Of a stretch of 64,000 bases of DNA, positions 1 through 64,000 are shown in pieces. This DNA is from Amyelois transitella (Eukaryota > Arthropoda > Insecta > Lepidoptera > Pyralidae). A model generated the notes under the pieces. That model saw only the letters and a program-made list of their open reading frames with translations, was not told the origin of the DNA and ran no database searches. The stretch lies in the NCBI RefSeq assembly GCF_032362555.1, contig NC_083510.1, forward strand, positions 6,847,501 to 6,911,500. Direction: 5' to 3'. The position numbers and the translations under genes were made by a program. The first letter of the stretch is position 1, and every line of letters begins with the position of its first letter.

Positions 1-95
1 TTTTTTTCACATTCTTACTCTACTATTTATGTAAACACATTCAATGTTCATAAATTTCTTTTTTACTGTTTTATGTCTTTTTTTTTACTATTTAG

Positions 96-3000
96 CCGCA
101 AAGACCTAGTGCTTCGGGGCTGCCAAGCTGACATCCTGCTGATCACGGGCATGCTTAGTCCCTACTCAAGCGTGGTGGAGAAGCTGTACAAAGAGCTAGA
201 TCGCGACAAAGTCACCATTCTCAAAGTGGAAAAAGCCGGAGATGTATTAGCTGAAGCTGTAAGTACTACTTTCAATCAATCATGAAAATAATAAAGGCTT
301 TATGACTTGTTTACTAAATCATTAAATAATTATTTTTTATAAATTAAAGACATTTATTAAAAAACTGATTAACTTAGTGATATATATCAACCCATGATCT
401 GCTTGCAAGCCTAATCCACTTGGTCTAGCTGACCTTTGGCTTGCTATCTCTTTACACGCAGTGCACGGTGCACGGCTCTTTGTGTGAGAATCATCCCTAA
501 ATGAGACTTGTTTGAGATATGGTATGCAATACTCTTTCAATTCCCTTACTAACAAAATACTTATATTCTGTTTCCTTTTTTTTAATCATCGACCCTGTAC
601 ACATTGATGGAATTGCAAATGCAATCTGTGTCAATGTATTCGACACTAACCGGTTCCTTTACGCAGAACATAGTTTACTATCTTTTGAAATTTTAATGGT
701 CTGCGGCATAACTTTCACTATTGAACCGTCTATAGGAAAGTAAGATGAAAATGAAGAGCATTACGATATTTATAGATTTCGCATGTTTTTAATTATAATC
801 AAAACGTGTCTATGTATTTTATTAAGTTATTTGGTTATTGTTAGGTTTTCGTTTCATATTCCTAAGATCTTTCTTAAAAGACAGAAGAAATAAAGATATG
901 AACATATAGCCTCTAGTTGCCTCGTCTTCTAACACAGCAGTTTATTCATAATTCTATTGTTCCCACCTATTAACCAAATGCAAAATATTTTAATTAACTT
1001 AATCATTATTATAATAAATGTGTCTGGTTAGAATTTTAATGAGTTTAAAGCGTCATTTGGAAAAGTGAATAAATGAACTACTATTGTGTACCATTCACAT
1101 TTAAAAGTGGGTACTATATAGATAAGACCTCAATGCATGAATAGGTAGGAACGTAGATAAATACTACTATCTCAGTTTACATATACCTATGTGGTACTTA
1201 TATAGATTGCAAACCTCGAGCGCGATGCGAACTGCATTATTACGAAAATTGCAACGATTGCTATCCCCACTATCCAATTCAGTTGAATTTTACACTGCGA
1301 GGCAAAACCTAGGGGCCATTCCGTAAATTGTATTACCCTTAAATAAAAAGAACATATATTTAACTGAATGTAGTTAAATATATATATATTTTATTTTAGT
1401 AAAACTTATGAGTTTTACTCTTTAATGTAATGTAAGCATTATCATTTGTGTTGTCTTAAATTTTAGGTTCTATTATTATTTATTAAAAAAAGAATTGTTA
1501 TTAACCATCAACGTAACATATAACAAAACAGTAAAAAAAAAATTGGCTGTAAATTGAGTATATTTAAAAAAAAATATTTTTTACGATAAAGAAATAGTAA
1601 CCAAGCTAGAATTAAAAAAAAGTCATGTCTGTTTGTATGCTTCTTTGTATACGCTAATCTCCGGAACTACTAAACGGATTTGAATGAGACTTTTTTTGTT
1701 GTATAGCTCTTATGCCTGGCCAACATATAGGCTATACCTATTTATTTTGAAATCTGATATCGAACCAATCAGCTCAGCTAAACTATAGGAAATATCGAAA
1801 AGACGTCTTAACAAAAGTTGGTGAACCTAATGAGCATTTTCTGTTGCCGTATAAAAATCGAAGATCTGGAACACCTGATGCAGAATCATTATAGCCAGCT
1901 ATATCATCCGAATTATGGAAAAGACGTCTTAACAAAAGTTGTTCAACCTGATGAGCATTTTCTTTTGGCGAAAAAAATGGAAGATCGAGATCATGTGATG
2001 TGGAAGCCAAAGTTATTATATACTTTTTTAATACTAAGGTAATAACCTTAACCTTCGTATTTCCAATAACACGCAAACGGAGTTACGGGCAACAACTAGT
2101 TTTATACATAAAGGTTGGACTTCAGAAATGTCTAAGATTTGAACCTTTGAAAAATTGTTGTCAATTTATTGTACCTACTCATATAAAGTAAATTTAAATG
2201 GTCAATAATTTACCAAATAAATACTTACTAGTTGTATACTTTGCAATGGCAACTAATTTTGCCCGGCCGTGTAGCCGCACGCAATCTTCGCGTAGATTAT
2301 TACACAACATCGAAAGTCTACTGGACGGCATCAAGTCTATTTAGCGGGTGTGCACCCGAGCAAACCCACGTGGGTTTGGAGGTCATTTATTATCTAACAA
2401 AAAATAAGCCCCACCTACCGAACCACGCCGCGAGATGAAATTAAATAACAATCGTAAGAAATGATTGACAGCATCATCAAGTAAGAACCAAGTGTTTATA
2501 TTTGAAGTCGAAAGAGCAAGTCGCTCAATTCCGTACAGAACTTCGAATCACAATGTCGGTGATTTTGTTGATTGCTGAAATAATTTTTATCGGAGGATTG
2601 ATTGTCGGACTGTACCAGAAGAACACGAATTTAATATGCAAATCCAAAAAACGACTTGATGGCAAGACTGTCATCGTTACAGGTGGTACCAGTGGAATGG
2701 GACTAGAAATCGCAATAGATTTTGCACACAGAGGAGCTAAGGTCATCGTAGCATGTCCATTTGAAGATGAGGGCTACAACGGAAAAAAGAAGATCATCGA
2801 AAGTTCTGGCAATGAAAATGTTATTTTCAAATTTTTGGACTTATCATCTTTGGAATCTGTCAGAAAGTTTGCTGCAGATATTTTACAAACAGAGGACAGA
2901 TTGGATATTCTAGTGAACAACGCGGGCCTCGGTACCGGAGGCAGGCGCACCACCGCGGATGGAATGAACTTTATCATGCAAGTAAATTATTTCGGGTCTT

Positions 3001-5062
3001 TTTTATTGACACTTTTACTCCTACCGCTTCTGAAAAAAACTGGCGAATCTCAAGAACCGAGTAGGATTGTAAATACGGCATCTGTTTTGCACAGCTTAGG
3101 AAGAATAAACTTCAAGAATTGGAATGAACCGAAAATGAATATTTTTTCTTATTCGAATAGTAAAATGTGTGTTGTTTTGTTTACACGTGAACTAGCAAAG
3201 CGATTAAAAAAGTCTAATGTTGTTGTGAGTGCCGTAGACCCTGGTGCTGTTGGTACAAAAATCTTCTTAACAGCTGTTGGGAGAGGATTCGGATCTTTTG
3301 TATCGTTCATATTCTTAGTACTATTCAAGCAACCTTGGGAAGGTGCGCAAACAGCGATATATGCTGCAGTAAGCAATAGTGCTGGTAAAGTCAGTGGTGA
3401 ATTTTTCAGAAATTGTAAAATCGCAAGACCCGCATCAAGATGTTACGATGACAAACTCGCTATGAAAGTGTGGGAGGAATCAATTAGGCTGGTGAAATTG
3501 AAGGACGAGGAATGCATTTAGTGATAAAACGATTGTTAAGTGAATTATGTTATACCTAATATTCGTAATAGGATGTTAAAGTATTATCCATATAGTTACT
3601 TCATGTGTACGAAACTAGGAATTTCTTGTGTGCGGAACTGCGGAGTGAATTCCCCGGTACGGCCAGTTAAACGTAGTTGTATCAAGGGTCGATAGCGGAT
3701 ATCAGTCATTTTCATTAATGTATGCAGGTTTAACTTTGAATTATTGGGTTTTCAGGTGGATATACTTAATTGTTACCTTATTCATGTAAATGCTTAAGCA
3801 TTGATTAAGCATCGTTTATTAACAAGACATAATTTCAGTATTTTTAAATGTGACCAATATTGTAGAGATGAAATGTCCTTTTTTATACCATAGGTACATT
3901 CGTTTTTATTTTATGGTTGTCCTTGTACCATTATTTCATATCAATTTATCGGCTACCGAACACAAAAATCTAAATACTTACATTATATATTAAAGATGTT
4001 CGTTAAAGCAACATAATGTGAAAATGTAAATTAAATATTGTTATTTAACTAAATAAAATATTGTTACTTTACAATAACATAAAAAATCAAGGTAAATGAA
4101 TTTAAATTTATACGAATTATAGACTTAGAACAAGGACTGAAAGCCAAAGGACTATTCTTAAAACAATATCTTAAAATGTTTTGTAAAAAAAATTTAAGCG
4201 TACAGATTAGGTATTTATTTTTATATTTACTATTAAGATTTGAGGAATAGTAAATATTGATATTTTAAAAATGAATAGATACCTATTCAGAATATACTTC
4301 AGATATATATCCGATATATCTGATGTATGATCTGCATCTTCGACAAATACAATATTACAATAGCTAGACATAAAGCTTTTGTAACATAAATAATTAATGT
4401 TTCCGTTGTATTTATTGGTTTTGATATAAGTATTTATATAAATCTTAATAAGTGGTATCATGATTTCAATGGTTTAGTTAATATTTATTCAAAATAAAGA
4501 TTTGAAACATCACTATATTTTATTATATATATTATCATTAAGATATTTAAATATTTTAATAGAGACTAACTTAATGTTTTCCTGCTCATATGAATTCCTT
4601 CAAAAATGCCTTATTTCCTAGGTCATCTACAGTTCATATAGGTTTCTTTGACACAAAATAAACAAATGTTAAATGATATTAAGAGTTATCTCAACAATAG
4701 GTACCTAATTGCCGTTTAAGTACCTAATTAATATCACATTAATAACCTAAGAATGCTATTTTATTGGCTAATACCTACTAATCCTATCCTATTAATAATT
4801 ATAAATGCGAAAGTTTGTAAGGATAAAGTGATTCAATAACTACATTATTAAGCTAACCTTTTATAAATTTCAGCCGGCAAAAGTGGCCCAATCGCTGCTG
4901 CTCTTCTGCCAAGGCCAGGGTCAGCTGACGTCACTGCCCCCACCAGGCGTGGAAAGGCGCATGTCTCGTGCCATGTCCATGGAGGAGTACGACAAGCCCA
5001 ACATCAGACGGCTGTCCCTCACGCCCAGCGTGTCTGACTCCCCACCCCCCAGGAAATTGTAG
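96..5062 (+). CDS. MESK2: NDRG family protein (MESK2 orthologue), C-terminal two exons
   Basis: Two exons are visible: 96-258 (acceptor TTTAG before 96, donor GTAAGT at 259, phase 0) and 4874-5062 (acceptor TTTCAG, stop TAG 5060-5062). The gene starts upstream of the window. The first exon has the NDRG alpha/beta-hydrolase-fold stretch DILLITGMLSPYSSVVEKLY and ends KAGDVLAEA. The second runs PAKVAQSLLLFCQGQGQL and ends in the Ser/Arg-rich tail with MSMEEYDKPNIRRLSLTP, the hallmark of insect MESK2/NDRG. NDRG proteins are hydrolase-fold proteins without a working catalytic triad, linked to stress, differentiation and Ras/ERK signalling. The RRMS and RRLS sites in the tail look like basophilic-kinase targets (inference). 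The 4.6-kb intron contains a complete SDR gene on the same strand. Confidence 0.88.
259..2552. other. Intronic sequence of NDRG gene before the nested SDR
   Basis: AT-rich intron DNA. A degraded lepidopteran repeat with the phrase CTAATCTCCGGAACTACTAA lies near 1650-1780, and an imperfect tandem duplication spans about 1790-2010 (separate entry). About 2260-2440 is richer in G and C and precedes the nested SDR, so it may hold that gene's promoter or 5' UTR. I see no splice-flanked NDRG exon here. Confidence 0.5.
1790..2010. repeat. Imperfect tandem duplication, unit about 125 bp
   Basis: The block GGAAAAGACGTCTTAACAAA, then an AGTTG...AACCT...ATGAGCATTTTCT stretch, occurs near 1790-1850 and again near 1914-1965 with about ten differences, and both copies continue into a GAAGATC..GA segment. 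A short plus-strand frame runs through it, but nothing suggests a real protein. It may be a fragment of a larger repeat or an old local duplication. Confidence 0.6.
2553..3521 (+). CDS. Retinol dehydrogenase-like short-chain dehydrogenase (SDR1), nested and intronless
   Basis: This intact 322-residue reading frame starts at ATG 2553. The frame is open further upstream without an ATG, and the paralogue at 38135 starts at the matching place. Residues 2-22 form a hydrophobic N-terminal segment, likely a membrane anchor, as in RDH11/RDH14-type enzymes. Classical SDR features are TGGTSGMG (about 43-50, Rossmann turn), NNAG (122-125), Asn145 in MQVNYFG, Ser177 in NTASVLH, and the YSNSK catalytic pair (Tyr200, Lys204). 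Such enzymes oxidise or reduce retinoids, steroids or other lipid alcohols and aldehydes with NAD(P)H; the substrate cannot be read from sequence. The usual ACR of this family reads ACP here. The gene sits in the last NDRG intron on the same strand, has no introns, and matches SDR2 closely over its whole length. Confidence 0.9.
   Translation: MSVILLIAEIIFIGGLIVGLYQKNTNLICKSKKRLDGKTVIVTGGTSGMGLEIAIDFAHRGAKVIVACPFEDEGYNGKKKIIESSGNENVIFKFLDLSSLESVRKFAADILQTEDRLDILVNNAGLGTGGRRTTADGMNFIMQVNYFGSFLLTLLLLPLLKKTGESQEPSRIVNTASVLHSLGRINFKNWNEPKMNIFSYSNSKMCVVLFTRELAKRLKKSNVVVSAVDPGAVGTKIFLTAVGRGFGSFVSFIFLVLFKQPWEGAQTAIYAAVSNSAGKVSGEFFRNCKIARPASRCYDDKLAMKVWEESIRLVKLKDEECI
3522..4873. other. SDR1 3' flank and remainder of NDRG intron
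   Basis: AT-rich DNA after the SDR1 stop. AATAAA hexamers at 4052-4057 and 4493-4498 are candidate poly(A) signals for SDR1; neither can be confirmed. Tract-rich sequence then leads to the NDRG acceptor at 4872-4873. No other coding exon is evident. Confidence 0.45.
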
Positions 5063-6138
5063 GGTAAAGCCGTGGCCGACTCGCTACCCGAGTAGGCATG
5101 AGGCTGGGAAAATGAAACCACCGAAGAAAGATATGGAAAGAGTAAATTTGGTGCCGTTTCACAATCAGGATACATGGTTATCTTAACGACAATTTATTTA
5201 TTCTTCTAGTTCATACTGTAGGAAAGTAGGTCGTTAAAACAACGTTTCTAAGCCTTGCTGCATAGAGATGCTAGGAGGGAGACCTATTAAACTGTATAGG
5301 TAATACATTATCAAACATTACATGAAATACCATAATTTGTACCTACGATTATATATCTATATGATTTCTATTGCAAATATGAATCTATTTTTAAAATTTA
5401 AAGCTACCTACTAAATGAATTTAGTATTAGCTTAGTAATAATGTAATATTATTTAGTATCGTAATTATATTGTTTACTGTTGTAATAATGTAATCATAAG
5501 TCGACCTTTTGTGCCATACAGATTATATACATATATTGTATAGATAAACTTTTTCTCCATAATGCATATAGGTTAAACGAGTTTTGATTTGTCGAATATT
5601 CAGATATTGATTTGTGTAGTGTATTACAACTTTACTTACATTTTTCAAGATTTTTTCCACAGGAAAGAATCACCTGTTATTAAGCGTTTTACCTCTACTA
5701 TTACCTGTTATATATTATCTTTCGACATTTATTATCACAAATTAAACGTAGATTTGTTAAAATGTTTATTATACTCGTTGTTGGTTTGAAATGTTAGGTT
5801 TAGCAATGTTAACAGGCAAATTACGTGTCTATTGTCATATATATATATATATAGAATGATCCATACTATATAAGTCATTTTAAATTGCGGAAACTTGAAC
5901 CTATTATAAATATTTTCTAGAGATAAAATAACATAAATGTTAAATAAGTAAAATATGAGTAATTGTTAATGTGAATTTTTTTAATTTAAGTATTTATGAG
6001 GGATTTCCCCTCAACAAATATATAGGTAGATAGGTACTTCGGTATTTATGTGCCCTTATATCTAGAATGGCGCATGATAAAATTCACCGCTAGGTGTGGC
6101 TAATAAGAAAATATTATGATGTACCTAGTTATTGAATG

Positions 6139-6155
6139 AATAAATTACAAATAAA
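6139..6155 (+). terminator. Candidate poly(A) signals of the NDRG gene
   Basis: Two overlapping-range AATAAA hexamers (6139-6144 and 6150-6155) follow a 1.1-kb AT-rich 3' UTR after the NDRG stop and are followed by a T/GT-rich stretch (TTTTTTAATGTTCTATTTG). Position and spacing suit a 3' end, but other hexamers exist in the UTR. Confidence 0.45.
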
Positions 6156-6526
6156 TATTTTTTAATGTTCTATTTGCTTTATTATAGATATGAAGGCTGA
6201 TCACAGAGCATTACTACCGTCCTGTTATACCTCGAAAGGATCTCAATGTAAATCGTTCAACCATTGAATTAATTATTTTTTTCAACAACTTGCTTAGCTG
6301 ATACTCGCGACTTTATAAGCTTTATAAGAGACTAAGTATGTAAATAATGTCTATGTCAGTTTTTAGCTCGTTCCTTCTATTATTGAGGACTAAACGGAGA
6401 CTCCGTATTTTGTCTAAAAAAAAATTCTACCTTTTAAAAATTCTTGAAAAACTACCCATAGTTAGTTGTCCTGTTCCAGTCAACCGAATTTTTTTTCAGG
6501 TTTATTTTAGTTTTTACTAGCTGTTG

Positions 6527-7133
6527 CCCGCGACTTCGTCCGCGTAAATTTCGAGTTGAATCTTGATCATACAGTCAGACACAGACAGACAGACAAAAAA
6601 AGTAAAAAAAAATTCTCTATCCGTTTCAATCAAAATATTAAATGTACTGACAAAATATTTTTACCGTTTTATTATATGTAGTATTTATGTTAGATTTTCT
6701 GTTTTTTTTAAATAAAATACTCAAACAATAAAAAAAATATTTTTAATAAAAATAAAAATATATATAACTGATTTTCACTTATATTTATATGTTATAGGTA
6801 TTATGCTGTCGTACAATGATGTGTTTGAATTTTAAATTTCGTAAGTTATTTGCAGGCAAACTCATGGCTTGAGTTCATTCAAATATCGATAACTTTTTTT
6901 AGTGAACCGATTTTGATGAAACCGATTTACTTAAAGCAATTGGTGAAAGTTTTAAGTAAATCGGTTCAGTACTTTCGGAGATAAAATATAATATAGGAGA
7001 CAAACAGACAAGAAATTAAAAGAAATATTTTTGCTTTCTATTAAGTATTCATTCTAAGTGTCCCTCTATCCATTTCAGTCAAAAATACTAAATGTACAGA
7101 CAAAATATTTTTACTGTTTTATTATAGTATAGA
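6527..7133 (-). mobile_element. Helitron-like non-autonomous element with internal direct repeats
   Basis: Read on the minus strand it starts TCTATACTATAATA and ends with a GC-rich hairpin (CGCGGACGAAGTCGCGGGC) followed by CTAG, the same termini as the other Helitron-like copies in the window. Two diverged direct repeats of about 85 bp lie at about 6616-6700 and 7065-7150, both with ATGTAC.GACAAAATATTTTTAC. Helitron assignment rests on the TC start and the hairpin plus CTAG end. Confidence 0.55.
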
Positions 7134-7234
7134 TTATGTTAGACTTTTACACACCATAGTGTGTAGAAGTATTTTTCTATCTTGCCCTTGTAATATACTA
7201 CCAATCTTACTAGTAGTAGCTACCGATGGGGTCA

Positions 7235-7400
7235 AAAAGTCCTTGAGTGAAGACCATATACCGGAAAGCGCAGCGAAGGACCCTTCAAAGATGGACCGAT
7301 GATCTCCAATAGAGCGAAGTGGTAATCAATGGGTGAGGTATATACCTACTTAGCAGTGGTCTTCCTACGGCTGAAGTGATGACGATGATGATGATTGATA
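7235..7400 (+). mobile_element. 3' end of an RTE-type LINE
   Basis: The segment holds degraded C-terminal reverse-transcriptase coding sequence (GATGGACCGATGATCTCC, AGCAGTGGTCTTCCTACGGC) followed by a (GATGATGAT)n tail, the typical 3' end of RTE-clade LINEs in Lepidoptera. It is truncated at the 5' end and cannot code for a working enzyme. Confidence 0.6.
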
Positions 7401-8394
7401 GTAAACAGGTTCTGCTGGAGTATGTGCTCTCTGGCATGGCCCAAAAACATTTGATATTTCAGTCAAACTTACTTTTTTTACTTACATATTTTAGGAATTT
7501 GCTACAAATATTTTAACCACAGATGCATATTAAAAGAGTAAATATTATTAATTATCCGTGACTGGGTTCTGCCAGGTGGCATATTAATACTTTTTCTAAA
7601 CCCTTACAGCGCTTCTCACACCATTAGAGGGCCTCGCAAAACGTACCTTAACCATATTGTTGCCACCACTGCCAAGGCCTTCGGAGAACTGGTAGGTTCC
7701 TTCAACCTAACTTTCGATACATAACGGTAAGTTACTAACAACTATATGACTTTAATAAAACAAATTTATCGAAAATAAAACAATTTATTGAAACGTGGAC
7801 ATAAACTGTACAAAACTTTCAAAACTTTTTCAAAATAGTTTCACGACACTGATAGACAGGCACAAAATACTACACAATTACACTTAAATAAAGACATCTC
7901 ACTTGCGTCACGGGTCATGGGTTCGAAAAGAAAAATGTTTTGTTTCTCTAGCGCGTATTTGCTTTTAAAATTTAGAAAAACTCCAATAAGAAAAAAAAAA
8001 CGTCGCAAGACTGCCCGCTAAAGAAACGCTTCAAGGGAGCTCTCACTTCAAGACTGCAAGGAAGGAATGGAGTAAGCAACTCGAGCATCACCCGACCTCC
8101 GCGGATATTTTCGAACCTTTAAATAATTTCCCAGGTCTGCCATAATAACTTTTATATAATCATGCGGCCGCTGTTTTGTGCATCCGCTTCGGTGGCGACG
8201 CTACCAGTCGCCTTGGGTTCGCACTGAATACAGTGGCACTTACTAAGTGCAGGCAAATCTTTGTATAAATTCACTTATCCTTTAGCCTCAATATTTTCCA
8301 AATCTCAATAGTACATACAGTGGTTGCCTCACTGCATGCAGTTGGCCAGTTCGTGCACGAATGTGACGCGGCGGGTGGCTTTAGGGGCGTGACA
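7401..8394. other. Intergenic region and alpha-tubulin 3' UTR
   Basis: No confident gene. The segment at about 7606-7693 is less AT-rich and sits between splice-like CTTACAG and CTGGTAGG, with an open frame reading ASHTIRGPRKTYLNHIVATT, but nothing in the window connects to it. The portion next to 8395 should be tubulin 3' UTR. Confidence 0.35.
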
Positions 8395-13311
<4,917 letters not shown>

Positions 13312-14753
13312 TATGGACACTGATAATTTTGTTTATTCTGATATAAAAATAAATATAAAAACTGATTAAAATATCAATAAATCGCTACAAAAATTTTACT
13401 GGAACTGAAATTTTGAAAAAAATGCGAATCAGTGCCCTCTTGATGGGCCGGATGGATCGTTTATTAATTTTTATTCCGTTTTTGAATTTTGTTGTTCAAT
13501 AAATAAAAACTTTCAATTGCCAGTAGTGTCTAGTTATTTTGAAAATTATAACAAGGAGGCTTATATCTATACCTTAAGATGGAGAGAGGGAATTTTGAGC
13601 CATATTTATAAAATACCTTTGATTTATTAGTCCTTATTCCTTACGGATTTGATATTCATTGATAGTTTCGAAAAATCTGAAGGTTGTTTAATTCTTTAAA
13701 AGTCTTAATGATTAAGAAACCTACAATATATTTCAAAGTAATATTGGTATGCAATTCAATTCTTGATCGTTTAAGACAAAAGATGAACCTGTCCACGTAA
13801 ATTAAAAAAATTCTGGTCTGTGGTCACAAAGCCGAGGGTGGAGAGTATTTATACGTTGCAAGTAGGGCACTGAGTTGGGGTCCTCCCCCATAACTATTAG
13901 GGCACAATGGCAGATCGATGGGACCAACCGTTGGGCAGGGTGCGTCTGTGTCTGGACCCTTACGATATTATGTTATTTAATTCACTCTTTTATCCTCGCT
14001 AGAAATCTAACAAGAGTTGGTAGCTTGAGTTTGTATTCTTAGCATATTAAATCAGTTTTCTAATAGTTACCTATGTTTTTTATACTTATTTTTAATATAC
14101 ACATAAAATCACGCTTATTCCCCGAAAGGGTAGGCAGAGACTACGTCATTCCAATTGCCACGACCTTTAACGATTACGATTTATAACATTTCGTGTTCAC
14201 ATTGCAAGAACATTGTTATGCTATTTTATGAAATCTGCAAAAAAGAGTTTAGCCGGAAAAAAATTGGATATCTATGTTTTATTATCAAAGATAATTAAGT
14301 TCCTAGTTTAATTTTAATATAAAGGTACCTAAACTTACCCAAATTTTCATACGAGTACAAAATGTCAATTGAATTTAAATTTACACAGGATTGTATTGTA
14401 ATTTCCATTGTATTAACAAAAATATTATAAAGTGATGGTTAATATACCTACAAGTATGCCTTGTATACTTAAATAATGCTTTTCTTAATCGAAAAGTCGT
14501 TTTATCCTTGTTTTCTTCGAAGTCAAACATTAATTTGTTATATCGGTAAGTAGAACTAGCCGGGATTAGCAATAAAGAAAAAATCTGATTTAGAAAACCA
14601 GAAATAGAAGTAGCCTTCGTCATTCCTGTAGGTCTACTACCTGTTAACCTCTAAACGTGATTAAAATCGGTCCAGCAGGTAGTTTTGAGTTAATTCTTTA
14701 CAGGCATACTTATATAAAACTTATCACCTGGATATAAATAAGATAAAATACAA
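13312..14753. other. Intergenic region upstream of alpha-tubulin
   Basis: This should include the tubulin 5' UTR and promoter just past 13311, but no convincing TATA or initiator can be picked out. A fragment of the (TATG)n-tailed repeat family lies at about 14100-14175 (TTCCCCGAAAGGGTAGGCAG). No protein gene is supported. Confidence 0.4.
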
Positions 14754-15637
14754 TCTATACTAATATTATAAAGCTGAAGAGTTTGTTTTGTTTGTTTATT
14801 TGTTTGTTTGTTTGTTTAAACGCGCTAATCTCAGAAACTACTGAACCGATTTGAATAATTCTTTCACTGTTAGATAGTCTATTTATCGAGGAAGGCTATA
14901 GGCTACATTTTATCCCGGATTTCCTACGGGAAACGTCAACAATGCAGGTGTAAGTTGAATGAGTCGGCCATCTGCGAGCTTTCCACGCGAACGCTGCGCA
15001 AACCAACAAAGATATAGTAAAACAATGTACTAAAGATGTGAAGTACTCATTTTTTGCCACAAAAAAGTCCGCAAGAGCATATATCTATCTCTTAAGGTTT
15101 ACTTACAATAACCACTTTTATGTTCATTTTTTAAGATTATTTTTTCATTATAAACATGAGTTATTTTGAAACCAATTTTCTTTAATTCAGTATTAATCCT
15201 TATCCAAATAATTATGTTTATTACTTTCGGCTTTTCATGTAGACTAAAATTGCCATTTACAGTATATAAATCAGACGAATAGGTTTTGAGATATAGTCGT
15301 TATAAGCAATTTGCAGCGAAACATTTAATACGGCGAACCAGCGTTCTTTCTAATACGCGTGACCGCCTGACCTTTTATTTATTAAAATCGGACCAATAGT
15401 TTTGGAGATATATGCTAACATTGGTTTGCACAAACAAACACACAAACGCACAACCTCTCACCCTAAACGCATACATACGGTCTCCGTTCGGTCGCGGGTA
15501 ATTATGTGGGTCAAGTCGTCGCCAAGTCGCATAATAATTAGCAGCTATAATTGATAAAGCCGAGGAGGATGTTTGCAAAAATAAATATTATGCCCAAAAT
15601 AACTATTCCACGCGGACGAAGTCGCGGGCACAGCTAG
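14754..15637 (+). mobile_element. Helitron-like non-autonomous element
   Basis: It starts TCTATACTAATATTATAAAG, continues with a GTTT-rich stretch and CGCTAATCTCAGAAACTACTG, and ends CGCGGACGAAGTCGCGGGC followed by ACAGCTAG. The TC start, the 3' hairpin and the CTAG end match Helitron termini and recur in the other copies here. No Rep/helicase frame is present. Confidence 0.6.
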
Positions 15638-15643
15638 TAAATT

Positions 15644-16165
15644 ATATAAGTTCCGTACTTTAAAGGGAAAAACGGGACCTTATTACTAAACCTCTGTCTG
15701 TCTGTCCATCTGTGTGTCACCAGGCTGTATCTTATAAATCGGGATAATAAAAAGTTGAACTTTCACTGTATTTTCGTTGCCGATATAACAGCAAATGCTA
15801 AAAATTAAACAAATTAAAATATTTATGTACAGTAAACGCATATTTTTTCTTATTTTTTACTCAATATTAATACGGTAAAGAAGTGCCGTGTGTCGAAGTC
15901 CCAGCACTATAGAACTAGTCCACTCCATCTCTTTCCCATGGATGTCGTAACAGGCGACTAAGGGATAGGCTTACAAACTTGAGATTGTTCTGGTAGTCGT
16001 AGGCGATGGGCCAGCGACCTGGCACTATTTGAATCTCAAATCCATTATAAAGTCATACGCGCATAGACGTCATAATAGGTAGAAGTGAATAATAAAATTT
16101 AAGAGAAAACGTGATGATGTTACAGAACCCTTCGAACGTCCGACTCGCACTTGTCGGTTTTTTAT
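15644..16165 (+). repeat. Lepidopteran interspersed repeat ending GTCCGACTCGCACTTG
   Basis: It begins GTTCCGTACTTTAAAGGGAA with CTGTCTGTCTGTCC and ends GAACGTCCGACTCGCACTTG before a T run, the two ends of a common lepidopteran repeat. It is interrupted by a repeat copy at 15885-16050. Further copies are at 36595-37385 and 55335-55735. Confidence 0.5.
15885..16050 (+). repeat. SINE-like repeat copy nested in another repeat
   Basis: It begins GTGCCGTGTG and contains CTCCATCTCTTTCCCATGG, GTCGTAACAGGCGACTAAGG and GGCGATGGGCCAGCGACCTG, the head and middle of the (TATG)n-tailed family seen complete at 39680-39924 and 57161-57424. The 3' tail is missing. Confidence 0.6.
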
Positions 16166-18600
16166 AATTATACCGCAACAACTTTACAGCGGTTGACATA
16201 AATCATATTATTGTCTTTTTAACACACGACTCAGTCACAGTCGAGTGTCGCGACTGTTAGCCTCCAAAACATGCATTCACATGCAAATTTTATAATAGTC
16301 GCGTATGTTTTTGAATAAATGATCACCTCGGCTTGTGAGTAAACAGTCGGAAAGAAGCGTAGCATTGATTTACTACGGTGGGTTACAATTTCGGGGCTAA
16401 GCAAATCGCATTTCGTTATTTCATGTCACTGACTAATCCATGTGAATAATCAGTATTTCCTGTCATTAAATTTAACGAATAAATGAAACTGAATTAATTA
16501 TGACCCGCTTAGGTATATGTCCTTAAAACAATAAACTAAATAATATACAAATTTGATTCAATAAACTACATAAACATGCGGTAATGATTTTAAAGAATTT
16601 AACTAGAGGAATCAAATACCTAATGAACATACTTACCCACAACGGAGATCGTTGAAGTCTTTTTCTCACATTTTTGGGTTTCCCTGATTATAGTATATGT
16701 AGGTTTATTAGATAGCTAGCTCTTATGTGTAACTAATTTCTTATAAGATATTGTTTTGAAATGCTCAACTACTTTTTTTATTTTCTTAAAATTTTATAGA
16801 ATGACTGTCCTTGGTGTACTATATCAAGCTTTCCCTAGATACTCGTAACAAGAAGCCGGTTTTAAAGTTACGTAGAAGTCTTTTTATGGTCGATAAATGA
16901 ACTACATCATTTTATTCCTTTCCCAATAAACATATTTTTGTGTGATTAATGCTACATTGACGAACTCTATCACTGTACTTGAAAGTGTTTCGTAGTTTTC
17001 GTGTAAGATTTTTTATTAAACTTATTAATTTATTGATGCGTATAAATATTTTATTAAGTAGGTACTTTCTTAGATCAACATTATTTTTTTTTGTTATCCT
17101 ATTCAAATCCCTTAATATGATTTTGATAGTTATTCTCTTCATAAAAAACGTTTTAAATATTTTCGCACATTCACTTTTTCCTCCGCTATTCTAGATGCTA
17201 TCCGAATGCATTAGCAACTATTGCGAAGATAACGATCCGACCTCAATCCTATCAGAGATCACATCTCCTGTAATGCGCAGGCATAGATCACATCTACCCT
17301 TCTGCTATTTGTCACATTTGGCCGTAAATATTAAAACATTTTTACTATATTTATTCCATCAAAATAAATACGTTTATAAAATCTAGAAGTAACTTCTAAA
17401 TTTATTTCCTTTAAAGTGTCTACTCCTCCCGGATAGAGGAGTGATTTCATGCATGTTTATAATCATATCATTTTAAGAGGATCACACTAGGTATACACGA
17501 CCTTATCCCTTACGGGGTAGACAGAACGAACTCTCGAAAACACCGAAAAGCCACGTTATGCTGTATGGCTTAATGACCTAATTGAGATTCAAATAGTGAC
17601 AATTCGTTAAAAAATTTTGTCACAAGGTACGGTAGGTGCACACGAGTTGAATGTGGCATGCATTCGAATCCTATGCACCTACCATACCTATATTTTTTTA
17701 TATTTTAAATATAATAAGAATTACACAGCCGAATGACAATCCACAGCAACAATGCATGAAGGTGTGGGCAAAATGAAAAATCCCATTTTATCCATGGAGG
17801 CGGAATAATGACCGCTTTTTACCGGTTTAATCTGGATCAGATAAGTGCGGAACCCCAATGCGATGCGCGTTTGATATTCATGATCATTCCCTGCGGATTT
17901 CCAAGGGATTTTGTAGATCAAAAGGATGTACAGACATACGATACATGTTTTGATTAATTAAAGGAATAAATGATTATGATAAAAAAAAACTTGTCAACGA
18001 GTTTTATACCTATCCTCTAAGATGAAGATAATTTTTTTTTACTTTGACGCTGTATTTTCAATGAATAAACATTTTTGGTGTCAAAATTAAAACTGGAAAT
18101 TCACGGAATGTATTAAATTAATTATTAAATTAAGTGTATTCCATCATATTATTAACGAATATATATTGTTTTAGGACCTTATCATCATCCTTATTGTGTA
18201 AAATATACGCCCGAGAAATTAATTCCTTCTTATAAGGTAATTAACTAAATACTTTGATAATTTTACAAACTTATTTAACAAAAGAATTAAAAGGAGTAGT
18301 TAGCGGGAGATAAAGTAAACAGTAGCTTGGTTCTCTACAATCGTAATAAAAGCCGGTAATTAAATCTTAAGGGAGCTCGTGCTCCCTACGAGGGAGGGGC
18401 GCACAATAGCGCCAGGTGCGGCGCCACAAAAGATTTACTGACTTTATTTTCTGTGTGATTTCCTATTTTATAAATGACAGACATTTGCTTACCTATTAAT
18501 TTTTTAAACTGAAACCATGATAATAATTGTACTGCCTATTTTCTAATTCTAATACATTATTTTACTTGTGCAAATACGTTACTTGATATGCAAAATGCTC
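16166..18600. other. Intergenic AT-rich DNA with repeat fragments
   Basis: No gene supported. A degraded minus-strand copy of the (TATG)n-tailed repeat lies at about 17485-17600 (CCCTTACGGGGTAGACAGAA). Short open frames here have no recognisable domain. Confidence 0.4.
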
Positions 18601-18608
18601 TAGGTTAT

Positions 18609-18650
18609 CTGGAAAAAATTACATAATGTAAAGCATTATGTAATTTTTTA
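18609..18650. repeat. Short perfect inverted repeat
   Basis: AAAAAATTACATAATG is followed after a 5-nt loop by its reverse complement CATTATGTAATTTTTT, giving a 16-bp stem. It is AT-rich and may be chance or a MITE remnant. A repeat fragment (GCGGGGTAGATAGAGCCAAC) follows at about 18690-18785. Confidence 0.6.
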
Positions 18651-19514
18651 GGCCGCAATATCAAAATTTTTTTTGTGGTAGTTCTCATACATACAACATA
18701 TATCAGGTCTAAATTCCTGCGGGGTAGATAGAGCCAACAGTCTAGAAAAACTGAAAGGCCACGTTCAGCTGTGTGGTAGTTCCCATGTGCAATAAAAAGG
18801 AAATGCAATTTCATTATACTACGATGTTAAAAACTGTAATAGATCTTGATTGCAATTATATTTTAAAAAGGATTTTCTGTTTTTCTGTGAAGATGTTTTC
18901 AATGTTCGATCTACTCGGGGTGATTTATAATTCTTGTGGTTTATACGTTAGGAAAATCTTGATATTAATTTTGTCTAGGCCGATAATGATAGGTATTTTA
19001 TTTCATGACGAAATAGGTAGGTACATAGTTACTTTACAATACCCGAATAGAATCCACTAACTATACTCAAACTATTTGACCGATTGTGTCGGTGTCAAAC
19101 CGTTTACCCTTATCGCTATACAATGGCTCCCATCTGCCACGATGCATCGCTGCATCGAGAACAATGCACTTCATTCATGCGCAGGATTTTTATCGAAAAA
19201 ATAGATTTTAGGCCAAAAAACATGGTGACGGTTTTAGCAGGGGGACCACTGTCATAATCCATTGGTTTATGATTTTACATATTTTTTTATATGTAATTAG
19301 AAATTAAAAGTAGTTGCAATTAGAAATTTGAATTTAAATATGAGTTCATGTTAAATAACTGACTGATTTATGAAATTAATTAATTATCATTTGCCCTGTC
19401 TATCATTTTTCCGGGATCCATCGTTACTGGATCATTGGGGAAGGAATACACCAGCTTTTGATCACGACCGAAGTGGAAAGGTTAAGTCAACAAATCAACT
19501 GCTTGGAGGGATTG

Positions 19515-19720
19515 CTGCCTGGCCTTCTAGAACATATATACATAAATATAGGCCACGATCAGCTGTTTGGCTTACTAATAGAATTGAGAATCATATAAGG
19601 TGACAGGTTGCAAGTCCGTCGCCTTAAGAAGAATCCTAAGTTTATAAGCCTTTCACTTAGGAAAGAGATGAAATGGTCCTATTATTTTTCTATTGGTGCC
19701 GGGAACCACACGGCTCCTTC
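19515..19720 (-). repeat. SINE-like repeat copy (TATG-tailed family)
   Basis: On the plus strand the copy reads GGCCACGATCAGCTGTTTGG, AGGTGACAGGTTGCAAGTCC and ends TGGTGCCGGGAACCACACGG, matching the family in reverse orientation. It is diverged and lacks the TCTACCCCGC portion. Confidence 0.55.
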
Positions 19721-20688
19721 TAGAACAAATCTGAACCAGAACCTCATTTGAAGTTTGACCAAAGTTTTATATCATGTATTTATTTTTATTATCTTCCGAT
19801 GAAAATAAATAAGTATTTGTTTCTTAAATGTCATAGCAACTTTCTTCTTAAGGTGTAGGTATACCTAATAAACCCACTTCAAAAGCTTACTACAGCTTTA
19901 ATATTATGATTTTCAAAAAAATAAAAATACTTACTCAATTCAAAATCAGCGTGATAAGTTTTTCATTTGTTCTTGTTAACTTGGTACTAAACAAATGAAA
20001 ATATATCTATCAAATATTCACCATGAAATGATCTCACAGAAGTTGTCACAATAGTTCCGCGGTGTGAAGAGCGTGACATCGGTGAATTGGGCGATTCTCT
20101 ACGCGTGGGTGGTACTCGGAAATTGGCTTCTGCTGACTTATACACTTAGTTTGACATGTCATTTAACGCATGTTAAATGTTATTTAGTAGGAACACATTA
20201 GTTAACAATTTCATAGGGATAAATTACATATAATATTTATATAAATGAGGAAACAAATTGACCGATATATCGACATAACTGTTTAAGCTGTGCATTATGG
20301 TGGAACTTAGGTTCTACACTAAGCGAGGATTTTACAAAATTTTACTCGGGACGTACTTTATAGTAAGTAGGTACTCGTATTTGAATTTGATTCTCATGAA
20401 AAGTGATCAACATTAAAAAAACCGTGTGAATTTCAACAAATATCGCACTTATTTAATCCTAAAGTGACAAAAAATTGCCTCATCATAATAAATGCACTTT
20501 GGACCACTAAAAATGACACGCCCGACTTCAAGTGGGATATTGTTGACGATTACACAATATTTAAAAAGGCATTACAAGTAGTTATTATAGGGTTAATTGT
20601 TATAATATGTCGCGTGTGAAAATTTTATACTTTTGTACGAGTACCATTTTGTAGTATATCTCTCATCATTGCGTATTCCCAATTGCTC

Positions 20689-20738
20689 CCTCCACCACGA
20701 TGCTTCAAGGCCTATGCCTTGAAGCATCGTGGTGGAGG
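20689..20738. repeat. Perfect 23-bp stem hairpin
   Basis: The arms 20689-20711 (CCTCCACCACGATGCTTCAA then GGC) and 20716-20738 are exact reverse complements around a 4-nt loop (CTAT). The loop is shorter than usual for a microRNA precursor. The surrounding sequence is unlike the common repeats of the window. Confidence 0.8.
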
Positions 20739-20920
20739 ACCCTATGGTCCGCTTGCCGACCTGTTCTTTCCACTTTGTCTGGTTCGCTCCGTTTTCAGTT
20801 CTTTTCATTAAAAGTACCTAATTTTTACTACCTACTACATTAACAATAGTTTTATTTGATCATACATCAGACATATTCATACTAAACACACGGTTAAAAA
20901 CATACCAGTAATTTGCACAT

Positions 20921-21095
20921 TTTACATACATATTACAATCGTCTATATCCCTTGCGGGCTAGATAGAGCCAACAGTCTTGAAAATACTGAAAGGCCCCGT
21001 TCAGCTGTATGGCTTAGGTAGGTACTAACTGATAGAATGGGTGGATCAAATAATCGTAGTAATAGCTCGCTAGCCCATCTCCTATAAGTAGAATC
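20921..21095 (-). repeat. SINE-like repeat copy (TATG-tailed family)
   Basis: CATACATATTACAATCGTCT leads into CCCTTGCGGGCTAGATAGAG and CCAACAGTCTTGAAAATACT, followed by GCTAGCCCATCTCC. It is a diverged and truncated copy. Confidence 0.6.
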
Positions 21096-21335
21096 ACATA
21101 TTTTGTTTAAGTGTAAGTATTATGCGTTAAAGTTTTTAGACTGCGTACTCATGAGCATTCTTTATTTTCAAGACAGTTGAAAAACGCTGAAGAATACTGA
21201 CCAACCACCACGCACGCTACCAAATAACAACCTATCATCGATAACCTCTTTATGAAAGACATTTACCAACTTGTTTTAGAAAAATCTAATCATTACAATA
21301 ACCATACTTGAAGAGGCGTTTTATATCTCAATTAG

Positions 21336-21420
21336 TCGCCACGCATGGCGTGTCTAAGTGTAAACACGCGACTCGCACACGCCCGACGCGCGCCCGCGCT
21401 TACCCGCACACGCCGACACC
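21336..21420. promoter_or_regulatory. GC-rich island downstream of the bHLH gene
   Basis: This compact GC-rich stretch in AT-rich DNA holds CACGCG, ACACGCCCGACGCGCGCCCG and CCGCACACGCC. The repeated CACGC words resemble Hairy/E(spl) and KLF/Sp-type sites. There is no coding frame or repeat signature. Regulatory function is inferred only from composition and closeness to a developmental regulator. Confidence 0.3.
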
Positions 21421-24400
21421 GATCTGACACCAATCTGCCACTAATCGTTCTTGTATAAACAAACTTCATTTATTATACAACATATTACTAAAATTATTTA
21501 AATTTAATTAAAAATTTAAAGAAGTACGACATTATTGAGCTTTCTTTTAACTCCTTAAGGTTATGTACACAAACAGAAGATGTCATTTTTTTATAACAAT
21601 AAGTAACGATAACAAAACAAATTAGTGTAGATAATCTACAGACAAGATGAAAACAATATTTCTACAGCATTCGCAGACATGAGAACATTAAAAAGTCAAA
21701 TATTATTTATTAATAAGCAATAGGTACAACATTTATATCTGTTTCACTACAGGCTCTTATATATTCATTTATATAGGTACATCGGCTATACATTCATTCT
21801 TTTTTTTAACTTTCGTAGTATAAAGTAATACCTTTTAAAGTTTTCCGTCAATTTACTTCTGATTGTAAACAAATAAAATTATATTTTGAGCATGTATCAA
21901 ACTAGATGGATGTACAGATGCGCTCTTCACGTCAATGACGTCATTGCTATTATAAACAAACACACAATGCAGTTGGTTTTCGATCAACTTCAAGAGGCAA
22001 AGGGAACTACAAAGTACCAAATGTTATATTAACTTTTTAAATGCAACTTAGGGCTCGCTCTGACTTAACAATTTACAGGAATTTAAACCCTTCGGATTCT
22101 AAGTCTAAGATTTAAATAATAGTTATTTTTTTTAATATTCATGATACTTAATTTCAGTAAAGACTCATGAATTAAAAAATATGTAATGTAGTATAATGAC
22201 ATTAAACAAGTATTTACTGGATTACCTAATATGATGATCAGTGTAAGTTTAGGACACAAAAACATTTTTAAATTTTGTTAAAAGCTCTAACTTCATATTT
22301 AATTTTATTTACTGTTCGATAGATTTTGGAAATTTCATTAATTCAACAAATATATAATAACAATTCCTCACCGGGGATTATTTAATATTTGTACAACGTC
22401 AAACCAAAAGCCTGCACCCTTGTTTAGGAACAAATATAAATAGGTCCCTCTAACGTTCTAACGCCAACTTCTATAGAGAGTTAGCACGAGCTCAAGATAA
22501 AATAGTTTACAAATCAATAATATTGGAATGGCTTTAGGTTCATTTTACTATACCGATACCGAAATATTGAGTAGAAACATTTTATTGTCAGCCAATTTGT
22601 GGTCCTGCCGATTCATCTTTCGGTATTAGGCAGAGAATGACAGAATGGATTTTATTACACCCATTTAACACAATGGTTGCCACCATAGTAGTTATGAATA
22701 AATTCTAAACAAGGAGCAAGTTATATATAAGTGTTGGTATGATCATCAATATCTAGCTGTTTAGATACTCGTAATAACTTAAGAATGTACCTACCTATAT
22801 ACTTAAGTCAAACAAAAATACACCTACTAGCCTTACATAGTACTGGTTTTAGGATCCAAATACAAAATTCTGACAGGCTTACATAATTTGTCTGACACTT
22901 GGCAGTATTTTCATATTCTCAATATTACAAAAGTAATAATAAAAGACTTGAGTTAATTTAAAAAATACAATAGCAATGAATAGCCCCACTGAACAGCACT
23001 TTAAAAAACTTAAACAAACCGTAATATTGGTTTACCGGACTAAACAAACACTACTCGTTGCCCCCAGCTATGCTCGGGATAGATGAATATTAAACAAGAC
23101 ATGACAAACAGACAGACAACGCAATTAGCCCCAGGTTACTCTGGACATACGATACAACATGTGGATGGTATTTGATTAGTTTCAATGGTTTTTTTTTAAT
23201 ATAGGTACCAATTTGAGGCTGGAGGATGTATGTATGTTTGTTTGGTGAGAAAAAGTGTTTTAAGCTTGTCAAAAATTCAATTCAATTATTACATGGAATG
23301 TAAAGGTTTCAGATAAAACACAATCTCAGCAACTATAAGGATTTAAAAAAAATATCTACAAATTCAAAATGTATTTATTAGTTAGGTATTTTTTATGACA
23401 GGTTATAGGTAAGTACATATACGATTTGATTGTCATAGTCAGATCAAAGAAACGGTCGGTTGGATAAAAGTACCTAGATAAGTAAAAAATATTTATCCCC
23501 AAAGACATCCAGGTTAACTATATTATGTATAACTTTCTAATATGTGCCAAAATAGACGCCTTACTCTTATGCATCAGTCGATCACTAATAGTGTTTCTGT
23601 ATATAAGGGTGCACAAATATAAGGGATTAAAGATTTGCCACCGCAGTTGTAACACGTGATTAGGGGAAGATAGATTCATTTCATTACTTGTTTAATGTTT
23701 ACTGAACTAGTCGGTGAATGTATGGTATTGACCATTATTTTAATTGTCATGCTGATATAATGACTTAGCAATAAACACTAACTTAAGATAAAGAGGTTTT
23801 CATATTTTACAGCAACAAAGCGTATTAAACTCGATGCCAGAACATAAAATCAATTCTTCACATACATGTCACGACTTGTCCCTTTACTTATTAGGTAAAT
23901 AGAGCTAAAATAGTTACAAATAGACTCGATAGCCACGTTAAGTTAGATATACCTTTTTAATTAAAGGAGAATGCCCATAGTTTTAACCTATTGTTTTTAA
24001 ACTTTTGCCTGGATTTATTTGTATCCACTATAACAACTTACTGTTACCTATTTAAAATGTTATTGTATTAGTAGGTAGTAACTCTGTCGTTTTTTAAGTA
24101 ATATCATTCACCAATTGTTTTCAAATTAATGTGTCCTACTTGCACATGAAAGAGTCATTTAACGAAATAGACCGTTACGAATTTCCAATGCAAACATTAG
24201 TTTTCGTAACTCGATCCAACGGGTGCCCCTATTCTTACCATATAACAAAATGCAGCTCCTATCTCATGAGAATAAGGGCCATAATCGTTGGAAATATTTT
24301 AATGTTCAATTGAAAAGGTCCAAAGAATAGGGGTGCCTCATTCACAACTTTTCGCTATTTAGCGGCCATTGTTCCGATTTGATTTATATTCATGATTTTG

Positions 24401-24597
24401 CTCTTATTATTACAGCAAATCAAGTGTGCTTTATAGGCCCATGTACGTTTAATTGGAGTCAGGGTGTTCTTGTAAACTACGACCAGTTGTTGGTTGTTGC
24501 GTAGTGGTGAATATCAATAAACATTTTTTTCTTGTCAGTGCGATAGGCATAGAATAACACGTCAAATAAAAAAAAATCCTTTAAAATATATAGAAAA
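21421..24597. other. Intergenic region downstream of the bHLH gene
   Basis: AT-rich sequence without a supportable gene. A degraded inverted pair (GGGTGCCCCTATTCTT near 24221 and AAGAATAGGGGTGCC near 24322) suggests a small MITE. Simple AT tracts are frequent. Confidence 0.4.
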
Positions 24598-24603
24598 TTT
24601 ATT
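24598..24603 (-). terminator. Candidate poly(A) signal of the bHLH gene
   Basis: TTTATT on the plus strand reads AATAAA on the minus strand about 210 bases after the tap stop codon, a plausible 3' UTR length. Other A-rich hexamers lie closer. Confidence 0.4.
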
Positions 24604-24812
24604 CACTACATTTATATTACAAAATACAAAAAAATATGACTAGTTTCGTCTTTGGTTTCGTCAACATACGATTCTAATTATAATAAATTTAATTAGTTAC
24701 AATCTTTAAAATATAATCTTGTAATATGTTATTGTCGTTGTCATAATTTCATTATAAAATAAAATAAATTATACAAAAAATACAATGACTAGATTTACCT
24801 AAAATAAAAAAT

Positions 24813-26051
24813 TTAAATTTGAGCATTTACAACGCTAGGTACTCTATTGTAAAAGTTTCTATAACACCTTTGATCATTATAATAAGAATTATTCTGATAA
24901 AAGTTATCACAACTATAGTAATGCCTTTCATTATAATGAAAATTATTTGAATAACTGTCATAATTATTTGTATACTCGTCAGTCTTAGAAGTTCTTCTAT
25001 TCTTTGCATTTTCAAATGCGTTTTTAAATATTTCATAATTTTTTTGATTAAAATATTCTTCTGAATTGTTCTGATTTATTGGGTACATATCGCTGTAGTT
25101 TCCTTCTATTGGAAGAGGTCTTGGATTATAGGGATTTTGCTGAATGAATTCTTCTCCAAAACTAGATGTATTTGTGAAAAATCCAGTTCCAGTTGTCGAA
25201 GTAATGCAATTACCACCTTTATTATTGACTGAAACGGTCACATTTCCAACGTTGATTAATACTCCCTCTGAGGTCTGCATAAAATTAGATCCATTAGGGA
25301 AAGGTCTACTGAATCCTTGAAAATTTCGGTAGCTTCCATCACTGTTATATTCTTCAGTTTTATTTGGAACTAAAAACATATCCCTGAAGGCATCCTTTGT
25401 TATTTTTTCTCCTGCTATAGAATAATTCTGAATTTTCTCATAATTTAAAGATGGCGTTGAACCAGAATTAATGTTATCTAATGACTCTAAAGTTTGGCTC
25501 AGAGCAAAAATATAATTGTGGGCGAATCTTAACGTCTCAATTTTAGTTAATTTTGTATCTTCCGGAAAAGTGGGCAAAACACATCTCAATCTGTCTAGAG
25601 CCTCATTCAACATGTGCATCCTATTCCTCTCTCTATCGTTAGCTTTCATTCTTCTATTTCTTTTAATCCTCAAAATCTGTGTCGGACTTTTGCACCTTGT
25701 CACTCTGTTCTTACCATTAGCATATTTTCTTTTTGGTTTATTTGGATCTTTGGCTTCTTTTTTCTTGGGCTTAATAGGAGTTGAAGTATTGTCAGTTGCT
25801 TGAAAGTTATCCTTAAATGTTTTAATATCCAATGGATCTTCAAATGGAAATTCATAGTCATCAGAAAATAATTTCCTTCTTACTTGCGACTTGGTACGTA
25901 CGAAATGCGTGCCAATATCTTGTTTCACTGGAGTACTGTTCACCGAAGTTGGTGTAGCGAGGGAGTCTGTGAAGGACTTTTCAATGCCGGAATCATTGCT
26001 GCAGATGCTGTCATTGAAGTCACAGTAGTCTTCAAAACTAGTATTAAACAT
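24813..26051 (-). CDS. tap: Neurogenin-type bHLH transcription factor (tap orthologue)
   Basis: A single coding exon encodes 412 residues. The start ATG (26049-26051) lies ten bases inside an exon whose acceptor reads TTTTCAG at 26061-26062, so the leader is split by an intron. The bHLH domain occupies about residues 133-187: basic region [14 protein letters not shown], helix 1 [13 protein letters not shown], loop PEDTKLTK, helix 2 [18 protein letters not shown]. This matches the neurogenin/Tap subgroup of the Atonal superfamily, which binds E-boxes as a dimer with Daughterless and drives neuronal differentiation. A lysine-rich stretch ([17 protein letters not shown], about 95-110) before the domain may be a nuclear-localisation signal. 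The C-terminal half is low in complexity and rich in Asn, Tyr and Ser. Large repeat-bearing gene-poor flanks with GC-rich blocks fit a developmental regulator. Confidence 0.88.
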
Positions 26052-26276
26052 TTTCTTTACCTGAAAAGATACATAATTTTTTATCAATTTTTTTATATTT
26101 ATTTTTGTTCTGAAATTCTATCTATAAGAGACATCTCTTATCAAAAAAATATTAGCACCAAGAATTTATTTATGATTTAGATGCTATTTGAAATAACAAT
26201 TGTCTTCATTACATACTCGTATATATTTAAATTATAACTAAGTTTGAGTAGCATTAAAAAAACTAAATAGTTATAC

Positions 26277-26349
26277 CAGATGGCAAGACTAGTCCCCACG
26301 TCCCTAATGTTTGGTTTGGCACAATTACCGTGTCCAAGCGTGACAGGTG
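26277..26349. promoter_or_regulatory. Intronic E-box pair near the bHLH coding exon
   Basis: CAGATGG (26277-26283) and CAGGTG (26344-26349) are bHLH E-boxes in a stretch of higher complexity at 26277-26420, only 220-290 bp upstream of the tap coding exon. Proneural factors often bind such sites, so auto- or cross-regulation is possible. Single E-boxes also arise by chance. Confidence 0.3.
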
Positions 26350-26969
26350 ACCGGCAGACCTCGCGTGACGCAGAAGTCAGTTGAACTTTATCACTTCCCA
26401 CTTCCGGTCTAATTCAGAGGGGTTGTGATTTCCTTTCCGATTGATCGCATTGTTTTTTATTTTGTTCTTATGAATTTAGTAAATTTAGCAAATAATGGTT
26501 GGATTTAATTATTTACTTGATCCAAATTTACATGATTTACATTTTCTAATACGAGTAGTATACCAACAATATATGTAGTTTTAATGTTTAACAGTAAATG
26601 GTTTACAATTTGGGTATTGGTTAATGTGAGGCTGGCGGATGTAGGTACCTACCTATGCTCCTAATTTTCATATTAATTCAAATGCTAACTGTTTAGCATT
26701 TGAATTTTGAATTATTATTTTTTTAATTTGAATTGCCAAATACTTCCCAACTACCTGGCAAATAATTCCCTGAAGTCATGTTGAAGGCAATTTATAAATT
26801 AAAGAAAACGTTAATTTCCGCAGAATGTCAGTGAAACCCTGTTCATATAAACCCAAGATTAGGCTACTGTATCTAGGTACTTATATTTTTTTACCAAAAT
26901 GCCTTTAATGGTTCATGTATGGTATCAAAATTAACTCCACTTAGTTCGTTGATCGGTTGCGATAATTGC

Positions 26970-27018
26970 CACGTGTTTGGGCCGCAGCCACCTGTTGTGG
27001 GCACGCGACCAGCACGCG
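26970..27018. promoter_or_regulatory. GC-rich cluster of E-box and Hairy/E(spl)-type sites
   Basis: Within 49 bp lie CACGTG (26970-26975), CACCTG (26989-26994), GGCACGCGAC (27000-27009) and a second CACGCG (27013-27018). GGCACGCGAC matches the C-box to which Hairy-family repressors bind upstream of Drosophila achaete. The cluster falls in the predicted first intron of tap, so Notch-dependent repression would make sense (inference). Confidence 0.4.
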
Positions 27019-28156
27019 TCCGCACGCCACCCAGCTATAAGACTCCATTCAAAAATAATATTTAAATGATATACTTTTTGATCTTGTGTAGGAGTGTTCA
27101 CAAACTACTGGAAATATGTAGGTTATATGATAAAACAGTTCGCATTTCTGTATGCGAGAAAAGCTGAAAGTTAAAAGACGCAAATATAATTTTCAAACAA
27201 ATGGAATGTAGGTATCTGTACAGACAATATTTACAGTATCTATACAAAAACCAACCAAAAACATATGAAAATTATTTTATATTGTTCATGATTCTCTATC
27301 TTGGCTTCTATTTTATAAAAACTTGAAGAATAAGCTCACTTTGTAACATGAATATAATTTATAAATATCCATAAATGAAAGAGTAATTCTATTTTGTTAG
27401 GTATTGTAAAAGTTGATCAATAAAGCTTTACTCCTCTACACGGCCCCGGTACTATGGTAGTTATGTGCGGTTATTGTATTTATATACTTATCAGTTACAG
27501 ACAAAAACTTGTGGCATTAAAATAGTTGAAGAGATTTGATCAATGTAATTAAAGAATTGTCTTAAATCCTGTAAGGATTGTAGATAACTGTGTTCCACAC
27601 ATCAAGGCGTGGGGACGCCATCCATTTCTTTTCACCGAAAGTCTGAAAGCTCTTAATTTATTATAAGCATTAAATATTTAAACTAATTCATAGCCTTTGC
27701 TTTTAGAAATAAATAATTAATTATATGAAAAACGAAAAAATGTATACCATTCGTAATGTGTGAGTACGATGCATAGCGCCGAGGGTATCAAAACAAAGTA
27801 AGTATCTTACAGCGCTTATACAAAATAGATGTGAAACATTGAAATAAAATATGCTTTACCTCGTGTTAGCGTACTGAGCTAAAATAGGTCAAAAAATTGC
27901 ATACCGGAAGCAAAAGTATACACATACAGATATATATACAAATATAACACGAACATTGTTTGGATTCCATTAAAACTTATTAATTCATGTTTTCAGTAAG
28001 CAATCAAAAAGTAGTTTTATGAAATTTACAGAAATAATAATTATGCCCATCAAATACTTAAATGAAACTTATTATTCCAAATACCTCAATCATTATACCT
28101 AAATCATTTGATCAACTTAAAAATTATTTCAGCACGGCAAAATTCCTGAAACTTAC

Positions 28157-28338
28157 CTTAAAAATTTAGGGATGTCTCTAAACATCAATTAATCACTACA
28201 CTAAAGTTTCCGCTGCACTACTGCAGTTAGTGCTGCCCCTTCATGTCGGAGGAGGCACGGAGTCCGCGCCTGCGCATATCGCACTGTGGGCTGCGACTGT
28301 GGGCTCCCTGTTTTAAGGACTAAATCCCGAGGGTGCAG
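28157..28338 (-). promoter_or_regulatory. Candidate leader exon of the bHLH gene with short upstream ORFs
   Basis: On the minus strand a good donor (TTTTTAAG then GTAAGTTTC, exon end 28157) closes a GC-rich segment that could splice to the acceptor at 26061 before the tap ATG. The upper boundary is estimated from a TATA box at 28365-28372. The leader would carry small upstream ORFs, for example ATGAAGGGGCAGCACTAA and one starting ATGTTTAGAGAC that meets TAA just after the splice, which could damp translation. The exon is predicted from sequence only. Confidence 0.4.
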
Positions 28339-28364
28339 GACACGCCCACAAGTACTTATATTTT

Positions 28365-28372
28365 TTTATATA
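28365..28372 (-). promoter_or_regulatory. Candidate TATA box for the bHLH gene
   Basis: TATATAAA on the minus strand, followed about 30 bp downstream by the GC-rich segment GTGGGCGTGTCCTGCACCCT. It is placed correctly for the leader exon above. AT-rich DNA yields TATA-like strings often, so support comes mainly from the neighbouring GC-rich leader and donor. Confidence 0.35.
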
Positions 28373-29229
28373 GGTTGAATTTTTAGTAAAAATAATATCA
28401 GTACATTTTTCTAACATATGGGTACTTAATTTAAGAATGTGGAGTTATGTCTCGTCTCAGATCAACTGAGTTATAAATATTTAAGATAAGACGTAAATAC
28501 TTATTTTTTTATATGTTTTTAGTTTTGTTTAGCCTGCGATTTTTTCGGCGTAAGAGTTCACTGACAATGTCTATTCATAAAAGTTTAGGGGTGTAGGCGT
28601 CGACTCTTCTAAGGGACTAATGTCCCTAGAGTAGTTAAACCATGCAGAAGGTACAACGTCTTAGGCATAACTTTTTCCAAGCGGTTGATTAAAAATCTTT
28701 GAGGTAGTCCTATCTAAATAAAATATTATATGTCCACGTCCAGCAACGACTTTCATGCAACAGATGATAATCAGTTATATTTTTATTTTATGCCATATTT
28801 TTTTTGTAGTAGAAAAAACAAACAATAATAATCAATAATCACAGTTCCACGGATATAACCTTTGGCCGATCTGTACCAGTTTAATAGATCGTGCAAACTG
28901 CCATTTTTTATTGCCAACCCTTTGTCGGTATCGACATGTAATAAATTTTATAAATATTTGATCAGACACGGACAGAAGGTATAAAAATAAAGGGTAACAA
29001 TTTTTATACTCCATTCTAAGGCGGCTGCTGTGGTTTATTGTGGTCCTTCTAGATCTCTCATGACATAGATTTCTTCAATATTTTTTTATCAATATTAAAT
29101 CATATCACCTCCTCATACGATTTATAATTACGTATACCAAATAAATAACGATTTCATATAGATTTTTAGTATCAGATACCTGCTAATAATAAGCGTATAA
29201 TTGCTTATAATTTCATTATTTATTTTTAA
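28373..29229. other. Intergenic region upstream of tap
   Basis: No gene or clear repeat. The sequence is AT-rich with isolated GC-rich words. It would contain proximal upstream regulatory DNA of tap if the leader exon model is right. Confidence 0.35.
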
Positions 29230-29508
29230 CTAGCTGTGCCCGCGACTTCGTCGGCGTGGAATAGGTATTTTGGGCATCATTGAAGCCCTTAAGGAGGAAA
29301 AATTTTCCCCGTTTTTTTTCACGTTTTCCATAATTTCTTCGCTCCTAATAGTTGCAGCGTGATATTAAATAGCCTAAAGCTTTCCTTGAAATCTCAGGAA
29401 CTACTGGTTCGAATTGAAAAAAGATTTTTCAATTCGAACCAGTAGTTTCTGAGATTAGCGCGTTCAAACAAACAAACAAACTTTTCAGCTTTATAATATT
29501 AGTATAGA
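29230..29508 (-). mobile_element. Helitron-like element, short copy with internal palindrome
   Basis: On the plus strand it begins CTAGCTGTGCCCGCGACTTC and ends GCTTTATAATATTAGTATAG plus A, so on the minus strand it has TC...CTAG termini. Its middle (29388-29456) is a near-perfect palindrome, with ACTACTGGTTCGAATTGAAA facing its reverse complement. It appears to be the minimal form of the same family as 34847-35117 and 41968-42209. Confidence 0.6.
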
Positions 29509-30740
29509 TATGTAAATTTTATAGCTACTTACTTAGCTTTAATTTTGCTTAAATAACGTTTCAATTATCTCACGAGGACATCTACTGACTGATTTACTAA
29601 TGATATAATAACGTACAGTCCAAACCAATTCTAGAAATTTAAAGTTTGATAATGTAGATTCTTTATGTGGTCTTAAGTGTCCTTCAGGAACGAAAATTAA
29701 CAGTATTTCACGTTGTTAATAATTCACGGCGGAATTTTTTATTTTATTTTTTGGGTTAAATTAAAAAAAATGCAATTTGTGAAATCACTTTCTCTTTCAA
29801 AAATAAGTAAAGTTCAGTGTCATTGAATCAACGAACGCTACGAAGTGCTACGAAACACTACGCGGTTACAATCTACGAAAAAAGGGTGAGTGTACTAATC
29901 AAAATTAATAAAAAAGCGACATTACATTAATAAAAATAAAAAAATATATCATTGAGCCGAGCAGCTGAACGTGGTCTATCAGTATTTTCAAGGCTCTGTC
30001 CACGTACAGACGTAATTTTATGTATATATGAATGTAAAAAACGACTACTAATAAATGTCTCTTTATTTAGGTACTTCACCATAAATATGTTTTTAACTAA
30101 GATTACGAAAGCAAGTATCATATAGTAACTTTCAATTCGTTATGCCTAATAATGCACACGTTTTATTAATGGCGCTTCGACTTTATTCATCGGTTTAGTA
30201 ACGCCTGTTTCCGGTTGATCAAGTGACAAATAAACATACAATAAAACCATTTAACACCAAACTCTCTCGTCACGGATCAACGGCGATTTTTGTGAAATGT
30301 TGACAAATGTCGTCATGGCAGCAACGAATGGGTTAGACTTTTCTCTAAAGACACTAACAATATTTATTACTACAATATTTGGTATATAACATTCACTGGC
30401 AGTCCACGACGGTTTTGTCCGTGGACTATATATAACACCTGACAATAATACTTTTTAAAATATGAGCATTTACAAATAAATAAAGAAATTTACCTGCTTA
30501 TAATACGAGTACCTATTACTAATGTACTTACATTAGTAATACTAAGTACTAGTCTTTTCACTGTGGTTCAAGACTAAAATTCGAAACATAAAGAAAATAT
30601 TGAAATTTGTTCCATAAACAAACATTTGGTCGCGAGTATTTAGTAGAGTTTTTAGATGTCCTCAATATATAAATGTTTATTCCATGAATTTTAGAAGCCT
30701 ACCCAGACCAGCCAACTACACATACTTAATATTAAAAGTA
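29509..30740. other. Intergenic DNA with a repeat fragment
   Basis: No gene supported. A plus-strand fragment of the TATG-tailed repeat (GAGCAGCTGAACGTGGTCTA and following) lies at about 29945-30030. A short CTACGAA-type reiteration is at about 29832-29876. Confidence 0.4.
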
Positions 30741-31535
30741 AACAGGTGTCACCCTCAACTCTGACGCGTCTCGCCCAACCCCGCTCAAATCTGAAAATTA
30801 TGACTGCAGTTTAAAATAATAAATAAAAGTGCGAGAGGGGTAACGTTTAGTTACTTTGCCGTCGACACGCTCGAGAGACCATGAATGCATTATAATGTGC
30901 TCCAGCGTTTGCAACGGGTGTGCGCAAGGGGAAGTTTTTGATGTTTAGTGATGTTTCCCGATATCGATGAATCAATCAATTTATTCAATTCAATTTACTC
31001 AATTCTGTCTTTAAGCCATAAAGCTAAAGGTAGTCTTTCAGTCTTTGCGAGACCGTTGGCTCTGTCTACCCCAGAAGAGATAAAGACGTGATTATATGTA
31101 TGTATCGATTTATTTATTTTAGGTTTCAATCACATATTGATATCAAATATAAATAATAATTAATATCCACTTCCAAAGCTCAAGTAGCCGCAGAATAGAC
31201 TTCAATGCAATGACGAATGTACAATGTCCTCAGGGTACATTCAAACCGACAATGATTAAATTCAATTACATTTTAAACTCTGTTCAAGATCCAATGTGAA
31301 AGAAAGAACTCGATTATTACCATGGATACTTGCAAAAAAAATATGAAAGATAGTTTTAACAGCCAGCATTTACAATTACATTTGGTTAACATCGACAACT
31401 CTTTATTTTAATTTCCCATCCCTAAAAACTGTAACCCTGCGTGCGCGCCCTTGGCGTGGACCAAACAACCCAACCCGTTCGCCACCGAGCATAATTCTGC
31501 GGAATTAACCCGTCGGCTCTATGCGCGATAATTAC
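30741..31535. promoter_or_regulatory. GC-rich blocks upstream of tap, possible enhancers
   Basis: Two stretches stand out from AT-rich surroundings: 30741-30960 (ACTCTGACGCGTCTCGCCCA, GAGAGGGGTAACG, CGTCGACACGCTCGAGAG) and 31431-31535 (CTGCGTGCGCGCCCTTGGCG, TTCGCCACCGAGC). They have no coding frame or repeat signature. Between them a TATG-tailed repeat fragment occupies 31009-31107 on the plus strand. A regulatory role is inferred from composition and gene context. Confidence 0.25.
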
Positions 31536-31808
31536 TTGCTTGTTTCAAGCTTATCAACATTATTATTTTTGTTTACGATTGCCTTTGAGCCTTAAACACT
31601 TTTAATTAAAAACTTCTGGTCTTCATATATTTAAGACCCTTCTTCTATTCAATATTATCACAAAGTGTCCATACTATTGAATGATACAGAAAGAAGTATT
31701 AGCAAAAGTCTCCTTTCGTCTTCATTTATCTATAAAGGTTTTTGGGTCTTTCAGTTTCTATTTATTTTCTTTGATTGGAGTATTAACTTTGTTTCAAGAA
31801 GTTTAAAA

Positions 31809-31975
31809 TTTATAGATAAACTCTTTATTGCATCATAAGAGTAAAACATAAAAAAACAGCACAAAAGAGACAGGGATGGTACAAAGGCGAACTTATCTAT
31901 AACTAATGCAATCTCTTCCTGTCAACCATTGGGTGGAAGGAAACCAAACAGGAGATTGGCGGTGAGCGAAATAAA
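31809..31975 (-). mobile_element. LINE 3'-end fragment
   Basis: AACTCTTTATTGCATCATAA followed by AAAGGCGAACTTATC and CTCTTCCTGTCAACCATTGG matches the 3' untranslated end of a lepidopteran LINE in minus orientation, with the terminal AATAAAG on the minus strand. A shorter relative begins at about 40570. Confidence 0.45.
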
Positions 31976-34846
31976 TAAATGCTTAGACATAATAATAGAA
32001 ACAGAAAATATACATAAAATAATACATATGAATGCACATTAATACATAATAATTATATATACTTAGCATAGAGTAGAATGAAAATTAAACTTAATGAGAT
32101 TTTTACTATTAATTAATTATTACTTACTATCAAGTCTGGGCTTTCCTGATATCGACAGGAAGTATCACTGTACAAGCTTAAACACACAGACAGAGTAAAA
32201 ATTTGTGTTAGATTTCGGTAATCTTAGTCGTAGGGTACCTAACCTTGCTACGTAAACTGCGAGTGACGCATTGGGCATCGCTTTAATAAATTGAAGCGCT
32301 GCTCCTTTAAATAAATCTACGGTTATTCATAAATAACTCACCTGCCTATTTGTATTAGAACAAACATAACTAATTTTGAACTTTATATTTTTAACAAATA
32401 GATTACAAATAATTCCGAAAATATTTACGTATACTCGAATGGAAAAACATGACGTTAATCTTTTAAATATTAAAACATTTACTGAAGCTTGCTTCGTAAT
32501 CCGCAGGTCAAAAAAAAATCAATGCATCAAGCCATTGTGGGTCGCGCTTTTAAAATGTTAAAAGTTTTGTTGTTAAGGGCTTATCCAAAGGGTTGTAAAT
32601 AATGACGTGCAACTCTTTTATAGAAAACTAAACGGTTGCCCATAAAAGGGTGTAGGTAGGGGATAGAGTGCTTGTCCTGGATAAAAATCTTTAGGATCCC
32701 ATTTGCTCTAAGGTGAAAGCCATTAAATAGAAATGCATAAAAACAAAGTCTTGTTGTTAGACTGTAAACTTAAATAGAAAATATTTTTATCCTATATTTT
32801 AGACTATGAATGGGTGGTAATTCTAAAAAGTCACCAACATCAGTCATTATATAAGTAAATTGTACACTATTGCCAAATATCTGTTGCATTACAATTTATG
32901 TAGGTATAGGTAGGTACCTAAAGGACCAAACTACTAACACTCTGGAAACTCGGCCATTGGATCATAACCTAATGTCTATCCCGCCAGACCATTGTTTTGA
33001 AAAGAACAAAGTTACCTTATTGCCTTTTTGAATGCAGGAACTTATTGAATACAATGCTCAGGCGCAGTGCATTCTCCTAACGCATATCAAACACATTGAC
33101 ATTATCTTGACAACGCAGTGACGAGGCACATGCAAATGCCAAGTTATATTACTTTTTCATTGTTATAAAATAAACAAGTCACGTAAGTACTAATATTATG
33201 AGTACGAATCTACTATCGTACAAATATTAAATATGAACAGATTGCATGAAATGTTTTGTTTGAATGACACCTTTTTAATTTTGATATATCGTGAGAAAAT
33301 ACTTTCATTTGCAGCTGTCACCAATAGATAGCGATTTTATTAATTTTGCAATGTTATTAACATTTGCGCGCATTTTATTTTGTTCGTAACGCTCGCTGAT
33401 TTATTTAATATGCGACGTTTTCATAGTGCTTTACAAACATTCATATTTTTCATTCATTTTTCCATATAACCTATCTGTCAGAGATTCGTGTTAAAAATAC
33501 AAAGGAGAACTGTTAACTACGACAGTTATGTGGCCTAGGCATTGGATAGTTACAACTTAAAACGGTTGTAATAAACGACTCTTAAAGCGGTCACTAGGCA
33601 AAAAGTCAAAGGGCATTAGACGACATAAACAACATTCTTCCATTCCAGTTACCAGCTTATAAATTGAAATATATAAATTTAAAGTAAACATCCGTCACTA
33701 TTTACGAATAAATTATCAAAATAAATCTTTTTCTTCATAATAATTGCTGAGACACTATTTTATCAACCATTCGTTTTCATACCTGTGCTTTTCATTGGTT
33801 GTGATTCGTCGCTTAGTGCAGTGCGGTGCTACTCGGTTTTTCCAACTCCTCAGACTGTGGCCTCTGGGTCTTTTCTCTCAACCTTCCAGGCACCATGAGA
33901 CGCTCAAAACTTTCATCGTTTCTCCTCGGAATATGGCCAAATAGACGTATTGCATTATACGTTGCAAACAGGACGTTGACAGTCGCTGAGCATTTTCTTT
34001 GTAATTAATATAGTTAGTAATTATAGAATAGATAAATAAAAAGATTTTTTCGTACAAATGTACGAAAAACCGTCGACGGTACCTATTCTCAGTATGCAAC
34101 GCAAACACCACTTTCAAATGCACCAAGTTGTTGCCTGTCACTGGCTTTTAGTAAAAGCTATGAGAAAGACTAGAGTGTGCTGACGATGTGTATATTGGGT
34201 AGTCTTGTTAGTGATATTTCTGTTGTGGCATTTTAGTAAAACGTCGCAGGTAGGTAATGAGAGATGATTACTCAGCTGAAGCATTGCTGTCTTTGCCATG
34301 ATAATTCTTCGGTTATCTCCGTCTCGCTGCTGCCCTTGGTTGTGATAAATCTTCGGTGATAAAAAATAAATGGCGCAAAAAGGAAAAAGGTAACTTTTAT
34401 ACCAAAATATAATTTGAGCAATAATGAAATTTTTACGAAAAGCTAAGTCGACTGTTAAAAAAATAAAACAAAGTAAATAATATACTCGATATGGAATCCA
34501 CCTTTTATACTCTTTGAATTTCAATATGGAAATAATTGCTTAAACTTGTATCAGGCACTTGTACCGCGTTATCTTAAGAAAAAAAGTAAATATAAAATTA
34601 CTTTACAAGAATGTATAGGTACTTAGAATTAGAACTTTTAGATTATTCAAAAATGATGATTTTATTAATGTAGATTTTATATTTGGAAAATTTTTGCGAA
34701 CTAGGATTTCAATAGTTTCTATTTATAATAGGTCGTAGTAGGTACATATCGAGTATGATGTAAAAAAAAGATCCTTATCACATTAAGACACATCACATAG
34801 GAGTAAAAATTATATGTCAATGTAGAAGATGCATTTTATGAGATCA
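31976..34846. other. Gene-poor intergenic region
   Basis: AT-rich DNA. Open frames of up to about 128 codons (for example on the minus strand at 34138-34524) have no recognisable domain, no splice context and biased low-complexity composition, so no gene is called. Confidence 0.4.
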
Positions 34847-35117
34847 CTAGCTGTGCCCGCGACTTCATTCGCGTGGAATAGTTATTTTGGGCATCATTAA
34901 AGCCCTCAAGGATGAATAATTTTCCCCGTTGTTTTTCACATATTCCATTATTTCTTTGCTCCTAATAGTTGCAGAGTGATGTTATATAGCCTCAAGCCTT
35001 CCTCGATAAATGGTCTATTTAACACAAAAATAGTTTTTCAATTCGAAGCAGTAATTCCTAAGATTAGCGCGTTCGAACAAACAAACAAACTCTTCAGCTT
35101 TATAATATTAGTATAGA
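34847..35117 (-). mobile_element. Helitron-like element, short copy
   Basis: CTAGCTGTGCCCGCGACTTC on the plus strand begins the copy and GCTTTATAATATTAGTATAG plus A ends it. It is closely related to 29230-29508 but its middle is not palindromic, reading CTTCCTCGATAAATGGTCTA, which is probably nearer the ancestral sequence. Confidence 0.6.
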
Positions 35118-36189
35118 TATGCACAGATTTGATGGATACATCAAAAATACTTCTTGGGTTATAGTAATACGCATTGTATAATAATATTTTTAGGCACCTG
35201 TATCTTTTTAATATTATATATTAAACAATATCTATAGTTCAGACTTTTATAACTATTACTATACGTTATTACTTAGTAACTCCGAGATTATTGTATATTT
35301 TTTTTGTAAATGTCATATTCCTCACCGCTATCGCTTAAAACTTAGGTTGTCTGCGCGCGCTATCACGGGCGCCTAGTTAAAGGAAACGGCGCAAGGCGCT
35401 CATATGCAAAAACAAAAAACACGTGCAATATTCAGAATGATTTAATCCACAATATAATCATAAAATAAATAAAATATGTACCCAAAATCCCATTTTATTT
35501 GCACAATTGGCCTATTTTTGCCAGATATCAGCATTGTTGGTCATACAAATAGAATTCGTGGCTACAATAAAATTGATAATAATGCTAATCCCTGTTTACA
35601 TTGAAGGTGAAGTGGGTGGTCAGATAAGAATACAGGTTGACTGGTTTAGCCATTTCCATTTGTGATTTTTTTATTTTCATATTTGCAACATTACACCTCG
35701 AGGGTTCAGCTTGTCATTCGATTGGGGATCACATTTTATCAAAACAACCTGTGTTATTTTAAATGTATTTGAATTTTAACTTTATTATTAGTTCAGTAAC
35801 AATTTGAATAATCGCGCGCAAAAATACCCGCCCGCGCTTAAATTGTACCAGCGCCGCAGAAAAGGGTGGCGATACACACGAACTATGAGTACCTACTATA
35901 TTTATGCGATGTATGCTGACGCCAGAAAAGTGGCTCATTTCATTTATGAGTCAGTAACCTACACCAAATTGCCGTATATGTTAGCTTTATGTATAATCAA
36001 ATCAATAACATATGCCTATGCATATATAATTTCGTACAATACCATGTTAAATTAATTTTTGAGGTAATCACAATAGGATAAATGAATAGCGTCCTTACGA
36101 CTTTTCAACGTAACGAGTTTCGAACCCGTATCTATTTAAGTATTTATATGCTATACAAATTAATATTTAAATAGATAAACATCCAATAC
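35118..36189. other. Intergenic DNA with two small GC-rich patches
   Basis: No gene is supported. GC-rich patches at 35349-35402 (GCGCGCGCTATCACGGGCGC) and 35810-35885 (CCGCCCGCGC, CAGCGCCGCAG) contrast with the AT-rich surroundings and may be regulatory. Confidence 0.35.
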
Positions 36190-36300
36190 CCAGGTCGATC
36201 AGAAAGTTCATTTTTCATTAAGACCTGACCGGGAATTTAACGGACCCTATGTCTAAAAGGCGAACGCACTACCACTGTCCCAAACAGGCCGTCAGGTATT
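36190..36300 (-). repeat. Possible tRNA-derived SINE fragment
   Basis: Minus-strand GTAGTGCGTTCGCCTTTTAG followed by GGGTCCGTTAAATTCCCG resembles a tRNA body with a diverged B-box and T-arm (GGTCCG..AAATTCC). It cannot fold into a full tRNA by inspection. Confidence 0.35.
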
Positions 36301-36594
36301 TCTGGCTCCTAGCATTTGATATCAATAAAAAATCCAAAGTCCCCAAATGAAAAACAAAAACAGGAAGTCAGCTCAGATTTACGGATCACAAAGGTTACCA
36401 AATAGCTGCCATGTAGTGCTGTAACACGGTCGTGATGACGCCTTATTTTCAGACGTCCAAAAATTAGGGTACCACTTTTCTTTCACCTGGTGTTAGACCC
36501 GGTTACATCCACACCTATTTTATATAAACCCGATGTGATGAATTTTAAACTTCTGTATGTAAGTTTTGGAAATTTCATATTAATCAATTCGGAA

Positions 36595-37385
36595 AATTTG
36601 GGTAGATTTTCCAGTTTTTCGGGATCCGTACCTAAAAGGTAAAAACGGGACCCTATTACTTAGCTTCCTGTCTGTCACCGTGGTGGCTAGAAAGTTCAAA
36701 TTTTCACACACAACTTATGTATTTCCGTGGCCGGTTAAAAAACAAATACTTAAAATTCTACAATTAGATATAATAACGATGACAGGTAGTTCCTAAAAAT
36801 TTTTACATAATATTTACTTATTTATTAACTTTCAAATTTAATAATAATAAAGTAATTAAGGAGGGCTTCCAAACAACAAACGTAATTTTTAAACAATTTT
36901 TGGTTGATTTTAATAAACAGGTAGAAACGTAAAATATAAAAAATGTAAGTTGGTACGCACAATATTGAGTGATTTACCATGTTATTTTAATATCATGGAC
37001 TTCTTATAGGTTTTCCTATAATCTATAAGGAAAAAACAAATTTCTGTATTTTTTTCAAAATTTTAGGTTCAGTAGTTTCGGAGATAAGGGTGAGATGAAT
37101 GATGAAGAGATGAATGGTCAATTTTCGTCTATTTTCTTGAATAACTTGGAAACTATTTATTTTAAAATTACAAAAAAATACATTTAAGATCTTCTCAACA
37201 AGACCTTTCATTTGATATGCCACACGATGCAGTTTTCAGAATTTTTTTTTTATTTTCCCTTCCCCCCCAAAAATGATGAATTTTGTATTCAGACGTACGG
37301 AACCCTAAAAATAAATATTTAAGTAACAAACGTGATGGAACGCAACGTGTGCGAGTCAGACTCTCAATTGTCCGGTATTTTTATT
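36595..37385 (+). repeat. Lepidopteran interspersed repeat (second copy)
   Basis: It begins GGATCCGTACCTAAAAGGTA with ACGGGACCCTATTACTTAGC and ends near TGCGAGTCAGACTCTCAATT followed by GTCCGG and a T run, the same ends as 15644-16165. The long middle is AT-rich and non-coding. Confidence 0.45.
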
Positions 37386-38134
37386 TATATTTTACTAATT
37401 ACATTCTTAAAATTAGGAACTCAGCGTGTCTCAGTGGCCTTTTACAGGTAATTTTAACTAACTCTTTATAAAATGTACCTTGTTACCACAGATTTCTGTA
37501 TTCTGTGCTTCTTAACAAAAAATATCTAGGTATATCTATCGACAATATTGCGTAGGTAAATAGTTATACCTAGTTTTCCTTTAAAAAAATGTCACACGTG
37601 ATTTTCATTTACGTAAGTAAATATCGTGTTACACATTGGTTGCGATGTGGCAAAGGAAAACGTGCTCATCTTATGGAGGATGGATATGTTCTCATCTTAC
37701 AAAAAATCAAATAACACGCCCCTTATAATGTATTAAATGCCAATCAAATAAAACACTATAGAAAAACAAGGACATGGGTTTTTAACCGAATTGCGCGAAA
37801 TAATCTCTACGCCTTTATTTTGCGAAGGTACGTAAGTAAGGTTTAAGGGTTTTCCTAAATGTTTTCTCATTATCATTTTTGTTTGTATAGTAATTTTTGT
37901 TATAAAAAAGTAGGTACACTGGGGAAATTGTTATTTTTAAGTGAGGTGTAGGTATATGTTCTGTATGTCATATTTTTTTGTTAATACAATGAATGACATA
38001 ACTAAAATTTTTTACCATGTTTGTTTTAAACGACTTAATGCAAACGATGTACGCCAGTAGCATTGTGTAAGAAATATAAAAACGCACCATTATAAGCAAT
38101 AATTCATTTTTTTGTGGTCCGCTGACAAACGAAG

Positions 38135-39115
38135 ATGTTGTATATAGTAACAATTTTGACAGTGTTAATAGTTTTAGCACGCAACAAAAGAAGACAGCAG
38201 AGAATATGTGACTCAAAAAGACGGCTCAACGGAAAGACTGCATTGGTGACCGGAGGAACAGCTGGCATGGGCCTGGAAATAGCTACAGACTTGGCTGCTA
38301 GAGGCGCCAGGGTGATCGTCGCATGCCCGTTCCTGGAAGAGGGGAATCAAGCTGAGAAAACCATCATCTCTACCACTGGGAACGAAAATGTCAAATTCAT
38401 ACTCCTAGATCTCTCCTCCTTTAAATCCGTTAGGCAATTTGCAGCAATTATCAAGTCTGAAAGCAGATTGGATATTTTAGTGAATAACGCAGGCATAGGA
38501 AACTCTACCGAGGCATTGACTGCTGACGGAATGAATTTCATTATGCAGGTGAATTATTACGGCCATTTTTTGCTCACTATCCTTCTCCTTCCACTAATGA
38601 AAAAATCCGGGAGTCCTGCAGACCCAGCGCGAATAATTAACACGACATCAATGCTGCACCATTTTGGGGTCTACAACCTGACAAAAGAACAAACTGGAAA
38701 ACATAATTTTCTTCGAAGAAACCGTTTCTATGCCACAAGTAAATTATGCACGGCACTATTTTCCCGTGAGTTAACCAGGACTCTAGACTCTACTAAAGTT
38801 GTTGCCAACACCGTGGACCCTGGAATAGTCGGAACAGGAATCTTCTATAGTTTAGGCGGTGTAGCAGGTTTCCTGGCTAAAGTTTTATTTTTAAGCTTAT
38901 TCAGTTCTCCATGGGAAGGCGCACAAACTGCCATTCACTTGGCGGTCGATGAAGAGGCAGGTAAAGTTAGTGGAAAACTATTTAGAAACTGTGAAATAGC
39001 TGGAAATTCTTCTGCTATCTCAAGCAACCAAACAGCAAAACAATTATGGGATGATTCGGTAAAAATGGTAAAGTTATCAGACACAGAAATGATCGAATGG
39101 CTCGCGGTTGCGTAG
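38135..39115 (+). CDS. Retinol dehydrogenase-like short-chain dehydrogenase (SDR2), intronless
   Basis: An intact 326-residue frame starts at ATG 38135. The hydrophobic N-terminus MLYIVTILTVLIVLA (1-15), followed by basic residues NKRRQQR, looks like an N-terminal membrane anchor. SDR marks are TGGTAGMG (39-46), NNAG (117-120), Asn140 in MQVNYYG, Ser172 in NTTSMLH, and Tyr199/Lys203 in YATSK. It is clearly a paralogue of the gene at 2553-3521: both share TADGMNFIMQVNY, PWEGAQTAI, AGKVSG and FRNC, both have no introns, and both read ACPF where family members usually have ACR. It has about 14 extra residues before the catalytic Tyr relative to that copy. The substrate is unknown; retinoid, sterol or other lipid carbonyls are possible. 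Confidence 0.9.
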   Translation: MLYIVTILTVLIVLARNKRRQQRICDSKRRLNGKTALVTGGTAGMGLEIATDLAARGARVIVACPFLEEGNQAEKTIISTTGNENVKFILLDLSSFKSVRQFAAIIKSESRLDILVNNAGIGNSTEALTADGMNFIMQVNYYGHFLLTILLLPLMKKSGSPADPARIINTTSMLHHFGVYNLTKEQTGKHNFLRRNRFYATSKLCTALFSRELTRTLDSTKVVANTVDPGIVGTGIFYSLGGVAGFLAKVLFLSLFSSPWEGAQTAIHLAVDEEAGKVSGKLFRNCEIAGNSSAISSNQTAKQLWDDSVKMVKLSDTEMIEWLAVA

Positions 39116-39370
39116 CATAGCTATAGCTCCGTAGGTATTATTACATTATATAATGTAGGTAAATTAGTTTGAAAAGTCATTACTTGTAGGTAGGTAGTAT
39201 AATAGCGAACGAATTACTTTAAGTGTTAAAAATTTAACTATATCTAATTACTCTCCGATCATACTTATTTTATGAACTTTTGTCAGTATTACGTTTAAAA
39301 TACTTAATTCAACACAAAAAATAATCTTAAGTTAGATATTAATATATGTATCTAAGTTTTATGTAGATAC

Positions 39371-39417
39371 AATGTCCTATGGACTGATGTCCTATGGACA
39401 TCAGTCCATAGGACATT
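39371..39417. repeat. Perfect palindrome in the SDR2 3' UTR
   Basis: AATGTCCTATGGACTGATGT plus CC (39371-39392) faces its exact reverse complement at 39396-39417 across a TAT loop, giving a 22-bp stem. It ends six bases before the AATAAA at 39423, so the SDR2 messenger would carry a strong stem-loop next to its processing signal. Confidence 0.85.
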
Positions 39418-39422
39418 TAGTT

Positions 39423-39428
39423 AATAAA
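39423..39428 (+). terminator. Candidate poly(A) signal of SDR2
   Basis: AATAAA about 310 bases after the SDR2 stop, followed by a T-rich region (TTTATGTGTATTTTATTTAA). It is the nearest clear canonical hexamer and directly follows the palindrome. Confidence 0.5.
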
Positions 39429-39679
39429 AACTTAAGATTTATGTGTATTTTATTTAATGGACTCCTACAAAATTCAGTTAGTACATATCTTGCTCGTGCA
39501 CTTTTAAGCACAATTAATACCTATACCAAATGATCATCCTCTGTTGGACATATCTATATTTTTAGAAAACGTACCCACAATCTAGTTTAAAATGCAACGA
39601 GTCACGAGTAAAGCTTAGTTAATAGATAACTTGTCTATTCACTAAGCTTCAAAAGGCATATATCTTACCATTTTTCTAT

Positions 39680-39924
39680 ACATACATACATACATATCAT
39701 CACGTCTATATCCCTTACGGGGTAGACAGAGCCAACAGTCTTGGAAAGACTGAAAGGCCACGACCAGCTATTTGGCTTAATGATAGAATTGAGATTGCTA
39801 GCCTGTGGCCTAAAAAAGAATCCCAAGTTTGTAAGCCTACCCCTTAGTCGCCTTTTACGACATCCATGGGAAAGAGATGGAGTGGTCCTATTCTTTTTTT
39901 ATTCGTGCCCGGAACCACACGGCA
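39680..39924 (-). repeat. SINE-like repeat, near full length (TATG-tailed family)
   Basis: Read on the minus strand it begins TGCCGTGTGGTTCCGGGC, passes GACCACTCCATCTCTTTCCC, GTCGTAAAAGGCGACTAAGG and GGCTCTGTCTACCCCGTAAG, and ends with a (TATG)n-type tail. This is the reference copy for the many fragments in the window. I see no clear A/B boxes and no coding capacity. Confidence 0.65.
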
Positions 39925-39941
39925 TCCCATTTTTCTAGATA

Positions 39942-40200
39942 GATAGATAAAAGCTTTATTCACCATCACAATACATTAGTTGGACACATACATAATTAAC
40001 AGTAATAAACAATGTGAATGTGCAATGTGCGTGAATGTACCACAAACAATGATGAACAGTGAAAAGGTCCTGACTCAGCATAATGTCGCAGGTGTAGGCA
40101 CCGCGACGCTGATGATTCTGCCAGAACCTTAGATGAGCTCAGCGAAGCCCACTAAGAGGAGATAAATGTACTAGTTATAGGGCGAGTGTCCTATAAAGTT
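39942..40200 (-). mobile_element. LINE 3'-end fragment with TCTA-type tail
   Basis: AGATAGATAAAAGCTTTATT on the plus strand is the reverse of a 3' end bearing AATAAAGC and a (TCTA)n tail. The following sequence (GCAGGTGTAGGCACCGCGAC, AGCTCAGCGAAGCCCACTAA) is typical LINE 3' untranslated DNA. It is 5'-truncated. Confidence 0.45.
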
Positions 40201-41967
40201 TGTTAATGGCTCAGCAAAAAAGAAATAAATAAGTGCGAATGTAATAAATATTTTAATTTACTGGTGCTTATCACTTAAGTGTTAAAAAGCGCATGCACGT
40301 CACTTTAACAATCAAATGGATCAATAATTAATGACTGTAGCCACCCTAGGAAAACATGCGAGTAATGTTTGTGTATATATTTGTATATTTAACTTTGTGA
40401 TTGGGTCAAACGTTTGCCATTCTATTTTTCTATATCTTTATTTATCCGTGATGATACAATATACCGAAAAGATATACGAGAATTTTAATTGACATTTAAA
40501 TCGACCAGTTGCATTGATGCAGTCACACAAGGTTTAGACTAACAGTGAGGAAAAACATTGTTTAAAAAAGAAAACTTTATTGCACCAAGGATTGCACAAC
40601 ATACAGAAAATATAACAAAAACAGTTTATTTATAAAAAAAAATGCGGGCTTATCGTAAAGTTATATGTAACACTCGATTGCTCGTAAGGATTTATTATTA
40701 CCATTTCCATGATTGATAATTTCATTTAATTTGATTGATTCAATAAATAAATAAAATAGAATTAAGCTTAATTGAAACGTTCAGCATAATAAAGGCTTAG
40801 TTCAGCTTTGGTACTAGGTATTTATGGTTTGATAATCCAAATTTAGGTAATTACATCGTGATTTAAAAATTGTTGTCGTCTCGTCGTTTTATATTATAAG
40901 ACATTAAAAGAATTCTAAAAAATATTTTTTTTAAAGCGATGTGTTTACGCAGGTCAGCCTTAACCACTCATGTATGTGTGCAGCTAAATAAATATTCTAA
41001 AATAATTAAAAATATCCTTAAATTGTTTAAGTAATTTCCATCACAGAGTATTATAAATAAAGGAGTATCATTATCAAAATCTAATTATTTACAAACATCA
41101 TTTATAACATTATTTAATTATAATAGTTTAGCACCGCATTGACCTATTTCTCTGTTATTATTATATACAAATACATACATATTAACTACATTTTTAATTT
41201 TTAATAACGCAAATCTGAAAATATGTTAAATAACCTTAAAATTACCTGAAAATTATAAATAAAATTTGCATAGTTTTATTTCCTGAGATATAATACTAAG
41301 GATTTTAACATTTAAACCATCATGCCAACTATAGCAATGTGTAAAAAAAGGAAAGTTTAACTAAAACATTTGTCAGATATGAATGGCAAATAAAGATGAA
41401 CAATTTAATGTACTCATTCAGTTTTATAAAAATAGTTTCTGTTAAACTAGAAACTATTCGAATAAACAGATGTGTCGATGTGATACTTCAAAAATAATAA
41501 AAGTTCTGCATTGCTGGTAAGTTTTTAAATAATTAATGTAACTAATAACATTTGTGAAGTGACTAACAAGTTTTCGTTTCTTCTATTTAATGCTTCGATT
41601 TTAATAAAACATAAAATCAAGATAGAATCTCGTTATTATCTTACCTACTAACTTTTATTATTCTAGGCATTATTGAAATCTAGATTTTTTCACCGGCTCC
41701 GCCTTCTGGAGTAAACATTGAGTACCTATTTTATAAGTTTATGAATCTGTAAATATTTGGATGGACAATATGTTCATTGCTGAATCTAAACTTATTTATT
41801 ATTGTTCTTATTTTCCTAACCCTATTAAAAATCTTTTTCAGTAAAATATTACAAATATATATATATATATACTCATATATATATTCAGCATAGGGAACCA
41901 TACTTGTGATGAAAGAATCAATAACAAGAAAACATAACTAACTGATTCTTACTGCAATTATTTCTAA
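40201..41967. other. Intergenic AT-rich region
   Basis: No gene. An (AT)n run lies at about 41856-41884 and a LINE-tail relative starts at about 40570. Nothing else is recognisable. Confidence 0.4.
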
Positions 41968-42209
41968 CTAGCTGTGCCCGCGACTTTATCCGCGTGGAAT
42001 AGTTATTTTGAGCATCATTGAAGCCCTCAAGGATGAATAATTTAACCCGATTTTTTCACATTTTCCATTATTTCTTCGCTCCTAATAGTTGCAGCGTGAT
42101 GTTATATAGCCTAAGATAAATGGTCTATTCAACACAAAAATAATCTTAAACCAGTAGTTCCTGAGATTAGCGCGTTTAAACAAACAAACAAACTCTTCTA
42201 TAATATATG
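41968..42209 (-). mobile_element. Helitron-like element, truncated copy
   Basis: It begins on the plus strand CTAGCTGTGCCCGCGACTTT and includes GAGATTAGCGCGTTTAAACA, but the terminal TATTAGTATAGA is degraded to TATAATATATGC. It lies about 125 bp past the carboxylesterase stop codon, so it may form part of that gene's 3' UTR. Confidence 0.55.
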
Positions 42210-42334
42210 CGACTGATCGCCGTCACAACTCAATCAACTCTGCTTATAACATGGCTACGTAAACGTTTGGCGTTAGAATCAATAAATAATAAATTCAAAC
42301 TATTTCTAACTGAAAATACTTCTGATATACAAAT

Positions 42335-45087
42335 TCATACTCTGGACGTAGGTATATGCGGCACCCCTCCGTCACAGTACAGCTTGTTCCAGAATTTGAC
42401 GCGCTCCAGTTCAGGGCACTGGCCGAATGACAGCGGCTCCTCTAGGTTCATAAACTCCCTGCCTGAACTCGTTGGAGGCCATGTGACGCCCAAACTCTTG
42501 TCTGGTGTAGGATTGCTGTAATTATTAAAAAAAAATTATATCTCTCTTGAGGTAAGTCCTGGTTGTGTTTTCTCCCTGAGAAGGATCCCTGGTCCGCCTA
42601 TGATCACAATGTCTCGACATCACGCATTAATTTAAATGTATTTTTGTTTGTAGCAAATAAAGTAAAAACCTGGACAGATTTGATGAAAAATAAAACAATA
42701 ACTTCAAAAGCTGTAAAAATTGCTTTTTTCTGAAAATTTTCCGGAAAGCGAAACTCTGAACAAAAGTTTAGTCTAAAATAACAAACATACCTAAACTTCG
42801 CAAAGTTTGTCCACATTTTCGTTAGATTGAACACAATCTCTTTAATTTTATCTTTTTCTCGATAGACATCCTTATTTCCTTCATTATGGAAGAAGTAAAA
42901 CAAATCATCGGCGTGACAGGCCCCTTTAAGGGAAATACCACTCAATTTCTTTATAATATTCAAATCCGTTTCATAGTTAAACCGATAAGCGAATACCGGC
43001 TGATTTGAGAGACGATAAAAATGCACAAATCTATGGATATTATAAGTAAAATACACATCTGTCTGAAATTTAACGATAGCTTCTGCTGTATGTTCTCCAA
43101 AATTTTTATCACCGACATAAAAGTTTTTTATTCTGTCTCCAAATTCTATCATTTGATCTTCTTCCATCTTTGATGCAATTTCTCTCGGCACTAAATATTT
43201 AACATGTTTATTATAAAATTCAGCTTTCTTAAGTTGTAATGATAAAGTGAATAATCCTTCACCAGAATTGTAACCAATAATTAAAGGCACTTTGTTGTAA
43301 TTGCCCGAAAGCAGTATATCCAGCGGTTCTTCATTTAAAAATGACTCTACTCCATCAAATTTTTGTTCCACAACAGGTGCAAACAGTATAGACAAACCCC
43401 TATACTTCTCATCCTCAAGTCGGGTTTTTAAAGTAAGGCCAATAAAATCATTACTTGGTAAACCTCTAAAGTACTGTAACAATTCATTCACATCTTCAGT
43501 CTCTTTACCCAAAAATTTTCCACATCTAATTGCTCTTGCTATGCTATCTCTCTGTATGCTCCAATCATCTATGCAAGTTCCGCTCTGAGCGATTACTTTG
43601 TGAAACAACCCTTTGGACATGGGAGAAATCATATGGTATGCAACAGACGCCGCGCCGGCACTCTCGCCAAATAATGTCACATTATCCGGATCACCTCCAA
43701 ATTGTTCAATATTTCTTTTTACCCATTTCAAAGCAGAAACTTGATCTTTAAGGCCGGCATTTCCTGGTACATCTCGTGTATTTAAACACAAGAAACCAAA
43801 TACTTCTAATCTACTATTAATAGTTACTAATATAACATCATGTTGCAACAGAAAATCTGGTCCATACATGGAAGAGTCTCCAGAACCTGACAAAAATGCT
43901 CCACCATGAATGAAAACCATCACAGGCAGTTTAGATTTTGGTTGTAAGGATTTTGTATAGATGTTTAAAAATAAACAATTTTCGTCTTTTTCTTCATTTG
44001 ATAGCATAGGCGTAGGCACTTGAGGACATGATGGTCCATGTTTTGTTGCCTCATAAATGCCTTGCCATTGAAGTGGAGGCTCTGGTGCCTAGAACAATAT
44101 GGTTATACATTGAGACTGTAAAAATACCTTTGAAGCAAGGAATTATTATTGTTATGAACGTGCAAAATTAAGAAAATCTGGTATAAATGTGTATAACCTG
44201 ATAATGTCTTTGCCTTTTCATAATAACAAATTTCTACCTTAAATCTCAGTGGTCCAGTAGGAGGCTGGGCATATGGTACTCCTTTGAAGCTATAGCAAGT
44301 TGATCCATCTACAAGACTTAGAATTGATCCTTTAAGCTTGCCTTGCTGTACTGTTACAATGGGGTCATTCTGAAAATATTGTGTGAATTGTGTAATAGGT
44401 TTGACACAAAACACAAATGTTTGAGAGTAGCTATAGTGAACATAAACTTAACAGTGTGAGTTGTGTTAGTCGTGAATTTCTTTAGTGAGAAATCTCCAAG
44501 ACATTAATTTGCTTTAAAGTAAGAATACAAAAAGTGTGGTCCAATTTTATTTATTTATTTACTGCTACCTTAATGTAAAATACAGATGTTTGTGTGATAA
44601 TATCGAACCATTAAGGGCCCTGGCGGGCACTGCAATGAAAGGAGGGCCATTTTTTAATATTACAGAATAAATAGATAAAAAATTACTCTTATAAGCATGT
44701 TTTTTATATTAATATTTTATTAAATAGATACTTATTATGTATAGAATTGGACTTTTGAATTGTAATTGAGTAGGTATTTATCATGCATGTATAGTATTTA
44801 TTTATTGTAGTATGTATTTATTATTTATTCCTTATTAGGTGTATTTAACTTATAATTAATAACAATAACAATAATTTGATATTGAAGTTAGTATTATTAA
44901 ATCACTTATAATAATACTTCTGGATTTTAAGAAAAAATTAATTGTAATTTACTTATAATGTTTCTTCTGTGAAGACTTAAATGAATTCACTAAATACATC
45001 TCTTTTTTTTTTCAAAATATATATATATATATAATGAGAATTTTATAAAATTTATATAAGATTACAATTATTTATATTACTTACCAT
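42335..45087 (-). CDS. Cytosolic-type carboxylesterase (alpha-esterase group), four exons
   Basis: Minus-strand exons: 45085-45087 (ATG, then GTAAGT), 44238-44369, 42791-44088 and 42335-42515 (stop TGA 42335-42337), all in frame, 537 residues. The protein starts MNDPIVTVQQGKLKG with no signal peptide, so it is probably intracellular. Type-B carboxylesterase marks: SFKGVPYAQPPTGPLRF, EDENCLFLNIY-like KDENCLFLNIY, oxyanion loop HGGAF (about 107-111), nucleophile Ser188 in GESAGA, acidic Glu322 in NSGEG and His437 in GACHADD. The triad is complete, so an active esterase is expected, perhaps in xenobiotic or dietary ester hydrolysis. NSRLEVFGF replaces the usual NYRLGxxGF. The first exon is uncertain: a second ATG-plus-GTAAGT (45627-45629) would give the same N-terminus. 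Confidence 0.87.
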
Positions 45088-46013
45088 GGTAGCCACCTTA
45101 TGTAATGATCTAGAGCTTCTTGCTAAGTATGATCCCTGTATAAAAATCAAATTATCACATAAAATTTATGAATGTGCAAAATAGAATGTGTTGTTAGGAA
45201 AAAAGGAAACCAACTAATTAATTCCTTGATCAGAATAATAACTTATTTGGAATTAAGACTTTGTACCTAATACAATTAAGATAAGTTGCATGAACCACTG
45301 ATTATGTGTTTGATATGGTACAAAGTCTAAATTCCTAATATGATAGAATCTAAGGGTATAAAGTCCAAATTAACAAAAGGCCAAAAACCAAAGCCGGCTA
45401 TAAAGATTTTGCCCAGTGTAAATTTTTATTGTCATACCTTTGCAATGTACAGTTCAGTTCAGTTAATGCCACAAGGCAGGCAGTATATATATATAATACC
45501 TTCCCATTCCTGGGTCGTATGCAAAATCGGATCCCGTCTCCAGAAAGTGCGCAGCCAAGGCAAAAGCAAGGATTATGTTTCACAAATCTAATCACCTTTG
45601 TCTCAAATATAAAAGGCAATACTTACCATCATTCACTCTTTCTAAATCGATCTAGTAAATAAAAATATTTTTTCTCTAAAGAAACAACTGTCACGTCTCA
45701 AAGACTATAATGTATTTTTGGAAGACATTCATATTATATTGTATATAAAACTAATTTGGCAACTTGAACTTTGTACTTCCTACAAAGATAAACAGATAGG
45801 TAACAACAAATATCGAAAAGTACAAAATAATAGCCCATTTGTTGAAAGAACTTCAGTCTTCGGTATAGTACCTATGTAGTTGGAATGGGGTTAAAGTAAA
45901 ATTAAAAAGTACTTAAGTATTGTTATAAGATTCATTATTTAAACGACTTGGTCAAAGTTCATAACTTATTAACATGTTTGTTTACAAATAAAAATCTAAA
46001 AATTTGACAATGC
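45088..46013. other. Region upstream of the carboxylesterase
   Basis: Minus-strand splice-like signals are present: an acceptor TTTTTATACAG at about 45135, a donor GCAAAG/GTATGA at about 45437 and a donor ATGATG/GTAAGT at 45625-45626. They suggest alternative leader exons. The higher-complexity piece 45440-45600 has a short open frame of unknown nature, perhaps repeat-derived. Confidence 0.35.
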
Positions 46014-46014
46014 C

Positions 46015-46925
46015 AATAGGCTATTTGACTGTATTAAAAATATACATTTCTTTTATGTCATCAGTCTTAATACTATTTTTTTGGAGCGATTTGTAATAAC
46101 GCGAGATAAAAATATTGCATTATTTAAACAAAATCCGTCTCAGAAAATTAGGTTTTTATATGCAGCTGTCACGTGACTAAAAACGTACGTGATTGGCTAT
46201 TTCTATTATGACGTCAATTATCCATAAACAGACTGTCGATCATACCGTTCCTTAGTGTTCGCTATTATTTTGCAAGATTTTATAAGTGTTTGATCGCTCA
46301 GGTTTACTCAGATAACATAGGTATTTAATACTGGAAACCAATTCCGCGAAAGCTGACAGTCGAAACCTACCAAAAGTGGACGCAATAATGGTTGGAAGAA
46401 GAAATCTGGATTGTCTTTGAAGAAGACAATCCAGATTTCTATGCTGCCGAACTGAGAAAGTGAAAACATTAATGTAAGTATATCTTGGTAACCACTGATC
46501 TTAGATCATGATCTGAAACCACTTCTTGCGAATATTCAAATCCATCAGCATAGAAAAAAACAGTTTCGTAGGAGATTTTATTGTTGTATTAGTGCATTGA
46601 GGCACTGCACAACATTTATAGGAACTCATTTTAATAATTTTCACACATATGACGTGGCACAAGTTAAATAAAACAAGAGAAAATCAAAACTTTTCGAAAC
46701 ACCAACAAGCTTTTTATGATATTTACACGAAATTTACGTCACTGCATGCCATGGCCGCCATATTGCTAAAAGTCGCGTTTTGGCGGCATATTTGAATATT
46801 TCATTTTCTTTTTCGATTTTTTAATAAAATAGCTGTAATAAAGGCAGAAAAGTATTTTTGTAGGGCTCCTTATAAACGAATAAATACCCTAAGATAGTTT
46901 TTAGAACTTTGTCAAATAGCCTATT
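46015..46925 (-). mobile_element. Non-autonomous THAP-encoding DNA transposon, copy 1
   Basis: A 911-bp element with 15-bp terminal inverted repeats AATAGGCTATTTGAC. The whole element reappears in opposite orientation at 52867-53778 with few differences. It carries a short THAP-domain frame (46501-46629) and an internal perfect 17-bp hairpin at about 46404-46442 (GAAATCTGGATTGTCTT and its complement). THAP domains head the transposases of P-element-type transposons, so this looks like an internally deleted P-like element. I found no convincing target duplication. Confidence 0.65.
46501..46629 (-). pseudogene. THAP-domain fragment in transposon copy 1
   Basis: A 42-codon minus-strand frame starts MSSYKCCAVPQC and includes LNIRKKWFQIM, then stops. 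The C-x4-C pair followed by the conserved Trp is the front half of a THAP zinc finger; the later Cys and His ligands are missing. The same frame is open in copy 2 with one residue difference (Leu for Pro in the SMPMD stretch). Confidence 0.65.
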
Positions 46926-46929
46926 GTTA

Positions 46930-47470
46930 ATGACACCTTAAATGACATTAACATTTCTACTTCCTTCTGTTCCAAGTACGGGTTGATAACGTTCCAAATT
47001 AACAATTAAAAATATCGTTAAGAAAAGTGATACCAATTAACTTTATAAATAACGTTTCCAAAAAGCGTTATAAATATCGTTATCGCTATGTATAATGGAA
47101 ATTTATATTGTTTTATAAAATATAGGTACCTAAAGTTTGTCTGTCGCAACGCAACTGTACGATACGCGACGCGAAGTGTTCACGGCGAATCCGTCATTAA
47201 ATCAATCAGTAACGTTATATTAACATCTCGGTAAATACAAAAGAGAACGTTAATCAATCGTAACGATACCTATTACCGTTAATTTTACTGGTAACTTTTA
47301 ATGAGTAAAACGGTAAATGAATCCAAAAGTATCGATACACAGCAAAAAGGTATTTATTTAATTTATAACGGTAACCTTGTTTCACAGTAATAACGATACC
47401 AATTTTGTAACGGTAATTCAAGCCATGGTGCCAAGGATCTGATTGTCCCATTTTCATCCCTTAACCCAAA
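46930..47470. repeat. AT-rich block with recurring AACG/CGTTA words
   Basis: Short words such as AACGTT, TAACGATACC, CGGTAA and ATCGTTA recur in both orientations many times across about 500 bp (for example AAATATCGTTATCGCTATG and GTAACGATACCTATTACCGT). This pattern is typical of MITE subterminal repeats, but no clean termini could be fixed. Confidence 0.4.
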
Positions 47471-47514
47471 CTGGTGGTTTGGAATGAACTTCTTGTTTTT
47501 ATTATAGAATACAT

Positions 47515-47700
47515 ATGGTCACGTCTACAACACGTCTACTGTTGGCTCTGTCTACCAGACAGACACGACAGAGCCAACAGTCTTGAAAAGACTGAATGGC
47601 CACGTTCAGCTATTTGGCTTAATGATAGAATTGAGATTAAAATAGTGACAGGTTGCAGCCCATATATTTTTTGTATTGTTGCCGGGAACCACACGGCACC
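47515..47700 (-). repeat. SINE-like repeat copy, rearranged (TATG-tailed family)
   Basis: GACAGAGCCAACAGTCTTGA and TGGCTTAATGATAGAATTGA identify the family, and GCCGGGAACCACACGGCACC marks its head. A piece in the opposite orientation (TGTTGGCTCTGTCTACC) directly precedes it, making a small inverted repeat. Confidence 0.6.
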
Positions 47701-50545
47701 AATACAAATTATTATAGAATTTTTGCTGTTATCAGGTTATAACTCGGTGCCTTATGTTGACTCAATTTGAAAATAGCATTAGCACTTAGCGCACCACAAT
47801 CTTGGTAAAATTTTCAATTCGTGGGTCGAGTTGATAGGTTTCATTTATTTAACGCAGTGGTGATATCTTTCCATGTAGTAGTGGGCTACTTCAAAAGGTA
47901 CTTAACTAGTATTTGGTCTGAACTGAATATTCCCCCTTGGTGATCAGTAAATGTTTTAGCATTCTCAAAATCACTGTTTGCCCAAGAATAATCTGGCTTT
48001 CCAACACATTAGTTTTTATTTAGAAAAAGGATTTTTTCAAGATTTTTCTGAGAGGAAATTTTGTTTTATCATCAGGGTGCCACTTTTTCCTGGCAGAACG
48101 TTTCTCAAGAGATTTATCTTATGAGATGATTCCAAAAAATCGTTGAATTTTTCATTTTTTGAAGTTGGTTAAATATCTTGAATATTTTCCCAAGTGTAGG
48201 TAACTATTTCTCAATCAAAACAGCTTCAGCGAAACGCTAGATAATTGCGGAAAAACTTAGATAGGGTACATACATACAGGACAAACTGAAGACTGAGAAC
48301 GGGATCCCTTTCATTCGACTAATTTTTTTGTCCTATTTTAGTTTGGCATAACGAGTTACTATTTTTTGTCATAATAGTTTTTTGGCATAATTGGTTTTGG
48401 CATACTATTTCAATAGGCATAAATATAGTTTAGACTAATTTATTTTTTGCGTGGAGCAGATGTAGTGTAATAGTACTTCTTAGGTTAGGTTGGTCTTTCC
48501 ACACGTAAAAAAAAAAAAGATTAGGTTATGCTAATAGTAGGTATGCTTAAAGAAATATGCCAAAAAAGTAATGTCAAATAATATTATGCGTAACAATTAT
48601 TAGGCAAAACAAAGGTAAGTATGCCATGTAAAATTATGACACAAAATTGTATGCTAATAGATAGAGAACCCGCTGGCCAACTGAGCCATCGCGTGGGGAA
48701 ATTATGGTGCCGAAATTATCGACGCCTAGCGGCCATCATATAATGAAAAATAATTATGAACAAAAAAAATGTGTACTTACGTATTTTCCCTAACTAAATC
48801 GATTTTTTACGCACGTATGGACTATATTTCAAATTTTCTGGTTAACCGAGCGATGCTCGGTGGATGTCAGAAATATCATATATTAAATTTATCAATATCC
48901 TCCTTTTTTGAAGTCCATTAAATTTTATGTTTTTAATGACTAACTGAGCCATTATTTGTTCAACCTATACTGCTCACACATTCATGCCATTTCAGATAGA
49001 CAGGGGTCCTTTTTACAGGTTACTTTGTTCCAGACACTTTCTTAAAGGCTTACTACATGGTGGTCTTTTCCGTGATTACCTTGATCTGATGATAAGTTGA
49101 TCTTCATCATCTTTGCTTGTAAGTAAACTGATAGGTGAGTGTGGGTTTAGTAGTAAATAGATCTTTATGGAATATTTGATGAGTGAAGTTTTTTAGTGAT
49201 TTTCTTATTTCCGAATTCAGAACGAAAACCGATTTTAGATATTGTTATTAAGATGTTATTTAACGAGACTCACGTTTTTTGTATTATTTAAACCACTGGG
49301 CTCGCTCTCATATTCATTTTTTTTGTACTCTAATTTATTTAAAAAAAACTTAGGTAGGTACATTGATACTACATTGCGAGAACTCACCGTTATCACAGAC
49401 AGATTTAAAAATTTATCTGTCTATCGCCCTCATACATACAGCTTGGCAAGAATGTCCTGAAACGGAACTAAATTTTTTGTACACTGGCAATACTCGTTTA
49501 TGTCACGTGACTTGAGTTATTGAGTACTTAATGTGTCAGTCCATGGTCATTTCTGTGTTCAGTGAACGGTTATTAGTGCTTTTTCCCAAGTTTTACCGAC
49601 TTTAACTTGTGATAAATAAAATATGTCTCATAGAATCGGTATCACACTTCAAAGATAAACTGAAAAGTCACTTACTACAATCTCAATCCAACACATAACA
49701 GCAAACCTTTACATAACCTTTGCATTTTTCTGTAGTTTCCTTCTACCTACCTTTTGTCCTTCCTGCCTACCTTTTGTCTACTTTGCTTCAACAATAAGAA
49801 CATAGTTACACTCACGCTCATACTCAACATATATTAACTCCCTAGCACTGCTGTCTTCTTGTTATTTTGTGTTCATATTTTTAATATGTATCCTTCATAT
49901 TGAATGGCAAAGCCTCCGTACTAGGTTCCACTGAAAATCAGCGCATTGTGTAACCTCATCATACACATGCATATGCTGAGTGGAAACCCTTTTGGTCGCA
50001 TCATGTATTTTTTTTTATTTTTATCTCTGTTTATGAATGAAAATGTTATGTTACATCTTGCGCCAAATAAAGATTTTTCTTTCTTTCTTTCTTTCTTTCT
50101 AGAAAAAGAAATACAGTTCGCAGTTCTGGTAGAGAAGTTATATATCAAGTCCACAAACGTTGTTTAGCCGAATCCGAAGCTGGGACGGCTTTTATCCGAT
50201 AACAGCGATGTTTACACAAGAACAGTTGAAATGAGCGGTACGTTGTGATGTTATTTAATCAACCTCGTAATATTTGACGTATTGTATGCATTATATAACT
50301 CTCAAACGGAAAATAAAATTAAAAAATTTCGAGTTTATGTTTACGAAATGCAAAGAGGGAATTATAGCGCATTTCAGACAGTTTGATACTTTTTGTTAAC
50401 TTAATGCTTATACTGACTGTATTACTCCAAATTTTTATAGAAACCTAGATAAAGTGCATAATTAACGTATTTTACGAAAAATTAAATATTATTAAATTTT
50501 TGCTAAAATTTGGATATAGGTATAAATTTAATTTCAATTTTCTAG
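47701..50545. other. Intergenic repeat-rich region
   Basis: About 48345-48660 is filled with recurring GGCATAA / TTATGCC-type words in both orientations. Near 48842-48860 CCGAGCGATGCTCGG is a self-complementary repeat end. 50070-50100 is a (TTTC)n tail after AATAAAG, probably a retroelement tail. No host gene is supported. Confidence 0.4.
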
Positions 50546-50821
50546 GCAGCAGCTGACCAAGCGTTTGCATCTATTTCTGCCGAAGAGTGGAGAAATTCTT
50601 GCAGCCATATCATGAAAATAGAAAAAGAATATTATAAACGAGGGCAGACGCTATACAAACACATAGACAGACTTGTAATAAACCTGCAAGATGACAGTAG
50701 TAGTATGAGCGATTCCTCTAACCTAGACGAGGATAAGAATTTTAAAGAAGGTACGAGCCAAGATACAGAACATTTATCTGATGTTGAAGTTTTGGAAGAA
50801 AGTCTTCTGACGTCAGACTGA
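50546..50821 (+). pseudogene. C-terminal remnant of a Tc1/IS630-type (DDE_3) transposase
   Basis: After a TTTTCTAG acceptor-like site an open frame reads AAADQAFASISAEEWRNSCS, continues HIMKIEKEYYKRGQTLYKH and ends in an acidic Ser-rich tail (NLQDDSSSMSDSS) before TGA 50819-50821. This matches the C-terminal end of lepidopteran DDE_3 transposases (an AFASISPEEWR-like helix, then a KIE..Y helix, then an acidic tail). The catalytic DDE region is absent. It lies between the two THAP elements and is probably a decayed or truncated copy. Confidence 0.55.
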
Positions 50822-50984
50822 TTAAATAATTTAATTCTTTGAATTTTGTTAGTTTTATTACTTGCTCCCTATACCTGGTAATCATCGTCATCTGAGTTTA
50901 GATAATTATTTAGGAACTCCAGGTAGCAAACAACTATGAATAAAATATGATACCAAATAAATGAATACGATATGGTGAAAAAAT

Positions 50985-51035
50985 ATCACGCGTGCAGGAT
51001 TCTAACCTGCGAGGTTAGACTTAAGTACGGTCAGA
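50985..51035 (-). repeat. tRNA-like fragment
   Basis: Minus-strand CTCGCAGGTTAGAATCCTGC contains a good B-box (GGTTAGAATCC) within a T-arm-like stem, but the rest of a tRNA cannot be assembled. A SINE head is the likeliest explanation. Confidence 0.35.
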
Positions 51036-51585
51036 ATAACGGAGGGAATAACAAACTAAATATATTTTTTTAAAAAATATTCTAACTATCAAAATTATTT
51101 TTGTCGCAGTATATGGGGTTACCACATTGCACGACAGTGGCGCCCCTATTATTGTCACGACTTTCTTGCCAAGCTGTACATACGTCCATGGTTGTCACTG
51201 TCAGCAAGTTGCCAGATTAACGTCATTGTTGTTGTTTTGCGTCAATTGTGGTGTCGTGTTTTATTACCTTCACACATATCACATATTGTAAAAATAATTT
51301 CTTTTCTTTCTTCGCAATTTCGCCATTGGTACCTATCTCGTACCGTAAGTTCGGTACTGCATGCCATTTTTTTTTCTTGGTGCATAACGTGTACATAGTG
51401 ATTACATTCTCTTTGTTTCGGTGTTCTTGAACACTTACATTTGAAAGATTTTACCTACCTACTTCAAAATAAATTTTGTTTTAAAATATATACCTACCTT
51501 GTTGTCAGTACAATATCTCAACGTGTTATGGAAATATTTACTATTCCTTTGTCGTTCTAATTTGCGATTTTAAGGAAAAAGCGAC

Positions 51586-54500
51586 ATGGACAGCAGGAAA
51601 GAGATGCTGAAAAAATCGCTTGGAATCAGCGAATATCCTTGGAGTTCAGGTAAGTACCTGCCTACATCACTGCGTGGTATATTATTTACATTTTTGGGTT
51701 CGATGTCGATCTAGTAACACCCCCTCTACTACGGATTAATATAAGTATAGATAATGTACAATTTAGCAATATTGCTCACGCCAATAAACCATGCAGAACA
51801 AAAACGATCGCCTTTTATTAATGCTAAAAAACACTACATAGAGCATTTTTAGAGCGTCGGTCGAATCGGTAAGGTTAAAATGCGTGATGCGCAGAAAGGC
51901 ATATGTTCTAATCCCACTTCAGCCATGTACCAATAACTATTTTTAAAGTTATTTACATTAATTTGTATATTTACTTCTGCTTTTACGATGAGAACATCAT
52001 GAGAAAACCTGCATATTCAGGATACTGGATGTGTAACCATGGATCCAATATGGATTGGGTTTACCTGCAAAGGTTGAGGAGATCAGATGGGAGTTGCTTT
52101 TTGTAAAAAACATGACTCACCGAATCCAGAATCCATGGTCAAAGGTATACTCATGCTCCCCTCTAGAGAGGTGAGGATGTAACCTGGACTAAAGCCAGGA
52201 AGAAGCAGACTACATTGAAAGATTTCACATTGGTATTTGTGTACTTCCTGACAGCTGCTGGTTTCATAATCCAATATTTAATTTAGTAGTAGTGTAGAGT
52301 ATAAATATCATTTTGAAGCAACCCAACAATGTAGATTTTGTAGAATTATTGCAAAAAAATGATTACTGGGTTTGCTCATGTGACATTAACCACCCCTAGG
52401 ATCAGTGATGTACAAAATAGTGTAAATAGTATTTGTAATACAAAATACTTTTAAATTAAGTATTTTATATACAAAATACTTTCGTGAAAGGTATTTCTAA
52501 TACTAGAAACAGAATAGTTTACCCTTAACCGGTATCGTGGGGCCGCGCAGACCCCACGCGTTATATTTTTTTGAATTTCTTAAAATCTATGCATAGTACA
52601 CGGTTGCCATTTTGAGTAATCTCATTACGTTGCGACACGCGGCGGGTGCCGGGCGTTCGCCGCTGAAGATTTTACCAGAGCGGAGCTACGAACCTTGCGG
52701 GGGCCGTGCGGACCCTACTATATATATAATTTTTTTCTAATACGTTGAAATACTTATGTTTGAGTTTATTTTTTCAAAGTTTATTTTATAAGAAATAAGA
52801 AAACATACAAATGTTAGGTAAAGACTTTTAAAAAAATAGTTTTTTTTTTATAGTGGTAAGAATACCAATAGGCTATTTGACAAAGTTCTAAAAACTATCT
52901 TAGGGTATTTATTTGTTTATAAGGAGTCCTACAAAAATACTTTTCTGCCTTTATTACAGCTATTATATTAAAAAATCGAAAAAGAAAATGAAATATTCAA
53001 GTATGCCGCCAAAACGCGACTTTTAGCAATATGGCGGCCATGGCATGCAGTGACGTTAATTTCGTGTAAATATCATACAAAGCTTGTTGGTGTTTCGAAA
53101 AGTTTTGATTTTCTCTTGTTTTATTTAACTTGTGCCACGTCATATGTGTGAAAATTATTAAAATGAGTTCCTATAAATGTTGTGCAGTGCCTCAGTGCAC
53201 TAATACAACAATAAAATCTCCTACGAAACTGTTTTTTTCTATGCCGATGGATTTGAATATTCGCAAGAAGTGGTTTCAGATCATGATCTAAGATCAGTGG
53301 TTACCAAGATATACTTACATTGATGTTTTCACATTCCTCAGTTCGGCAGCATAGAAATCTAGATTGTCTTTGAAGAAGACAATCCAGATTTCTTCTTCCA
53401 ACCATTATTGCGTCCACTTTTAGTATGTTTTGACTGTCAGCTTTCGCGGAATTGGTTTCCATTATTAAATACCTATGTTATCTGAGTAATCCTGAGCGAT
53501 CAAACACTTATAAAATCCTGAAAAATAATAGCGAACACTAAGGAACGGTACGATCCACAGTCTGTTTATGGATAATTGACGTCATAATAGAAATAGCCAA
53601 TTACGTTCGTTTTTAGTCACATGACAGCTGCATATAAAAACCTAATTTTCTGAGACGGATTTTGTTTAAATAATGCAATATTTTTATCTCATGTTATTAC
53701 AAATCGCTCCAAAAAAATAATATTAAGACTGATGACATAAAAGAAATGCATATTTTTAATACAGTCAAATAGCCTATTTTTATAGTGGCTTCAAGACAGC
53801 GCTGTTGACCAAAAGTGTTATGGGCATGGCACCGATTATTTTTAATAAATTACCTGACAATCTTAAACAATTAAATCTACTGACATTTAAAAAAGAACTT
53901 AAATTATTATTGGCAAATGAATGTTATTATGGTATTGATAATTATTTAAATGACACCAAATTATTTTGACTACTTTTGACCTAAATACTGTTATCATTAT
54001 TATTTTTTGATTTTTGTTTCTTTTTAGTTTTGCAAGTGCTTATTTTGATTTGTATTAATAATTAATTGATCTTTAATCATATTGTACGTCCAAGGAAATA
54101 TTGTACGTCCATATGGGCAGGACACAGTGATACCTATAATTTTATTGTTGACCTATTTTTTTTTTTTGTTTTTACCTGTGTTTCACAATAAAGATGATTT
54201 GATTGATTTGATTTGATTTGAATACCAAAGAAAGAAAAAGAAGAAGAAAATACCAAAAAATTGACCAAATTTTGTGAATCTCTTGTAGTAAAAAAGTTAA
54301 AAGAAGTATATGAATAAAAACCTATTAATTTCATTAAACAAGCTTGTTATTTATCCTATCAAAATAATTCTTGAAAAAACTTGTAGACATTTGTATCCTA
54401 GAATCTAATTTTAATAGGTTTAATTATTAAAATTAATAATTAAATTTACGATACCAGTTAGGGGTTAAAAAATACAAATACTTTTGTAAGAAAACAACAT

Positions 54501-57500
54501 TTGAATTTAAGATTCTTATGATAGCTCTCATAATTTTTAAATCACTAGAAAAATTTTAATCATACCCCCAAAAGAGAAGAGTCACTTAGAGAGTTTAAGT
54601 TCTCTAGGCTTATATCTTTATTATTAAGGTAATGCAGTGTTTCTAAGTCAAAAGAACTGGCAGTATACCCCATGTTATGGCCACTAGCATTCGAGGAATC
54701 TGAATCTTCTTTAAAATGTGTAATATGATTCATCCTTTGACTTTTCTTTGTATCATCACCTTCATTGTCCAAAGCCTCTTACTTTTCTTTTGCAAATCGA
54801 TTTATTTTTTGTGTCTATCTTTGCATTCTTTTGGTACCCACTTCATTTAAAAATCCAAGATTGAAGTAACATAACTCACTAGGATCATTCCTGCCTTAGA
54901 AAACATTAAATTGGTTTATGTTTCAGATGATGATGATGATAATGAAACTACAATACCTCTGAATTTAGTACAGAGGGGGATAAGTGATGTGCCGCGGCCA
55001 AGTTTGGGCGAAATTCCTGGAACAAGTAGTATGTTTTGATTTCAATCACACATTTTTTTATATCATATTTTTATACCACTGTAGGGTATAAAAATGTAGC
55101 TAACATCAATATAATAAGAATAATATATAAATAAGAAGTCACAAGACTTCTCCAGTCAGAAGACCATTTTTTAAATTGATAATAGACTCGATAATAGAAT
55201 TGAGATACAGATATAGTGATAGATTGCTAGCCCATCACATACAATGTTTACCCCATAGCTTTGGATGACTTACAGTCAGCATGGGAAACAAGCTTTATGG
55301 TAAAGGAAAATTTTGTTCATCTCGGACTTGTTTATACTTGACATAGACAAAAAACCTGACAACTGCGAGTCGGACTCGCTCACTAAGGATTCCCTACCGT
55401 TATCACGTTTGTCACTTATTTTTTATGTTAACATTTCTGTCTGTTTATTGTAAACAACCAAATATAACTTAAAATTTACGTTTGTTGTATGGGATTGAGT
55501 AAATAATTAACTAATTTATTGTTATTAAATTATTTATTTTGAAAGATATAAATGTATATTTAATGCTTCTACGTGTTACAGTTATTTATAGCAAATTATT
55601 GAGCAAAATAAAACGAAAATACCACGTTTATTGTATTATATTCTAGCTATCACGGGATACAGCCTAGTGACAGACAGTGGAGGCTTAGTAATAGGGTTTC
55701 GTTTTTACCTTTTAGGTACAAAAACCTAAAAATTATAAATCTCGTCTGATGCTTAGTCACTATCACAGCTTGTGGACACACACAAAAACATAGACCTATT
55801 TACACGCTTCTTGAAACTCAGTGTTACGTATACATCTATGATATCACATCTTTATTTCTTACATGGTAGACAAAGCCATTACTCTAAATAAGACTGAATA
55901 GTCATGATTGGCTGGGTAACTTAATGATAGAATTGAGATTCAGATAGTAACAGGTTGCTGGCCTCAAAGCAAAAAATCCCATATTTATAATGTTTCTCTT
56001 GATTATTAACCTTTACAATCTGCGCGGGAAGCCAAGCAGCTGGCGTACGTTCAGGTTTTTTTTTCGCTACTAGATGAGGTCATAAATTCGTTAGTTGTAA
56101 TTATTGACCAGACCTTGTATAATTTTAGGTCAACCACCACCAGCAACGTTCTCCCCCTCAGATTCCCCGGCCCGTAAAGCCCAGGCCAAAATGGACAGGG
56201 AGATGTTCTGGTCGCTCATAACCAACCACCGTGCTTTAACACGGTAATTGAATGATTGTTTTTTTTTTATTAATAAGTTAATTGTCATTCAAATCATAAA
56301 AACCGGCCACGTGCGAGGTGGACTCGCACACTCGCTCCGTCCATAAACGAAATCACTTAAATACTTATCATCCTTTGGAATCATGAGACCAATTGTTCTA
56401 TAATGTCATGTATTTCTCATAAATACTTGATCGATTTTATTCAATATCATTGGCAAAGATTAAGAAATGAAAACAGGCAATCAAATCTTCTCAAAAAAAA
56501 TTTATCCCTTATTTTGAAGGAGTGATACCCCTAGTAATTTACTTTTCAAAGTCCATACATTAATCATGCACAATTTGGTTACGGTTAAACTGAAAATAAC
56601 GTGTAAATACGTTTCTTCCTTAACGCTCAGATTAATTCGGATTATTCTGCTTCATTCGGAAAATTGGAGGCCTGGGATTAGACAAAAAGCTCTCTTACCT
56701 TGACAAGTCATCACTTTTTACTTCTATATCTTTCTATTTTTTCGGTAAACAACAGAGAAAGAGAGAGGGAAGACAAGTCATTCGCCATCGTAGGTGAGTA
56801 AACCCACTGAAAGGTTGCTCACCTCAGACATGTCAGTTCTAGGGTGAACAATGCCGGAATGCCCAATACGTTGAGCGGCTCGAGGCTCGCGGCCACAGCC
56901 CCGTCGTCGGTGGAGCGCCGCGAGCTGCGTCCGGACCGCACGTCCGCGGAAGTGCAGCGGAAGCTGGCACGGTTGAAGTCGCGGGACGAATTCGTACGGT
57001 TCACCAAGAGCCTTCAAGCCATGCGCAACAGCAGACACAACAATAACGTCTACCCCATATATGCAAGAAGTAAATCTCGTTCACTTTTCTATTATTACTA
57101 CGCTTTTATTAGCTTGGGTTGTATGTATGTATGTATGTAGGTATGTATGTATGTATGTATACATACATACATACATACATATGGTCACGTCTATATCCCT
57201 TGCGGGGTAGACAGAGCCAACAGTCTTGAAAAACTGAATGGCCACGTTCAGCTATTTGGCTTAACGATAGAATTTAGATTCAACTAGTGACAGGTTGCTA
57301 GCCCATCGCCTAAAAAGAATCCCAAGTTTGTAAGCCTATCCCTTAGTCGCCTTTTACGACATCCATGGGAAAGAGATGGAGTGGTCCTATTCTTTTTTGT
57401 ATTGGTGCCGGGAGTCACACGGCATGTATGTATGTAGGTATGTATGTATGTAGGTATGTATGTATGTATGTAACGGAATCTTTGAGCTTAATTTTCACTG

Positions 57501-60500
57501 GTTTCTGAACGTCTGATCAACTTGGAACTTTGCACACGTATTAAGGACCGATGACAATGCAATATTTTGATAAGAGTTTCTCATTATCCTTATTAAAACT
57601 GCCAGGATTAATAAATTCATTTTTAGATCCTTCGTAGGAGAGTAAGAGAGACAGAGCTAGCAATTTCCATACAAGAAACCGAGAAGTTCTGACGTATAAT
57701 GAGTCCAAAAAAAATGTAATATATTTCCATATAATGTTACTATTAACCTGAGGCTTTTTTATTTCATCGCATCGCTCCATTTAGAATTACCATTAGAAAC
57801 AATAGTAGAATTATGTAGTAGAATAATTTAAAACAATAAAAAATATAAAGTAATAAAACAAAAGTAATAAATGAAAATTGAACAACTAAATTTACAATAA
57901 TACAAGAATAAAGTTACTACCTACAGAACTTTGCGATATTTTAATACGTATTTAACATATTAATGCAATTCTTGAATTAACATTAGGTATCTTTTGTGTT
58001 CCACGATGTCTTCAGATAAACATTGTTGCGTTCCTGGTTGTAAAGGCAGTGGAGGTATGTTTGAAATATTTTTGTTCATGTATCAATCTGCCTCTTAATC
58101 TTGTGGTTTGATTCCTGGCAAGGCCACAATCGAAAATTATTATGTTTGCTGGATAGTCAAAAATATTATTAACAGTGATTTATCACTATAAAATTCTTTT
58201 CAACTGGGTTTAACAATCATCATACATACATACATACATATAATCACGTCTATATCCCTAGCGGGGTAGACAGAGCCAACAGTCTTGTAAAGACTGATAG
58301 GCCACCTTCAGCTATTTGGCTTTAAGATAGAATTGAGATTCAAATAGTGACAGGTTGCTAGCCCATCGCCTAAAAAAGAATCATGATGATGAGAATATTA
58401 TGAGATTTAATCCAATCAGGCCACATATAACTTTAAGAAAGTTAGTTGTGAAAACCGCCGGTGATGGGCGCATGGTTGCGAATGTCTTTTCTAGTAAGAT
58501 AGTTATACTAGAAGTGTTAACTTCCAAAAAATAATTGTATAAAAAAACTAAAAAACTACGCGTTTTATTGCTAATTGAACTAAAAAATAGAAAATAAATA
58601 ATAGTTTAAAAAAAACTAAAAAACCACGCTTTTATTGCTAATCAAACTAAAAAATAGAAAATAAAAATTAATGACAAAGGAATTCAGTAGTAGCAAGTCG
58701 AACAATCAGTTATAGTCAGTTGTAGTAGTAATTACCTCAGATTAAAATTATAACAAAATTAAATTTATTAACAAAACAATTTAAATCGGAGTAAAAAGCG
58801 TGGGGTGCATTTTACTTCATTTTCATAACTCTCTTGTCATAAATATATGCTAATAGAATAATTTTAATATTTAACTACATCAGGCACCCCACGCTTTTTA
58901 CTCAGATTTAAATTGTTTTGTTAATAAATTTAATTTTGTTATAATTTTAATCTGAGGTAATTACTACTACAACTGACTATAACTGATTGTTCGACTTGCT
59001 ACTACTGAATTCCTTTGTCATTAATTTTTATTTTCTATTTTTTAGTTTGATTAGCAATAAAAGCGTGGTTTTTTAGTTTTTTTTATTTTTAAGATTAATT
59101 TAAGATTATTTTTTTAAATGAAATATTTATTAAATTTATCGATTAATTCGAGAAAAGCGTGAATAATTTTGTATGGGTCTTCATTTTAATGTTGTGAGCG
59201 TCCATAAGCTGTATTATCTAACCATTAGGTTGAACCTGACGAAAGCACAATACTGAACGTGATACATAAAGATACTAAGCACATTATTTTTAACGGTACT
59301 AACGTAGTAGTGGTATAGAATACATACATGTTACAAAATATAAAGGGAGAGACATTTATTGCCTAGGAATAAAAAATTTAGACAGTCTTTGAATCTGAGT
59401 TATTCTAAGGCAGTCTTAAAAGGGTGCTAAAGAATTTAAAGTCACCTACCTATCTACAAATTAGCAATCGTAACATTTTTGAAAATGGTGATTATTGTAA
59501 ATAACAATTTGTTGTCTGGGCATATGCAGGCGCATCGGCACAATCAAGGAATCCCTTGTTCAGCCACTGCCTGAACCAAGACGTGCCACTTGTGAAGACT
59601 AACGTGAGGGCCCACATTCCGAAGAGGCTTTATGCCAGCCGCCCTGATTGCAACTCACGAAATCGTAAGTTTCCAGTAATTTATTTTAAAATAGAGGGCA
59701 AATGTTTAAACCCACTGGAAAGATAGTATAATCGTATATAAACCTTAAAAAGAGATTAGTTATGAATAAGTAAAGCTAGCTTTATCTAATTCCTAATCTG
59801 ACTTCAGTCAGTTACGAGAAGTACTCGTGATTCATTCAATTATTTGAATGTTAATTAGATTTTTTTAGGTTATATTAGGAAAAATATATTTTCACAAATC
59901 AGAACTTATATGTCCACTTTTTCTGATAAGTACTAGATTAAGCCATATCTAAAGGTATTAACGGGCTAGTTTTTCGGCAATATTTGATGCAATTTTATAG
60001 CCGGCCGGGATGTCGACTTCAATCGCTCAACAAAGTGCAATAATAGCAGAGTAGCCCGGCGCTAATGCCAATTACATGAAGTTGCAAGCATTCAATGTCT
60101 AGCCGGCCAGATTGCAGATGATTTTCCGCGCTTTGATTTTACTAAAATACCTATTGCCGTATGTCGTCTTTGCCCTTACGTATAGAATCTCTTGTCTCCA
60201 ATATTAGCTGTAGACGCCCGTTTAAGGGTTGCAAATTTTCAACTTGCAAATCCCGTTTAATCTCCATGGGATTTCTCAAAATCCTATTAATTAATTATTA
60301 TTTTTTACTCGCAAATTGAATGTAACCAACATCGAAAAATGACCTAGTTTTATTTTAAACTATGGTTCTACTTTTACGCCATAGGCTAGCAACCTGTCAC
60401 TATTTGAATCTCAATTCTATCATTAAGCCAAACAGCTTAAAGTAGCCAATCAGTCTTTCAAAAACTATTGACTCTGTCTACCCCGCAAGGGAGATAGATG

Positions 60501-63500
60501 TGATTATATGTATGTATGTAAAATTTCATTGTTAGCGAATGTCTTATTACAGCCTACTTTCCTGGCAAATTTCATCTATTGATTCAGTAGTTTTCGAGAT
60601 TTTGTGATAGTTTGAGTCAGCATCATATCAAATTTCATATATATAAAAATTTATAGATGAGAATATATAGCCGTAATATTGCTCTGTGTACGGGCAAAAA
60701 TTTCTCAGCAATACAGTTGCAAGACTTTCCTAGACTACGCTTGGCAATGTGTTTCACAATACAATTGCAGCAATTGCCTATTCAGCTTTGCTGACCCGAG
60801 TTGATATGTCGGTTACTTTCGTTCGTCTATGGATCTTATTCCTGATTTGATCTCGCAGAGAAACAAGAGAAACCCTTAGCCTATTTAAGGGGCCCTCAGT
60901 TAGAGACCGCATGTCTCGGTACCGAAGGGCATCACTTAACATTGCAGGCCACTTAACATAAACTTTAACCGTGGCGACAAAACAAACTGTCATATTGCAG
61001 AGCAGCCGATGATCGCGGTGTGCGGCGGACACGGCATCAGCGGGCCGCCCCCCACTCTCAGCGTGCCGCACCAAGACCTGCCCGTCAACCCCGCCGCTAA
61101 CGAGAACACGGAGACATTCAACATTGATCTTTCTGACGATGGTAATACTTTTACTTTGATTCAAATCTCAAACTTAAGGCAGTTAACCCAGTGTTAATCC
61201 CATACAGAATTGTAGACATAAGAAATAGTCGCAAGACTGGGGACCACATTTAGCTGGTTGGCTTAATTATGGATTTGAGATTTAGATATAGGTAATTAGA
61301 CGTATAAGTGATTTTTTTTAATAAGTTTTAAACTAGTGAAATAGCTATCATTTGGTGTCAAATTAGTCGCTTATTTCAATAAGCCTGATAATGTTTATTT
61401 AGTTATAATACATATAATATTTACACAGAATTTGTTATACCACCGAAAAAAGGTATGCAGTCTGCGCCAACGACAGAGAGACGAGACGGCAATCCCTTCC
61501 AAGATATATCGGATGATATCATTGAAGGTTTGTTTTTCATTTATTTATTTTTTGGATTAAAAGGAAATCAACAAGACTCCACTAATAGAAATATTGAAGT
61601 AGATATCTATGTTCTATGGTTATAATTCAATAAGTGATGCAAAAAACAACGATTTCTAACCGTTGGTATTGTCCGCCAGAAATGTGTCAGGAGAGGCCGA
61701 GCGGCGCGCCGCCGGCCGTGCCGCCGCCGCCCGACGCCGTGGACGGCGCGGGCCAGCCCGCCAGCGAGGTCAGTTATGCATGCATATTATTATTTTACTT
61801 TGTATTTGGTCTGCATGAAGAAGAGGCTTTTGACTTGACCTTGACCAGCTTGTATGGAAATATTGCTGAATTTGAATTTGGATATTGCAAAAGTCAGGAT
61901 CGTGGTAAGTGGAAAGATTGATTTTCTTGTCTATCCCGCCAGGAAAGAGTCGTGATTATTTGTATGTATTAGATCCGCTTGCACGTTTATTACACTGCGT
62001 CACCACTTTACGTCGACCGGAAAAACTGTTAAACTTGTAAATTATCATCTTTATCTGAAAAAACTTCTGATTTAGGTCGACTCGAATTACTTTGAAACAG
62101 CTACAAAAGACATCCCGAATGTTTTCCCGGATTGGGCTAGCCTGAACGTCTGGAAATACATAATGTGTAATAAGAAGCAGGTAGGCATTTTAAGTCTTTT
62201 TTTTGTAACTTGCAATGTGTTAAATGTTATGACTGGCCGGTGTGTTGGATATATCGATGTATGTATTTATTTTAAAATGTAGTATTGTATATAACTTATC
62301 ATTTAACTCGAACTTTTTTTGGGACTAGCTCAGTCTGCTTTAGTGGCCCGAATTTATTTATGATCTATTCACTGAAATATAGGGTATTTATATTAGCTTA
62401 GAAATTAAATATATCAGCTAGTGGTTGCCCGATATTTGCCAGTTCAGTCGACAATACTACCGACTTTGAGTGAATGTTTAAGTCCTATACAATTGCTTTA
62501 ATTTACAAATTTTTAATAATTTGTCCTTAGGAAGCTCTCCAGGTGGGTTCAGCTGTGCCATCAACTTCACAACAAATCATACAAAGGAAGAAACGAGATG
62601 GTAATTGTATTGTACTGTTTTCATTTGAGGATTTTTTGTACGCCCTTACATGTTTACTAAATATATTTGAATAAATTTGTTTCAGAATCTGAGGACGGCA
62701 GTGAACTGCCAAGTGTTAAAGAGTTCAATCAAGTAAGTAAGATTTAAATACTTCTTGGTTTGGCAGTAGGTATAGGTTAAGTTAGGAATATCTTTTTGTC
62801 TGGGTATTAAACTAGCCCCAATTTGTTTAAATGTAAACGTTTATTTGAATTTATAAGAGCGTGTTCTCCTTACCTAAATGGGGGAAAAATAAGGAAAGCA
62901 AACCTGTGATTCGCCTCGTATGACCGGAAGATTGGGTTGCTGAAGGGATATATAATGTTACCGCATGACAGAGCCTGCTGCGGCTGCTGGAGTGCCCGGT
63001 GTGCCTGGAGTGGATGGAGCCGCCCATCGCGCAGTGCCGGCGCGGCCACCTGGTGTGCACGGGCTGCCGCGCGCGCCTGGCCGCCTGCCCCGTGTGCCGC
63101 ACCACCTTCTCGTCCGTGCGCAACCGCGCCATGGAGGGGGTACGTGTCTCTAGCTCCACCATAACGCGGCGCACCCGCGCTGCAGTACTTGAACAAAGGC
63201 GATCACTGTGATGCCGCTACGTCTGTTTTCATATTAACAGTTATCAATTTGAGGCGATTTACTTTGAACGGGACCATGGTTTGTTGATTTTGTATAACTT
63301 TTTAATTTAATATATGAAGGTATTCAACAAAATACAAATTAAATGCTGTGTACGCCTTTATCTAAATAAACAAAAGCGTACAATACTGAAAGTCTCATAA
63401 AATGGTCTCGATTTCCTCAGCTGATCCTTCTGATTTCCCTTCCGAGAGCCAATCAGTTGGCATGTCATGTAAACCCTCTAAATTGTTTGCAAGGTGTCGG

Positions 63501-63664
63501 AGTTGCTGCGCTACCCGTGCCGGCACGGCTGCGGGCGCGAGATGCGCCTGCGCAAGCGCGGGCCGCACGAGGCCAGCTGCCCGGCGCGCCGCTTCGCGTG
63601 CCCGGCCGCCGCCTGCCAGCACCGCGCGCCGCTGCTGCACACTGACCTCACCCACCACTTCCAG
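51586..63664 (+). CDS. SIAH-family RING E3 ubiquitin ligase with long N-terminal extension (3' end outside window)
   Basis: Thirteen in-phase exons: 51586-51649, 54927-55028, 56129-56243, 56843-57069, 59530-59664, 61001-61141, 61429-61527, 61680-61768, 62076-62180, 62531-62600, 62686-62732, 62972-63139, 63494-63664, giving 511 residues so far. Residues 399-454 are a SIAH-type C3HC4 RING: LLRLLECPVCLEWMEPPIAQ, then CRRGHLVCTGC and CPVC, with ligands C406, C409, C420, H424, C427, C430, C437 and C440. Residues 455-511 form the SIAH zinc-finger region (CRHGC, HEASC, FACPAAAC). The substrate-binding domain must lie beyond 64000. Drosophila sina and human SIAH have short N-termini; here about 398 mostly disordered residues precede the RING, with an acidic run DDDDD (22-26) and a SUMO-interaction-like IDLSDDE (256-262). 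The RING and zinc-finger exons are strikingly GC-rich. The exon chain is frame-consistent but unverified by transcript. Confidence 0.8.
51845..52215 (+). repeat. tRNA-derived SINE in intron 1 of the SIAH-like gene
   Basis: It starts with a tRNA-like head (AGAGCGTCGGTCGAATCGGT, later GTTCTAATCCCACTTC as B-box/T-arm) followed by ACGATGAGAACATCATGAGA, a body common in lepidopteran SINEs. The head has decayed too far to be a functional tRNA. Confidence 0.5.
52525..52725. repeat. GC-rich intronic repeat block
   Basis: ATCGTGGGGCCGCGCAGACC plus CCACGCG on the left and GCGGGGGCCGTGCGGACCCT on the right echo each other around ACGCGGCGGGTGCCGGGCG. It is probably an unidentified transposon fragment; no coding frame. 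Confidence 0.35.
52867..53778 (+). mobile_element. Non-autonomous THAP-encoding DNA transposon, copy 2
   Basis: A 912-bp copy of the element at 46015-46925 in opposite orientation, with the same 15-bp terminal repeats AATAGGCTATTTGAC, the same THAP frame (53163-53291) and the same internal hairpin with one mismatch. It lies in the first intron of the SIAH-like gene. TTTTATAGTGG occurs both just before the element (ending ten bases short of it) and directly after it. Confidence 0.65.
53163..53291 (+). pseudogene. THAP-domain fragment in transposon copy 2
   Basis: A 42-codon frame MSSYKCCAVPQC...FFSMPMDLNIRKKWFQIM ends at TAA. It has the first two zinc-binding Cys and the conserved Trp of a THAP finger but not the rest. 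It is almost identical to the frame in copy 1. Confidence 0.65.
53779..54220 (+). mobile_element. LINE 3' end with C-terminal reverse-transcriptase remnant
   Basis: The frame MAPIIFNKLPDNLKQLNLLT continues FKKELKLLLANECYYGIDNY and stops at TGA 53967-53969; this is the C-terminal end typical of jockey/CR1-type LINE polymerases. AATAAA at 54187-54192 and a (GATTT)n tail to 54220 complete the 3' end. It abuts the THAP element, and the pair is bracketed by GAATACC (52860-52866 and 54220-54226). Confidence 0.6.
55190..55985. repeat. Repeat cluster in intron 2 of the SIAH-like gene
   Basis: Fragments of the TATG-tailed family lie at about 55190-55262 and 55845-55985 (AGGTTGCTGGCC at the end of the latter). 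Between them, 55335-55735 is a reversed copy of the interspersed repeat ending GTCCGACTCGCA (seen here as TGCGAGTCGGACTCG). Confidence 0.5.
57120..57480 (-). repeat. SINE-like repeat flanked by (TATG)n microsatellites in intron 4
   Basis: A near full-length TATG-tailed copy (57161-57424, with CCCTTGCGGGGTAGACAGAG and GGTGCCGGGAGTCACACGG) sits between GTATGTATG arrays on both sides. The arrays probably grew from the element tail and target duplication. It lies 50 bp after an exon of the SIAH-like gene. Confidence 0.65.
58006..58054 (+). pseudogene. Start of a second THAP-type protein, single exon-like fragment
   Basis: ATG opens MSSDKHCCVPGCKGSG and is followed directly by a donor-like GGAG/GTATGT. 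CCVPGC is the first half of a THAP zinc finger. No following THAP exon is visible. It may be the first exon of a decayed P-like transposon or of a nested gene, and lies on the coding strand of the SIAH-like gene within intron 4. Confidence 0.45.
58221..58382 (-). repeat. SINE-like repeat copy, head-truncated (TATG-tailed family)
   Basis: ATACATACATACATATAATC leads into CCCTAGCGGGGTAGACAGAG and ends at GCCCATCGCCTAAAAAAGAA. The half containing CGCCTTTTACGAC is missing. Confidence 0.6.
58607..59085. repeat. Large inverted repeat: two 202-bp arms, 75-bp spacer
   Basis: Arms 58607-58808 and 58884-59085 are reverse complements with a single mismatch (58788 against 58904). They include ACCACGCTTTTATTGCTAAT and its complement at the outer ends and AGCGTGGGGTGC and its complement next to the spacer. 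The outer 60 bp of the left arm is also tandemly duplicated with changes at 58547-58603. It lies in intron 4 of the SIAH-like gene, so the pre-mRNA would fold into a long near-perfect duplex. A foldback-type transposon is the likely source. Confidence 0.9.
60000..60125. repeat. Small GC-richer repeat in intron 5
   Basis: AGCCGGCCGGGATGTCGACT at the left and TAGCCGGCCAGATTGCAG at the right frame a non-coding block, probably a MITE fragment. Direct ends rather than clear inverted ends are seen. Confidence 0.3.
60383..60517 (+). repeat. SINE-like repeat copy (TATG-tailed family)
   Basis: GCTAGCAACCTGTCACTATT, CTCTGTCTACCCCGCAAGGG and a GTATGTATGTA tail give a 5'-truncated copy on the plus strand, in intron 5 of the SIAH-like gene. 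A tiny tail fragment recurs at about 61925-61970. Confidence 0.6.
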
Positions 63665-63781
63665 GTGCCTGTACCTACGCTCGCAATCCTGCTGAAAAAT
63701 GCCAAAACAAATTCCTCCTTCCTTTCGAAACTCGACTTTAATATATTACAATAAAGCACAGAATCCTCAAATTTATATTAA

Positions 63782-64000
63782 TCTATAATAATATTATAAA
63801 GCTGTAGAGTTTGTTTGTTTTTTTGAACGCGCTAATCTCAGAAACTACTCGTTCGAATTGAAAAAGTATTTTTGTGTTAAGTAGACCATTTACCGAGGAA
63901 GGCTTTAGGCTGTATAATATCACTACGCAACTATAAGAAGCGAAGAAATAATGGAAAATGTGAAAAAAAAAACGTGGAAAATTATTCATCCTTAAGGGCT
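63782..64000 (+). mobile_element. Helitron-like element running off the window end
   Basis: TCTATAATAATATTATAAAG, a GTTTGTTTG stretch and CGCTAATCTCAGAAACTACT mark the 5' end of the family. The body (TTAAGTAGACCATTTACCGA and onward) continues to the window edge without the CTAG terminus. It lies in the intron after the last visible SIAH-like exon. Confidence 0.6.

Follow-up and report, generated by a model that had tools for sequence, protein, structure and literature searches.

The SINA/SIAH ubiquitin ligases are highly conserved, and those surveyed have short front ends. One survey gives 26–155 residues ahead of the RING finger for 20 invertebrate SINA proteins and about 80 for SIAH2 (PMC5547486), and two reports describe the cores of SIAH1, SIAH2 and Drosophila SINA as highly conserved (PMC5977115, PMC5547486). 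In the 64,000-nucleotide stretch of the Amyelois transitella genome analysed here (the window), a preliminary description had placed a ligase of this family behind an extension of roughly 400 residues containing a possible SUMO-interaction motif (SIM). This raises the questions of whether the locus is a single gene for such a protein, and whether its N-terminal arm reads SUMO. If a divergent paralogue in an insect carries some 400 residues ahead of its RING, large regulatory arms are within the reach of this family, and the gene offers a concrete case for asking what such arms do.

The eleven phase-consistent exons that had been proposed upstream of the RING were borne out. From the ATG at 51586, 13 exons on the + strand (51586–63664; Table 1) splice in phase into 516 stop-free codons that continue to 63664, with GT and AG at each junction and agreement of phase throughout. 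The long arm was likewise recovered, with its length revised from 398 residues to 403 ahead of the RING exon; exon 4 has several alternative in-frame acceptors, and the earlier figure would fit a later one that leaves five residues fewer. Because an in-frame stop lies four codons 5′ of the exon 1 ATG, this is the first in-frame ATG. Splice sites were scored with matrices and expressed as percentiles among the 658 GT and 652 AG sites of the region; the 13 donors range from the 90.6th to the 99.8th percentile and the 12 acceptors from the 75.2nd to the 96.9th.

Table 1. Exons of the predicted SIAH/Sina-type ligase gene, in window coordinates, with features of the encoded segments. Frame ranks are out of six; "best chain" is the highest-scoring exon chain in the real DNA.
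Exon	Position	Strand	Description
1	51586–51649	+	start codon; donor CAG/GTAAGT, 99.8th percentile
2	54927–55028	+	in-frame donor 3 bases earlier possible; frame rank 1 in both frame tests
3	56129–56243	+	exact in best chain; frame rank 1 (amino-acid score), 5 (codon usage)
4	56828–57069	+	frame rank 1 (amino-acid score), 4 (codon usage); one end common to best chain
5	59530–59664	+	predicted frame is the sole open one of six; absent from best chain
6	61001–61141	+	3′ end encodes ...FNIDLSDD; frame rank 1 in both frame tests
7	61429–61527	+	starts EF; second D[LI]SDD motif at its end (...FQDISDDIIE); exact in best chain
8	61680–61768	+	proline-rich; frame rank 1 in both frame tests
9	62076–62180	+	within the arm stretch richest in order-promoting residues; frame rank 1 in both frame tests
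10	62531–62600	+	basic RKKR (residues 383–386); exact in best chain
11	62686–62732	+	acidic; phase 0 junction to RING exon; exact in best chain
12	62972–63139	+	Sina-type RING finger, residues 411–445; PF21362; SIAH1 chain 9g0l
13	63494–63664	+	part of Sina-type zinc finger; PF21361 below cutoff

The chain was compared with what arises by chance. Each chain was scored from its ATG to a phase-0 donor by combining splice sites with an amino-acid score relative to regional base composition, and the null distribution was drawn from 1000 shuffles that kept dinucleotides inside 300-base blocks, the best chain being taken from each. The model chain, which was not optimised, scored 179.7 and was matched by the best chain in 2 of the 1000 shuffles (mean of the best chains 105.1, maximum 186.0). 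In the real DNA, the top-scoring chain reached 240.6, a value equalled in none of them. Against the 180 of the model, best chains scored 80–114 on both strands of two gene-poor stretches of the window of equal length, and 141 on the opposite strand of the gene region itself. This top-scoring real chain comprises 21 exons. Of the 11 exons ahead of the RING exon, it contains 5 exactly, shares one end with 5 others and lacks exon 5, and it includes extra exons foreign to the model.

Two tests of reading frame were applied to the individual exons. By a composition-corrected amino-acid score, the predicted frame was the best of six in 12 of the 13 exons, a result that is partly circular because stops are penalised, which favours exons picked as open. 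By codon usage, the predicted frame ranked first in 7 of the 13 exons; this second test also placed the frames of the RING and zinc-finger exons fourth of six, and it is therefore unreliable in GC-rich exons. GC content at third positions is 1.00 in the RING exon (62972–63139) and 0.98 in the zinc-finger exon (63494–63664), in a window of 34% GC. Exon 1 ranked second by amino-acid score and fourth by codon usage; together with exon 5, it is the least supported exon of the chain.

A Pfam scan of the predicted protein matched Sina_RING (PF21362) at 54.8 bits, over a cutoff of 29.3 (E = 1.1e-14), so that the RING E3 domain common to SIAH/Sina proteins and SUMO-targeted ubiquitin ligases is present. 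The following Sina_ZnF match (PF21361) scored 23.3 bits, below its cutoff of 32, and covers positions 2–53 of the 77 in the profile; the rest of the profile would be encoded on the next exon. When the RING and zinc finger were searched against the PDB, SIAH1 (9g0l) was the top match of five sequences (E = 3.5e-21), and the other four were BRCA1 or a BRCA1 fusion. Identity to human SIAH1 amounts to 39 of 87 aligned residues (45%), and within the RING core to 22 of 38 residues; in the alignment all seven cysteines and the one histidine of the RING are the same in both proteins. An AlphaFold model of exon 12 alone had a mean pLDDT of 55.6, too low for use, and a scan against NCBIfam returned no family. 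Searches of contig collections confirmed no relative among 3 pattern matches (viral collection, full-protein profile), 26 (viral collection, query from a two-row RING alignment) or 6 (genome collection, full-protein query), which is uninformative about moths because these collections hold viruses and prokaryotes. With its Sina-type RING and in-phase frame, the SIAH-type ligase with a long N-terminal extension put forward in the preliminary description is well supported by the sequence.

The spacing of the exons bears on whether they belong to one gene. From exon 6 to exon 13 the introns measure 85–354 bases, which leaves little room for a second gene, and it is therefore very probable that the FNIDLSDDEF stretch is part of the RING gene. 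The five introns from exon 1 to exon 6 are longer (3277, 1100, 584, 2460 and 1336 bases), and the membership of exons 1–5 consequently depends on phase and score alone. These introns of 584–3277 bases are compatible with a mixed locus, in which the RING would mainly occur in a shorter product that begins at an internal start or with a different first exon, exons 1–5 belonging in part to another transcript. Internal methionines at residues 301 and 359 could serve such a protein, as could an in-frame ATG that lies 15 codons 5′ of exon 8 when this exon is read without splicing, and a THAP-like mini-exon with good splice scores fits in phase between exons 4 and 5 (58016–58054). Against this arrangement, phases agree along the entire chain, and among the unspliced 5′ extensions of the 13 exons, that of exon 8 alone offers an in-frame ATG. 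The RING exon cannot start alone, because a stop lies one codon beyond its unspliced 5′ end and translation from its first ATG (M418) would begin within the RING. Taken together, a mixed locus appears unlikely, and we assign a probability of roughly 0.75 to the locus being a single gene for a divergent, N-terminally extended SIAH/Sina-type RING E3 ubiquitin ligase, as predicted from the DNA.

Several other elements were seen within the longer introns. The 39-nt cassette is part of a piece at 58004–58054, MSSDKHCCVPGCKGSGG, which we take to resemble the start of a THAP domain; a Pfam scan of this piece found no domain. Within intron 1, 53109–53288 gave a THAP match just under the Pfam cutoff (23.1 versus 23.9 bits). 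A 202-nt inverted repeat (58607–58808 and 58884–59085; 100% complementary, 75-nt spacer) also lies in the intron that separates exon 4 from exon 5; it is either a foldback-type element of recent origin or an artefact of the assembly.

At the other end of the gene, the window stops 336 bases past exon 13, and the SIAH substrate-binding domain would lie beyond position 64000. Reading through the exon 13 donor adds 29 residues before a stop at 63752–63754 that overlaps an AATAAA, as would be expected if the protein ended there as a RING and zinc finger with no substrate-binding domain. That outcome seems quite improbable given that the donor (CAG/GTGCCT) is at the 97th percentile and that SINA/SIAH proteins are reported with SBS and DIMER domains (PMC5547486). 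For the extended SIAH-type ligase, an exon past the window end would instead add a TRAF-like substrate-binding and dimer domain.

The arm itself consists of 403 serine- and proline-rich residues encoded by the first eleven exons, ahead of the RING exon, and its composition suggests that it is mostly disordered. Searched alone, it matched no family in Pfam (E up to 1) and no PDB entry (E up to 10). Its length is well outside the range of 26–155 residues, which comes from a survey of SINA orthologues that may not include divergent paralogues. A basic RKKR patch is located about 25 residues N-terminal of the RING. The SIAH degron pattern PxAxVxP has no match within the arm, and a role of the arm as a self-targeting substrate through this degron was rejected. 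The arm may tune location or partner choice via short motifs, for which two acidic D[LI]SDD stretches, the RKKR patch and a proline-rich stretch are candidates, while the RING would recruit a ubiquitin-charged E2.

One of these stretches had been singled out as a SUMO-interaction motif. The peptide FNIDLSDDEF is present, at residues 259–268 rather than 254–263, and is split by the exon 6/7 junction (FNIDLSDD/EF). Its assignment as a SIM was not confirmed. SIM cores are typically four residues of the form hXhh or hhXh (h = I, V or L), frequently with negatively charged flanks, and binding can become much weaker when one core position is changed (PMC8616421). No such core exists in FNIDLSDDEF, where I-D-L stands between N and S; the peptide has only I-x-L (N-I-D-L-S), and the second stretch, FQDISDDIIEE, only D-I-S, so that both are short of a SIM core. 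Five flanked SIM patterns matched nowhere in the 516 residues, which is not a strong result because, for two of the five, 38% and 59% of shuffles contain a match.

The arm does contain two bare hXhh tetrapeptides, both outside FNIDLSDDEF: LNLV at residue 33 and VPLV at residue 193, with an acidic residue (D192) directly before VPLV. They are weak SIM candidates because 79% of shuffles hold such a core. The two acidic stretches conform to D[LI][ST][DE][DE] at residues 262 and 292, near the ends of exons 6 and 7 (61001–61527). Among 20,000 shuffles, this pattern occurred at least once in 136 and twice in none, figures that overstate its weight because the pattern was defined with the sequence already in view. 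A CK2-type pattern fits the first copy and not the second. An origin of the pair by duplication of exons 6 and 7 was rejected, since the local alignment score at the DNA level was reached by 230 of 300 shuffles.

These observations can be set against a SUMO-targeted ubiquitin ligase, in which the D[LI]SDD motifs or VPLV would serve as SUMO-binding sites, delivering sumoylated proteins to the SIAH RING. In its favour, two acidic D[LI]SDD motifs lie N-terminal of the RING, as do the SIMs of SUMO-targeted ligases such as RNF4 according to one report (PMC8161396), and two bare hXhh tetrapeptides occur in the arm, VPLV with one D before it. The motifs themselves argue the other way, given that both acidic copies fall short of the hhXh/hXhh core, that the five flanked patterns find nothing in the protein, and that a bare core is common in shuffles; among the titles listed for SIAH or seven-in-absentia together with SUMO, none concerns a SIAH-based SUMO-targeted ligase. 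We therefore consider such delivery very unlikely. SUMO targeting in general is possible but unsupported, with only a slight chance of being correct, and it is just as doubtful that two non-canonical D[LI]SDD SUMO-binding motifs make this long-armed protein a SUMO-targeted SIAH ligase. If the arm did read SUMO, two degradation routes would be joined in one protein, an idea to which the present evidence lends no support.

The predicted protein can be compared with the closest known systems. Like SINA, SIAH1 and SIAH2, it has a Sina-type RING with the SIAH1 cysteines and histidine, followed by a candidate Sina-like zinc finger; unlike them, it has 403 residues before the RING exon, far more than the surveyed SINA proteins, and across 87 aligned positions its identity to human SIAH1 is 45%. 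The lepidopteran ScE3 Siah of Sitotroga cerealella, with a SIAH-kind RING, measures 305 amino acids (PMC11759277), so that the entire protein is shorter than the arm described here. The gene is probably a separate, divergent paralogue relative to ScE3 Siah. RNF4, RNF111 and Drosophila Degringolade resemble it in that a long region bearing short acidic motifs precedes the RING at the N-terminal side; they differ in that the RING here is Sina-type, a flanked consensus SIM was not found, and SUMO binding is putative. Drosophila CG34375 may be another SIAH-like protein with an extension; in a paper that names it, it occurs in gene lists only.

Additional features were noted in the window. A dispersed repeat, GGGGTAGACAGAGCCAACAGTCTTG, occurs in six copies (18721, 20956, 31048, 39719, 57204 and 58263) with up to 3 mismatches, where the mean expected by chance is 0.00. 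An open frame at 50546–50818 had no match in Pfam and presumably resembles the end of a pogo-like transposase. A single long open frame on the − strand (24816–26117) encodes a bHLH protein (Pfam HLH), which we take to resemble neurogenin/tap. Five more features matched by Pfam (2469–3518, 38126–39112, 42607–44088 on the − strand, 12480–12728 on the − strand, and 1–282) comprise two short-chain dehydrogenases, a carboxylesterase, a tubulin exon and part of an Ndr-family protein.
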